This document shows, piece after piece, positions 1 through 64,000 of a stretch of DNA of 64,000 bases (its first letter is position 1; each line of letters starts with the position of its first letter). This stretch comes from Pyxicephalus adspersus (taxonomy: Eukaryota; Chordata; Amphibia; Anura; Pyxicephalidae): assembly GCF_032062135.1 (NCBI RefSeq), contig NC_092859.1:113458577-113522576 (forward strand). Direction: 5' to 3'. The notes under the pieces were generated by a model that was not told the origin of the DNA, made no database searches, and saw nothing but the letters and a program-made list of their open reading frames with translations. The translations under genes and the position numbers were made by a program.

Positions 1-165
1 ATCAACAGTGTCAAAAGCAGAGGAAAGATCAAGGAGAAGGAGCAGGGAAAAGTTGCCTTGAGACTTAGCTCTGATGAGGTCATTGGCCACTAGTAAGAGC
101 TGTTTCAGTGGAATGGGCAGCTCTAAAACCAGACTGGAGGGGTCAAGGAGAGAGCTGGATGCTGC
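1..165 (-). mobile_element. Decayed L2/CR1-type LINE reverse-transcriptase fragment
   Basis: The reverse complement reads, with a frame change in the middle, SSLLDP, then HSTETAL, then NDLIRAKSQG and LLLLDLSSAFDTVD. This is reverse-transcriptase motif A of non-LTR retrotransposons with its catalytic aspartate. The fragment is frameshifted and cut by the window edge, so it is dead. The family is inferred from the motif wording. Confidence 0.75.
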
Positions 166-557
166 ACAAGTTGTGATAAATAAAATGTGAAAATGCTATA
201 CTATACTATACAGTGCAATATGGAGCTTTGCTTTAGTTTCAATATAGAACATTTGGTAGCTAAAAGATTTCAATAGTTATATGACCCTAGTAAGGTCTCT
301 GTAGCATCCTGTTTTCATTTTGCCTTGTACAATAAATTAATGTCTTTTCTTGCTTAGATGCCAATACATGTATTCAAAGCTTACACCAATATCTTTCCAG
401 AAGTTTGTGTTCCAGGAAAATGCAGAATAATAAATAAAGGAAGTACAAAAGGTGTATGAACGCTTCCAAAACCAAAGATTGTTCCAAACATAAAACAGGG
501 TCAGTCAACAGTAACAAGCAAAGATACATGAAGCATACAGTGTTATGGCTACATATG

Positions 558-581
558 ATATATATATATATATATATATAT
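558..581. repeat. (TA)n microsatellite
   Basis: About twelve uninterrupted TA dinucleotides. Confidence 0.95.
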
Positions 582-703
582 GACATATATGTTATTGAAT
601 ACCGATAAGAAAACTGACATTTTTATTGTTTTTTTTTTTCTAATGTAATATACATTAATGTACTTAATTATAAGCTTTAGTCAAAGGCAGATTTTATATA
701 CAT

Positions 704-1962
704 AAACCTGACACTTTATTAGGTACACCTTGCTAGTAACAAGTTGGAACCCCTTTGCCTTTAGAGCTGCTGTAACTCTTCATGGCAAAGATTCAACATT
801 TTTCAAAGATTTTGGTCCATCTTGACATTGATTGAATTAAATTGTGAATCTCCCATTCTACCACATCCCAAAGGTGCTCAATTGGATTGAGATCTGGTAA
901 CTGTGGAGTCCATTATAATTTGATTTTGGCTTTGTGACATGGTGCGTTAGTAGCTATGTGCAGAAAGTAGCCATCAGAAGATGGGTATAATGTGGTGGGA
1001 TGGACAACAGCAACAAAACTAAACTAAATGATGCTTAGTTGGTACTAAGGTTGATCAAGAAAATATCCCCTGTGTCATTACACCACTACAATGAGCCAGA
1101 ATCATTGATATAAGGCAGGATGGATCCATTCTTTTATGTTGGTAATGCCAAATGTTAACCTTTCTATCTGAATGTTGCAGAAGAAATTCGGTCTTCTCAA
1201 ACCAGGCAATGATTTTCCTATCTTCCCTTGTCCAGTTTTAGTGAGCCCNNNNNNNNNNNNNNNNNNNNNNNNNNNNNNNNNNNNNNNNNNNNNNNNNNNN
1301 NNNNNNNNNNNNNNNNNNNNNNNNNNNNNNNNNNNNNNNNNNNNNNNNNNNNNNNNNNNNNNNNNNNNNNNNNNNNNNNNNNNNNNNNNNNNNNNNNNNN
1401 NNNNNNNNNNNNNNNNNNNNNNNNNNNNNNNNNNNNNNNNNNNNNNNNNNNNNNNNNNNNNNNNNNNNNNNNNNNNNNNNNNNNNNNNNNNNNNNNNNNN
1501 NNNNNNNNNNNNNNNNNNNNNNNNNNNNNNNNNNNNNNNNNNNNNNNNNNNNNNNNNNNNNNNNNNNNNNNNNNNNNNNNNNNNNNNNNNNNNNNNNNNN
1601 NNNNNNNNNNNNNNNNNNNNNNNNNNNNNNNNNNNNNNNNNNNNNNNNNNNNNNNNNNNNNNNNNNNNNNNNNNNNNNNNNNNNNNNNNNNNNNNNNNNN
1701 NNNNNNNNNNNNNNNNNNNNNNNNNNNNNNNNNNNNNNNNNNNNNNNNNNNNNNNNNNNNNNNNNNNNNNNNNNNNNNNNNNNNNNNNNNNNNNNNNNNN
1801 NNNNNNNNATTGGAAGTGTGTATGTAGCTTAACTTCAGCAGGTTACCTTGACAGTGTCTACATGTCTAGATCTAATTGCTGGGATGTGATATGCTGGTTA
1901 GATATTTGTGTTAGCAGTTGAACAGGTGAACATAATAATGTGGCCAGTGAGTGTATATATAA
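704..1962 (-). mobile_element. Tc1/mariner-like transposon remnant split by an assembly gap
   Basis: The left end has ACACTTTATTAGGTACACCT and the right end has an inverted relative (GAACAGGTGAACATAATAATGTGGCC), as in a widespread vertebrate Tc1-like family. The interior matches its transposase in antisense (CACCACATCCCAAAGGTGCTC; GCAGGATGGATCCAT). Stops and indels show it is inactive. Bases 1249-1808 are N, so part of the transposase is missing from the assembly. Confidence 0.85.
1249..1808. other. Assembly gap (560 N)
   Basis: A run of N inside the Tc1-like element. Confidence 0.99.
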
Positions 1963-2449
1963 ATTTGGATTGCACTCAGGATATACATGAACACAGCATA
2001 ACCCAGGGACTTTTTACACATAGTCATACCATCTGGCTTGCTCATGTAGGACATTGGATGTTTATCCATTTACCTACATTTTAAAAATATGTGTCCAATG
2101 TGAAACAAAGTTTAATTTTCAGTAACCAATAAGTTCACTTATACTAAGAGAATTTTACTGTCTACTGTTAGGATTTTAGAGGACCAGCACATGTAATGAT
2201 CTTTCTATTATAGTAATTACCAATGTGATGTAGTTGAGAAAATTGGTGTTTAGTATTCTACAGGCATAAGCATGGGGTGGTATTTTAATGTAACTATAAC
2301 TTTAATTGCATAATGTGTAGTGTGTGTTATGTTTTGTTTATCTTAGTTGTCTCTGTTCTTATTATGTGGAGCAGTGTTTTGGGTGGTTTGAGCGATGATT
2401 TTCCCCTGGGCTACAATGTTTTTTTAACAAAGATTACTATATGACTATG

Positions 2450-2495
2450 TACACCGTGCTGTGTAATATGTCAGTGCTATATAAATAGATAATAT
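2450..2495 (+). repeat. LINE/SINE 3'-tail fragment
   Basis: GTGCTGTGTAATATGTCAGTGCTATATAAAT matches, on the opposite strand, the repeat that is arrayed at 5018-5526. Confidence 0.7.
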
Positions 2496-2919
2496 TGTTA
2501 TAAGGTATTTTGGGTCAATTAAATGGCTAATAAATAAAACCATTTCAGTATTTAGGCTAGGTGGCTACTAAAAAGTCTCAGGGACTGGTTGTCTCCATGT
2601 ATTCCTATAAAGAAGCCAGTATTCTGTGGCAGAGTATGATAAGAAAGCAGAGTGTGATAAGAAAGTAACACAAGGCCCCTTTCAAGAACCACAGCTGCTC
2701 CAAAACCCCTGTTCAAATACTGTGCATTTTTTATTGTCTACCTTGGCGTTTGACATCTTTTGTCCTGCATTTGTCCTGCATTTGAGTGTAACTGTAGAGA
2801 TAGAAGCAAACTGCCGTTCAGGAATCCACCACAACTGCAGCGAAGAGCAAACAAATGCACAACATGAATACCAGCTTTGGGTCACCAAACGCTGCAGTCA
2901 ACTATAAGTCTAAAATGGC

Positions 2920-3124
2920 CCTAAGGCTATGTTCAGACTGGTGTTGAGGTTACGATGCAGTTACTACAGTTATAAAGTACATGAATGGGGTTGGCAGTGA
3001 GCAGATCAGTACTGGCAGCTGCTTCCCCTGTAAAATGTTTAAATGGTGGTTCTTAAAGAAAAGGTGCAGCTGTGAAGGTAGCCAAGAAGGACTGTGGTTC
3101 CCAGTGTCAGTTTGAACATAGTTA
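2920..3124. mobile_element. MITE-like element with imperfect terminal inverted repeats
   Basis: The left end GGCTATGTTCAGACTG and the right end CAGTTTGAACATAGTT are inverted copies with two or three mismatches, about 205 bp apart. No coding content and no clear target duplication were seen. Confidence 0.6.
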
Positions 3125-4089
3125 AGATGGAGTTGGGATCTCTAGGAGTAAGCATCACAGCGCGGTCTCTGAAGATTATAACAAGATCATGTGTGTCTAA
3201 ATGCTAAAAGAATATCTTTTCAGGTTTGATACATTTTAGGGAGGACCTATGTATTATGCCAGAATGTGTCCTTGTAACCTACTGTAAACAGAACTAATAT
3301 AAAAAATGATCTGTGAACTTCAAAAGAATGCTTCCCAATATATTGGAGATGAGGATAGGAGGGGGGTTTGAAGCCAAAATCAAAAGTTCACCCTGAGCTA
3401 GGAAATGTGTTCCCGACAGTATCTGGACCTGGGGAAAATAAAGGGGAAAAATGTTGCAGCCACCATCTTTAAGGACCAGCAAGATGCAATTTATTAAATG
3501 TTTGTTTTGTTGGTAAATTGATAAGCCTCAAATATATTAATTTCCATAATATCCTCAGATTTGTAAGTTTGTAATATTATAATGTAAATCGAAATATGGC
3601 TGATGTGTAGAAATGCAATTGTCACTCATCTGTAAGACTGATGGCTTACTTCAGAGAGATGCTTAGAACATGCATGATTTATTCACATATCCTTATTCGG
3701 TTGTATCGTCTGATGGAAAAGAACATCGCCTTAATTTAGTTAGTAGCTCTTCCAGACTTTCACAGACAGTCCCAAGGCTTTAATCCTGATTACTCTATTG
3801 TCTAGCATGCATTCAATTATATTTATAACTGGATCCAAGTTTCTGTATTATCCCAAAATTTTGCAAAGTTTATGTTAACCAAGACTTTGGTTTTCATTTG
3901 AATAGATTATAGGCATGGTGACTTTGTTAGCTCTCTGTTTATATCTATAGGCAAAAAAAAGCAAATATGCACAAATCACTTGGTTTGCTGAAGCTGTGTT
4001 TATTAGTAATATTTGTTCAAAAACACATAATCTCGAATTATAATATATTCCATTCTGTTTTGCATATTTTACACTTCCACTCTACAGAC

Positions 4090-4136
4090 TGGGCCTGATT
4101 TATAAAAGCTGTCCAAAACTGGAGAAGATAGATTGT
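4090..4136 (+). repeat. Fragment of palindromic MITE (same family as 23637-23857)
   Basis: GGGCCTGATTTATAAAAGCT and CTGGAGAAGATAGA match the left arm of the element at 23637-23857. Confidence 0.6.
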
Positions 4137-5017
4137 AAGCTTTTCTGGGCATGCGTATCACATTTATTTTGTTTGCCACAGAATGTTATTTTGCATTGCA
4201 GCTTTATATTCCAGCAGCACACAATATGTCTGAGATATCCAACTCCAGTCTTTAAGGGCCACAAAAAGGCCAGGCTTTTCATATAAGCAGAACTTTTTAT
4301 GTCTTGTTGTAAAACCACACCTTACTAAACATATCTGCTAGAGAAACACTAAAATGTGTGAGGATCCCAGCCCTTCCCGCAATTGGGAAGGGTTAACAGT
4401 CGGAGTGCTCTTATTAGGTAAATGAGAGGTAAAATTTAAAGTAATTTAGCTGATGGAAATCCTAAGTGGAAGCTCAAAGGAAATCCTTAATTCTGTGGGT
4501 CACCGTCAGGAGAATTCCCAGACAGTTTATGAATGATAGTGACCTACATTAACCTCTTCCCTGCCTGTAGCATTCTGCTATGTGCATTCATTAAAGCATG
4601 TTCTGAGTCAGTGACCTGTGACCCTGCATGAAGTCATCAGAGGTACCTCAGCACCACTAAATAGCTTGCTTGTCATTCTACACACAGAGAACATGCTGGA
4701 AAATACTCACACTGACTGGACACATGACACACACCCTAAGCCTACATTCACAATTTATTCCCCCTCTAGAATGACAGGACGGATTTGTGTAGTGACAGAA
4801 CACAGGGGGTTCCAGATATAATATTCCCTGTTATATCTTGTTGTCTTTTATTAGAACTGACTTTGAAATACAGTTTTTGTATAATAAACCTGTTTCTTTA
4901 AACCGTACTTGTAAGAAATGGAAATGTCAGTGCTTGCAGCGTATCACATGAATGAATGAAGGGAAAATGTGCTTGTCAGATGTCTATGAGAGCCTGCTGT
5001 TATTAATATTATTATTA

Positions 5018-5526
5018 TTATTATTATTAATTAACAGGATTTATATAGCACCAACATATTATGCAGTGCTGTACATTATTAGTATTATTATTAATAAACA
5101 GGATTTATGCAGTGCTGTACATTATTATTATTAATAATATTATTAATAATAAACAGGATTTATGCAGTGCTGTACATTATTAATATTATTATTATTATTA
5201 TTATTAATAAACAGGATTTATATAGCACCAACATATTATGCAGTGCTGTACATTATTAGTATTATTATTAATAAACAGGATTTATGCAGTGCTGTACATT
5301 ATTATTATTTTTAATATTATTAATATTATTATTATTAATAATAAACAGAATTTATATAGCGCCAACATTTTATGCAGCGCTGTACATCATTATTATTAAC
5401 AGGATTTATAAAGCGCCAACATGTTACGCAGTGCTGTATGTTAAATAAGGGTTGCAAATGACAGATGAATACAGACAGTGACACAGGAGGAGAGGACCCT
5501 GCCCCGCAGAGCTTACAATCTAGGCT
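5018..5526 (-). repeat. Multiplied LINE/SINE 3' tail with (ATT)n microsatellites
   Basis: The segment AACAGGATTTATATAGC-CCAACA-TATGCAGTGCTGTACATTATT recurs about seven times in whole or part, separated by ATT/TTA runs. The block ends with a longer unit holding GACACAGGAGGAGAGGACC and GAGCTTACAATCTAG. On the minus strand this order (GTAAGCTC, GCAGGGTCCTCTCC, AATAAT tail) resembles the 3' ends of L2/MIR-type elements. It lies 1.2 kb before FLNC. Confidence 0.8.
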
Positions 5527-5654
5527 TGCTGTTTCTAAATCACGCAAGTAATGTATAGGTAACATTTCTAAATGAAATAAGAACGCATGTTTTCACTAAA
5601 ATATACCCTACTGAAATGATTTATTACAGAATATAGAATGATCCGCCAGATTTA

Positions 5655-5693
5655 AAATAGTTATGTTGTTATATACAAACAACATAACTATTT
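5655..5693. repeat. Perfect 16-bp inverted repeat with 7-nt loop
   Basis: AAATAGTTATGTTGTT (5655-5670) is exactly complementary to AACAACATAACTATTT (5678-5693). It lies about 1 kb upstream of the FLNC ATG and its role is unknown. Confidence 0.85.
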
Positions 5694-5879
5694 CAATACC
5701 TATATTAATACATACCTATACCAGAATACATAGTTTATATAAGGATGACAGTATGTTTTTGGGAGGTGATTAATTGAGGGGTGGTGGTGGTCTCCCTTGC
5801 ATTACATCTGCTGCTTTTGTTAACTTGTGTTGTAAGATCCCCTTCCCTCTGCCCCCATCCCAGACAGACCTCCCTGACA

Positions 5880-6681
5880 TGGGGTGTCTAAAAATACTGA
5901 GATGTTACAAGCAGTTGAAGCATGGTGAAGGGAGCCAATCCTAGGCCCAGCTATGCATAGCACCCAATCCTGGTCTTGTTCACTATCTCAGCAGGGATTA
6001 GAAAATACTCATCTTAGTTGTATATGGTCATGGCTAAGGCATTCCTGGGAGTCCATGCCTCTGACGTTGGGGGGAGGGAAAAGGAGAGGAGATCAAGGAG
6101 GGAGGGGGATCAGTTTTCTTTAAAACCAACACCATCCTGGTCTCCACACTTTCAAACAAGTTTGCTAAAAGCCCTCTGCTTTCAGCTGTCTCTCCATTGA
6201 CTTTCCTCCTCTATAGCTGGAACTTGTACATCTCTGGATCAGCACTTCTTCTATATCATATGAAGCTTTTTTTTTCCTAACTGTTCTCTGACAAAACATC
6301 TTTATCACAAAGCAGCCCTGCTGTATTTATCTGATCCCCACAAAGCAAGGATTGACTGAAAGGAAACAGAAGACAGGAAGAGTTGGGGAAAGGTGGAAGC
6401 GGATTACATTGTGATAACCCTCCATACCCCTCCTGCTGCTCTCTCAGCCTGCTGAAAGAGTTAACTACAACTTGCCAAGAAACATCTCACTCTTTCCAAC
6501 AAGAGGACGAATAATAAGGGAACTAATTTGATTGTTGAGGTCTGTTTCAGCAGCTTGAACTCAATTTCACAGTGAGGGTTTGGATATAGAAGTCCTTACA
6601 CCCCCTATTTTTTCCTCCACCCTTTTTTTCCTCTTCTTGATCCCCTTATAAAAAGCAGAAAGCTCCAAATCTAAAGCCAAC
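5880..6681 (+). promoter_or_regulatory. FLNC: Putative FLNC promoter and 5'UTR
   Basis: The 0.8 kb before the ATG carries motifs expected for a muscle gene. There is an exact M-CAT (CATTCCT, 6040-6046), an E-box CAGCTG (6183-6188) and a near MEF2 site (CTAAAAATAC, 5888-5897). A pyrimidine-rich tract covers about 6600-6646. TATAAAAA at 6647-6654 is only 28 nt before the ATG, too close to be a convincing TATA box, so the start of transcription is not placed. Motif matches alone are weak evidence. Confidence 0.45.
6040..6046 (+). promoter_or_regulatory. M-CAT (TEAD) motif
   Basis: Exact CATTCCT, 636 bases upstream of the FLNC ATG. M-CAT sites bind TEAD factors and are common in muscle promoters. 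Chance occurrence is possible. Confidence 0.35.
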
Positions 6682-7033
6682 ATGAGTACCAACGACTACC
6701 ACGACCAACACCAGTTTTATCAAGGAGAGGAGGCAGAAGAGATGCCAGCTACAGAGAAGGACCTGGCAGAAGATGCCCCCTGGAAGAAGATCCAACAGAA
6801 CACATTCACCAGGTGGTGCAATGAGCATCTCAAATGTATGAACAAACGTATTGGGGACCTGCAAAAAGATCTCACTGATGGCCTCAAACTCATAGCCCTG
6901 CTGGAGGTGCTGAGTCAGAAGAAGATGTACAGAAAGTACCACTCCAGACCTAACTTCAGGCAAATGAAGCTGGAGAATGTGTCTGTGGCCCTGGAATTCC
7001 TGGACAGAGAACACATCAAGCTGGTGTCCATAG
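6682..7033 (+). CDS. FLNC: FLNC exon 1: start codon, N-terminus, most of CH1
   Basis: This exon codes for residues 1-117 plus one base. An acidic lead is followed by the CH1 actin-binding domain, visible as [17 protein letters not shown] and [19 protein letters not shown]. The ATG has A at -3. The donor ATAG|GTACAA leaves phase 1. The next exon lies 17 kb away. Confidence 0.97.
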
Positions 7034-10000
7034 GTACAAAACTTTTTACTTCTATACAACAATTCTGATAAATATGTAAATGTATTAAAATAGATCACAT
7101 CATTGTTACTCAGGGTGGAAATGATAGCTAAATACATATTTTTATATTTTGATGTGCAGATACACAAACTACACATGCCTACACACAAATGTGCAATGAA
7201 TACACATACACAGCATAGGCACTACATAACACATACATATACAGCATAGGCACTACATAACACATACATATACAGCACACACACAAGTATTGTGCTAAAA
7301 CTTTATAACACAGCACTTACCAGTAGCAGGTAATTCACAGTATTCATCACCAAGACAAATGTAAAGTCTGTGAAAAGACTGTAATAATGAGAGATGAGAA
7401 ATCCAAGAGGCAGTACTTACATTAACTTGTGATCACTGGTTGCAATTCATAAGTAGGCTTACTTTTTAACACTGGTTTGTTCAAACTGTGCATATCTTTC
7501 AGTGTGCAGTGTTTTTGAAAAATATATTTTATTTGTTTATTTTATGATAAGCAAAAACAGAACAGGATTACTGCAAGTCTTGACTCTCACTGTATTTATT
7601 ATGCCACTAAACCACTAAAACTTCTGAAACAGAATGCAGGAGAGTGTTTCTGAGGAGAGTTAAATATTGATTTTTATGTCTTGTATATGTTTAATTCCAC
7701 CAAATTTCATTATGTGAGATTGAGTGCATATACACTGACAGTAAATGCATGCATTTGAATTGCAAAAGCAGTGCACCCTGTTTAGCCTGCAGTATAAATG
7801 CACCTTAATAGGATCTGCTGCATCCAAAGCAGAGCAATGCAAAGCAGGTCAGACACAACTTTTGAACTTCAATGTGCACTGCTTTCATAAATTCAGTGGG
7901 ATTTTACTGAGCAGCCCTTGATTTGCTTTCCAAACACATGTGAAATACAGGAGAACATGGTCCCTTCACATTAGCCAAAAGTAAAAGTTGTTTCAGAACT
8001 TTTGTATAACTTTTGCACATTCTAAACTTTGTAATTCTGGTATAGTACAGTCCAAAGAGTGTCATGTTGGTGTTTATTAAAAAGCAAGAATTATCTACTA
8101 GTGATTATATCTTTTTTTGAAAGACAAGTGAATACATTTTACATGATATATTTTAATATATATGCCAGCAAATACAGGGCTTTTAAAGTGATAGGTTAGT
8201 CCATGGATGCCTTGTTTTATCATGGAAATAATAGATTTTGATTGTAGTTGCTTTTGATTCACTAGTCACTATATTTGGACATTATGGACCTTAACTTGGC
8301 TTATTGTGTTACAAATTTGCTACATAGTCTTCAAGAGCACATACAAGGAGGGGGTATGACACTTTTACAACCCTCCCTGGTCTGGAAACATGAGAGTAAT
8401 ACTGTGATAAACTGTTGCTGAAAACTTTTGGTATCTGATCATACAGTTGATGCAGACTGGCCAATCTATTTTGGCAATATACAGGCAATATTAAACATCT
8501 CCTATATAAGTTCAGTTGAAGTGCAATATGTTTATTTAGGGAATGTGTCAGTTGGAAATCCAACATTTATAGGCTGATTTACCAATATTAAAGCATTTTC
8601 ACCTAGGCTGTGAGACCGATGGTAAGGTTGTGGTGGTTACTGTACCCTTATACCACGAATCGTTTAGGTGGGCAAGAGGTTGGCATGGTGCTATCTGCCA
8701 GGATTTGTTCCGGAACTGCTGTTCTCAACTCTTAGAGTCCTTTAACATTCTCTACTCCTTTAGTAAATCAACTCATTCAAGCAAATCTGTGGTCATGTCT
8801 GGAGTTTCTCCAATCAAAACTTATGTAGGGTTGATGTCTCTTCCCAACCTAATGTGATGGTACCGGGCCAATCACCAAGTTCCAGCACTTTTGTAGGGAG
8901 TAAGCCACATGTTCCTCCATATGTGGGAGTACTCCTTTACAACTGGACACTTCTTTCAATGGCAGAGAGAACATAAAAATGAGCATGCACTGTTGAAGAA
9001 GAGGCATTAAAGCAATGGCAATGTACAGGTTTGCTTTGAATATGACTATTTTACTCTAGGCTTAGTTTAATGTAATTTTGTCCTAACTGATGGAAATGTT
9101 TAGAGGTGTTTAGCTGACATCATTGTTTAGAACAATAAGTAAGAGAGACATTATCTGACATTCATTGTTTAGAATTCAGCAGGTGCAGAACAACATTTTT
9201 ATGGCCCAGTCAGTACATGTCATATTTATACCATACACAGCGAGACAATATGTGAGGGTGATGTCATCATAATGAGGTAATTGGATCAAATAGAAGGTTG
9301 ACACTAATATACAACAAAAAGTCCTAATATTGGTGTAAAATGCAACATCTGGTAAAATTATGTTTGTATGCTATGTTTAGGATTATATATCCATTGCATT
9401 ACCGAACATGATGTGACAATTGCTCATTCTTATCAAAAAATGAGGAGAAAGGCTAAAGTAAAGCTATACATGAATCAACTTGCACATGCTGCAAAATGCG
9501 GCTAAACAGAAATTGACTGAAAAGCCTCACCAGACCCATCAGATACTTGTACAATCTATGGAAGTTTTCTAACCTGACCAATATGATTTTTTTTGATCCT
9601 TTACTTGATATCCATTACCTTTGGTTGATTCAGAAATTTAGAATTAATTTATGGCTAATTCAATATAATGATCAAAGCGGAAACTGACCCTTGTAGGGAT
9701 GGCTCTTACCCATGTTAGCATTCTGGGCATATATAGATTGCCATTGCTGACTTGCTGATCTGAAAATGGTAGTTGCCGGACTATTGTCTTTTGTGGAAGT
9801 GTCTAAGATCCAAGCTTTTTCATGATTTTACCCTAAAAAATATTTGTTTAGCTGTTGTTTTAGAAGCCTATGAGATGTAGAACATTTTTGGTTATTATTC
9901 TAAATTAATTTAGTCTTTTTTACGAGTTCAGATAATTTTAAACTCTTTGATGGCATTGGGGACATGACATGGGGAGATTATAATGCAAATAAGCAACTTC

Positions 10001-13000
10001 TACTTCACAATACCATTAAAACAGAAATCTTGACTAAACAAATATTGTCTAAATAGAAGAGGCATGTGTATTCTTCCTTGGATCATGGTGTACTTTTGTG
10101 TATTTCTTTCAGTTTCCTGTAATAAAGACCAGTCACTTCTACTTATATTACTCGTGAAAGGTACCTGGTCTTGTATCCGCCCCTCCTGTAGTTTTGTGCA
10201 GGTTGCCTGTAGTGGGTGGGCCTGCTGGGTCCCTCCCACAGATTCGCCCTCAACACAGGCTGCACATTGATGATGTAAATTCGTTTTAAAGGTGATGTCT
10301 TGGTTTGTATAGGGATTTGGTGGACGATGTATTTAATTTGTTGCTAAGAAGAAATATTTAAATTAACTTTTGTCCCTGGAGTTTAGTTTTCTGTAGACTG
10401 TAGTGCTCAGTCATGAACATGATAGTAGTACTACAACAAAAACTTAAAGAAGTGCAGGCAAACAGCTACATAGCTGAAACAATTATATTTTATTTTTTTC
10501 TATTAACCTCCCTAGCGGTAACCCAGAGTGTGACTCAGGGTAGAAAAAAGTTGCTGAAAGCGGTAACCCCCGAGTCACACTCGGGGTAGGTAAACCTATG
10601 GGAGGTAATAATAAATACAGCGCTTACCTGATCCGCTGGTGTCCCACGTTGTCCATCGCCGCAATCTCTGTCGTCTTCCTTCTTTCCCTGGCCGGCTTCT
10701 GCACCTGATGAGTCACCGGGGAGTTCCCGGTGATGTTGGTGCGTGTGTACGTTGCTGGCGGGGCGGGAAATTCAAAATCTATTTGTATGTTTCATAGTAT
10801 CTATTTGTATGTTTCATAGTATAAGTATAATATGTATTTTAAAAAAAATGTTTTTTAAATATATAGAATTTTTAATTTATTCAATTTATTATTTTTACAT
10901 GATTTTGTGTTTCAAACTTTATTTTACTTATACTAATATATTTTACTGTAAAATAAATTTTCATGAAAAACAATGTACCGCTTTTAGACATATAAAACCG
11001 GAAATAAATGAACTGCTAGGGAGGTTAAAGGAGTTAGTAGTGGCCAGTTCATTCACTTTTATCACATTGCAAAGGCAGTGGAATGCATGGAACGTAAAGG
11101 TTCCCTACCATGCCTACCATGCAGATTGGATGGGTAAGGCAAAGAAACATTTAAAATAGGGCATAACAAGTAACGAAATCAACTCTAAAAGAAATCAGAT
11201 ACTTGCTTATTAACTTTTGATCTGAACCAGAATTATTCCAATTGATTAGATGCTGTAAGAAACACTTCTCAAATCCTCGAATTGGACAGTCTGGCTATGT
11301 TAACACCAGTTATCTGTATAATGTAGAGCAAGATCAGGGCTTGGAATAATTCTTCCATACAAAGTATATGAAGCAACATAGTTAGAATGTTTTACTTATG
11401 TGTAATTGCTAAGTTGCCGAGACCTGGAAAGTCACAAAGTGAAAGTATTCTAAAGAAGCAATGAGTTTATCTGCCACTGACATTTTATAACCTTCTCCCT
11501 TGATACTGTATTTCACAGTAGATACAGGTGACCCGCTGTCTATAGCTGCCAGTAAGTATCTGATTTACAGTAAATTAATCAGAAAAGCAGCACCAGTACC
11601 TAGCGTTATGTACATATCCTAAAGTGTCACTGGGTGGCATTTGGAAGTGTTTTCTGAATGTTTTACCAGTGTATCTAGTCCCAGGGTCCTTACAAGTTCT
11701 AAAAAAACTTGTAAGAACCCTGGGACTAAGGGGGTCCTTACAAGTTTTTGTAAGGACCTCCATTGTCCTTCAAACATTGGGGGCTGGGGTGGACTATGAC
11801 TATGACCGGTTCTGCGGCAATTGCCCCATCAATGGTCAGTTGGTGTAAAATTAACCCAGACCCTGTTGTTAGTGTGAAAAGTATGATGTTCTATCACTAA
11901 TGTCAGTGGAAGAATTAGTGGTTTTTCATTAGTGTCCCAACAATGGTGTCAGTGGGTGGAATAGTGCCCCATCAGTGGTGTCAGTGGGTGGAATAGTGCC
12001 CCATCAGTTGTGTTAGTGAAAGAAAAAGTACCTCATCAATGGTGTCACTATAAGGACTATTCCTCCCACTAACCACCATTTGTTAGTGTTAGTGGGAGGA
12101 ATGGCACAGCATTGTTTGCATGAGAGAGAGGAATACTACCCCAATGGTCAGTTGAGTGAGAAAAAAAGCCACATCTGGCTAACAGGCTTAAGTTTTGGGA
12201 CCTCTTATCTAATCTGATGGCAACAAAAACATGTTGAATACATTTTGTGTACTTTTTGTAAATTACTACCTAATTTTTTTTACTCATACTCTTCTCTCAT
12301 GTGAAAACTAAACTATTTTAGTAATGTTAAATCAACATTAACAGGATTTCTTTTTTTAAGCCCATGGCAATTTGATCCTATCTGACTCCATGCTTGTTGC
12401 TTATTTATCCAACAATGCCAGTTGGCAAGAAATTCCTAAAATTCCACCCTCTTAGAGAATTTGTCTAGTGGAAGCCTCCACATACCACTTTTGTCCCTGT
12501 AGGCCTTACTTGTGGAATATTATCAGCTTGGATAGAGGGAGAATATGAAAAAGCCTGTAGGCATGTAATGGTGATTAGAAGATGGCCATTTAAAACCATA
12601 CTCATTGTTTATTCACCTGTGCATACTATTGCAGTGTGCAAGCTATATAAGCGCTGGCTTAATCTCCAGAAAACAGTTAGGAAGCCACGGAATTAATGAA
12701 TTATTCACCCTATGATCAAGTGGACAGGAGTAGCATCCACAGGTCTTCAAGTACCCATAGAATATATGATTATCTACTGGTTCATATTCAATTACATCAT
12801 GCCTCTTGTCTATGTGTACAGTCACAGGTTTGTGCATTAAAGAAAATTTGAGTTAGCTTTCCTACAGATCAGTGTTCCATTTGTGGGAAGAAAAGGTCTG
12901 GCAAATGTGCATGCAATACAGAAGTTCACTCGCTATTTTTTGGGTATACCCATGGCAAGGAGCAGCTAGTTTGCATCTTCCTATCATGCTAACACCCTCC

Positions 13001-16000
13001 CATTTGCCCTTCAGGACCAAAAACAGTTTACAGAGGGCTTTTTAAAAAGTATTTCGATTTGGTTGTTTTGGTTATCTATTGAACTGTGGTTTCTTATGAA
13101 AAGTTCAGCAAAATAAAGTGATGAAGTTATTACTTTACAGATTGCAAATAGTTTTTAAGTTTAGTATTTGTGGAAATAACCTCTCCTAAACGTGGGTATT
13201 TAGGAAAAAATAAACTTTAGATTTGAGGTTGCTATCTAACAATTAGCTGTGAATGTTTGTGTGTGCATGGTGCGGAGCAGATAAGATGTGCACCTCCTAC
13301 TGAGAGGAGACATGACAGGTGTGAGTGACATTCAGCAGGGCTCTCATCACTGATACAACCCATATTCTGTGTGTGGGGGAAAATAGTCATGACAAGGATA
13401 GAATGGTAGTTTAAATAACTGTGTATTAATCGTTTGTACAGGTAGTACTTAACATTAACTCTTGGCAAATTAAAGATGAATGCAAGCTCCTTTACTGGGC
13501 TAGATTGTTTGTGCAGAGGTGGCATCAGGTAATGTGATGTATGTTGCTTTGAGTTGGTTTCCTCCTCTTATTATGTTGGGTTCCTTCCTGTTAATTTGTT
13601 TTTTCACAATTATAACAGCATTGCCCAGCTTCTTAGCTGTTATTTTGAACCTTAAGAAAAAAAGAACCAATTACATAGGCCCATGAGTACCACAACAGCA
13701 TAGGTGGTACTCATGTATTTCTATCACTCCCTAACCTTAGCCTTAATTTGCATTAATTTCTAAGTTTCAAACGTATCCAACTTTTGTCCTGAGCTTCAGT
13801 TTCAAAAAAATCAGCTTTCCTTTTATTCTTATCACTTTGTTTTATTGAATTGCATTAACAATCCTTTACAAAGAAGTTAGAACTTTTAGCATTTTAAACA
13901 CAACATGCTGATCTAAAAATCTGGAAAATATTATATCTCAAGGAATTGCCATGGATGACAAATTTCATGTAAAAGCATTAGTAGTTAGGAATTTGCAAGC
14001 AGGTGTTGGCTCTAATGAGAAGAACTCTAGTACAGTGCTGGCAAGTTCAGAGTGACACATGAGTTATAGTGGATTACTTCTACTTTGCATTAGTGGGGTT
14101 AGTGAGATCACTCCATGGGGTTGATTCACTAAACACATTAGGAGGTGGATGTTAATGCATTCATTATGGGGGCCTCAACTTTGGCCCCTGACAACACCAA
14201 AGGACCATATGTAATTTGTAATGTTACAGAAGACTTTTAGAGGATTCAGACATTGAGGAGATGATCAGAGACTGTTTTGAAACTCATGACATACTGCAGG
14301 ACACTGTCAAAGAATGTGTATTTATATATAAATATATATATTTATATACCCATTTAAAATGAACCCATACATGCAGTACTGCAATGCATCCCGGTGTAAA
14401 TAAGTTTTCAACTGATGTGTCCTCTTTTCAAGTACAGAAATCATTCCATTAATAACAATATGCTATACACAGTGAGTAATGCTGTGTTTTATTGAAAACC
14501 ATTGAAAAAATATATTCTTGTTAGGTTGTTGAATTTCCTTGCTTATTTGTAATAATTATTATGTTTATGGGTAAATAGTTTCATAAATAGCACAGTTGAT
14601 TTTGTTTAACACTAAATGACACCACTTCCTAAAAATGCAAAAATAAACAGTGATTGATACCAGGCGGTGAAGTGAGATGCCAGAATCTTATCTTTATCGA
14701 ATATATACAAAGGTCAAAAGATGGAGCTGACATCAGAAGAGCTCAGCAGGCTTTTTCCTCAGTTCTGTTCCTTAGATTCCACTTTCTATAAATGATCTTT
14801 GGCTTCATGTATTTCTCATGGGGCAATGTAACAAATGCATCACTTATTTACATATTACCAATTTTGTACATCCAGAACACATGTTTATGTTAGACCTCAA
14901 ACTAGGAAAATGACATAAAATACAGATGAAAGGTCAATGCAGGGAAAAAGAATAAACAATATAATATAGTATAGTAACAATATAGTGGCAATACATAGCG
15001 GACAACCAAAGAACTACCCCCCCCCCCCCGAAAAAAAAAATAAAAAAATAAAAAAATGGCACCAGTAACTTTTGCTAAAAAAAAAAACATTTCCCCTGCT
15101 CCTGGTGGCTTTTTGTTTTTGGACCCATGGACCTGAAAAAGATGATGTCAACGTTAGTGGCTTTGGGGATGAAGCAGGGACAGGATCCTGTACTTTTGCT
15201 GTAGGGGAGCCTACAAAGAAGTGAGTGTGTGCCATAATCAGAAAGTATGCTGTGTCGCCTCTGCTAAAAGCACAAGATCAAAACCAAAGCAGCTGGAAAG
15301 TATTTGTTCTTTCACTTTCTACTATTTTTTTTTTTTTTATTGTGAACAAAGCAAGGGGCTAACTGTCTGAAGTAGGTAAGGTATGCTTGCAATATACAGA
15401 GATGGTTGGAGGTGAGTATGAAAGGTTGTTATAGAAAATGCTTAGCTGATTATCTCTGGGTATTATACTTTTAGCTGTACTTTTGTCTTTTTTTTTATTC
15501 CTACCTTTCACGTATAAATAAAAAATACTCTCTTTAATTTGAATTGTTTATAAATGGACCCATAAGGTTTAAAAATGGATGGAGTTCTCCTCGCTGCATG
15601 TCATGTTATATATCCATTTACAAAAACTATTCCCCTGGCATTTAGGTTGACAAGTGTATATTTATACGCAACACACCAACTGAAAAGTTTATTTATACTC
15701 ATTAAACTTGTACAAAAATGCATTCCAATCCAACTTTAAAGACAGATGGTAATATGTTATATATATAGAAACTGCTGAAACAACATGCATAGAAAAGATT
15801 GATATTTGTGACTTATAGAGGTCAATCTATCAAGCAATTAAAATATTGTCAGATAAAAAGAAACACATGGTCCTTAAAAGGGAAGTTTAAATACATGCTC
15901 GACATGTATGAGAAAAAGGATCACTTGGCTGGAGATATAAGTGGACCAATTTTTTTGTAACCCATATGTTTTTAAATACATTTTAAATTAATTCCCTACA

Positions 16001-19000
16001 ATGGGCTTCATAAATAGGAGAATCTTAGGAAGAATTGCATAACCTGCACCATAGCGACCAAATAGGTTTTTATTTATAGTGCATGTGAACCCTTACAATA
16101 AACTTTGATTTGCTTACTTTTGGGCTGGTAAAATACCAGTAAAAAAATGTTATTGTCTGTTCTATATGTGCAATAGGCAATAATAGGACATAGGACATAA
16201 AAAGTGTGGCTAATAGCTCCCTATTGGTATCCCAACTACCTGAATTCCTAGTATAAAAAAAAATATACATTTTGGGAATTTGTTCATTTTCAAGTATGAT
16301 GTCCAGTACCCAGAGATGTGCCGCCATAGGCATCTTACTATACCACACCTGTCTTTCTGTATGCACAGTTAATACATCCTGAGGGCAAACCTGAAATGTC
16401 CCCAGCTTACCCACCATAGCACTCTTGGTGAATGTCTACTCTGGTACCTGGCATTGCATTAATGGAAGGTAGGGGAGGAGTATCACGTAGAATGCCCCAT
16501 TACCTGGATTGGGTGGGAAGTTTAATTCTCAGGACTATGGTGACAGATTAGGATATCAGCAGACACAGGTAAATAGAAAACAATATTTGTTGTGCCTCCC
16601 ATATAACAAATTTGTTGCTTTTTCTAGTATGGGAAATATAATAGTTCTGTCTAAAGCAGCATATTACATAGTTGGAATGCTTATGGCTGAAATCGCAGTT
16701 TATGTTTCTGTGATGAAGCAAATTTTAATTATCTATATTATGAACAACATATGTCAGTTTTGGCAAACACAGATAACAGAGTCATGATCTTCATTGTTTT
16801 AATAAGGCAAAGTGTACCAGAGGCGAGTCTAGAATTATTACTAGACAGCCCGATTCATGCAAACTGGAATAGACCTGCAAGAAAAAGATTCAGTTTTATT
16901 ATGTTTTCTATTAGTTATCATGTAATGTAACAATGTAGACAATGTAAAGCATGCTAAAGATATGCTATAGAGAACCTCTACTATACTGGACTAACATTAT
17001 AATATGTACTTAGAGTTTTTTTTTTCCCAGAACATATTTGCTCTCTGCTGGGTTCTGAAACATTTGGGTGACCTTGAGCACCTTGTCATATTGTGATAAC
17101 AGTGATAAACTTTTAAGAAAAATCGGGCGTATTTATAGCCTTTTCTCATAGCAAGTGGACTAAAAAAACAACCATAAGCACCCAATATAGGAACTCCTTG
17201 GAGTTTACTAAATTCATACGAATAAATCTATATGCTATATCATAAGATATACAGATTTACAAAGTAGATGCGATAGGTAAGTTTAACAGCTGTTGGAGCT
17301 AAACTATCATTCATGCATACACCAATTTGACAAAACTGTACTAGGACTAACTTGGCAGCTCCACAGCAGATAACTGCAAAAATGTAGGAAAATGGTCAAA
17401 AATATATTAAAAGGATTAATATAAAATCGATGTTTTGTGTATAGGAAAGCCACATCCATCACAATATTTTTAATATTTACACAAGACCACAGGGTCTACA
17501 TTTGTTAGAAAATACAATTTAGAAAAAAAGAAAAGTTTTGCAATGTCTTTTTGATGATTGTAACTTTCTGAATTGTTACTTTTGCTGAATATATATATAT
17601 ATATATATATATATTAGTCAATAAGATGTGACAGTTAGAAAGAAGGTGTAAGGTTGCAGATTTTGCTTTTACATAGTGGTAGAAGATTTTGTATCCTACT
17701 TTTGGCACTGATCCTTTCTTTCGTCCTGGCATCCTGGGACACAGCTGTCACTGCTTTCTCCTGTCCTGCTCACGAGGCTGCCATTGGGGACAGAAAAAGT
17801 CTCTGTCAGTGACACAGCAAATAGCAGAGATCATTCCAGAATGTTAGTCTCGGAAAGATCCTGAAGTCGCCTAGGTACCGTACAGACAACTGACACATAA
17901 TATTAATTTTGTATTAAATATAATGAATGAGTAAAATGGAATGGTATAGGATGAGTCCAGCTCTCTGTCTGGTTTGCTCCCGTGTTCCATGTTACTTGGT
18001 TTGGGTTCACCATTTTGCTGTTGATTGTTTTTTTTTAACTTTAACATTTAAAAAAAAACAAACAAACAAAAAAAAAAACACCAAAATGAACCTGCCTGCC
18101 ATACCAAGGCTGATTTGTCCAAGGCAAATAAGTATTAGCCAAACTTCACAATGCAAACCACCTCATTCCTTATCCTGATGTAGATACACACATACTGAAA
18201 ATATACCAAGCATTTATTATTGGTTCATGAATTTGTGTGCACATAATGCCACCCTAAACTTTCTATATGAGTCCCTGGGTCGCCCCAGAGAGAATAAATA
18301 GAACTAGATTACTCAGCTGTTGAACACAGGGTACGCTGACAGCTGTCATTACTGGACAATAACAGGTTTACAGTCTGTCCACACAGTTTTATCTTTGTGC
18401 ACAAAAAATATCACCTGTGCATTTCTAAAACAAAGAAGAACATTAACAGAAAGATATATGTAAAGCACACTGGTGGGTTTATTGGCTTTACCCAAATTGG
18501 CTTTAGACTAATAAACTATGATGAGGACATTAGACAATGAGCTCCACTGGCCAATAGTTTTGACATGACTAAGAACTCTGTGCAGTACTAAAGAAAATGT
18601 GCTATTTAAATGTATAAATAAATGTTGCAAATTTAAGAGATTTCAATTATTTCTTTGGTGTACAATACATTCCCCAAATGGAGGTTCCCTACCCTTGATA
18701 TATGGCTCCAAAATAGACTTCCCCATTACAATAATCACCCTGTATTTTGAAAGAAGAGTTACTTTAGGTTGGACAATCAATCTGTGTGGATTGTGATAAG
18801 GAATGCAATAAAAACAATTCAATTTAGTGTTTGGCTTATTTGGCCAAGTATTGTGAAGTTCTATATCCCTATTTCTCTTAACGATTGCAGTACTGTAGCA
18901 TGCAAGAATTTGTTGTCAGCCTACCAATTTATAGAGAGTGGATTAAGACCACCATTTTTGGTGGATCAAAGATTGCAATATTTTACATGCAACTGCCTCA

Positions 19001-22000
19001 GTGATGTGAATTGTATGGATGTGTTGTTGTTTAAAGGGTATATCCCTAACATTCCCAGCTATGTGTTGTGCTTGCCAGCACTATCAACCCATCCCACAAT
19101 GGTGACAAATTCCCTGAATTATTGCAGTCTGCTTTGTCTATGGTATAGTCTGCATAGGGGCATATGGGAAAGGCGTAGCAGTCTCTGGGGGAGTTAGCAT
19201 GAGCATTGCTGGTTTGGGGCAGGTGGTGGTATGCCGGCTCAGTGACAGGTGTCACACACTTGGTCCAACCACTTCAGCAGTTGGTCTTGATCCTCCAGGA
19301 GGAAACAGCTGAGAACACCAAAGCCTGAATGATCTGGAGTCACAACAGCATTCCTCAACATGACAGCTGTCTCCACACTACTACTGACAATCCATTACCT
19401 CTCCATATATTGCACGTAGATACAAAGAAATCCTAGAATCTTCTTCTATCCCTTTGGTTTTTGTGGCATTTACCAGGATTCTGAACATTGCAGTTTTTCC
19501 ATGTCATAAAATGATCAGCACATTTTCAAATAACTTGTGGTGCATAAAAATGGTGGCAAGGACTACTATGTGTGTAAAAACATCAAAAACTTGTAATCAG
19601 TTACATATTTTAATAAATAAGCTTGGGATGAAATAATCAAAAGATATACCTGGTATCATAAAAACTAATAATCAAGTAAATATATATACAAACAACACAG
19701 TCTCAGCACCCAGTTATTTAAGTCAAGGTACAATCACAAAGCAATGAATGTGACTTTCCCCAAACATTTACTAGTAGTGAATCAATGACGGTCAAAACAT
19801 ATGCGCTAGGAAAATTCATCTGTAGTAAGTGTTTGCTGTCAGAATGACTGCTTTATAAATATATTTTTATTAATATGACTATACCCCCAAAGGTGACTAC
19901 TTTTGCCACCAAGACTAACGCAATTTACAGCAAACTACACAATTGATGCTCATACCAGACAACTAGTTTGCACTAGAGGAAACTAACAAAATATGTGCAA
20001 TCCCTGAGTTGATTTACATGTTGTGGATCAGTCTCAGGTGCTTATGTTAATAACAGATAATTGCAGATTATAGCCAGGACAGGTTACATTTTTCATGAGA
20101 GATGTAAAAAATGAAGGGTGTGTAGAAGCAGAGAATAGGGCAAAGGAATTTGAGATGATATTATCTCCAGTGTCATTTGTGCTGCCAGCCTTGTAATTCC
20201 CTTCACTTTCACACCCTCCTTCCAGATGACTGGAGGGTGTACCGCCTCTAACACCCCCCACATCCCAGTCCCCACCCGTATATTCCTGGACATTCTCTTT
20301 GCTTTTGTTCTTTCAGTTTATGGAAAGAATGAGAAGATATTGGAATGGAGAGAATGCATGACTCATGTAGTGTTTGTGGCAGTATGTTTTGTACATGTGT
20401 GAGTGTGATGTGTTTGCAGGCTTGTGTGCCTTGTGAGGACAGGAAACCTGCCATGGCAGGAAATGCTATTTTTCTGGTTGTAATTTACTTCACAACTTTC
20501 ATTCACCGACCTGGAACATGTATGCAGTAAATAATGTCATGCTTGTTTCTGGTCAGTGATTTGGAAGGGACGTATGCCAACAGATCAACATGTAAGCCAC
20601 TGGACACTGAACTGTAGCATACAACTAATATCCTACTGTAACACGTGGTTTACCTTTACAGAAAAAATTATGATCTAATTTATGTGCTATTTAGAATGCT
20701 AACTGCCGGGCTGCCTTCAGCATCAGTACTTTAATTGTGTGACACAGACAGCATAAAAAAGACACACTCTTCCCTAATCTAATCATAACTAAACTGAAAG
20801 GTCAAAAGTAATTGTTTAAGTCATAAACAAACTATGGGCTACATGATATTTTCAATCAATTAGATCACTGTTTCTCAATCAGGGTTCTTCCAGAAGTTGC
20901 TAGGGATCCTTGTACAACTTGTGCCTCCTAAGTCAATGTAACTGACCCCCATGATTTTTTAGCTATCTGTAAGGGTGAAATAGTTCCCACTGACCACTAC
21001 AATGATGTACTTTGATATGTGGATACAGTAACTTTAGTAGAGGTTCTCTAAAGACCTGGAAGTAATTTCAAGGGTTCCACCAAGCTAAAAAGGTAGATAA
21101 ACACTGAAGTAGATGATTGAAACAACCACATAGTAGAGCACTCTCATTTTTCCATAATAGATTATAGGAGAAGCAGTTGATTGGCAATAGGTAAGCTGTT
21201 AATTCCCCAAAAACTTCTGTATTTAAAGCTGAAAACAAATGTCAGTCTGAGCTAGTCTTAGGTACGTTCATATTAACAGCAAGCTTTGCTATACATTTTT
21301 TCTGTACTCTTTTTATCTGGCCCAGGGCACACTTGCACGATGTTGGAAAATGTTTGCTGCCAGACCGCTTCTTCAAACACCCGTATAATCTACCAGAGAT
21401 TGTACTATAAAGGAAACATAAAAACACATTTTTTTTGTTCCTTTGGGTAAAACTTTGTTGTTCCCTCATTGTTGCTGACCAGGCCATATGTTCATCTGAT
21501 TCTAAGAGCACACATTTCCAGTTGTCCTTTTTTCTGAGACTGTAAGTGGTCAGAATCTAACATCTAGTTCCAGGCTACTTTTATCTACTCATGAAGGTGC
21601 CAGCCTTCCATTTGTGTATTGAGAGTGCTGCTGAATGTTTCCTTAAATAGCTTGCCGTTTCTGTCTCACAATTATATCTGGTGTTAGTCTGATGTCAGAA
21701 AAGGATTTGAATGTGGATCTTTTCATATTTCACATGCAGTTGGATTAGTGTGTGGATATGGGTTTTATTTGTGTCTGTATTTCTGTAAGGGAAATATATT
21801 GGGTAAGAATGTGTGACGCAAAAAGCCTCATTATTAGCCTTCTATAAATGTAGAGTTTTTGTTTTGTCTATGTGACAGAGACTGAAATGAAATAGCAATC
21901 TAAAATGTAAGATAAAAGAATCATGTCTCAGCACTGCGCTACATAAATCTTCTACCTGCCAGTGAAATACCAAATAATACAATGCCCATCCCTGCTGCTC

Positions 22001-25000
22001 TTTTTAGCTTTTACATTATTTATTGTATTTAATGTATGCAGCCTATACATGCTGATTTGTGATATACATCAATCAGTCTGACCTGACAACTGACAGATGT
22101 GACCAGGGAGCAGATGACATTCTTTACACAGTGTGTATCTGTCATTAGGTACCATAAGCCAAGACCTATAAATAGTCACTAAAAATATTTCATCTTTCAA
22201 ATGTGTGCAGGAGGTTTGTAGTGCTGTTCAGAAAAGCAAATTGATTGAAACCTTAAACACTGCAAAAAAGTAGTGGAGGCACTATTTATAGAGCTTTAAA
22301 ATTTTGACATTGTTCAAACAGTGATTTGTAAGTGCTCATAATAAAGTCAGAAAGTTAAATAAGTAGGCATATTACAAACCAAACAGTTTAGGTGGTGATT
22401 CATCCTTGTGAGTGCAGGCCTACATCCTACACAGTTATAATTGAAAGATGAACTTTGAGCACAAAACTTTCATAATAAGATTTCCCTCAATAGCCACAAA
22501 AACCATGATCCAAGTTTGTGGGCTCCAAATCCCTTTGCAAACAGATGCAAGACCAGGCACACTACACAAGCATTGAGAGCAGAAGTGTCTGGACTTAATA
22601 CAATATGCTTCTGCACAGCTTCTGCACCAATCTGGAAAATAACATATAGCAGCACACCAAGATTTATATTGCAAATACACCTGGATACAATCATATTCAG
22701 TGACAGATATATGAAGGAGTGCTGTATACACAGCATCCGTTCTGTTCTATGAAGGATGAGTAATCGGCACCCCACTGTGCTTCCCCCTTTTGACTCGCAT
22801 AGCGGTTGTTCCTGATCTGCCGTGAGATATCCATATACAATGTTGGGCGACCACTGTACATACCGGTATGTTAGATTCTCATCTGAGATGAACACAACTG
22901 TCTGTTTCAGATGGAGAGTATATGACATTTATAAAAAATTTAGAATACACATGTATTTAGACAACATTTCCTTATCTTGGCTGTACCAAGAGCAAAGTAT
23001 TTACTTATAAAAAGCCAAAATACAAATGAAGCATCCTACAGACATTCACATTGCATGTACAACCCTGTTACTGAACAATCTTACTAATGGAAGACTGAAA
23101 ACTAGCATGATTGCTCCTAGGAGGAGGAGGAAATGCTCTGGGTCTAAATGTTTAACTCATTGTAAAGAATACCACTTGGCTGGATGTAAAGCTGATCTAT
23201 TGGTTTAAGAAGTGACAGTCACACACCTGAAACAAGCATGCAGATAACTATATAATAAAATATGTGGCAAGTTGGGTGGCAATGAGCCAAACACCTGAGC
23301 TGTTTTCCTATTCTGGGCTAGTAATTCAAAAGTATTAAAGGCACAAGATCAGAACACCAACCAGGCTAATAGATTTTAGATGGAGTCAGCAATGGCAGTT
23401 TACATAATCTCTTCCACGCTTGTTAACAATGTCAGTTGTAGATTACAGTGGTCCTACAGTGTCCTTGTTATGTAGACGCTGCTAGGAAAAATGTTATCAG
23501 CTTGTATTGTCGTACAGTGTGACAGCAGTGCTGAGATGGATAAATTCCAGAATCCAGCAAACCTAAATAGCTGGCAAGTATTTTCCTGATATCTTCTAAT
23601 AGCTGCATACTTTTTATTTTTTGTATTTTGGATATTGGACCATATTTATTAAAACTCTCCAAGACTGTAAAAGATAGACTAATTTGGGTTAACCTGGGTG
23701 ATCCAGCAAACTTGCAGTGGATTGGGTTCAGGAGTAACAAATTTGTCAAATACAAGAAAATTATTTGATAGAAATCCATTCCAGCTTTGTTTGATCGCCC
23801 AGGTTCCCCTGTGATAGTCTATCATCTCCAGTCTTGAAGAGCTATAATAAATCAGGCAAAATGACTGAAAGCTGTAAATGTGTGCGATTGTACAGCTTGC
23901 ATTATCTGTTGATTATTTTGTATTTCAATATTTTTAATTAATTTTTGGAAATAAGGGAAGGTTAACAGTGCATAAAAAACATCAACATAGACTGTTGATT
24001 ATTTTGAACCATGCTAAAATGATCACCTTTATAGTGTTTTTGAACATTTGTCTGACACTTAAAATGATTTTTCATTTGCAGATTCAAAGGCCATTGTAGA
24101 TGGAAACCTGAAGCTGATCCTGGGTCTGATCTGGACTCTAATTCTACACTACTCCATTTCTATGCCTATGTGGGAAGATGAGGATGAAGAAGATGCAAAG
24201 AAACAAACTCCCAAACAAAGACTGCTGGGATGGATTCAGAACAAGATTCCACAACTTCCCATCACCAACTTTCATCGGGATTGGCAAGATGGCAAAGCAC
24301 TGGGTGCTCTGGTTGACAACTGTGCTCCAGGTATGTGAGCAATTTGTGATATAGCAAGGTACTACATCAGGGAAGTTTAGTTAACTTAATTTATTATTGA
24401 GCATACAGTACACAGTAGCAGTAGCATACAGTATACAGCATACAGTAACATATAAAAAGGTTCTTTAACAAAAAGCTTGTGTTCACAGGTTTTTGTTCAC
24501 TTCAAATAGATTTTGTATTTCCATAGACATTGCGAAACCTGCAAATGTAGGTCAGAAGAATGTAAACTGCAGGTCAAATGCACCTAATAATAAGTTGTGA
24601 ATAATCTCACAAGCATTCCAAACAGATTTCAAACTAATGCATTCAACACAAGCCCTTAGATTTGTTTGATAAGGATGGTATAAAAACTTCAAAATGATAG
24701 TTTCAAGATAGTTACATAAAGGAACTAGCAAGAAGTATTAGCAATCACTGTATGCTTTTATTTATAAATACATATGGTATATACACATAAATATAAGTAT
24801 AGTCATACCAGGAATATATCCTTTAACAAATAAGGGGTTAAAAAGTATATTATAAAAAGCATACTTCAACCCAGGGGCGATGTGAATCCTGTGATCGGTG
24901 TCCAAGTATTAGGTCATAGACAGAAATATCCCTAGATATCCCTGGGACATCTCCCCCCGCTATTCTTTGTAAAGGAAAAAACTGGCCAAACCCTAGACTG

Positions 25001-28000
25001 CTCCTGGCTTCTTTCAATATCTGCTTTGTCTATAGGCATATAGTGCACTAAAATGCACAAATAGCACAAAATCTGACCCAGTGGCAGTGATTAGCACTGC
25101 CATAGTATCACCTAACCCTGTGAGTAACTATTGTACTAAATTATCAAAAGTATTGATATATGTAAAAATAATTGCATTTTCATTGAGACCAAAAAACTGA
25201 CCTCTTCTTGTCTGTTAAATACATAGGGAAAATAATACCATGTGGTATTGTAGGAGTCAATCTCCTCCTGTTTGTTTGGAAACTTACATATTAATTCCTG
25301 TTACCTGTGTGCAGAATGGCATGGCAGCTCCAGTCTAAATAAATGCCATTGGTATGAAAGTATTCTGCACAAATATTATACAGATGACTCCAGCTGCCAT
25401 AGTTATAAGAATGCAAAATTTTTAGGCTATTTTAGGAAATCATAGCAAAAAATATAACTTATTGTTTTATAAAAAATAAATTGACATTATTTTACATATT
25501 GCCTTGGAAAGTATTTATTTGTTATACAAATTTGTATTCAACAAAAGGTTAATAACTTATTTTCCTCTAGCTTGTGTTCATTGTGTGTTAATCTGCCATG
25601 GGAGAAGTGTGGGGGGTGAAATTGGTGATCTTTTCTTTTGAGAATGTTAGTTCTCTGGCTGCCATGCTGATGCTTTGGCTTCCAACTTCACTCACCTGGA
25701 ACAAGTATAAAGGCCGGGCATCCAGCACATTTCTTGCACTCATTTATAGCATACTTGTTCTAGGGCTGGGACTCATAGGTAGCCAAGAGAGTTAGTATTT
25801 TCATCAGAAGGTCAGCAACAGCACTTTCTATATTTCTTTTATGACAGGAGCACTTAAAGCTTCCTATTTCTACCAAATCCCAAAGGGTATTTAAAGTTAT
25901 AAAAAAGACTTGGTTAAAAAGTAATCTTTTTGTAGATTGGTCACAACATTTCTATAAAAAGGAAGCTTCTTACTGGATGAGTAAGTAGTTCAGTAGCACT
26001 TTCACTGTGTGTGGACTTTCAGTGGAATTTAAATGGAATACATAAAACATTTTTTGACTATTATAGCTAGAGAGGTGCTTTTAATAGGTGCTTTTTATAC
26101 ACTGTTTACATAGCGTGCCATATTTTTCAGTCACTAATCTCCCATTTTGTTAGATCTGCTGTGTGCGGTTATAGTAACACAATCTTGGCAAAGAATAGGA
26201 AGTGACCACATAAGGCTGCCGAAAGATAGCTAGGGTGGTGTACTCTTGCTAGATGATTGTCAGGATCATTGGTCTTAGATGAAAATCTAGCTTGTGTACA
26301 GCTGTTCCCCGGCATTGATCATCTATCAGTTCTGGAGGATCAATGAATGATCAAGCAGGGATGACCATTGTAGTTTTATATGGGGGACACAGCGGAGTGA
26401 CTCTCCCTCGTCCTCCCCTCTCTATAAAAGAAATCAGAACAGTGCTATGTGTACAGCACTCATTTTACTGTCACTGAAAATAGTCACATAGGATTGTTTC
26501 CAGCAACAGAAATCTAACACACAGAACTAATAAGTGTTGCTTTAAATCCAGTTTTCTTTTTCTGTTGGGACCCCATGCTGGAGTTTTATGGATTTATGTA
26601 TAGTAGATAGGAATGCAAACTAAAATTGTACAGAATTTGAACCTTATTCAGTGTTCTCCCCAGAATTTTTTTTAAGCTGGGTGGGAAGAAGCTGTAGGCA
26701 GTTGGCAGCCCCTGTATTGTGACACAATTTTTCTACTGACGGGTAGTTACTTAAAGGTGCCGGGTGGTGCACCCAGCTAAAATGAGCTGGGGAGAACACT
26801 GCTATTACAGTCCCTTTAATAAATAAGACTGCTTTTCAACAGGACTGCTACATTAAGATAAACTATCCCAAGGATGGCTTACTGATTTGGATATATGACA
26901 ATCTGTTCCATGTTCCCTAATAAATAAATCATGAGAACTGAGTTGAACTGACCAATTTTTCTAAAATCCCAAAATATTTCTTAGTTTCTTTAACAGATAA
27001 CCAGAACTGACTTTGTACAACTTACTCTGTCCCTATTCTTATCCAGTAAGGTTATTATTAGTATTTGAAAGGGACAGGTCATGCTATTAGAGGAGGGATC
27101 TAATGTCCATTTATATGTAGGCATGAAACAATTTTCAGTGTAACGGTACACTTCTGCCCGTTCCCTTCCATGACAAGTGAGAAATGCGGTTGTAACATTA
27201 TCCAGTATAGCTGTCTGTCCGCCTGCCAGAGAAGCAGAGGGTGGGGAGAGATGTGTGTAATCTCATATAAGGCAAGAGGCAGCGAGCATAGTCTAGCTTG
27301 CACAATCGCATCATGCAGCATCAAATAAAACAGCACAATGACACAAACACACAGATAGATTTCAGTTTAGTCACTCCTGTCACTAATATATTAGGTGATA
27401 AGTGTTACTTGCAAGCTTAGAGGATTAGATCTGGGTTTTGGGAATATTATGATTGATTAGGTTAGCCATACTGTTTAGAGGAAATAACTAAATATTTGGT
27501 TATTTTTTATGTTATGACATGATGTCATTTTCTGCACTGCAAGCTTATTAATATGTTCGACCCCCATATGTATGATTCTAGATTGAAACAATATGAACAA
27601 TATAAGACACAGGGATATTATTGTAATGACTCATGGTTGACCGCCTAGGTTGTAACAAATGTGTCTAAATATAAAAAAGTGTATGTAAAATGTGACAACA
27701 GCAACATTATTATAATATTCTTATTATATATTTGGCCTCCCAAATGTGTGATTCTAAATTGAAACAATTTGTACAATATAAGACACAGAGATATTATTGT
27801 AATGACTCATGGTTGACCACCTAGGTTGTAACAAATATGTCTAAATATAAAAAGTGTATGTAAAATGTTACAGTGACAAAATATTGACTTGCAGCTCAAA
27901 GTTGGGAAATAATATTTTTTTCAATAGCTATCCAGGTATTGTCATGTAACACAAACCTACTACAGCTCAGCTGGTGGCTCTTTGAGAAGGTTTACCTATA

Positions 28001-31000
28001 TGGCGCCATACACCACTTCTAGAAACACCTACAACCACCACTTTCACCACAGGTTCTGCAAAACCTTTCTGGTTATATATGTTCTTTTTTTTACTGATCA
28101 TTAGACTAAATTATTAATTCCAATATTTGTTAGGATGTGTTTATGTGTTCAGATGTGATTGATTGCAATGCTGCAGCGAGACTAAAAGAATTTCAACAGA
28201 GCCTGATGGAGAATTAATATTTAATGCTCCAACATAAGTCAATAAAAATTGTGGTGATTGGGTACAGTAATTTTGAGGATGAATGAATTTCATTGTATCC
28301 AAATTATATGTATGCAGGACTTGCCGTTGGCTAAGCAACTAAAATTAGACATTTACATGTAGTTTATGATGTAGAAAAGTATTTAAAGTTCTATAAAGAG
28401 TGAAGAAAAGATACATTTTTTGTTTACATAATGTATTCTCTATTTTATATAGGTCTATGTCCAGACTGGGAGGCTTGGGACCCCAACCAGCCTGTGGAGA
28501 ACGCAAGAGAGGCAATGCAACAGGCTGATGACTGGCTAGGTGTGCCACAGGTGGGTCAATAAGTTAGGAAAATCCAAAATTCTTTTATGAGCTACTTACG
28601 TGTTATAAAATACATTTGTACAGACACAGATTGTTGTATCACTAAGCCTAACTTTGCTAACACTTTATGTCATTATGTGCTATGATGCTCCTGCATATTG
28701 TTATCATGCTTGTATAAGAATGGACTGCAATTTAGGTCTGTTTAACATTTGGTAACAATCCATGGCCATGAGGAAAATAAATCAAAATTGCATGGGTCCT
28801 GCATTCTTTCACTCTACGTCTAAATGGAATAGAAAAATAGTGCATCTTGATGACTTTGGCCTGCATGGCTCATAGGCTATAAATCTAGAAGTCACAGCAG
28901 TAAACAGAGCTAGAATCTTCAAATGGACACTAATGGAATACTCTGGCTATGAGCTCACTGCCTTCCATATGCACAACACCATATTAAACCTCTGACATTA
29001 TATAATGTCATTGCTTCTGAACTATAAACCTCATTGTCTGTAGTGAGTCATTCACTAAGCCTGGTATAATCCATGAATATGGATATAAAAACAGCTTTTA
29101 TGTAGGCATTTATTTCTCTATCTCGCATGTCTGATATCAAAACTACATTCCATTTGGTAATGTAGTAAAAAAAAAAAAATACCATTATTTTTTATAGCAC
29201 ACATTATTGTGTTTTGTTCATGTGGAACAGGTACTGTGTTTGAATAACCTAACAATACTCACCTTCTTTCACATGCTGTTGTTGTAGGTCATTGCTCCTG
29301 AAGAAATTGTTGACCCAAATGTAGATGAGCATTCAGTCATGACCTACCTGTCCCAGTTCCCCAAGGCCAAGCTGAAGCCAGGTGCCCCTCTAAGATCAAA
29401 GCAGCTGCATCCCAAGAAAGCCATTGCTTATGGTCCAGGTATGAAAAATGTGTTAACAAATCAAATTCTAAAATCCTTTAAGTTTTTACTGTTTAACTTT
29501 AAAAAGTCTTGTAGATGGGCCCATTCACATATACATCGTCTTTCAATTAAAATTATGCCTGTATGTCACAGATTAAAGGCATAAAAAAGATTTATTATTA
29601 AACAACTAAAAAACAAACACTTAATGCAAAATGCAAAAGTCCATATCAGTTAATTAACATGAAGTCTGGCCAGTACATGACTAGTTTTATATATATATTA
29701 AACTACTTGTTCCTTGCACTGTTTTATTAAGGGTTAAAGCGGGAGACCAGGTAGCCCCCGCAATTCCCTTCCTGCTGGCTCTGTCAGTGTAACACGATGT
29801 CTGGGTGAGCTCATGCTCTCAATCCGCTCTGCTCCATCTCTACTTGGCAGCATCGGGATTGTTACAATATGTTGATCCGAAGCAGTGAGACCGCCTGCTG
29901 CCAAAACTCCCAAATGTGGACAATTAAGAAACAGCCAGAACCAAAACTCACACTTTAGTGAGGCCTTATACATTCCCATCAGCCTTAGACATATCTACAG
30001 ATGCAACAGTGAGAACATGGCCAAACCTGCAGTGTGTCCTCTTTATAGAGCTTCTGAATTGTTGGCAAGATAAATAGATAGATTCAGGTGCCTTTATTCT
30101 GTAGTTTTTTTTAATTCATAATTAGGTAGCATTTAAAAAAATATATATTCTACATCATAAAACAGTATTTATGTATGACCCTAAAATTATATTTACACAT
30201 TTGTGGCCCTAACTAACTCAGGTTAGGTATTACATAATTTCATAACACACGAAATACAATTTCTTTCCTATGACATAAAGAACATATATGTCTGTGAGAT
30301 ATTGATGCTCTATTTGCTGCTGTTTGGTTCTGATTGCTGTGTTGTATGCTATCCTTTTAGGAATTGAGCCTCAAGGAAACATGGTTTTGAAACCCACCTT
30401 CTTCACAGTAGAAACTATTGAGGCTGGACTGGGAGAAGTTCTGGTATTCATAGAAGATCCTGAGGGACATACTGAAGAGGTAAAAATAAATGCAACAGCT
30501 TTAAAAAATATGTCTGGCTAGATAAAACAGCTCTCAAATTCTAATATGCCATTATTATGTTGATAACATTGGTAATCTGGCCAAAACATAGTCAACCTTG
30601 TATGGCCTTGGGGCGTAAATGTTATTTTTAAACACCCATATTATGGCTTCCAGTAGAACCTATTACTGTTAATAGAGACATAACAGCTAACACGGGGACT
30701 TTATGATCTGATTGAGTGACCTATTACCATAAAGACCTGATCTGGACACAAATGAGCCCAATGTTACAAAATAAATAAATGCATAAACAAATGCATATAT
30801 ATTTAAACAGAAAAGGAACTTAACTTAATATTATAAATATTGTTTTTTGTCTTTTTCTTGGAATAAGGTATATAGATAATTTTATAGTATATAGTAAAAA
30901 CCTTTTTGTTTAGTTTGTAGTCTATGGTAGCATGTTTAGCCTGTCAGGAAATTTTTTTTGCTGCTGAGTCATCTACTCAATATTTCTTTTGAAGGCAAAA

Positions 31001-34000
31001 GTCGTCCCCAATAATGACAAGAAAAGAACCTACTCTGTCAGCTATGTGCCAAAGGTGGCAGGTCTTCACAAGGTAAGTAAAAAAGTATCTAAGAAAAATT
31101 ATTTAGGTGTCACAACCCAAAAGAAGGGAGCTCACTACAACCTTTCACGTAAGATGGGTATATAGCTTCCTGAGGATAATTGGGAAGGGGGATATTCACC
31201 CATCCTCAAAATAAGATATCTGCCCATTCTCATACAGACCAATGACAGTTCTGTGTAGTGAGAAATACATTTTGTTACATGTTCTCTATGGCAGAGGGTT
31301 TGACAATAGCTTGTTTATTACCCCTACAAATATCCAGAATTCAATTACAAGATTCTCGCCCATAGACTGTTAAAGTTATGTGCATTGTTCACAAATTTCA
31401 AGCAAGATTTGCAAACTGATCCTAGGCAGATGTCAACCACATAGTTAAATGTATGGTAATTATTCTCTTGTATATTATAAAGGCCCTTTTTTTTAAAAGA
31501 AGAGTCTTCACTTGATAATATTCCAAAAATTGGAATTTGTTGTTTGTTTTGGTAAAACTGAAATATGTATTTAGAATATGCACATACATGCAGTTATATT
31601 AAGGCTCTTCTACCAGAGTTCACAGTGATAACCTTTACTTAAACTTGTTCTACCACAGGTCACAGTGTTATTTGCTGGACAGAACATCAATAAAAGTCCA
31701 TTTATGGTCAATGTTGCCATGGCACTTGGAGATGCCAACAAAGTGACAGCTAGGGGACCTGGTCTGGAACCTGTGGGAAATGTTGCCAACAAGCCAACCT
31801 ACTTTGATATCTACACCGCAGGTAGAGATAACCTTCAAAATGTTCCAAATACAACATTTTTATTTTATTTTATAATGTAAACCTCAGCCATTCGGAGGAA
31901 GCAATCCATAGGCTATGATCTGGCATTTAGTGATTTGTCCTCTAAAAAAAAATCTTCTGCCCTATGTCCATAGGTGCTGGTTCAGGAGATGTTGGGGTGG
32001 TCATAGTGGATCCTCAGAATCGTCAAGACACAGTGGAAGTCATTTTGGAAGACAAAGGTGATAACATCTATCGCTGCACATACAGACCCAACATGGAGGG
32101 ACCTCACAAGATCTTTATTACCTTTGCTGGAGCCCAGATTCCAAAGTGTCCTTATGTTGTTAATGTCTCAGAAGGTGAGAAAATGACAATTTAAGAGTGG
32201 ATGCATTTCCAAGTCCAATGTAGCCACAAGTCTTCCTGATTTACTGTATATATTTCACTTTCATCTTGTGTCAATAATTGTCCTAACCTCGTGCACATGC
32301 TGTTTTGTTCTCTGCCAAGAAGTCGTCATTGTATCTGTGATCATACAGTCAATTAATTTGTTCAACTATGTGAAGTAGAAATTCCTATTTATTTTATTCT
32401 CAGAGAATTAGGTAAAAATGACCTAATATTAGGTAACCTTTGGTAAACCTCCATGACCATAAGAAAAATAAATCAAAACTTTACTAGTTTCACATTCCGT
32501 AACATATGTCCTAATGGAATAAAAATAGGCCATCATGATGACTTTTGTCTGCATGCCTCAAAAGCGCAATTAACTTCCACTTCTCTTCCAGTAAAACAAA
32601 GCTACTGAGCCAATAAATTGATTTATTCCAAGTAACTGGAAGTAAAACATGAATGATAGTCGTATCATTGTAAAGATTTAGGGCTGAATATAACAATTAT
32701 TAGTATCTCTAAGTCTTCTTATATTGATCATGGCACACCTATAGACTGCAATTAATTAGTAAATACAGTTTGTTATTTTATGTTTAATGACTGCTTATGT
32801 TGTCTTTCTATTATTTGTTAGGGAAAAACGCAGAATAGCGTCTGCATTGCTTATAACAATTAGTGATATTCCAGCTGTAGGGTGAAAAATAAAATCTACT
32901 ATTTGAAATGAGCCATTCTGGCACTCTTAATTAGTTCTTCAGACCCACAGATGATGATTGTTTCCCCATTTTTGCAGTATGATTAGCTCTACAAGTATTC
33001 TTCTACTATGCATGGTTTACTGCATGCATAAATGTAAAGAGGTAAAATAAATTGTCTGTCATTATACATGTGAAGGTCTCTGTCAGCTTGTCAGTGACCA
33101 CTTTGTATGACTGTGTACCATGCATACATTAGTCCTTGCTTTATATGAACTTCTCTCCCCATGTTTCTTGCCTTCCTCATAGCTGTTGCCTTGGCACCCA
33201 GCACCCCTCCCCTGCAGGTCACCCCTCAGGCCATTGCTACCCCGCCTCCTGAAACAGCCAAGAAAGTGGCTCCCCCACCTCCACCTAAACCTAAGCCACG
33301 CAAATCAAGTTAGTATGGCCTAAGCATGGCCTGGGAAGTGTGAAAGAGCACAACCATAAGGTGTCTTGCCCATGTAGAGTAGACTCTGCCTGTGCATGAC
33401 CATATTTTTGTGACCAGGCTCTGTAATTATACATGATTGTTCCACATGTATAAACCTGCTTGCTCAACGCATGGCCTGTCCCCATACAATGCCTTGCATA
33501 AGGTTTTTAGACTGTAAAACCTGTCAAGCACATCCCTGTTTATATGATCATTGTTCCCTTCTGCATGCCCATTGCATATCCAGCCCTACTTATTATGAGA
33601 AGAAATCCCTGGTGTTCAGGTCCCCTTTTTGAACGACTAATACATTTTTATTCTCAGAAACAATTTTTGGGTTATTCTTATGACTGGATCTTGCCTGGTA
33701 AATACATGACCACCTTAGAAATATTCTGGCTTCCCTTGTAGGGAATATTTGTTTAGGAACCTGTGTCACCTGCCCCCTGCTTTGTTCTCTGTAGGAATAT
33801 TTGGAGACTCGTGAAAAGACGAGGCATAAACTGAACTGGCTAAACATGGCCACCACATTGATAGCACAGATTGTATGTAAAGGCATTTTTTATAGTTTTG
33901 GATAAAGTAGGGGAGGGTTGGACTCTTGGTAAAGCTTGACAAAATCCAACATTTTAGTTTTTATAGGAAATAGGTGGGGGGAATCTCAGTTTCTGGGACA

Positions 34001-37000
34001 CCCATTTGGGTAGAGACCAACAATTATGAATTTATGGTGGAATAGGGATGTTAAATTCACTGCTTGGAGTAGGTTCTGAAACAAAAGAATATTGTTAACA
34101 TTAGTAAACATTAGTAATCCCTGGAAGACACAGCAGTGTTTGCTACATTCCTGTTAGAATGGGAAACATTTATGTAGGGAATGGGAATAGGAAGTATTCA
34201 TGATCAACAAACATTGCATTACTGTTTGAAATGCTGCTTAAGGAGATCAAAGGATATAAGCACTGGATTCGTGTATAGAATAAATTATGATAAAGTTTGT
34301 TTGACTGTAAATAGATAATATTTTTTTCACTTATTTCCCTGGGTACCAAGGTATTCATAACATTGGGATCCCAGTAACAGTGTATGGTAAGAACTATAGC
34401 TATCACTGGTAGTTTAGCTTACTAGGTGTCCCTACACCACATTAGGCCAGATAGGACATCCAGATAGGATGTCCTATGCACATCCTTCTATCCAAGCCCC
34501 ATGTTAAGGTTGTCCTCCATTGCGATTATTCTTCTCAATATTGGAGATTGCTCATATGGTAATTTCAAGTATATTTACAATTTACAAGATTCAGTACACA
34601 AAAAAATGAATACAGCATTGTAAAAAGAATGATCATAAAAGCCCATGTTTTTAAAGTATTTGAAATCCAAAGAAAATGAACTTTGGGATTTCCTAGGAAT
34701 GCATCTTGTGTATCCATCCTTAGGACATGAGAGATGTGTGCACAGTTTTGAAGTTAGTTTGCTTGTGCATGTAGCTTTTAGTCCTAGGTAAAACTAAACT
34801 AAATACCTGTGACTTGACTACAAAACGTATTTGATGTATATCAGGCGAATGTTTTCACTTACAATCTTTTGTCCCAGCATTTGTGGTTCAGTCTGTGCTA
34901 TTATCTTTAATCACTGGTCTTACTTATGCCTATGATATATTGTGTCTTTTGCAGCTTGTAATCCCAATGCCTGTAGAGCATCTGGTCGAGGACTGCAGCC
35001 TAAAGGAGTGCGTGTTAAGGAAGTGGCTGACTTCAAAGTGTTCACCAAGGGTGCAGGAAGTGGGGAGCTTAAAGTTACTGTTAAAGGACCCAGTAAGTTG
35101 ACAATAAAACTGTACAATCTTGCATCAGTTTAAGGGTACACTATTGTAAGAAATCAGAGTGGGCATGAATCCAAAACATTCCAAAGTAATGAAAATTATT
35201 TATTGGATCTTTAAGTGTAACTCCAGCTGGTTATAACGAAACTACATGTGTCCAAAACGCCTCTAACCTATAAAGAACTCACTGCTCATGTTCTAGGAGA
35301 TGATCTAATGGAGATTAATATTTAGCATATTACCAACGCAGCCGGTGCTCTGGCTAATTTTTACCTAGCACCAGTGGGTGGGTTATGGAATGTCATTACG
35401 TACAATTCAGGACCAGCAGTGGCTATGACTTTGGGTATTGATAAATAGGTGCATAGCAATGGCTAGCACAATAGACAGTACACTATTGCTAACAACAGAT
35501 TAAACTTTCATTACTTAGCTAATACATCTCTTTAAAAGGAGGTATGTTGATTAATTGATCTCAGATTTGACTGGCAGGGAAATTACTAAATCCCCGCTAA
35601 CTGGACTATTCCAGTAAATATTGACTTTCCCTTGCTTTAATATTATTTATATTTATGTTTCGCTAGAATAGGTGGGGCAAGCAAGTAACTCAAATTTAAA
35701 GGAAACATGGAAAAAAAAATCATTATCAATCTTAATCGATCTTCATAGTGGGCATGTCATTTAAAAATCAATATCCCGTATTAACATTTCACTGTCAAAA
35801 AAAGACAATATCACAATGAATGTCTGGGCAGTTAAAAATTGGTATGAAATCAAAATGTCACAGAACATATAATACAAATGAATTCAATGAATGAAAATTG
35901 AATGAATGATTTTGATCATCTTTAATCAAACTAATTTCTGACCACCAGAGGGCACAGAGGAGCCAGTGAAAATCCGAGATGTTGGCGATGGCGTGTATGA
36001 GTGTGATTATTACCCAGTAGTGCCTGGAAAATATGTTGTGACCATCACTTGGGGCGGATATGCCATTCCAAGAAGGTAAGCATAACAATTAAATAAATAC
36101 CTAATCCAATCATCTCCAATGGAGAAAATTCAGGAATAAAGAATTGAAGATCTAATATTATTTTTAAATAAACTTTTGATAAATTTTATCAAAACTTTTA
36201 TTTGTCTTCAAATGCAAATTTCACTGTTCTTTTCATATACAGTCCATTTGAAGTTATTGTTAGCCCTGAGGTTGGAGTACAGAAAGTCAGAGCATGGGGT
36301 CCTGGCCTTGAGACTGGCATGGTGGGCAAATCTGCTGATTTTGTAGTAGAAGCCATAGGCACAGAGGTTGGAACACTTGGTAAGAGATCCAACACACAAC
36401 ACTAATGTCTGTTTGTATACTGTGTTTTAATATCCTGTGATGTGTCATTGTTTGCCAACATTATGTTAATTGTTATTTCTAGGCTTCTCCATTGAGGGCC
36501 CCTCACAGGCAAAAATTGAATGTGATGACAAAGGAGATGGCTCATGTGATGTGCGCTACTGGCCCACTGAGCCTGGCGAGTATGCTGTACATGTAATCTG
36601 TGATGATGAAGACATCAAGGACAGTCCTTTCATTGCTCATATCCTACCAGCCAGCAACAAATGCTTCCCAGAGAAGGTAAAACGCAAATAGATCTCCTGT
36701 GTTAAAAGCCCTATTTCTGCAGTCAGACCTTCAGTATAAAACAAACTGAAATCTGGATTTTTAACTTTTTGTCCATCCAGTAGTAGTATAGTACTGGAGG
36801 GTATATACATGATATTAAAACACATTTTGGTAGTAGATATACAAATATTAAACATGTTATCTCAAGCAATCTGTTCCTTCACACTTTTATTAACAATAAC
36901 ACTTTATTTTATAATTACTGAAAACATCAAAGAGCTACCTACACAAATAACACATATATACCTTTTTTGGGGGGTGGGGGGGTTAAGGCCAGTGCAGTTG

Positions 37001-40000
37001 CAAGTTTCACCTACCTTTTTTGGGGGAGAACTAGTTCATGTAATTGCAGTTTCAGTTTTAACCTTTTTGGTTTATAACCCCCCCCCCCTTTCCAGCCATG
37101 TCTACCACCTGTTCTTTTACAAGTTCAAGAGGGAGGGTGAGGAGCAGCGCATTTGTCTAACTGGGCTCTGACCTTTGCAGACTCATCCTCTAATCCTTCG
37201 TTCCTTTCCAAACATAATTTATATGACCGGGAAACTATTACTAGCATCCAAGGCACAGGAACCACTCTTGTACAACACATGTGACTGGTGACTTTAGACA
37301 TAGAGGGATCATAGCAGAAGGAGAGAGATAATCCTACACTAAATGTAATAAAATGTACATATCTACGACTTTGTATCATAGTAATTACTATGCATAAGAC
37401 AAACGTAGAATAAAAAAATACAGGGGACATTTCAACTTTACAAAAAATAAATTAAACTGTATGGCCTTGTCTTTGACTGTGCTTATGGTCGATTCTTCTC
37501 AACACTTTTCAGGTTAAGGCATATGGTCCAGGTCTGGAACCAACCGGCTGCATAGTAGAACACCCTGCTGAATTTACTATTGATGCCCGTGCCGCTGGTA
37601 CAGCTGAACTGAAGATCTATGCACAGGTACATAAATATGTATTGTTCTCCTGTGTCATTTTTGGGTTGATTTTGAGTTTGGTCCTTTTTAGATCTTTTTA
37701 AACTTAAAGGTACATGGGACCTTTTTTAACGCTTCAGCAGTGACAACTTTTATATAACACACTTACCTGTAACTGTCTTTGTTTGTTTTTATTCAGGATG
37801 CAGAGGGAACACCAATTGACATAAAAATTAAAGACAATGGAGATAACACTTACCTGTGTGTTTATGTACCAATGAAACCAATCAAGCACACTATTATCAT
37901 CTCATGGGGGGGAGTTAATATCCCCAACAGCCCTTACCGGGTGAGTAACAGATACCGAAACACCATTGATTGACCACCATATTTTGACAATACAATTTCA
38001 GTATTTTAATTAATTTGTATTGTAATATTTCATAAATAAGCCAATGTCCTACAGGTATACACAGTTGTTCTTATATTGATTATTACTGATTTTAGGTATC
38101 AGTGGGTGAGGGTAGTCACCCTAACAAAGTTAAAGTCTATGGACCTGGAGTAGAAAAGACAGGTCTTAAAGCTAATGAGCCAACTTACTTCACTGTGGAC
38201 TGCAGTGAGGCAGGACAAGGTAAGATTGACTTCTTGAAAAGTGTTATCTTTCGGAAACAATATTGATATCATTCAGAATCTTTGATTTCGAATCATTTTT
38301 TTTTTCCACAGGTGATGTCAGCATTGGAATTAAGTGTGCACCTGGTGTGGTGGGGCCAGCTGAAGCTGATATTGACTTTGACATCATCAAAAATGATAAC
38401 GACACTTTCACCGTGAAATATACACCTCCTGGAGCAGGGAGATATACCATAATGGTGTTATTCGCTGACCAAGTAAGAACAAACTGCACATCATTGGACT
38501 ACAAAATATAATTAATATCTTATATACTTATATACTTGCTATGTGGACTGCATAATTCACTCTCCATATGTAGAACATTCTTGTGTAAACCCATAATATA
38601 TATGTGCATTTAGGTTCTCTTTCTCCTGAGTTCTTACAAGTATTCTTTCCATTTTAGGAAATACCAATCAGCCCCTTCCGTGTTAAAGTAGATCCATCTC
38701 ATGATGCCAACAAGGTACGAGCAGAAGGCCCAGGACTTAACCGTACAGGTGAGATTTCTATGTGATTCCCAAAGAATTCAGTAAGTGGTAAAAAAAACTG
38801 GGCGGGGATGCATAGGGAACTGTGTTTTTCTAAACTTGTAAAATTTATCATTGCCATTTTTTCAGAATTGTTAGGATTAGTCATAAGAAGTGTTTCTCTG
38901 GTTTTTCATGTTAGAAAAGTTTAACATATAAAAAGCATCTAATCTACTCTTTTATGTTTTGAAAAATAATTTAATCATTTACAAGTTATGCTTGGGCGAT
39001 TCCTTTCTACCTTTAGGTAGCTTTATTGTTTATTGCCTACTCGGTTATGTCAATTGTAATAACACATTTGATATTACACAGGTGTTGAAGTTGGAAAGCC
39101 CACACACTTCACAGTATACACTAAAGGTGCTGGAAAAGCTAAGCTGGATGTTCAGTTCACTGGGACCATGAAGGGTGAAGTTGTGCAGGACTTTGAAATA
39201 ATTGATAACCATGACTATTCATACACTGTAAAGTATACAGCTGTGCAACAGGTATGTCCATCATAGTGATGTCATTGTGATGTTTAAGGTTCCCTTTATT
39301 ACTTGTAATGTGTTGTTTTGGTCAGTATCATTAAATTGTAAGCTCTGTAAGGCAGGGTCCTCTTATCCTCCTGTGCCATAAATAAGGTATGCAGGTTTCT
39401 TAAATTAACTTTTGTATAGAACTGTGAAATATGTTGACAATTTAAAAATATTAAAAAAAATAAAAAGAAATAAAACAATAAAAATAAATGGTATACTTGT
39501 TTTACTTACATTGAACATATGCCCTGAGCTGCATACTCATGTTTTTTGCTGTCTAACAGGGTAATATAACCGTATCAGTCACCTATGGAGGAGATCCCAT
39601 CCCAAAAAGTCCATTTATTGTTAATGTGGCACCTCCTCTTGACCTGGGCAAAGTTAAAGTGCAAGGACTCAACAACAGTGAGTATCCACATGTTTTACAA
39701 TTTATATCTTGTGTTATCAGTGGCTAATAGTTAATATCAGGGCTCTTGATATTGGCTGTCTCGTGTCTTTTGAGAGATTTATATTTGTGTTTATTTTAAT
39801 GTTCTCTTTCTGCCTGTTACCTGAATGGTAAATATTTTTGTTAATGCAGAGGTAGATGTTGGGAAGGACCAGGAGTTCACAATTAATACCAGTGGAGCAG
39901 GAGGTCAAGGAAAGGTTGATGTGAAGATCACATCCCCATCACGGCGTCCAATTCCTTGCAAGGTGGAAACTGGTGTCACTAGCGAGATTCACACTGTAAA

Positions 40001-43000
40001 ATACATGCCTCCTGAGGAGGGACCATACAAGGTGGATATTACCTATGATGGCCATCCTGTGCCAGGAAGCCCATTTACAGTGGAAGCTGTCATGCCTCCC
40101 GATCCTTCAAAGGTAAGAAAATACAAGGAGTCCTTCATGGCTTTGTTCCTTTATGGAATGAAAATGTGTTCTTTCAATATTTTATGCTTAAACATTGTCT
40201 TCACATTGTAATCAAAGAATTAATTTTCTTTTTCCATTAGTTTTAATTTATTCTAGTTCTGCTCACAATTTATCTGTTTCTCCTTTTTAACAGTGCATTA
40301 CCTAAGAGCATTATTCATATTCTGATTTATTCTTCTACCTCTGTTCTGTGTCTTTGGCCAGTTATTTTCAGCCATGTGTTTCTCATTGTTGTTTGTGCAA
40401 GATGAGGGGTTAATGTCAGGCCAGAGCAGTCAGAAAGGAGGGGGATACATATCTCTGTTTACATAAGCCTATAGCTTAAAGCTGCAAAAAGGCCAGGGAC
40501 AAAAACAATACATTTTGGAATGAAGAATATACATCTCAAATGCCTTGCGAATATATGATGCATTTTGGCAAATCAATGAGAATGAACAACATAGCACAGA
40601 AATAAGTCATCTACCAAGTGTCAGTTGCTATGGGATAGAATAAGTGAGCTGTCCAGGCACATTAATTCACAGATGGCCTCATAGATGTGTGAATTTCACA
40701 GCAGTAAAGAGCTTGAATGCAACCTGATGTTCACAGACATCCCTTCTCACTTAGAAGTTAAATGAGAAGTCATAAACTGGCCTTTTTTAGTAACAATAGA
40801 TACCGAGGAAAGGTAACGTCTATAAGAAATATGAAGCACATGGTGCAAATGCTGACTTTTGTGAAAAAAAATAGACATGGCCTGTAGTGGGAATTGATCA
40901 GTCTATTTTATTAACTTTCCATAAGTATTCTCATATGTCTGGGACATTTCCTTGTGATGAGAGTGAGGAGGGAGTAATGGTATCAGCAACATATCCATTT
41001 TAGTCTTACTATTAATATCCAGATGTGGCTGCTTACAGGTTTGCATTTTGGAAGACACAATATACAGTTTACAAATGTATTTGACTTATTCCTTAGTCCA
41101 CCATATGGACATTTAAAAAGCTTGTGTATTAGTTCCAAAACATTTACAGCATCCTGTGAATATTTACAAAATATAATAATTGTATTTTGCACTGAATTTA
41201 AAAAGAGTGGTTGTGACCTTTATTATGGCTACACAAGTGAGAATTATGCAAATCATTAATAAATGTAGTGCATTATTTAATATACTTATTAAAAGTTATT
41301 CTTTTGTCTTTTACAGGTTCGTGCTTATGGACCAGGCCTCAAAGGAGGTTTTGTGGGCAAGCCAGCACCATTTGCAATTGACACCAAAGGAGCTGGTACT
41401 GGAGGTCTTGGTCTTACAGTTGAAGGACCATGTGAGGCAAAGATAGAATGCCAAGATAATGGAGATGGTTCTTGTTCAGTGTCCTACCTTCCCACAGAAC
41501 CAGGAGAATATTCTATCAACATCTTGTTTGCAGATGCCCACATTCCTGGTTCCCCTTTCAAGGCTGACATTCGACCTGTGTTTGATCCCAGCAAAGTGAC
41601 AGCAAGTGGTCCTGGCTTAGAAAGGGGAAAGGCTGGGGAAGTGGCCACCTTCACCGTGGACTGCTCAAAAGCTGGAGATGCTGAGCTCACTATTGAGATT
41701 CTTTCAGATTCTGGTGCAAAGGCTGAAGTGCTCATCCAAAACAACAGCGATGGGACCTATAGTATTACCTACATCCCATCATGTCCAGGGGCTTACACAA
41801 TCACCATTAAATATGGAGGACACGCAGTACCTAAATTCCCTGTTCGTGTAAATGTTGAGCCAGCAGTGGATACTAGTGGAGTAAAGGTGTTTGGCCCTGG
41901 AGTAGAACCCAGAGGTAAGTGAGTAGAGGAAAATAAGCCTTCAAAGACTATCAGTTTTCAGAGAATTTGTTAGTAAGATGTATAAATACTTTTTAAAATC
42001 TACCCAGTATCTGCACTCACAACATTTTAGCATGGGAAACGTGACAGATGCATATGTTCCCCATTTTTGGATTCTTCTACAGTAGTCTTAAATTTATGTT
42101 TATTATATTATTAAGGTATGTACATAGTAAATATAATATAATCCTTATTCCTTCTCCTGTTTTAGGTGTTCTCCGTGAAGTCACCACAGAGTTTACTGTT
42201 GATGCTCGCTCTCTAACAAAGACAGGCGGTAGCCATGTCACTACCCGTATTATCAGTCCTTCAGGTGCTGTCACTGAAAGCTTTATATCTGACAATGGAG
42301 ATGGAACCTATCATGTGCAGTATACAGCATTTGAAGATGGTAAGATCCAGGAATATTTATCACTAGCTTTCTATTATTATTAAAGATATTACAACTAGCC
42401 CAGCAATTAGTCAACTGCAAACAAGGCAGAAAGACCATTTCATTATAAATGCAGTTTACAAATGTAACATTCACTTCTGTGTGGTATATATGCCTCAGTA
42501 ACATAAGTAGTAACCCTTATTTATGAAATAGTTTTGGAGTACATGATGCAGTTTATGAAATATTGTTATTGTGTTATAGATATAGATTTTTTAATTGTAT
42601 TATATCCAAGCCAAAACCTCAGTACATGCTACTACAGGTTATTTACTACAGTTTTGTGTCACTGTTCTATCCTAGTCGATAGTTTTGTATAGTGATGAAA
42701 CCATGTGAGCATTTTCTTACACAATCTTCTTTTCTTATGCCAGGGATTCATTTGGTAGAAGTTTTGTATGATGATGTGCCTGTACCTAAGAGCCCATTCC
42801 GTGTTGGCGTCACAGAGGGCTGTGATCCATCCCGTGTGCGAGCATATGGCCCAGGACTAGAAGGCGGACTGCTTAACAAGTCCAATCGTTTTACTGTAGA
42901 GACCAGGTAAGGGTGTACAATTATCACACATGGGCAAAGCATACTTCAGAATACTCTGCTTTTTGAATATTTTCTCCAAACTTTCCTGGTAACAATACAT

Positions 43001-46000
43001 TTCCTAAATTTCTCAGGGGTGCTGGCACTGGGGGTCTTGGCCTTGCAATTGAAGGTCCATCTGAAGCAAAAATGTCATGCAAGGACAATAAGGATGGTAG
43101 TTGTAGTGTAGAATACATCCCTTTCACACCAGGAGAGTATGATGTCAACATCACATTTGGTGGGCGACCAATCCCAGGTACTGTAATTTGCTTGCTTCCA
43201 TTGCTTCCATTCCATATACACAGCTTGTTATTCATACTCATACACTTTTAGGCAACACACTATAGACTTGAGTAATCACCAATCCTTTGACTTTTGCAGG
43301 AAGCCCATTCCGTGTCCCAGTGAAAGAAGTTGTTGATCCCAGCAAAGTGAAGTGTTCAGGTCCTGGTTTGGGGGCCGGTGTGAGAGCACATGTCCCACAG
43401 ACCTTCACTGTAGACTGTAGCAAGGCTGGACTTGCACCATTGGAGGTGCTAGTACATGGACCATCAGGTAATGACCAAAAAATAGTTATAAATAAAAAAA
43501 GCAAAAATATTTGCTTGCAAGAAGGAAAATAATAAATTATCTTTTCTGTTTTAGGTCTTGCAGAGCCTGTTGATGTTAGAGATAATGGTGATGGAACTCA
43601 CACAGTAAATTACACCCCAGCTACAGATGGACCATACACTGTGTCTGTTAGATATGCAGACCAGGAAGTACCAAGGAGGTAAGAATGGCACAATTCTATA
43701 AAGATGCAAAAGGTTTAAAGAATAACACAATAGATTTATTATTAATAAATAATTTTCAATTTATAGCCCCTTTAAGATCAAAGTGCTACCAACCCATGAT
43801 GCAAGCAAAGTACGTGCTAGTGGTCCAGGTCTCAATGCAGCTGGTATACCAGCCAGTTTGCCTGTGGAATTCACTATCGATGCCCGGGATGCAGGAGAGG
43901 GTCTACTTACTGTTCAAATTCTGGTAAGGACATCTTACTGCTGGGATTACAGCTCTTAGTAAAGTATGATTACCTAACTGAAAGGGAAGCTTTACTTTTG
44001 CCAAAACTATAAAGAATTGTATGCTTTCATAGTAATAACTATTTACATTTACAAAATGAACTTTCTTTCTGACATGAATTGGTTAAAAGCTCTGCCTATC
44101 TAAAAACTTAAGTATTTTCCATATGGTATATTTATAAAAACAAGTGACCCCTATCTTGCTTCTTGAGCAGCTGGAAGAGCTGTGCATCCCGTTAGAATGA
44201 GCTCATTCATATTTAGTTTTGCTGGGAACAGAAAGAAAATCAGCTTCTAGTGGCAGAATGGAGGCTTTGTTCAGTAAATTGTGTATAGGTATAGTTTGAC
44301 CACAAGAACACATACATGTAAAAAAGTCATTATAATAGCATATGGTAACTTAACATTTTTTAGCCAAATTTAAATGTTTATATAAAATACTAATCTAATG
44401 CACAATACTAATCTAATTACAGCTATGTAAAATAAAGCATCTGAATCTAATGCACAGTTCACTGTGGATACAGCCATGTAAAATAAAGTATCTGATTCAA
44501 GCATACAGAAAGATTAATATTGTGCCTGCACATAGCTTGTATGCAGCTTTTTGCTCATGTCATGATCATTGATAAAGAAGTACTTACTATTTCTGATATT
44601 TCTCTCCTGATCACTTTTCTCAAAATGTGTTCTTTCAAAAACAAAAGGTTATTTCTAACAGGTCTCAATCTGCTTCACTTCACAATAAATTAATATTTAG
44701 TTTGCTAAATATTCTATATGCCAAGCAAAAAACAATTATTTTAAGTAGTTTTGTTGATGCCGTATTTGATACATACAAGTAAATAAGAGAAATACTAATG
44801 GCTTACATGAAATAAGTGGAGATGTAATGGAGAAGTTGGAACTCAGTATAAGTTTTAATCCTCAGCAAACTGTCACCATCTGGCAAGGGTAAAACATTCC
44901 CAGAAGCATTAATGAGTCACACAGCTATGTCACATGATATTCTACTGACAGAAAGAGTACCTTGCCTTCTTTAGGACATGACTGAAAAGTTATAGAGACA
45001 CTGTTATATTCAGTAAGGCAAAGAGGAATGCCCAAAGTGCAAGAACTTCAAACAACCAGTCAGAAATATACTTTCCCTAAATTAATTTGACTAAACTGAA
45101 ACCTGGTTGCTTGCAATGGGTAATCAATCACACTCCCCACAGTACTTTTTATATTCCTCGTACCTTGCTGAATAGCTCTGGTGACCTTGGGAGGGAAGGT
45201 TGGAATTAATTTAGTGTAACAAGATAACTAATAAATTACAGAGCTGTTACTATATCATTAAGTTCTCCTAGTGTTGTGGTGAACTATGTGCACTTAGATT
45301 TCTGAATTTTTTCAGATAGATTTCCACACAGGTGGGTTTGTAAAAAAAATAAGACGTAACAAAAAGTCACTTTAACTGGTTGATATAAAGATTATGGCAA
45401 AACAAAGAAGATATTATTAGAAAATCTGCCCAGAAAGTAATATAAAAAATATGATTACACTAATACAAACTTTTCTTTTTTTTTTTTTTACTTTTTTTAA
45501 CGTTTATAGGACCCAGAAGGAAAGCCAAAGAAAGCTAATATTCGTGGAAATGGTGATGGTACCTATACAGTATCCTATGTACCAGACATGGCAGGAAGAT
45601 ACACTATTACAATTAAGTATGGCGGGGATGAAATTCCCTACTCTCCTTTCCGTATTCTTGCAGTACCCACTGGAGATGCCAGCAAGTGCTTAGTAACTGG
45701 TAAGAGGTGGTATGGGCTTTTCTAAAGTTTTGAAAACTGAGAATTTAATTTTTATATTTACAATTTCTAATACAATTGTATTCTCTTTTGTTTTCACAGT
45801 GTCTATTGGTGGACATGGATCAGGTGAGCCATTTACAATGTTTATGGTATAAATATAACATAAGAATACCCTTACTTAGTTACATTGTTTTCTTAAAACT
45901 AGTGTAAATTTTTCATACTTTTGTTTGTGAACAGTTCAGTAACACCCCTTTTGTTGACCATTAGGAGCCTGTCTCGGACCCACCATTCAGATTGGAGAAG

Positions 46001-49000
46001 AAACTGTCATCACAGTAGATGCCAAAGCTGCAGGAAAGGGAAAAGTGACCTGCAAGGTATCCACACCCGATGGGGCAGAGCTTGATGTGGATGTGGTGGA
46101 AAACCAAGATGGCACTTTTGATATCTACTACACAGCACCTGAACCTGGAAAGTATGTCATCACCATTCGCTTTGGTGGGGAACAGATTCCCAACAGTCCC
46201 TTCCATGTGGTGGTAAGTTTCCAATAAAAAGCGATAAACGTTCTGTGATATAACACTCCCGATGTAATTAGTCTGTTCCCTTTCATGTTTTTAATTCCTT
46301 CCCTCCCTTCTGCCAGGCTTGTGATACCATTCCCATCATAGAGGAACCATGTGACACTGTGCAGCTACAACAGCCTTACGCTGCACACCTTCCTGGCTAT
46401 CCAACTCACTGGGTATAAAACAGAGTCTGCAATTATACTGCCCTATCAATCTAGATCTCTGAATCCTTTACGTCATTTCATTTCCTCTATGCTGATCATC
46501 TTACTGCTTATTTCTCTACCCTACAAAAACCCAGTCTTCTTATATTCAAAATTATATCTAAGCCCCAAAAAAATGTGATAAATATCAGCTTACCAGTCAA
46601 TAGATGTGGTGGTTGCATTGAACAGAACAATTTCTGTTGCCCTTGTCATAAATCCTTTTGGCGCACTGCACTAATCCTAAACAATATATATCACCTGTCT
46701 TCTGTGGACTCACAAACAACTCCCTAATATGTATTGCCGATCAGAAGATTGTAGTCCATATCCAGCAACCAGCAACTAGTAGATACTTTAACTAGTAGGT
46801 AAAGTGGTTTTGCTTTTCCTTAAATACAGTGCATTGAATGAGTATTGCCACCCAAGACTGTACATATATTTTGTACAATTGCAAGGTGAAAAAAATAGAA
46901 AAAGCATGCTGAAAATGAATACAGTTGTAGCCACCTTATATAAGGACTTTTTTGGGGTTTGCATATGCTTTAATACATTTAGCCACTGTATGAAAAAAAC
47001 ATTACTGTTACTTTTTTTAGAATTTTAAAATTAGCAACATTTTAAATATGGTTGGCTGAACCATATGCAGTTTTGTTAGAATAATCCCAGTTGGAACAAA
47101 CAGTTTATTTTATGACCAACCTGTTTAGCACTGAATGTCCCATACTGTTGATTTAGGGGGATTAAGACCCAGGAAGAAATATAACTCCCTAATGTAATAT
47201 CAAGACTTGCAGACAACTTTACTTCTCTCTTTACAATATCTTTTTTTATGTTAATTCTGCTTGACTATTATTTATTCTTTTTTTCCAGCATATGTTCCCT
47301 TTGTCTACACTAAAATTTTCTATGAAATTAGTCATCTTTGCTATACGTTTGCATTTACTCATATATTCCAGGGCATCGTCTGATGTCTGACATCTTTTAG
47401 CATTGTTTTACTTTTGTGTTTTTATTATTTAGTTAACTTTTGTTTTTTTAATCTCTGTAGGCTACTGAGGAGCCAGTTGTTCCAGTGGATAATTTGGACA
47501 CCATGCTTAGGCCATTCAACCTGGTCATTCCTTTCACTGTACAGAAGGGAGAAATTACAGGTACTGTCAATAAGTACAGCGTGTTTTGTGTCCTTTGTTT
47601 TTCATTTATATTACTCGGGAAAATGCATTTTTGGCACAGCCTACATTCACCAATGAGCTCCATCAACATTGGCACTGTGGTACATGCAGCAGTGCTCTCC
47701 TCATTTATAGCATTATATGCTCTATGACCACACTGTATCCTAATTCCTCTTACATATTATACAAGACACAACATTTACAGATGTTTAATAAAAGTTTTTA
47801 GATGGAAAGGTATGGTTGTGTCATTTGTAAAGCAGCCAAATTACCTATTGCATTAAATTTAGCACAAAAGACATGAAATCTAAAAATGACATATTAGTTG
47901 TTCTTAGGTGTTATGTGTTCTTTTATGCTAATGGTTTATCATCCTGTGTTGTCTATATTTAGGAGAAGTCCGTATGCCTTCCGGCAAGACTGCTCGTCCC
48001 AACATTACTGATAACAAAGATGGTACCGTTACTGTCAAATTTGCTCCAGTGGAGAAAGGATTACATGAGATGGACATAAAGTATGACGGAAATCACATTC
48101 CAGGTAAATTTCATATATAACCAAAAATATCTATGTGACCCTGATTTAAGGATGCTAAACTTATGGAAATGTATTCTTATCATGTATTTTTGTTTTAGTC
48201 GAATCATAAGTTCCTCTTGGCAGGGTTCTCATTTTTCAGTCATGTATTTGTGTATTTAAAAAAAGTTGATATAATAAAAAAAATAATATAATCCCTGTAT
48301 ATCTTCACTTGCTTAGACACTGCAAACATGTCACAGCTATGTGATAACAATAACTATAATAATGGTACTTAAGTTGGAGTGTAACTATTAGATAATTCAC
48401 ATATATGTATGAAAAATATTACTAGTAGAACCTAGTTATATGAAAAGCTAATTCCTGTTCAGATTAAAACCCTCAGTCGTGTGCAGGTGAAATGAGTTGT
48501 TTGCTTTGTTATAAACATAAACTGTCATTCGACTTCCAGGCAGCCCATTGCAGTTTTATGTAGATGCCATTAACAGCAGACATGTGAGTGCCTATGGACC
48601 AGGGCTCAGCCATGGAATGGTAAACAAGCCAGCCACTTTCACTATTGTTACCAAGGATGCTGGAGAAGGTATGATTTTCATGTTAATTACTCTTTTTTAA
48701 TAGGATCAGGATATGGTCTTTGAAATAGAAAAAAAATAACCATATGTTGACTTTTTAACACAGGTGGCTTGTCACTGGCTGTGGAGGGTCCCTCAAAGGC
48801 TGAGATCACCTGCAAGGACAATAAAGATGGTACCTGCACTGTGTCTTACTTGCCCACAGCACCTGGAGATTACAACATTATTGTGCGCTTTGATGACAAG
48901 CATATTCCAGGCAGTCCATTTACGGCTAAGATAACTGGTAAGTTTATAAGCAGAAAAGTGAATAAAAAAGTTATAGATCTTTAGGCATAGTGTATTTACA

Positions 49001-52000
49001 ACTTTTTTATCATATAGTAAATTAACTATAACATTTTTTTTAAATTATAATAAAAAAATATTTAAACAATTTAGTATGTGATTAAACACATTTGGGGAGT
49101 TTATAAATATTTCATGTAACATTTCAAATCTGTTTCTATTTACTAGGTGATGATTCCATGAGGACTTCTCAGCTCAATGTGGGAACTTCAACAGATGTGT
49201 CTCTCAAGATCACAGAGTCAGATCTGAGCCAGCTGACTGCTAGTATCAGGGCTCCATCCGGTATTGAAGAGCCCTGTTTGCTTAAGAGGTTGCCAAACAG
49301 GCATATTGGTGGGTGAACACAGCTGAGAAGCAATTTTTAGCCTTGCTACTAGGAAATGTTTTTGTTTCACTGGAATTACATATTAGCCTTGCATTAAATT
49401 TTTGTATTTTTTAGTACCATTAAAAATTCATCATAGTAATATATATATTGTATACTGTGTATATTATTCTCTGAAAGACATGACAGTGGACAATATACAG
49501 TATGAGGCACTGCAAAATATGTTGGTGTTATTTAAATACATGACAATAATTTCATAGTAGGTAATGGTTTGTAATTTCTATTTTTTTCTACTACAGGAAT
49601 TTCATTCACTCCAAAAGAAGTGGGAGAACATGTGGTGAGTGTAAAGAAGAATGGAAAACATGTTACTAACAGTCCATTCAAGATAATGGTTGGACAATCT
49701 GAGATTGGAGATGCAAGTAGAGTGAAAGTATCAGGAAAAGGATTGCTGGAGGGTATTACATTTGAGGTGTCTGAGTTCATAGTGGACACCAGGAATGCAG
49801 GTACAAATACATTCATATAAATACCTATTTTTTCCTACCTCATTTTAGTCTTATCTGCTTTTGGTAACTGCATATAACTCTTAATCCTAGGCTATGGAGG
49901 TTTAGGTTTATCAATTGAAGGTCCAAGCAAAGTGGATATAAATTGTGAAGATGTAGAAGATGGAACATGTAAAGTGTCCTATTGTCCAACTGAGCCTGGC
50001 ACATACATTATAAATATCAAGTTTGCAGAGAAGCATGTACCAGGTAAGTGTGCAGTGGTACATACATATATTGTACTGTTTATTTTATGTCATTAACATG
50101 TTAGCCTAAAGTTAAAACTCTCTTTGTCCTAAATGTGACCCTGGGCTATATGACGTTATCTAATTTTTCATACTCCACAATGGGGTCCACCTCTCATCCT
50201 ACATCCCGACAAATTTTAAGGGGTAGCTGTTCCTAAAAATGTGTTTTTCTAATCTATAAAAAGTTTAGGTGTTTACAGTGGCGTTTTGTGTCATTTTCAG
50301 GGAGCCCATTTATGGTAAAGGTCACCGGAGAAGGACGTATAAAGGAAAGCATTACAAGAAGACGACAGGCTCCATCCATTGCAAGCATAGGCAGCACATG
50401 TGACCTTAATCTAAAGATTCCAGGTATTTGAGCTTGGCACCCAATAAAACTAGTTACCAGTACAGACGATGTGAACTGAGTTATATGACTATATGAAAAA
50501 TTGCACAGAAAACATATAGTATACAAACAGTTACAAATGCTAACTTGCCAAGTATATTTAAAAGTAAATAAATTAAGTTTTCATATATCAGTCTTCACCG
50601 AATAAATGATTTGTTGTTTCTTTCGCTAAAGGCAACTGGTTCCAGATGGTCTCAGCCCAAGAACGTCTCACTCGAACATTTACACGCAGCAGTCACACAT
50701 ACACACGCACTGAACGTACCGAGATCAGTAAGACCCGGGGAGGTGAAACAAAAAGAGAAGTACGTGTGGAGGAATCCACACAGGTGGGTGGTGATCCTTT
50801 CCACAATGTCTTCGGTGATTTCCTGGGCCGGGAAAGTCTTGGCACCTTTGGCAGCATCACACGACAAGAGGGTAAAAGCAGCATTTTTCACTACAACTCT
50901 TTTATTTTCATTTGTAATTATTAAATTTTAAATTAAATTAAATTGTATTTTATTTTTTTTCCAGGTGAGTCAGGCTCCCAGGATATGACAGCACAAGTGA
51001 CAAGTCCCTCTGGAAAGACAGCAGATGCAGAGATTATTGATGGTGAAGACAGCACATACAGTGTACGCTTTGTGCCACAGGAAATGGGAGCTCACACCGT
51101 TAGCGTCAAGTATAGAGGCCAACATGTCCCAGGCAGTCCTTTCCAGTTTACAGTTGGGCCCATGGGTGAAGGTGGTGCCCACAAGGTCAGGGCTGGAGGC
51201 ACTGGTTTGGAAAGGGGAGTTGCAGGTGTTCCAGGTAAGAAGTTACAAAAAATGTGTACATTTTTAAACATAATTTACAAACATTTTGCATGCTTCTAAT
51301 GAATTAATATTTTTAATCCCCACAGCTGAGTTTAGCATATGGACTCGAGAAGCTGGGGCTGGTGGTTTGTCCATTGCAGTAGAAGGTCCAAGTAAAGCAG
51401 AGATCTCTTTTGAGGATCGCAAGGATGGATCTTGTGGCGTGTCCTACATTGTGCAGGAAGCCGGTGAGTGCATTCAAGCAACAATTTAGGGTCCTGGGAT
51501 TGTATAAACATTTACTAAAAACCTTGTGGTCTAATAAACCTGCCCTAATGTGTAATTTTATCGTTTTTAAAGGTAACTTGACATTACCAACATAATAACA
51601 GTAGGATATGATCATTAACTAATATTTCTTATATGATTACTCAGGTGACTATGAGGTGTCCATTAAATTTAATGATGAACACATCCCTGACAGCCCCTTT
51701 GTAGTACCAGTGGCCTCACGTTCTGATGATGCTCGCAGATTGACTGTCACCAGTCTACAGGTAAAAATCTCCATACAGGTTTTGGTTATGACTGTTAAAT
51801 ATTGCAGTGGATGCTTTCTGCTGTATATATTTTTTAAAAACATAGCTCTGTTTACATTTCCTTTGACTTGTCTTTAATATCATAGTGTCATTGATAAAAA
51901 TATATATCCTTAACTATTCTATTTAAGTGCCAGATTTACTTTTTTAAAAATGATTTCCAAACATCTTCATATAATGAAATATTCAAGCTGTGCTTTAGCC

Positions 52001-54002
52001 ATTGCTCTAGTTTTAATTTATTGTGTTATCCTACAGGAGACAGGACTGAAGGTAAACCAACCAGCTTCCTTTGCAGTTCAGTTGAATGGAGCTCGTGGAG
52101 TGATTGATGCCAAAGTGCACACACCATCTGGGGTGGTGGAGGAGTGCTATGTGTCTGAAGTGGATAGTGGTAAGTAAAATGACTTGAAAATACAATAATA
52201 CTTTTTACATTTTTTAATTGCATGACCACAATGGTTTTTTTTTATTATACCATAGATAAATACTCAATCCGTTTCATTCCTCATGAAAATGGAGTGCACT
52301 CTATTGATGTGAAATTTAATGGGCGCCATATACCTGGCAGTCCTTTCAAGATCCGTGTAGGAGAACAGAGCCAAGCTGGTGATCCAGGTCTTGTTACAGC
52401 TTATGGAGCAGGCCTTGAAGGTGGAGTCACAGGTAAGCCCATGCATAAAACGTACTCGTGTACAGTGTTTTGTCTGTGTAATAACCATGGCTTATTCATC
52501 CAAACCACAGAATCATTCAAAATTCTACTGAATAGAGATTCATGCTAAAGATGTAACACGCCTTTTCTGCAGCTGCGCATTAACAAGCAAGCCTCTTCAT
52601 TTCTGTGCCAATTCTGCCTTATAACTTTCATGTGTAGACTAGTAGCTAACAAAAAGCCCTCCTATAACCTTCTTTTTTTTAACAATCTTAGAAGCTACCC
52701 ATCATAACATCATGCATTCAATGATAACTAAAACATTAAGTGGTGATTTAGACACCATAAAACGTTCTTTGCTACCAATACAGACAGGAGCCTTAACCAT
52801 GTCTTCCCTACTGTGCTCCTTACACAGGGAGACCCTCTGAATTTATAGTCAGCACCCTGAACGCTGGGGCTGGCTCTTTGTCAGTGACAATTGATGGGCC
52901 TTCCAAGGTGAAGTTGGATTGCCAAGATTCTCCTGAGGGCTATAAAGTCTCATATACTCCCATGGCACCAGGAAACTACCTAATCTCCATCAAATATGGA
53001 GGACCCCAACATATAGTAGGAAGTCCTTTCAAGGCCAGGGTGACTGGTGAGTTAGCGAACACCAAAGTACAGTGTGATGAAATACAATTCATATGAAACT
53101 GGCTCTTGCAAAGTTTAGTTAGAAGATATCTATGACAGAAGATTAGTAGCTTTTGCTAAAACTGTCAGTATATCATCTGATATTTCATCTTTCCTTTAAC
53201 AGGTGCTCGGCTATCAGGTGGTCACAGTCTCCATGAAACATCTACAGTTCTGGTGGAAACAGTCACCAAATCTTCCGCTTCTGTGGGAGGTTATGGTATG
53301 GCAGTACCTAAATTTACATCTGATGCCTCTAAAGTGGTGTCCAGGGGTCCTGGACTTTCAAAGGCATTTGTTGGTCAGAAGAATACTTTTACTGTAGACT
53401 GCAGCAAAGCAGGTAAGTGAAAAAAACAAAAAACAAATTAATTGGCGTGTAAAATGTTATTTTTATTCATGTACATGTTATGTATTAATGTATAAAGTCA
53501 CTTTTACCCAACCAGTAAGGCTGAAGTTACCAATTTTTATTCTTAAAGTGATAATAAAATACACATTTTACAATTGTGTGAGTTAAATTGATAAATGTTA
53601 TACAGACAGCATGCGCTAGAGAGGAGTGCTGAGGGTATGATGGCAGGGCTGTATGTACACAATAGACAAATTTTAAAGTGCAGATATTACAGTGGGTAGT
53701 ATGTGCAGGAGTGGGGTGTTGGGGAATATGGTGGCACTTTCTTTGATTGGATTGGGATATTATCACACTGTTGTTTTTTTTGCCTAAAATGTTTTTATTT
53801 TTGATATCTCACAGGTACCAACATGCTGATGGTTGGTGTCCATGGGCCAAAGACACCATGTGAGGAAGTCTATGTAAAACACATGGGAAATCGATTGTAC
53901 AATGTGACCTATACAGTAAAGGACAAAGGAGACTACATCCTTATTGTCAAGTGGGGAGACCAGAATGTTCCAGGAAGTCCTTTCCAAGTTTCAGTCCCTT
54001 GA
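6682..54002 (+). CDS. FLNC: Filamin C gene, complete coding region (48 exons, 2723 aa)
   Basis: Filamin C is a large dimeric actin cross-linker of striated muscle, acting at Z-discs, the sarcolemma and myotendinous junctions. I joined 48 GT-AG exons from ATG 6682 to TGA 54000-54002: 8172 nt, 2723 residues, with no stop or frameshift; human FLNC is about 2725. In order the protein has an acidic N-terminus, CH1 (about 37-143), CH2 (about 160-263), Ig1-15 (about 271-1733), hinge 1 (about 1734-1770), Ig16-23, hinge 2 (about 2592-2630) and the dimerising Ig24 to the C-terminus. The Ig20 insert encoded by exon 40 separates it from FLNA and FLNB. The start has A at -3 and gives the expected N-terminus. 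Most junctions are phase 1. Intron 1 is 17 kb and later introns are mostly 0.1-1.2 kb; the short introns from 12 onward hold no feature I recognise beyond those listed. ATP6V1F lies 7.7 kb downstream, as in human. Each exon is listed separately; an extra candidate exon lies in intron 8. Confidence 0.97.
7201..7285. repeat. 31-bp tandem repeat, about 2.7 copies
   Basis: ACAGCATAGGCACTACATAA recurs at a 31-base spacing, then decays into a short CA run. It begins 167 bases into FLNC intron 1. Confidence 0.85.
10503..11028. mobile_element. piggyBac-like MITE flanked by TTAA
   Basis: The element is bounded by TTAA on both sides, with terminal inverted repeats CCTCCCTAGC at the left and GCTAGGGAGG at the right. 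The TTAA target duplication points to the piggyBac superfamily. It is 526 bp with no transposase. The left part is GC-rich and the right part very AT-rich, with a 24-bp direct duplication near 10778-10822. The open frame at 10743-11159 is a by-product. Confidence 0.8.
11676..11758. repeat. Two adjacent related hairpins
   Basis: The first has 23-base arms (11676-11698 and 11706-11728) with one mismatch and a 7-nt loop. The second (11733-11758) is GGTCCTTACAA paired with TTGTAAGGACC. Both carry the core GTCCTTACAA, so one may derive from the other. Confidence 0.85.
11813..12150. repeat. 32-bp degenerate minisatellite
   Basis: Units near GGTGTCAGTGGGTGGAATAG plus TGCCCCATCAGT repeat at a 32-base spacing, clearest at 11945 and 11977. 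Part of the array is inverted: ATTCCTCCCACTAAC at 12059-12073 pairs with GTTAGTGGGAGGAAT at 12088-12102. Confidence 0.8.
13682..13715. repeat. Perfect 12-bp inverted repeat, 10-nt loop
   Basis: CATGAGTACCAC (13682-13693) pairs exactly with GTGGTACTCATG (13704-13715), in FLNC intron 1. Function unknown. Confidence 0.8.
15017..15057. repeat. Poly-C/poly-A low-complexity tract
   Basis: Thirteen C, one G, then A runs broken by T. It is probably prone to sequencing error. Confidence 0.95.
17589..17614. repeat. (AT)n microsatellite
   Basis: About thirteen AT dinucleotides in FLNC intron 1. Confidence 0.95.
20866..21106 (+). mobile_element. MITE-like dispersed repeat, copy 1
   Basis: It starts CACTGTTTCTCAATCAGGGT and ends with AGGGTTCCACCA followed by AAACACTG. 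The terminal CACTG and its inverse suggest hAT-type ends. A second copy at 59641-59880 shares the interior (TGTACT then GTGGATA; GACCTG-AAGT; AAGGGTTCCACCA). Confidence 0.7.
22740..22905 (-). repeat. Dispersed repeat, inverted relative of 26230-26470
   Basis: Its reverse complement shares the order CTCAGATGA-AATCTA, TGTACAG, CAACATTG and GTGGGGTGCC with the + strand of 26230-26470. The element class is not recognised. Confidence 0.5.
23637..23857. mobile_element. Palindromic MITE, full-length copy
   Basis: The two halves are inverted copies of each other. The left is TTTATTAAAACTCTCCAAGA, AGATAGACTA and CCTGGGTGATCCAGCAAAC; the right ends GATAGTCTATCATCTCCAGT followed by AATAAATCAGGC. Fragments of the family occur at 4090-4136 and 60377-60493. 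I associate this family with ranoid frogs. No coding content. Confidence 0.75.
24082..24330 (+). CDS. FLNC: FLNC exon 2: end of CH1, start of CH2
   Basis: Residues 118-200. It begins [18 protein letters not shown], the end of CH1, then the acidic linker [10 protein letters not shown], then CH2 from [18 protein letters not shown]. It is phase 1 at both ends, with acceptor TTTGCAG and donor GTATGT. Confidence 0.97.
26230..26470 (+). repeat. Dispersed repeat, relative of 22740-22905
   Basis: It contains GATCATCTATCAGTTCTGGA, GATCAATGAATGATCAAGCA and CACAGCGGAGTGACTCTCC, and shares its motif order with the inverted copy in intron 1. The class is not recognised. Confidence 0.5.
26649..26801. mobile_element. 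153-bp MITE with perfect 15-bp terminal inverted repeats
   Basis: CAGTGTTCTCCCCAG at the left is exactly inverted as CTGGGGAGAACACTG at the right, with weaker pairing continuing inward through AGCTGGGTG. The CAGTG ends suggest the hAT superfamily, but the flanking 8 bases are not a clear target duplication. Confidence 0.85.
27544..27876. repeat. Tandem duplication, period about 176 bp
   Basis: Copy 1 runs 27544-27719 and copy 2 runs 27720 to about 27876. Shared stretches include ATTATTGTAATGACTCATGG, TTGACC-CCTAGGTTGTAAC and GTGTATGTAAAATGT. The copies differ at scattered positions. Confidence 0.9.
28453..28550 (+). CDS. FLNC: FLNC exon 3: CH2
   Basis: Residues 201-233 of the second calponin-homology domain, including [10 protein letters not shown] and [13 protein letters not shown]. 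It enters in phase 1 and leaves in phase 0, with donor GTGGGT. Confidence 0.97.
28551..29287 (+). other. FLNC: FLNC intron 3
   Basis: This intron carries one copy (28744-28878) of a dispersed repeat also found in intron 8, and a poly-A run near 29167. Nothing else seen. Confidence 0.85.
28744..28878 (+). repeat. Dispersed repeat, copy in intron 3
   Basis: TTTGGTAACAATCCATG, AAAATAAATCAAAA and ATCTTGATGACTTT-G-CTGCATG also occur, diverged, at 32434-32566 in the same orientation. Confidence 0.6.
29288..29438 (+). CDS. FLNC: FLNC exon 4: end of CH2, first strand of Ig1
   Basis: Residues 234-283. [20 protein letters not shown] ends CH2, and KAIAYGP opens Ig1. It enters in phase 0 and leaves in phase 1, with donor GTATGA. 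Confidence 0.97.
29439..30360 (+). other. FLNC: FLNC intron 4
   Basis: Contains a locally GC-rich patch (29745-29960) that may be an old repeat. No exon or other feature was recognised. Confidence 0.8.
30361..30479 (+). CDS. FLNC: FLNC exon 5: Ig1
   Basis: Residues 284-323 of Ig1, including GIEPQGN and [14 protein letters not shown]. It leaves in phase 0. The donor GTAAAA would read through to a stop if unspliced. Confidence 0.96.
30480..31658 (+). other. FLNC: FLNC introns 5 and 6, around exon 6
   Basis: Two AT-rich introns (30480-30994 and 31073-31658) on either side of the 78-nt exon 6. Nothing recognised in them. Confidence 0.8.
30995..31072 (+). CDS. FLNC: FLNC exon 6: Ig1
   Basis: A 78-nt exon, phase 0 at both ends, residues 324-349 ([20 protein letters not shown] and on to HK). 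The GTAAGT donor is consensus. Confidence 0.96.
31659..31821 (+). CDS. FLNC: FLNC exon 7: end of Ig1, start of Ig2
   Basis: Residues 350-403. [15 protein letters not shown] closes Ig1, and [19 protein letters not shown] opens Ig2. It leaves in phase 1, with donor GTAGAG. Confidence 0.97.
31974..32174 (+). CDS. FLNC: FLNC exon 8: Ig2
   Basis: Residues 404-470, the body of Ig2 ([31 protein letters not shown]). It is phase 1 at both ends. The 2.8-kb intron after it contains the candidate cassette exon. Confidence 0.97.
32434..32566 (+). repeat. Dispersed repeat, copy in intron 8
   Basis: A diverged copy of 28744-28878 (TTTGGTAAACCTCCATG; AAAATAAATCAAAA; ATCATGATGACTTTTGTCTG). The class is not recognised. 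Confidence 0.6.
33183..33308 (+). CDS. FLNC: Candidate FLNC cassette exon: 42-aa proline/lysine-rich insert between Ig2 and Ig3
   Basis: This segment of intron 8 looks like an exon. It follows a strong pyrimidine tract ending CCTTCCTCATAG and ends at a GTTAGT donor. It is 126 nt, in phase 1 at both ends, so it can be included or skipped without shifting the frame. In that frame it is open and gives a low-complexity peptide with 14 prolines in 42 residues, including [18 protein letters not shown]. It is clearly richer in G and C than the intron around it. If included, FLNC would be 2765 residues with a flexible, basic, SH3- or EVH1-ligand-like linker between Ig2 and Ig3. If the donor is ignored the frame meets TAG at 33311-33313. 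I recall no such insert in canonical human FLNC. Exon status rests on sequence signals only. Confidence 0.72.
34955..35092 (+). CDS. FLNC: FLNC exon 9: start of Ig3
   Basis: Residues 471-516. It opens with [20 protein letters not shown], which joins directly to exon 8 or to the candidate cassette exon, since all junctions are phase 1. Donor GTAAGT. Confidence 0.97.
35093..35948 (+). other. FLNC: FLNC intron 9
   Basis: An 856-bp AT-rich intron. No element recognised. Confidence 0.8.
35949..36075 (+). CDS. FLNC: FLNC exon 10: Ig3
   Basis: Residues 517-558 ([33 protein letters not shown]). It enters in phase 1 and leaves in phase 2, one of the few non-phase-1 junctions. Donor GTAAGC. Confidence 0.97.
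36243..36379 (+). CDS. FLNC: FLNC exon 11: Ig3/Ig4 boundary
   Basis: Residues 559-604. [12 protein letters not shown] ends Ig3; [20 protein letters not shown] starts Ig4. It enters in phase 2 and leaves in phase 1. Confidence 0.97.
36483..36676 (+). CDS. FLNC: FLNC exon 12: Ig4
   Basis: Residues 605-669 ([40 protein letters not shown]). It leaves in phase 0. Confidence 0.97.
36677..37512 (+). other. FLNC: FLNC intron 12
   Basis: Contains a G-rich run (about 36968-36982) and a C run (about 37078-37089). Otherwise nothing recognised. Confidence 0.8.
37513..37626 (+). CDS. FLNC: FLNC exon 13: Ig5
   Basis: Residues 670-707 ([20 protein letters not shown]). It is phase 0 at both ends; donor GTACAT. 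Confidence 0.96.
37797..37940 (+). CDS. FLNC: FLNC exon 14: Ig5
   Basis: Residues 708-755 ([38 protein letters not shown]). It is phase 0 at both ends with a consensus GTGAGT donor. Confidence 0.97.
38096..38219 (+). CDS. FLNC: FLNC exon 15: Ig5/Ig6
   Basis: Residues 756-796 ([30 protein letters not shown]). It leaves in phase 1. Confidence 0.97.
38312..38472 (+). CDS. FLNC: FLNC exon 16: Ig6
   Basis: Residues 797-850 ([39 protein letters not shown]). It leaves in phase 0; the donor is AA|GTAAGA. Confidence 0.97.
38658..38748 (+). CDS. FLNC: FLNC exon 17: Ig6/Ig7
   Basis: Residues 851-880 ([27 protein letters not shown]). It is 91 nt, entering in phase 0 and leaving in phase 1. Confidence 0.96.
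39082..39251 (+). CDS. FLNC: FLNC exon 18: Ig7
   Basis: Residues 881-937 ([40 protein letters not shown]). It leaves in phase 0. Confidence 0.97.
39335..39490 (+). repeat. LINE/SINE 3' tail in FLNC intron 18
   Basis: ATTGTAAGCTCTGTAAGGCA, GGGTCCTCTTATCCTCCTGTG, then ATATGTTGACAATTTAAAAATA and an A-rich tail. It is in the opposite orientation to the array at 5018-5526. Confidence 0.75.
39560..39677 (+). CDS. FLNC: FLNC exon 19: Ig7/Ig8
   Basis: Residues 938-976 ([28 protein letters not shown]). It leaves in phase 1 with donor GTGAGT. Confidence 0.96.
39850..40112 (+). CDS. FLNC: FLNC exon 20: Ig8
   Basis: Residues 977-1064 ([41 protein letters not shown]). It leaves in phase 0 with donor GTAAGA. 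A 1.2-kb intron follows. Confidence 0.97.
40113..41316 (+). other. FLNC: FLNC intron 20
   Basis: A 1.2-kb AT-rich intron with no recognised element. Confidence 0.8.
41317..41914 (+). CDS. FLNC: FLNC exon 21: Ig9, Ig10 and start of Ig11 (largest exon)
   Basis: This 598-nt exon codes for residues 1065-1263, two whole Ig repeats ([19 protein letters not shown], then [20 protein letters not shown]) and the opening of Ig11 ([11 protein letters not shown]). It is over twice the length of any other exon in the gene. It leaves in phase 1 with donor GTAAGT. Confidence 0.98.
42166..42339 (+). CDS. FLNC: FLNC exon 22: Ig11
   Basis: Residues 1264-1321 ([36 protein letters not shown]). Phase 1 at both ends. 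Confidence 0.97.
42744..42906 (+). CDS. FLNC: FLNC exon 23: Ig11/Ig12
   Basis: Residues 1322-1375 ([35 protein letters not shown]). It leaves in phase 2. Confidence 0.97.
43017..43177 (+). CDS. FLNC: FLNC exon 24: Ig12
   Basis: Residues 1376-1429 ([33 protein letters not shown]). It enters in phase 2 and leaves in phase 1. Confidence 0.97.
43300..43467 (+). CDS. FLNC: FLNC exon 25: Ig12/Ig13
   Basis: Residues 1430-1485 ([39 protein letters not shown]). Phase 1 at both ends. Confidence 0.97.
43555..43678 (+). CDS. FLNC: FLNC exon 26: Ig13
   Basis: Residues 1486-1526 ([30 protein letters not shown]). It leaves in phase 2. Confidence 0.97.
43767..43923 (+). CDS. FLNC: FLNC exon 27: Ig13/Ig14
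   Basis: Residues 1527-1579 ([38 protein letters not shown]). It enters in phase 2 and leaves in phase 0. A 1.6-kb intron follows. Confidence 0.97.
43924..45509 (+). other. FLNC: FLNC intron 27
   Basis: A 1.6-kb intron with a local duplication near 44390-44500 (CTAATCTAATGCACA-; CATGTAAAATAAAG). It ends in a long T-rich tract before exon 28. Nothing else recognised. Confidence 0.8.
45510..45699 (+). CDS. FLNC: FLNC exon 28: Ig14
   Basis: Residues 1580-1642 ([39 protein letters not shown]). It leaves in phase 1. Confidence 0.97.
45800..45823 (+). CDS. FLNC: FLNC exon 29: 24-nt microexon
   Basis: An 8-codon exon, phase 1 at both ends, giving VSIGGHGS in the Ig14/Ig15 linker. It has a clean TTTTCACAG acceptor and GTGAGC donor. 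The human filamin C linker reads VSIGGHGL. The matching octapeptide of human filamin A is, as I recall, absent from one of its isoforms. Confidence 0.95.
45965..46212 (+). CDS. FLNC: FLNC exon 30: Ig15
   Basis: Residues 1651-1733, nearly all of Ig15 ([47 protein letters not shown]). It leaves in phase 0 with donor GTAAGT. Confidence 0.97.
46317..46412 (+). CDS. FLNC: FLNC exon 31: hinge 1 (probably skippable)
   Basis: This 96-nt exon, phase 0 at both ends, codes for residues 1734-1765: an acidic, proline- and tyrosine-containing linker ([24 protein letters not shown]). It aligns with the human hinge-1 exon, which is alternatively spliced. The donor GTATAA is weaker than most others here, which fits optional use. 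Confidence 0.95.
46413..47460 (+). other. FLNC: FLNC intron 31, after the hinge-1 exon
   Basis: This intron is about 1 kb, against 104 bases for the intron before the hinge exon. It has a long pyrimidine-rich region near 47220-47460. No extra exon was seen. Confidence 0.8.
47461..47560 (+). CDS. FLNC: FLNC exon 32: end of hinge 1, start of Ig16
   Basis: Residues 1766-1798 ([31 protein letters not shown]). It enters in phase 0 and leaves in phase 1. It joins in frame to exon 31 or, if that is skipped, to exon 30. Confidence 0.97.
47963..48103 (+). CDS. FLNC: FLNC exon 33: Ig16
   Basis: Residues 1799-1845 ([33 protein letters not shown]). Phase 1 at both ends. Confidence 0.97.
48540..48668 (+). 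CDS. FLNC: FLNC exon 34: Ig16/Ig17
   Basis: Residues 1846-1888 ([35 protein letters not shown]). Phase 1 at both ends. Confidence 0.97.
48764..48937 (+). CDS. FLNC: FLNC exon 35: Ig17
   Basis: Residues 1889-1946 ([40 protein letters not shown]). This is the class A repeat that in filamins contacts receptor tails (family knowledge). Phase 1 at both ends. Confidence 0.97.
49147..49308 (+). CDS. FLNC: FLNC exon 36: Ig18
   Basis: Residues 1947-2000 ([33 protein letters not shown]). Phase 1 at both ends. Confidence 0.97.
49597..49800 (+). CDS. FLNC: FLNC exon 37: Ig18/Ig19
   Basis: Residues 2001-2068 ([35 protein letters not shown]). Phase 1 at both ends. Confidence 0.97.
49891..50043 (+). CDS. 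FLNC: FLNC exon 38: Ig19
   Basis: Residues 2069-2119 ([40 protein letters not shown]). Phase 1 at both ends. Confidence 0.97.
50301..50423 (+). CDS. FLNC: FLNC exon 39: end of Ig19, start of Ig20
   Basis: Residues 2120-2160 ([40 protein letters not shown]). Phase 1 at both ends. Confidence 0.97.
50632..50871 (+). CDS. FLNC: FLNC exon 40: filamin-C-specific Ig20 insert
   Basis: Residues 2161-2240. This 80-residue insert is found only in filamin C among the three vertebrate filamins, and targets the protein to Z-discs and binds muscle partners (family knowledge). Visible stretches are [40 protein letters not shown] and [20 protein letters not shown]. It is basic and rich in Ser, Thr and Arg, with many phosphorylatable residues. 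Phase 1 at both ends, so it is removable without a frameshift. Confidence 0.98.
50965..51234 (+). CDS. FLNC: FLNC exon 41: Ig20/Ig21
   Basis: Residues 2241-2330 ([58 protein letters not shown]). Phase 1 at both ends. Confidence 0.97.
51326..51463 (+). CDS. FLNC: FLNC exon 42: Ig21
   Basis: Residues 2331-2376 ([38 protein letters not shown]), the strand C/D face that binds integrin beta tails and migfilin in filamins (family knowledge). Phase 1 at both ends. Confidence 0.97.
51645..51760 (+). CDS. FLNC: FLNC exon 43: Ig21/Ig22
   Basis: Residues 2377-2415 ([33 protein letters not shown]). It leaves in phase 0. Confidence 0.97.
52037..52169 (+). CDS. FLNC: FLNC exon 44: Ig22
   Basis: Residues 2416-2459 ([40 protein letters not shown]). 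It leaves in phase 1 with donor GTAAGT. Confidence 0.97.
52256..52432 (+). CDS. FLNC: FLNC exon 45: Ig22/Ig23
   Basis: Residues 2460-2518 ([40 protein letters not shown]). Phase 1 at both ends. Confidence 0.97.
52828..53046 (+). CDS. FLNC: FLNC exon 46: Ig23
   Basis: Residues 2519-2591 ([37 protein letters not shown]). Phase 1 at both ends. Confidence 0.97.
53203..53412 (+). CDS. FLNC: FLNC exon 47: hinge 2 and start of Ig24
   Basis: Residues 2592-2661. Hinge 2 ([20 protein letters not shown], then a Gly/Ala-rich stretch) differs from human in its variable middle. Ig24 then begins with [20 protein letters not shown]. Phase 1 at both ends. Confidence 0.97.
53815..54002 (+). CDS. FLNC: FLNC exon 48: Ig24 and stop codon
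   Basis: Residues 2662-2723 of the dimerisation repeat ([37 protein letters not shown]), then TGA at 54000-54002. The total CDS is an exact multiple of three. Confidence 0.98.
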
Positions 54003-55060
54003 AAGGCTGCACAAGACCCATTACCCTAAAGGCTTCTTAAAGGGCCTAATTATTTGCCAGTGAAGGACAGGCTTTCTCCTTTTTATGCAAATGCACTGAT
54101 TTAAAATATAAACTGTTATAGCATAAACTCACTTAGTGCCTTTGTCTGTCCAAATTAAGGACTTTCCCATAATATGATGACACAAAAACCCCCGGGTATA
54201 GGGAGAAGGGAAGCAGGTGTGCACATCAGCCACCATATCCCTTCAGCATTTTACAAAAATGTTCCTTTATAATATGGTTGGTGTTTTATTTTTTAAAGTT
54301 GCTACCTGTTTTGTTTTATATGCGCTTTATTTGTTTTGTATTTTTATTTTGGGGAGGGTGATTTTAGGGAAGAGAGGTACCAGAGGTCATAGGGTCAGTG
54401 TACAGAGATCATAAGGTCAGTGTACCATGACTACTTTTTGTATTGTTGTTTTCTGCAGTACATTTATTAGTCTTTCTGCTATACTGACATTATTTTTATA
54501 GGTCAGTTCTTCACCATCTTTATTTTAGTTTTCCGTACAATGTAATAATTTATTATCTCACTGCCCAACTCACTGTAGGCTAAATCCCAGTTTACAGCAA
54601 TGTACAGAACAACATATCATACATTACATAATAAACTGTGGGGGAATATAAGTAATGCCAACACTACACCACTGCAGAAGCACAAGTGAACTAACAAGGG
54701 CTTCTTTTGCAGACATTTCCACCAAAGAAATCTGGAAACCATTTCTTGAGGGTATATATACCTGATCTACCTAACTGTGTGCGTTTTAGCTTGAAAAGTA
54801 AGCTACAGTAATCTGGCAGTTGTGAACTATTTTTTTTCTGTACATTGCAACTCTTTGACCTCTGACCTGACCAGTCTCTAAATAATATGACTGGGTGTCA
54901 TAGCACTGTTATAAGGGCGGAGCCAATATCACATGGTGCTTTGCCATGTGACTGCATTTTATAGATATTTTATATGCATCAAATTTAATAAAAAGTTTGT
55001 TTGTTACAAATGTTCCAACTGGTGCATATAAAGAAAATAAATCAGTATTGCTAAAGTGGT
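54003..55060 (+). other. FLNC: FLNC 3'UTR with candidate poly(A) signals
   Basis: This is AT-rich, non-coding DNA after the FLNC stop. AATAAA occurs at 54630-54635, 54987-54992 and 55036-55041. The last two sit close together and are followed by T/G-rich sequence, so the main cleavage site is probably about 55010-55060, giving a 3'UTR of about 1 kb. The exact end cannot be seen. Confidence 0.6.
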
Positions 55061-58000
55061 TATGTGTACAGTGATTTATTCTCTCAGTGAAAAGTTACTT
55101 TTTTTGCTTGGTTTGATTGCAAAGAAAAGACAATATTAGTGTTGAAGAGCCAACAGAAACCATGGATAAAATATTTTTCTCAATCACTCAGATCAATCAA
55201 AGCTGCTTTGTTGGAGTAATCAAGCGGTACAAAGTCAATAGTTATTTGACTTCACTACACTAAAGAATAATACTACATGGAGCTGGAGCCTGGCCACTGG
55301 ATAAAATTATTTAACATGGTTAACCCAGATTTAATTTTATTTTTTGCAGCAACAGGCATAGCTAAATTATGTTACCTAACTGCATATGTAATACTGTTCA
55401 TTGATTATTGTACGTATACCTACACTCCAATGTTTTTACAGTCATGTATCTATGGAGACTTTAGGGGATTGTTGTCTACCTCATACCTGAACTCTGCCTG
55501 ACCTTTGAATGCCTGTGATGAAACTGCATGCAGTCTTACCTAGAAGACTGCACGTGCAGGCAAGGCTAGCAAAACGTAAAAGGTGTGACCACGACCACAG
55601 TTTAGTCGTACTCTGGGAGCTGCTGATGCTCTCCATAATAATTAGAAATTAGATTGGCAACCCTAAACTGAAGACATAGTAGGGGTGTGTCCTATGCCCG
55701 TATACTGTGCTGAAAGATATCTCTCTTTTTCATCTGTAAAATTTGATAAGGTTCCTGCATATAAACTATTTTGTTGTTTACTGGTTCATTAGTCAAATAC
55801 CCAACACCACTTACTTTTCTTTTTTTTTTTTTTTTATAGCATGAGAAATGGTTAAATCCTCTCTCAAGTATTTATTGTGGTTCTCATTAGTGAAGATGCA
55901 GTCCCTTCCTGTGCGGTCACATTGACCAGAAATGAGAATAATTTCATGACGACACAGGGGCATTATTTAAATAAATGCATGACCAAGGGAGCTTAGACCT
56001 TTAGCCCCCTCAGGTACCACCCCCCACCTACCAGCCATCCTTCTTCCCCCAAAAACACTCCGACACGTAACTGGACTTTAAAATGGCTGGCAAGCAGCTG
56101 TTTATTAACAAAAAAATAACCTTGTATTTTATAAATAACAGATAAATATAAACCGTTCAAACATAAATAACATACTTAACATAAATGAAAAGAACTTAGC
56201 ATAAATTAACCATTTGAAAACCAAAATAACAAACCCATTAACATACCATCAACATACAACATTAATATAACAACCTTCCTCCAAAATTTAACCAACAAAA
56301 TTCCCCATTAAACCACAAGTCAATTAACCTGCACTAAATTTATCCAACCAGGCTGCAGGCCTAGGAAAGGTAAAGTCCGTACCAACCACATATACTTCCA
56401 ACATATCACACTGGCCCCTAGCTGCCCAACACTGCCTCAGGGGCCCCACACTATAATAACAATAAAGGGGGCACCCTACCGCTGGGTTGCCCCTTCCAAA
56501 ATTACCACAAGGACTCTTACCTTCCTCAAACCCCACCTGCCACTACGTATCCACAGGGAGGGAGGGTGGGAAATTTTTCTTCCCGCAAAACTGACCTTAA
56601 CTTCCGATTCATTCCCTATTTAATCCCTCTATTCTCCTCCCCTTTTACTTCCGACCTGGCATTTAGCTAACCCCACCCCATGCTCTCCTCACCACTAGTT
56701 AACCCTTTAACCATCTATTGGGGGTGCCCTCGCACCCTGTCATGCAGGACCTATGCCTTTTTTCCTGGGGTGGGGAGTGGGGTATGGTTAAAAACCACTC
56801 TCTACCTATGACCAAAACAAGGAAACAGACGGTAGAAAGAAATAAAACTGTAAGGCAAGCCTCCAGCAATCAACTAAGTAACAACTTGGCCCTTCACCTA
56901 TTCAATAAAATTGCTTTTATATACTCTTTTTGGAGTTTGCAAGTTTCAATTACATGTCCACCAATCCTCTGTGTACCTGATCTTCCTGTTTGAACTAAAG
57001 GTGGGCACTGATGAAGTTCCTTTCCTGTGGACATAGTCATGTGGTGACATGATTATCCATAATACAAAAAAACAAGTTTAGGCTTGATGTCTTTACCTTT
57101 GTGCTGAATAGAGAAACATGGATCTGATGGCTGACAGTGCTGTGAATTTAGTTTTATGTTCCATCCCCAGCGTTCCTTTACATTGCTGTTATGGGCAATA
57201 GCTCCGCTTTCATTTCCATGAACTTTACTTGTCATATAAGTAGTCCTTTCTGAGTACACTTTATCATTCTGTTACACTACTAGTACTGAGTTAAAGAACT
57301 CTATTTATATAACAGTGATTCTGAAGTTCAGCAGCATTTGCAGGTGGAGAATCAATCACTAACATTTAAAACACATAGATCAGAGAATATTGCTGAAAGT
57401 AGGACCCACTGCTTTGTAAATAGATCCTTGAGTATGTATGGATCTTTTTTAAGGCACTGGGATGAGTTAGAGCCCTTGTCAGTTTTTAACTGGTGTATAT
57501 ATCCCAGATTTACCATATGGATGGGTGAGTGTATTACCTACCACTTTCTGTTGTGTATTCAGGACATCTCCCAAAAGAAACAATAGGCATACAAAGTTCT
57601 AACCATTCCTTACTCTATCCAAAACATTAAAAAAATGTTTCAGCTATAGATAAACTTTACAATAAATATACAGAAAAACCTAATCCCAGCATCACTAAAA
57701 AATAAAATGATGGCATGAGGATTTTGTGCTGTTTTACTAGATTTGTGTTTGTGTATATAACAAAAGATAAATGTTTACTGTAAATATGAGAATGATAAGA
57801 AAGGGTTTGGTATTTATACATAGAAAAAAGAATGTGGAGTGTTTTAAAAAAAACAATGTCCTTCAGCAATATAAACAAAACTCCAGTGATATCTAAACAG
57901 GAGGGAGCAGCCATCAATAGATTATATTAAGGACTGTAGTCACTGAATAAATGTGACGTGTGGAACATCAGGCTCTTCCTGTGTGTCAGGATATCATCAT

Positions 58001-59640
58001 GGAAGGTGCCCACATATATCAGCATATACAGCAAAACTTTAAAATAAAAAACTGTGACCAGGCAGGTGCTTTAATGCAGAAGGCACAGGTGACATGCCTT
58101 CAGGACTGAAATAAATTCTATTGCCTGATCTCGGATTTTTTATTTACACCTGTCCTGTTTCCATTGCAGGCACCGCCAGCTTCATCTGGTTCTCCTCCAG
58201 GTGTCAAATCTTAGACCATCTTGATTGGCCAAGCTGGGTTGCCACTTTTAGGTCCACTGACCTGCATTTTCCCTTTTTGTAAACTTCATTAATCTGATTC
58301 AACCAGCTTTTGCACTTCTGAAGACTTGCCTAGGGAAAATTCAGTGTTAACGAAAGCCCATGTGCATATATCCTTATATACATTTAGGCGAGAGCATGTG
58401 TTATAATAAGAGTCAGTCTCAGTCCCAGGCCCACATCTGCAGTAAGCATATTATGCCATGTACCACCATACATGATTAGTGAGTGACAATAGATTGCAGT
58501 GAGCTGCAACTCACCATCATGCCAAGGTGTGTACAGGTGCTATTTGACATGCAGAATGACCAGTGTAAACTGGGTCTTAGAGTTTCCTGCATACATTGAA
58601 TTGCAACTGCTTGAGTACCAATATCTCAAACACAAGCCACATAATCTCTTTTTTTTTTTTTTTTTAAAATTGTCAGTTTTCGGTTGGAATCTCATTTGAA
58701 TTGCTCCTGTGGGTGACAAAAGCTTCAGGAGGATCACTTGAACCATCCCATGTTCTCTCTTCAAATCAGGACCTTAGTATTATCTTCTTAAAATGGATAT
58801 TTCACTTAGCTACGAAAATGAAATAATGGTCTTGTAACTTCAAGCATCCATTTATGTGCAAGGACTTTTTAATTTTAAGTATGATAAAAGACTGGTAAGT
58901 GAACGTTGGTTAGTAAATCAGCTACAATGTTGCATAAAGTACACTGCATTTATTGTAAATGTAAAGACCACCACCTAGTGGATTCATCGAGAGTGACAGG
59001 CACTACCAATGTATTTCTGACAATCTTTAGTCCGCCAAATCAGTGAATAAGCTGAAACAGCTGTATACCCAAGCCTTTTTTATTTACTAACTGATATGTA
59101 TAACATTGTCATTGTTATACACTGTACAAGGGATACAGCTGATTGGACTATAAAAGAGCAGAACATGTCTGTTAAGGTTCTCTCTCTGCTTACTCTGATC
59201 ATTCCTCCTATCAGGATTTCCCTTTGTCAGCATATGCATGCAACACACTTTAATGGTCCTCAGACCAGCCAAACCTCAGAATGAAATCTGAAGGATTTTG
59301 ATAATGTCAGTCCTTCTGAAATGCTAATGCATTTATGTATTGTTGAGATTCTCTTTCACTATCACACTGAAGAGAAAGGTACTGGTGAGCTGGTCACATG
59401 CAGCTTTTTATTTCTAAACTTTGTTGATTTTGATGATGTTTCTTAGCACTGCACGACTTACAAGAAATAGTTATGGGTTCCTACTTACAGATACTAGGGA
59501 ACGTCCATAGTGATTGTGATCCCTGCACCTAGTAGGCCGTACACCGATGTTTAATACTTACAGTGCAGTCCAAGCTTGTAGTGTGCAGTGTATATTCACA
59601 TAACACTTGTATTTTTATTTCTATAAGGTGCCCTATAGAG

Positions 59641-59880
59641 CAGGGTTCTCTCAATCACGGTTCCTTCAGAGATTGCTTAAGGGTTCCTTAGACAATCTTT
59701 GCCTGTCAGGAATCTTACCATTAACACCAATTAACTTTTTCTCTCTCTGTAAGAGTGCCATTCTTCCCACTGATCAACACACTAATGTACTGTAAACTGT
59801 GGATATAATAAAAGGGGTTCCCTGAAGACCTGAAAGTTACTTTAAGGGTTCCACCATGTTAAAAACATCAAGAATGGCTG
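59641..59880 (+). mobile_element. MITE-like dispersed repeat, copy 2
   Basis: A diverged copy of the element at 20866-21106 in the same orientation. Shared stretches include TCTCAATCA-GGTTC, CCACTGATCA and AAGGGTTCCACCA. The ends are worn. Confidence 0.65.
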
Positions 59881-60376
59881 CTAGAGAATGTGCATGTCAA
59901 CCTAACCAAGACCCCGGCCAAGGAAGAGAGAAGACGCGAAGGGACCATGGAGGACCGAGAAAGAGTCTGGGGGATCAAGTAAGTCTAAATTTACTATGAA
60001 TCTTCACTGGTTTACCTACCCCGAGTGTGACTGCAGAGTTTTTCTTGGTCATTGAAGAGTTACAAGGTGTTGCTCAGCTGTGTTTAGCAAAAGATTTCTT
60101 CTGCAAGTCCTGCAAACCCTCCCTCCCTCCTATCAAGCCATGGTCCTGCACAAGAGTGAGCAGGGGAGCCTTGTTCATATCTAGGAATGGTCTGTATGTC
60201 GGATGTCCTTACCTCGGGGACTACCTGTATATGAAATCTCTGTGTCCATGACATCATTGGATATATTCTTGTATGTTAGCTATGCCTCATTTTCTGTACT
60301 CAAACACACAGATATATGCAGTAAATACCCTCTGCTTGTGGTTCATTGAAGCTTTATACAGCCTCCTGCCTCATTT

Positions 60377-60493
60377 GATATTAGTTGGCAAACATTTTCA
60401 ATCCTGGACCAGATCTATTTCAGGTTTGCTGTCTCATCCAGGTTCTCCCATGATAGTCTATCTTCTCATGGAGAGCTTTAATAAATCAGGCCC
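60377..60493 (+). repeat. Right half of palindromic MITE
   Basis: TCCCATGATAGTCTATCTTC followed by GGAGAGCTTTAATAAATCAG matches the right arm of 23637-23857. The left half is missing. Confidence 0.7.
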
Positions 60494-60769
60494 AGTGTGT
60501 AGCTATGCCACCACATTTCTGCATCCCATTCAAAGCAAATGTGCTGGTTAGATGGGATGGATATTTGTTCCCCGCACTACACGCTATGGTTCCTCCTACC
60601 AGCTCACATGTTCTGTGATAAATGCACCAGGTGAAACCACACCGTGCCAGGGATTCCACAAACCTAGAAGGTAGCATTGCAATACACGGGCAACTAAAAT
60701 GGTAAGTGTATTGATTGTTCTTTAAGCAGGTTTGTTATTGTACAGAAATAAGGCTATGACACTAAAGGT

Positions 60770-60945
60770 CAGACCTGAATCCCACTGAAAATCTGTGCAA
60801 TGGCCTGAAGACTACAGTCTTCAATGTGTTGGAGCTTGATTAGTTCTGTGAAGAAGAGCGGGCAAATACTGAGTACGGCTGAGAAAAGGAGCTGTAATTA
60901 AAGCATGGGATGGTTCCACAAAGTACTGACCCAGAGGGTGATCCT
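60770..60945 (+). pseudogene. Tc1-like transposase C-terminal remnant
   Basis: In one frame the sequence reads DLNPTENLCNGLKTTVF and FCEEERAN, with stops between. DLNPxEN carries the third catalytic residue of DD34E transposases and normally precedes the C-terminal helix ending near GGSTKY; its DNA counterpart GATGGTTCCACAAAGTA is present. Only the last part remains, so it is dead. It is not the same piece as the element at 704-1962. Confidence 0.75.
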
Positions 60946-61211
60946 TTTTCTTAGGGATTATGTTGTTTTCTGCACTGTTGCTATTATGTTTCTCACTTTG
61001 ATGTTAGAAATTGAGAAAACATAGATGGAAAAATTATTTTATGTATCTTCATTTCAGGCTGCAAAACAACAAAATGTGAATATTTTGAAGCAGGCGATTC
61101 ATTTCTGTGCCGGCTGTATCTTATACTACATACTATGGGGTGTGGGTGGCTCTGAGCATGCTCAGTTATAATGAAGTATTCCGGGCCCTGCATTGTAGGG
61201 GGCGAGGCCAG

Positions 61212-61221
61212 GTCATGTGAC
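61212..61221 (+). promoter_or_regulatory. Upstream CLEAR/M-box-like E-box decamer
   Basis: GTCATGTGAC is the reverse complement of the decamer at 61633-61642 and one base from GTCACGTGAC. It lies about 0.5 kb before the ATP6V1F start and also fits the MITF M-box core TCATGTGA. Confidence 0.35.
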
Positions 61222-61559
61222 TGTGGCCCCCAAAGGCTTACAAATGAGGCAGTGGGGCCACACAGAGGAGGAGCCTGAGGAAGCAAGGAAATAAAATACA
61301 CAATATTGTTTTCTCGAAACCCTCACATATGGGGGTCACATGCCTGTGTATGTCCCTGGAATTAGGCTCATACCAGAGATAATAACTGTGTTTTATTGCT
61401 GTTTATGCCTTCATTGCATAGCTTGTCACTTTGTGTCCTTTGATTAGAAAAAGCGTCTCCAACACCCCTGAGAGTCTTGGGGACATTCGCCCGAGTGTTT
61501 CCTCTCCCCGCCTCACTCCTTTTCATCTAGCCTTACATAGCAAGCATTGACCTTTACAG

Positions 61560-61705
61560 GACTCCCCGCTCCTCACAGCTAGTTCACCCCTCACGCCCCG
61601 CCCCCTGCAGTCAGCTGACGTGTGAGCGCAGAGTCACATGACACATTGTAGCTTTGGATCCCTGGGACCGGCAGAGCACAGTCAGGTGACAGCTTCGGAG
61701 TGAAC
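61560..61705 (+). promoter_or_regulatory. ATP6V1F: Putative ATP6V1F promoter and 5'UTR
   Basis: This stretch is richer in G and C than its surroundings and has no convincing TATA box, like a housekeeping promoter. It has a GC box (GCCCCGCCCC, 61595-61604), a CRE-like TGACGTGT (61616-61623) and two decamers one base from the CLEAR motif GTCACGTGAC: GTCACATGAC (61633-61642) and GTCAGGTGAC (61681-61690). V-ATPase genes are known TFEB/CLEAR targets. The start of transcription is not placed. Confidence 0.5.
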
Positions 61706-61869
61706 ATGGCTGGTCTGGCCCGGGGAAAACTGATCGCTGTGATCGGAGATGAAGATACTTGTACCGGCTTCTTGCTCGGAGGGATCGGGGAGCTGAACAA
61801 GAACCGGAAGCCGAATTTCTTAGTGGTGGAAAAGGAGACGAGTGTGACAGAGATAGAGGAGACCTTCCG
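61706..61869 (+). CDS. ATP6V1F: ATP6V1F exon 1: V-ATPase V1 subunit F, N-terminal part
   Basis: Subunit F sits in the central rotor of the V1 sector of the vacuolar proton pump, which acidifies lysosomes and endosomes. The ATG context is AACATGG. The exon codes for 54 residues plus two bases: [43 protein letters not shown]. Compared with the human start it has two extra residues (MAGLARGK against MAGRGK). The donor CG|GTGAGA is in phase 2 and pairs with exon 2 at 63889. The intron between holds two minisatellites and an assembly gap. Confidence 0.96.
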
Positions 61870-61909
61870 GTGAGACCCGAAGAGGGGAGAGCCTGTGCTG
61901 GCCTGCAGA

Positions 61910-62532
61910 GCTGTGATATGGGGGAGGCCTGGCCGTGCTGTGATATGGGGGGAGGCCTGGCCGTGCTGTGATATGGGGGGAGGCCTGGCCGTGCTGTGAT
62001 ATGGGGGGAGGCCTNNNNNNNNNNNNNNNNNNNNNNNNNNNNNNNNNNNNNNNNNNNNNNNNNNNNNNNNNNNNNNNNNNNNNNNNNNNNNNNNNNNNNN
62101 NNNNNNNNNNNNNNNNNNNNNNNNNNNNNNNNNNNNNNNNNNNNNNNNNNNNNNNNNNNNNNNNNNNNNNNNNNNNNNNNNNNNNNNNNNNNNNNNNNNN
62201 NNNNNNNNNNNNNNNNNNNNNNNNNNNNNNNNNNNNNNNNNNNNNNNNNNNNNNNNNNNNNNNNNNNNNNNNNNNNNNNNNNNNNNNNNNNNNNNNNNNN
62301 NNNNNNNNNNNNNNNNNNNNNNNNNNNNNNNNNNNNNNNNNNNNNNNNNNNNNNNNNNNNNNNNNNNNNNNNNNNNNNNNNNNNNNNNNNNNNNNNNNNN
62401 NNNNNNNNNNNNNNNNNNNNNNNNNNNNNNNNNNNNNNNNNNNNNNNNNNNNNNNNNNNNNNNNNNNNNNNNNNTGCTGTGATATGGGGGGAGGCCTGGC
62501 CGTGCTGTGATATGGGGGGAGGCCTGGCCGTA
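61910..62532 (+). repeat. 28-bp GC-rich minisatellite interrupted by an assembly gap
   Basis: A near-perfect 28-bp unit containing GGAGGCCTGGCCGTGCTGTG is repeated on both sides of the N run at 62015-62474, with second and third copies starting at 61937 and 65 bases on. It starts about 40 bases after ATP6V1F exon 1. The gap almost certainly marks a collapsed or unresolved array, so the true copy number is unknown. Confidence 0.93.
62015..62474. other. Assembly gap (460 N) inside the minisatellite
   Basis: A run of N with identical repeat sequence on both sides. Open frames that cross it are not real. Confidence 0.99.
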
Positions 62533-62625
62533 CTTTATATCATTCCTCATGCGTCTGGCTTGTAGATTCAGTGCCAGGCACTGAATAAAACATGTCATCA
62601 TAAACCATGGCTGGGCCCATTTAAC

Positions 62626-63027
62626 GGGAAAGTGAGCAGCAATGCCATGATTGTCTATGAGGGAATGCCAGCAACAATGCCATAATAATTGATGGGGAAT
62701 GCGGGCAGCAATGCCATGATTATCAATGGGGAATAGGGGCAGCAATGCCATGTAAAGCAGTAGGGAACGTGGGTGGCAATCCCACCATTACCAATGGATA
62801 AGACAGGTGGCGATGCCTTGATCACCAGTGGGGAACGTGGGCAGCAATGCCATGATTACCAAGGAGAATGCAGGTGTCAATGCTGTGATTGCCAATGGGG
62901 AATGTGGGCAGCGATGCCATAATAAACAATTGTGAATGTGGGTGGCATTGTGATGATTGTCAATGGGGAAAGCGGGCAACAATACCATGATTACCAAAGG
63001 GAATGCAGGTGGCCATGCTGTGATTGT
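62626..63027 (+). repeat. 34-bp degenerate minisatellite, about 12 copies
   Basis: Diverged units of 33-35 bp share the pattern GGGAATG-GGGCAGCAATGCC followed by ATGATT and CAATG. It lies in ATP6V1F intron 1, 94 bases after the 28-bp array and unrelated to it in sequence. Confidence 0.92.
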
Positions 63028-63888
63028 TCAGCTTCCCACATATCCAGTGATGGGAATTTGTTCTGGAAATGATTTCAGTTCAGTAAAATCTGTGACTACA
63101 TGACTGAGCCGCCCTCCATCCTCCATCCCCCATTCCCTGTAAACACACATAAAGAATAGATTTAGGAGAAACCTGTTATGTGGTTTATTGTGGCTGCCAT
63201 ACTGATCTGCTGGCTTGAGCCATAGACTGAGAGCGCAGGTCTGATTTTACATGATTTTTCCAGTATAGGGCCATACAGAGCCAGAATCAGCCGGGCTATT
63301 AGCATTTCCAGAAGGCATTTGGTAATGGTAGCCCTGCATGCCAGGTTTTCTCACATCTATCTCCTGGTCTCACACTCATAAAATCTTCCGGATCTGTATC
63401 ATACCGCGGCTCACAACCGAGGGGATACTAAAAAAAAAAGCTCTATCTGTACCCCTCAGTGACCAATCTATCTTCATAGGTAACACACACCTAATCTGGT
63501 GATTTCAGGCAGCTTTTCCATTATTTCTATTTAGACCACAAAGACCACACAGCTCCCTTTTATATTATTTTTGTACATTTGTAATATTTACTTAATAAAA
63601 GAAAACTCTAATATATGATCAGTGATTCATGAAATGTTTTATTCCAGCCTTTGACTCATTAGACTTCTGTTTTTTCTTTTCCATATGGTCACATGTTCCA
63701 TGTACATTCCTGCAGATTTTCCACTCTCTTAGCAGTCTTATGTTTATGTTCACAACAAAGGCTGATTGTTTACTGTCAATGTGTTGTGTTTGTGCTGTAG
63801 TGGTGACATCTGCAGCAGTCTGGATTGTACAGCTTTTATCTGACCTTCTTACAAATCAATAACGATCTCTTTGTCCTCCCTTGTCCAG

Positions 63889-64000
63889 GAGTTTTCTGAA
63901 TCGTGATGACATTGGAATTATTCTGATCAATCAGTTTATTGCTGAGATGATTCGTCATGCCATCGATGCCCACAATGTCTCCATTCCAGCCGTGCTTGAG
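63889..64000 (+). CDS. ATP6V1F: ATP6V1F exon 2 (runs off the window)
   Basis: After acceptor CCTTGTCCAG the frame gives [20 protein letters not shown] and ends AVLE at the last base. This is the conserved second half of subunit F, in which [12 protein letters not shown] is the family hallmark. Bases 61706-61869 and 63889-64000 together give 92 codons, ending exactly on a codon boundary. About 29 residues are expected beyond the right edge. Confidence 0.95.

What the first reader, a model, noticed from the sequence alone, without database searches (positions are those of the whole stretch)
33183..33308. Undescribed-looking 42-residue Pro/Lys-rich cassette exon between Ig2 and Ig3 of filamin C
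Seen: strong pyrimidine tract plus CATAG acceptor, GTTAGT donor, 126 nt, phase 1 on both sides matching exons 8 and 9, open only as a proline-rich peptide (14 Pro, 6 Lys/Arg) with [12 protein letters not shown] near its end, and GC-rich against an AT-rich intron. Known: filamin splice variation is mainly described at the hinges and Ig19/20, and human canonical FLNC as I recall it joins Ig2 directly to Ig3. Inference: a tissue-specific isoform may carry a flexible basic SH3/EVH1-ligand-like linker close to the actin-binding domain, changing reach or partner binding.
Basis: partly seen in the sequence, partly recalled or inferred. Interest (0 to 1): 0.85.

Follow-up and report, generated by a model that had tools for sequence, protein, structure and literature searches.

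The report
Ancient optional linker in muscle filamin
A frog gene for the muscle protein filamin C carries a small optional coding segment, also present in filamin C of sharks, bony fishes, other amphibians, lizards and snakes, that would add a flexible proline-rich strip near the protein's actin-gripping end.

Summary
The exon is real. The window holds a complete frog FLNC gene (CDS 6682-54002, 47 coding exons plus a 24-nt microexon). The 126-nt segment 33183-33308 lies in intron 8, fits phase 1/1 and encodes 42 residues exactly between filamin repeats R2 and R3. Splice sites and open frame alone are not beyond chance (five other intronic intervals, one a real microexon, pass the same cut-offs). 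Comparison settles it: 83 of 95 species behind 136 listed relatives carry the homologous insert, from sharks to squamates (lists ranked towards carriers); seven show inclusion and skipping. It already exists in unnamed predicted isoforms; ten paper searches listed nothing describing it. Two blocks are conserved: PQ[SA]xxTPP and PPxxPKP[RK], an SH3-ligand type (58 of 76 peptides, shuffled mean 0.3). EVH1 motifs are absent. The donor is weak and four GCATG (Rbfox-type) motifs lie within 300 nt downstream, the only such cluster in this gene's introns. Best reading: a regulated third linker ("hinge 0") with an SH3 docking site near the actin-binding end. One bird was listed, without the insert; no turtle or crocodile and no credible mammal was listed. 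Tissue splicing and partner binding are untested.

The parts
33183..33308 (+). Cassette exon (exon 8a), 126 nt, phase 1-1, encodes [43 protein letters not shown] together with the split codons of exons 8 and 9
   Evidence: sequence; homologous inserts in 83 of 95 species
33163..33182 (+). Acceptor and pyrimidine tract GTTTCTTGCCTTCCTCATAG, of average strength
   Evidence: 18 of 46 constitutive acceptors lower
33309..33314 (+). Weak donor CAA|GTTAGT
   Evidence: 2 of 46 constitutive donors lower
33212..33250 (+). Conserved block [14 protein letters not shown] (PQ[SA]xxTPP)
33269..33308 (+). Conserved block [14 protein letters not shown](T), SH3-ligand type PPxxPKP[RK]
31974..32174 (+). FLNC exon 8, end of filamin repeat R2
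34955..35092 (+). FLNC exon 9, start of filamin repeat R3
33324..33567 (+). Four GCATG motifs (33324, 33394, 33469, 33563), candidate Rbfox-dependent intronic enhancer downstream of the weak donor
   Evidence: 4 or more in 32 of 5000 shuffles; only such 300-nt stretch in the gene's introns
33010..33026 (+). Two upstream GCATG motifs (33010, 33022)
6682..54002 (+). FLNC gene, start codon to stop codon, 47 coding exons plus a 24-nt microexon

Best explanation
A genuine, ancient alternatively included exon of FLNC, at least as old as the last common ancestor of sharks and bony vertebrates. When included it inserts a probably disordered, basic, proline-rich linker of about 42 residues exactly between repeats R2 and R3, separating the actin-binding end (ABD-R1-R2) from the compact R3-R5 unit and presenting a PPxxPKP[RK] SH3-binding strip. 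The most likely readers are SH3 proteins of the Z-disc and costamere already reported to touch FLNC, such as CAP/ponsin (SORBS1) or nebulette/nebulin. Inclusion is probably set by an Rbfox-type enhancer (weak donor plus four downstream GCATG), hence muscle or neural regulated. Shown here: the exon, its position, its conservation, skipping in predicted isoforms, and the motif cluster. Inferred: flexibility, SH3 binding, which partner, Rbfox control and tissue.
For: Gene model and exact phase fit. Pfam puts the end of R2 before and the start of R3 directly after the insert, with no domain in it. Inserts at the same junction in 83 of 95 species and 108 of 135 scored proteins. Both forms in 7 species (Anomaloglossus, Pleurodeles, Lissotriton, Anolis sagrei, Scatophagus, Acipenser, Polyodon). 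Window against X. tropicalis 38 of 43, against the shark Mustelus 22 of 39 aligned residues. Blocks A and B conserved above the N-terminal part (mean pairwise identity 0.68 and 0.69 against 0.37, 19 non-teleost rows). PPxxPKP[RK] in 58 of 76 peptides; in 500 shuffles the count averaged 0.3 and never passed 3. PPPPP run coded CCC CCA CCT CCA CCT, so not a DNA repeat. Weak donor and GCATG cluster. Review passages: CAP/ponsin binds FLNC R2, R3-R5 compact (PMC7216277); nebulette SH3 said to interact with filamin C (PMC10017460).
Against: No junction reads could be examined, and predicted isoforms are not reads. The one relative whose 9,543-base contig is too short to be this gene's genomic DNA, so presumably a transcript, skips the exon (P0099, unnamed source). 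Binding of CAP and nebulette to FLNC was, as I recall, measured with mammalian proteins, which seem to lack the exon, so those contacts do not need it. PPxxPKP[RK] is missing in 18 of 76 peptides, including both salamander rows, the caecilian, the bichir and 2 of 4 squamate rows; strict class II PxxPx[KR] is missing in 10 of 76, including all 4 squamate rows; block B is lost in four divergent teleost copies that keep block A (Silurus meridionalis, Tachysurus, Serrasalmus, Alosa). Sequences are related, so the counts are not independent. The GCATG cluster is p about 0.006 by shuffling before allowing for the 8 motifs tried; one other kilobase of the window, upstream of the gene (about 3600-4800), is as rich per kb; its conservation could not be tested.
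Confidence: 0.6

Rival explanations
1. The exon is only a spacer: a proline-stiffened, charged linker that sets distance and freedom between ABD-R1-R2 and R3-R5, with no dedicated partner; composition and length matter, not motifs.
For: Pro/Lys-rich, no Pfam domain; length stays 39-45 in 69 of 75 distinct peptides; hinge 1 is a known filamin precedent.
Against: Two blocks keep order and spacing beyond composition; four copies shrink to 28-30 residues yet keep PQ[SA]VRTPP.
Confidence: 0.22
2. Block A (PQ[SA]xxTPP), not the SH3 strip, is the working part: a proline-directed phosphorylation site or a short strand that folds back on a filamin repeat.
For: Block A is the most widespread part (Pro in 76 of 76, Gln in 72 of 76, the following Thr/Ser position T 67 and S 5 of 76 alignment rows) and survives where block B is lost.
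Against: The residue before T varies (R, C, H, A); Anomaloglossus has N for T; no kinase or docking data.
Confidence: 0.12
3. In this frog the exon is constitutive, simply part of FLNC, with no regulated choice.
For: Most listed relatives carry it, but those lists are ranked in favour of carriers.
Against: Weak donor; skipping is predicted in 7 carrier species including the frog Anomaloglossus; the listed Rhinoderma protein and a frog-like presumed transcript skip it.
Confidence: 0.05
4. Chance open frame with lookalike splice sites (pseudoexon).
For: Splice sites and frame alone give 6 such intervals in this gene's introns.
Against: In-frame homologs at the same junction from sharks to squamates.
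Confidence: 0.01

Closest known systems
Filamin hinge 1 (between R15 and R16), alternatively spliced in FLNC and FLNB
   Same: Short linker between Ig repeats, skippable, spliced out during myogenesis (PMC7216277, passages)
   Different: The cassette sits near the actin-binding end rather than mid-molecule; different sequence, Pro/Lys-rich with an SH3-type motif; both choices occur in all four combinations in predicted isoforms; not in canonical human FLNC (recalled)
FLNC R20 insertion (82 residues), lacking in a zebrafish FlnCb splice variant
   Same: FLNC docking insert controlled by splicing; needed for Xirp1 binding (PMC3280289, passages)
   Different: Inside a repeat, not between repeats; present in human FLNC; different partners
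SH3 ligands of the nebulin/nebulette and SORBS type (e.g. a XIRP2 peptide; recalled, PPPTLPKPK-like)
   Same: PPxxPKP[RK] core; Anolis and Crotalus copies read PPPTLPKPRKPT
   Different: No binding test; the XIRP2 letters are recalled, the paper was not held
Rbfox-dependent cassette exons of muscle and nerve (recalled class)
   Same: Weak donor, GCATG cluster within 300 nt downstream
   Different: No Rbfox binding or loss-of-function data for this exon

Membership tests
FLNC gene (orthology) | Colinear exons, R20 insertion and hinge 1, FLNC-level identity | tested here: met
   Exons colinear with recalled human FLNC; 97.3% to Anomaloglossus and 96.3% to X. tropicalis filamin-C
FLNC gene (orthology) | Two CH domains and 24 filamin repeats | tested here: met
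   Pfam run on the X. tropicalis ortholog P0003: 24 filamin and 2 CH stretches; on the window's protein only R2 and R3 were scanned
Vertebrate cassette exon | Homologous exon conserved in frame at the same junction | tested here: met
Vertebrate cassette exon | Both inclusion and skipping isoforms | tested here: met
   7 species with both among listed proteins; gene predictions, not reads
Vertebrate cassette exon | Junction reads in this frog | not testable with these tools
   no RNA reads available
Filamin hinge/interdomain linker | Lies between repeats without a domain of its own | tested here: met
   R2 match ends 6 residues before the insert, R3 match starts at the first residue after it; no Pfam match in the insert
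Filamin hinge/interdomain linker | Calpain-sensitive, flexible in solution | not testable with these tools
   needs protein
SH3 ligand | Class II PxxPx[KR] or class I [RK]xxPxxP core | tested here: met
   window has both; class II in 65 of 75 relatives (shuffled mean 36.1), class I in 64 of 75 (36.7); class II absent in all 4 squamate rows
SH3 ligand | Measured SH3 binding | not testable with these tools
   no assay; no PDB sequence match to the frog or Anolis peptide (chains under 20 residues are not in that library)
Ena/VASP EVH1 ligand | [FWYL]PxPP core | tested here: not met
   absent in window, 3 of 75 relatives (shuffled mean 1.6)
Rbfox-regulated exon | (T)GCATG cluster downstream | tested here: met
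   4 in 300 nt; 4 or more in 32 of 5000 shuffles; 8 motifs were tried
Rbfox-regulated exon | Motifs conserved and inclusion Rbfox-dependent | not testable with these tools
   no intron DNA of relatives available

The most novel reading that the evidence does not exclude
FLNC of many jawed vertebrates has a third, splice-switched hinge that works as a nebulin/nebulette- or SORBS-type SH3 docking site near the actin-binding end, turned on by Rbfox in striated muscle, and lost in the lines leading to birds and mammals. Fish and frog FLNC disease models would then contain a wiring module that human FLNC lacks.
Probability: 0.2. Interest if true: 0.72.

Novelty: new variant of a known kind. Interest (0 to 1): 0.55.

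Why it matters
FLNC is a cardiomyopathy and myopathy gene, and the passages I saw describe splice variation of FLNC at hinge 1 (PMC7216277) and, in zebrafish, at the R20 insertion (PMC3280289), not here. A conserved optional linker near the actin-binding end could change reach, force transmission into R3-R5 and partner recruitment, and would be a difference between human FLNC and the fish and frog proteins used as models. It can be tested at once with existing RNA-seq and one peptide-SH3 screen.

Tried and rejected
Pseudoexon/chance: rejected by conservation, though splice sites alone could not reject it. EVH1 and WW (PPxY) ligands: 3 of 75 and 0 of 75 relatives, neither in the window. CIN85-type PxxxPR: in the window peptide, but in only 7 of 75 relatives, below the shuffled mean of 21.8, so not the conserved property. 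Profilin-type [AGLSI]PPPPP: in the window, 7 of 75 relatives, shuffled mean 1.8. QKI, CELF/RBM24, MBNL and PTB motifs: no clear enrichment. GCATG cluster as a tandem duplication: Tandem Repeats Finder at score 30 lists no array there, but it misses copies under about 70% alike. Cassette-only protein search with the Anolis insert: 11 candidates, 6 hits, squamates and a lungfish, too insensitive to prove absence elsewhere. PDB search with the frog and Anolis peptides: no match. Papers: ten searches; from titles and abstract beginnings none is about this exon; most subscription papers are not in that library. Synonymous against nonsynonymous change was not computed: no DNA of relatives was available. 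FLNA and FLNB were not searched for a related exon. No structure prediction was run. My notebook entry wrongly lists the coelacanth among carriers; its listed protein skips the exon.

Full report
Observation. I read 31800-35400 and built the whole gene. A tblastn of human FLNC recalled from memory located the exons; boundaries were chosen by frame, splice consensus and protein match, six of them corrected by eye, and assembled to an uninterrupted CDS of 2,715 residues, 6682-54002, 47 exons. In the recalled human sequence residues 470 and 471 fall on the exon 8/exon 9 junction, so the canonical human form, as I recall it, joins R2 directly to R3. The interval 33183-33308 sits in the 2,780-nt intron 8 and reads [43 protein letters not shown] with the split codons. 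GC is 0.60 against 0.35 for the gene's introns.

Chance. Position weight matrices from the gene's own 46 introns put the acceptor mid-range (18 of 46 constitutive acceptors lower) and the donor near the bottom (2 of 46 lower). Six intervals of 24-300 nt in 39,173 intron bases meet the same two cut-offs, fit the phase and lack stops; one is this exon and one is the 24-nt VSIGGHGS microexon. By summed score 23 intervals reach the cassette's value, against 9 in reverse-complemented introns.

Conservation. A protein search with the spliced frog protein, scored over about 30 residues of R2, the insert and 47 residues of R3, gave 817 hits of which the best 120 were listed; a second one centred on Anolis gave 1,317 hits, 120 listed; a cassette-only search gave 6. 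The 136 proteins P0002-P0137 were read at the R2-R3 junction. One (P0122, Sceloporus, which holds the insert but then jumps to a later part) could not be scored; of the other 135, 108 include and 27 skip the insert. By species, 83 of 95 include it: frogs 4 of 5, salamanders 2 of 2, caecilian 1 of 1, lungfish 1 of 1, squamates 5 of 9, gar 1 of 1, sturgeon/paddlefish 2 of 2, bichirs 1 of 2, teleosts 63 of 66, sharks and rays 3 of 3; coelacanth 0 of 1, bird (Rhea) 0 of 1, one unnamed frog-like protein 0 of 1. The lists are ranked in favour of carriers, so these are not frequencies. Seven species show both forms. Some carriers are named filamin-A or filamin-A-like; the four compared (P0013, P0014, P0062, P0065) are 84-86% identical to this FLNC. 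Nine more divergent teleost copies (78-82%, probably the second FLNC paralog, inferred) were also compared: eight carry a shortened or altered form and one (P0108, Astyanax) skips it.

Constraint. Window against X. tropicalis is 38/43 in the cassette, 47/50 in the R2 tail and 49/50 in the R3 head; against the shark Mustelus 22/39, 35/50 and 44/50. So the cassette changes faster than the repeats but stays recognisable across jawed vertebrates. On 75 distinct relatives' peptides plus the window (three odd models P0102, P0110, P0111 dropped before the count), mean pairwise identity among 19 non-teleost rows is 0.37 for the N-terminal part, 0.68 for block A, 0.64 for the short middle and 0.69 for block B; over all 76 rows 0.43, 0.64, 0.45 and 0.81. 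PQ[SAT] occurs in 70 of 75 relatives (shuffled mean 14.6) and TP[PA]/SPP in 73 of 75 (43.6). PPxxPKP[RK] occurs in 58 of 76 (shuffled mean 0.3) and is missing in 18, among them both salamander rows, the caecilian, the bichir and 2 of 4 squamate rows. Class II SH3 PxxPx[KR] is in 65 of 75 (36.1) but in none of the 4 squamate rows, which read PPPTLPKPRKPT or variants; class I [RK]xxPxxP is in 64 of 75 (36.7); EVH1 cores in 3 of 75. Rows are related by descent, so these are not independent trials.

Position and consequence. Pfam matches R2 up to residue 89 of a test piece in which the insert begins at 96, and R3 from residue 44 of a piece whose first 43 residues are the insert; the insert alone matches nothing. 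The best-scoring solved structures are FLNA chains 4m9p and 6ew1, which begin at this linker. The FLNC review PMC7216277 (passages) says R3-R5 is compact, describes hinge-1 splicing, and lists CAP/ponsin as binding R2. PMC10017460 (passages) says the nebulette SH3 domain interacts with filamin C. PMC2777869 (passages) says CAP binds filamin C at focal adhesions. PMC3280289 (passages) reports a zebrafish FlnCb splice form without the R20 insertion that does not bind Xirp1. Of the original papers behind the partner claims, Zhang 2007 and Eulitz 2013 are not held and Holmes and Moncman 2008 was not looked up. I recall that a XIRP2 peptide bound by nebulette SH3 reads PPPTLPKPK-like; no call verified this.

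Regulation. Four GCATG lie within 300 nt downstream of the weak donor (33324, 33394, 33469, 33563) and two upstream (33010, 33022). Four or more appear in 32 of 5,000 dinucleotide shuffles; among 300-nt stretches, 5 of 2,931 overlapping intron windows, all here, and 0 of 1,600 outside the gene reach four. Per kilobase, however, one stretch upstream of the gene (windows starting 3600-3800) is as rich. GCATG ranks second among the 5-mers present downstream, and twelfth upstream, against the gene's introns. Eight motifs were tried. Downstream GCATG beside a weak donor is the usual Rbfox-activated layout (recalled), which would fit muscle or nerve, but nothing here shows it. Cassette and hinge-1 choices occur in all four combinations in the scored proteins (included without hinge 60, included with hinge 48, skipped without 17, skipped with 10); predicted isoforms do not prove long-range linkage.

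Mammals and birds. No turtle or crocodile is among the 120 proteins listed, although fishes and sharks with the insert score about 440-520 bits there; the only mammal name is Mustela putorius on two tilapia-identical records (P0036, P0042), probably mislabelled. Rhea appears only as a skipping form. This suggests loss or non-annotation in those groups, but only cluster representatives at 90% identity and the top 120 of 1,317 were visible, and no genomic DNA of them could be read.

Verdict. A real, old, already predicted but apparently undiscussed alternative linker of filamin C. Known kind (alternative interdomain linker of filamin), new place and new content. The SH3-docking and Rbfox steps are hypotheses with specific, cheap tests.

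Noticed in passing
45800-45823: 24-nt microexon TGTCTATTGGTGGACATGGATCAG in intron 28 encoding VSIGGHGS, with better splice-site scores than the cassette; missing in 13 of 135 scored relatives, so it too may be skippable.
   Followed up: partly
46317-46412: Exon 30 encodes [32 protein letters not shown], most of hinge 1; missing in 77 of 135 scored relatives.
   Followed up: partly
61910-62531: 28-bp GC-rich minisatellite (GCTGTGATATGGGGGGAGGCCTGGCCGT) interrupted by a run of N, probably an assembly gap inside the array; a 34/67-bp array follows at 62636-63026.
   Followed up: no
27544-27872: Tandem duplication of a 176-bp unit (1.9 copies, 90% match) in intron 2.
   Followed up: no
P0036, P0042: Filamin of Nile tilapia also listed in nr under the name Mustela putorius; looks like a mislabelled record, not a ferret carrier of the exon.
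   Followed up: no
P0102: Gekko kuhli model has extra unrelated residues between the insert and R3, probably a gene-model error.
   Followed up: no
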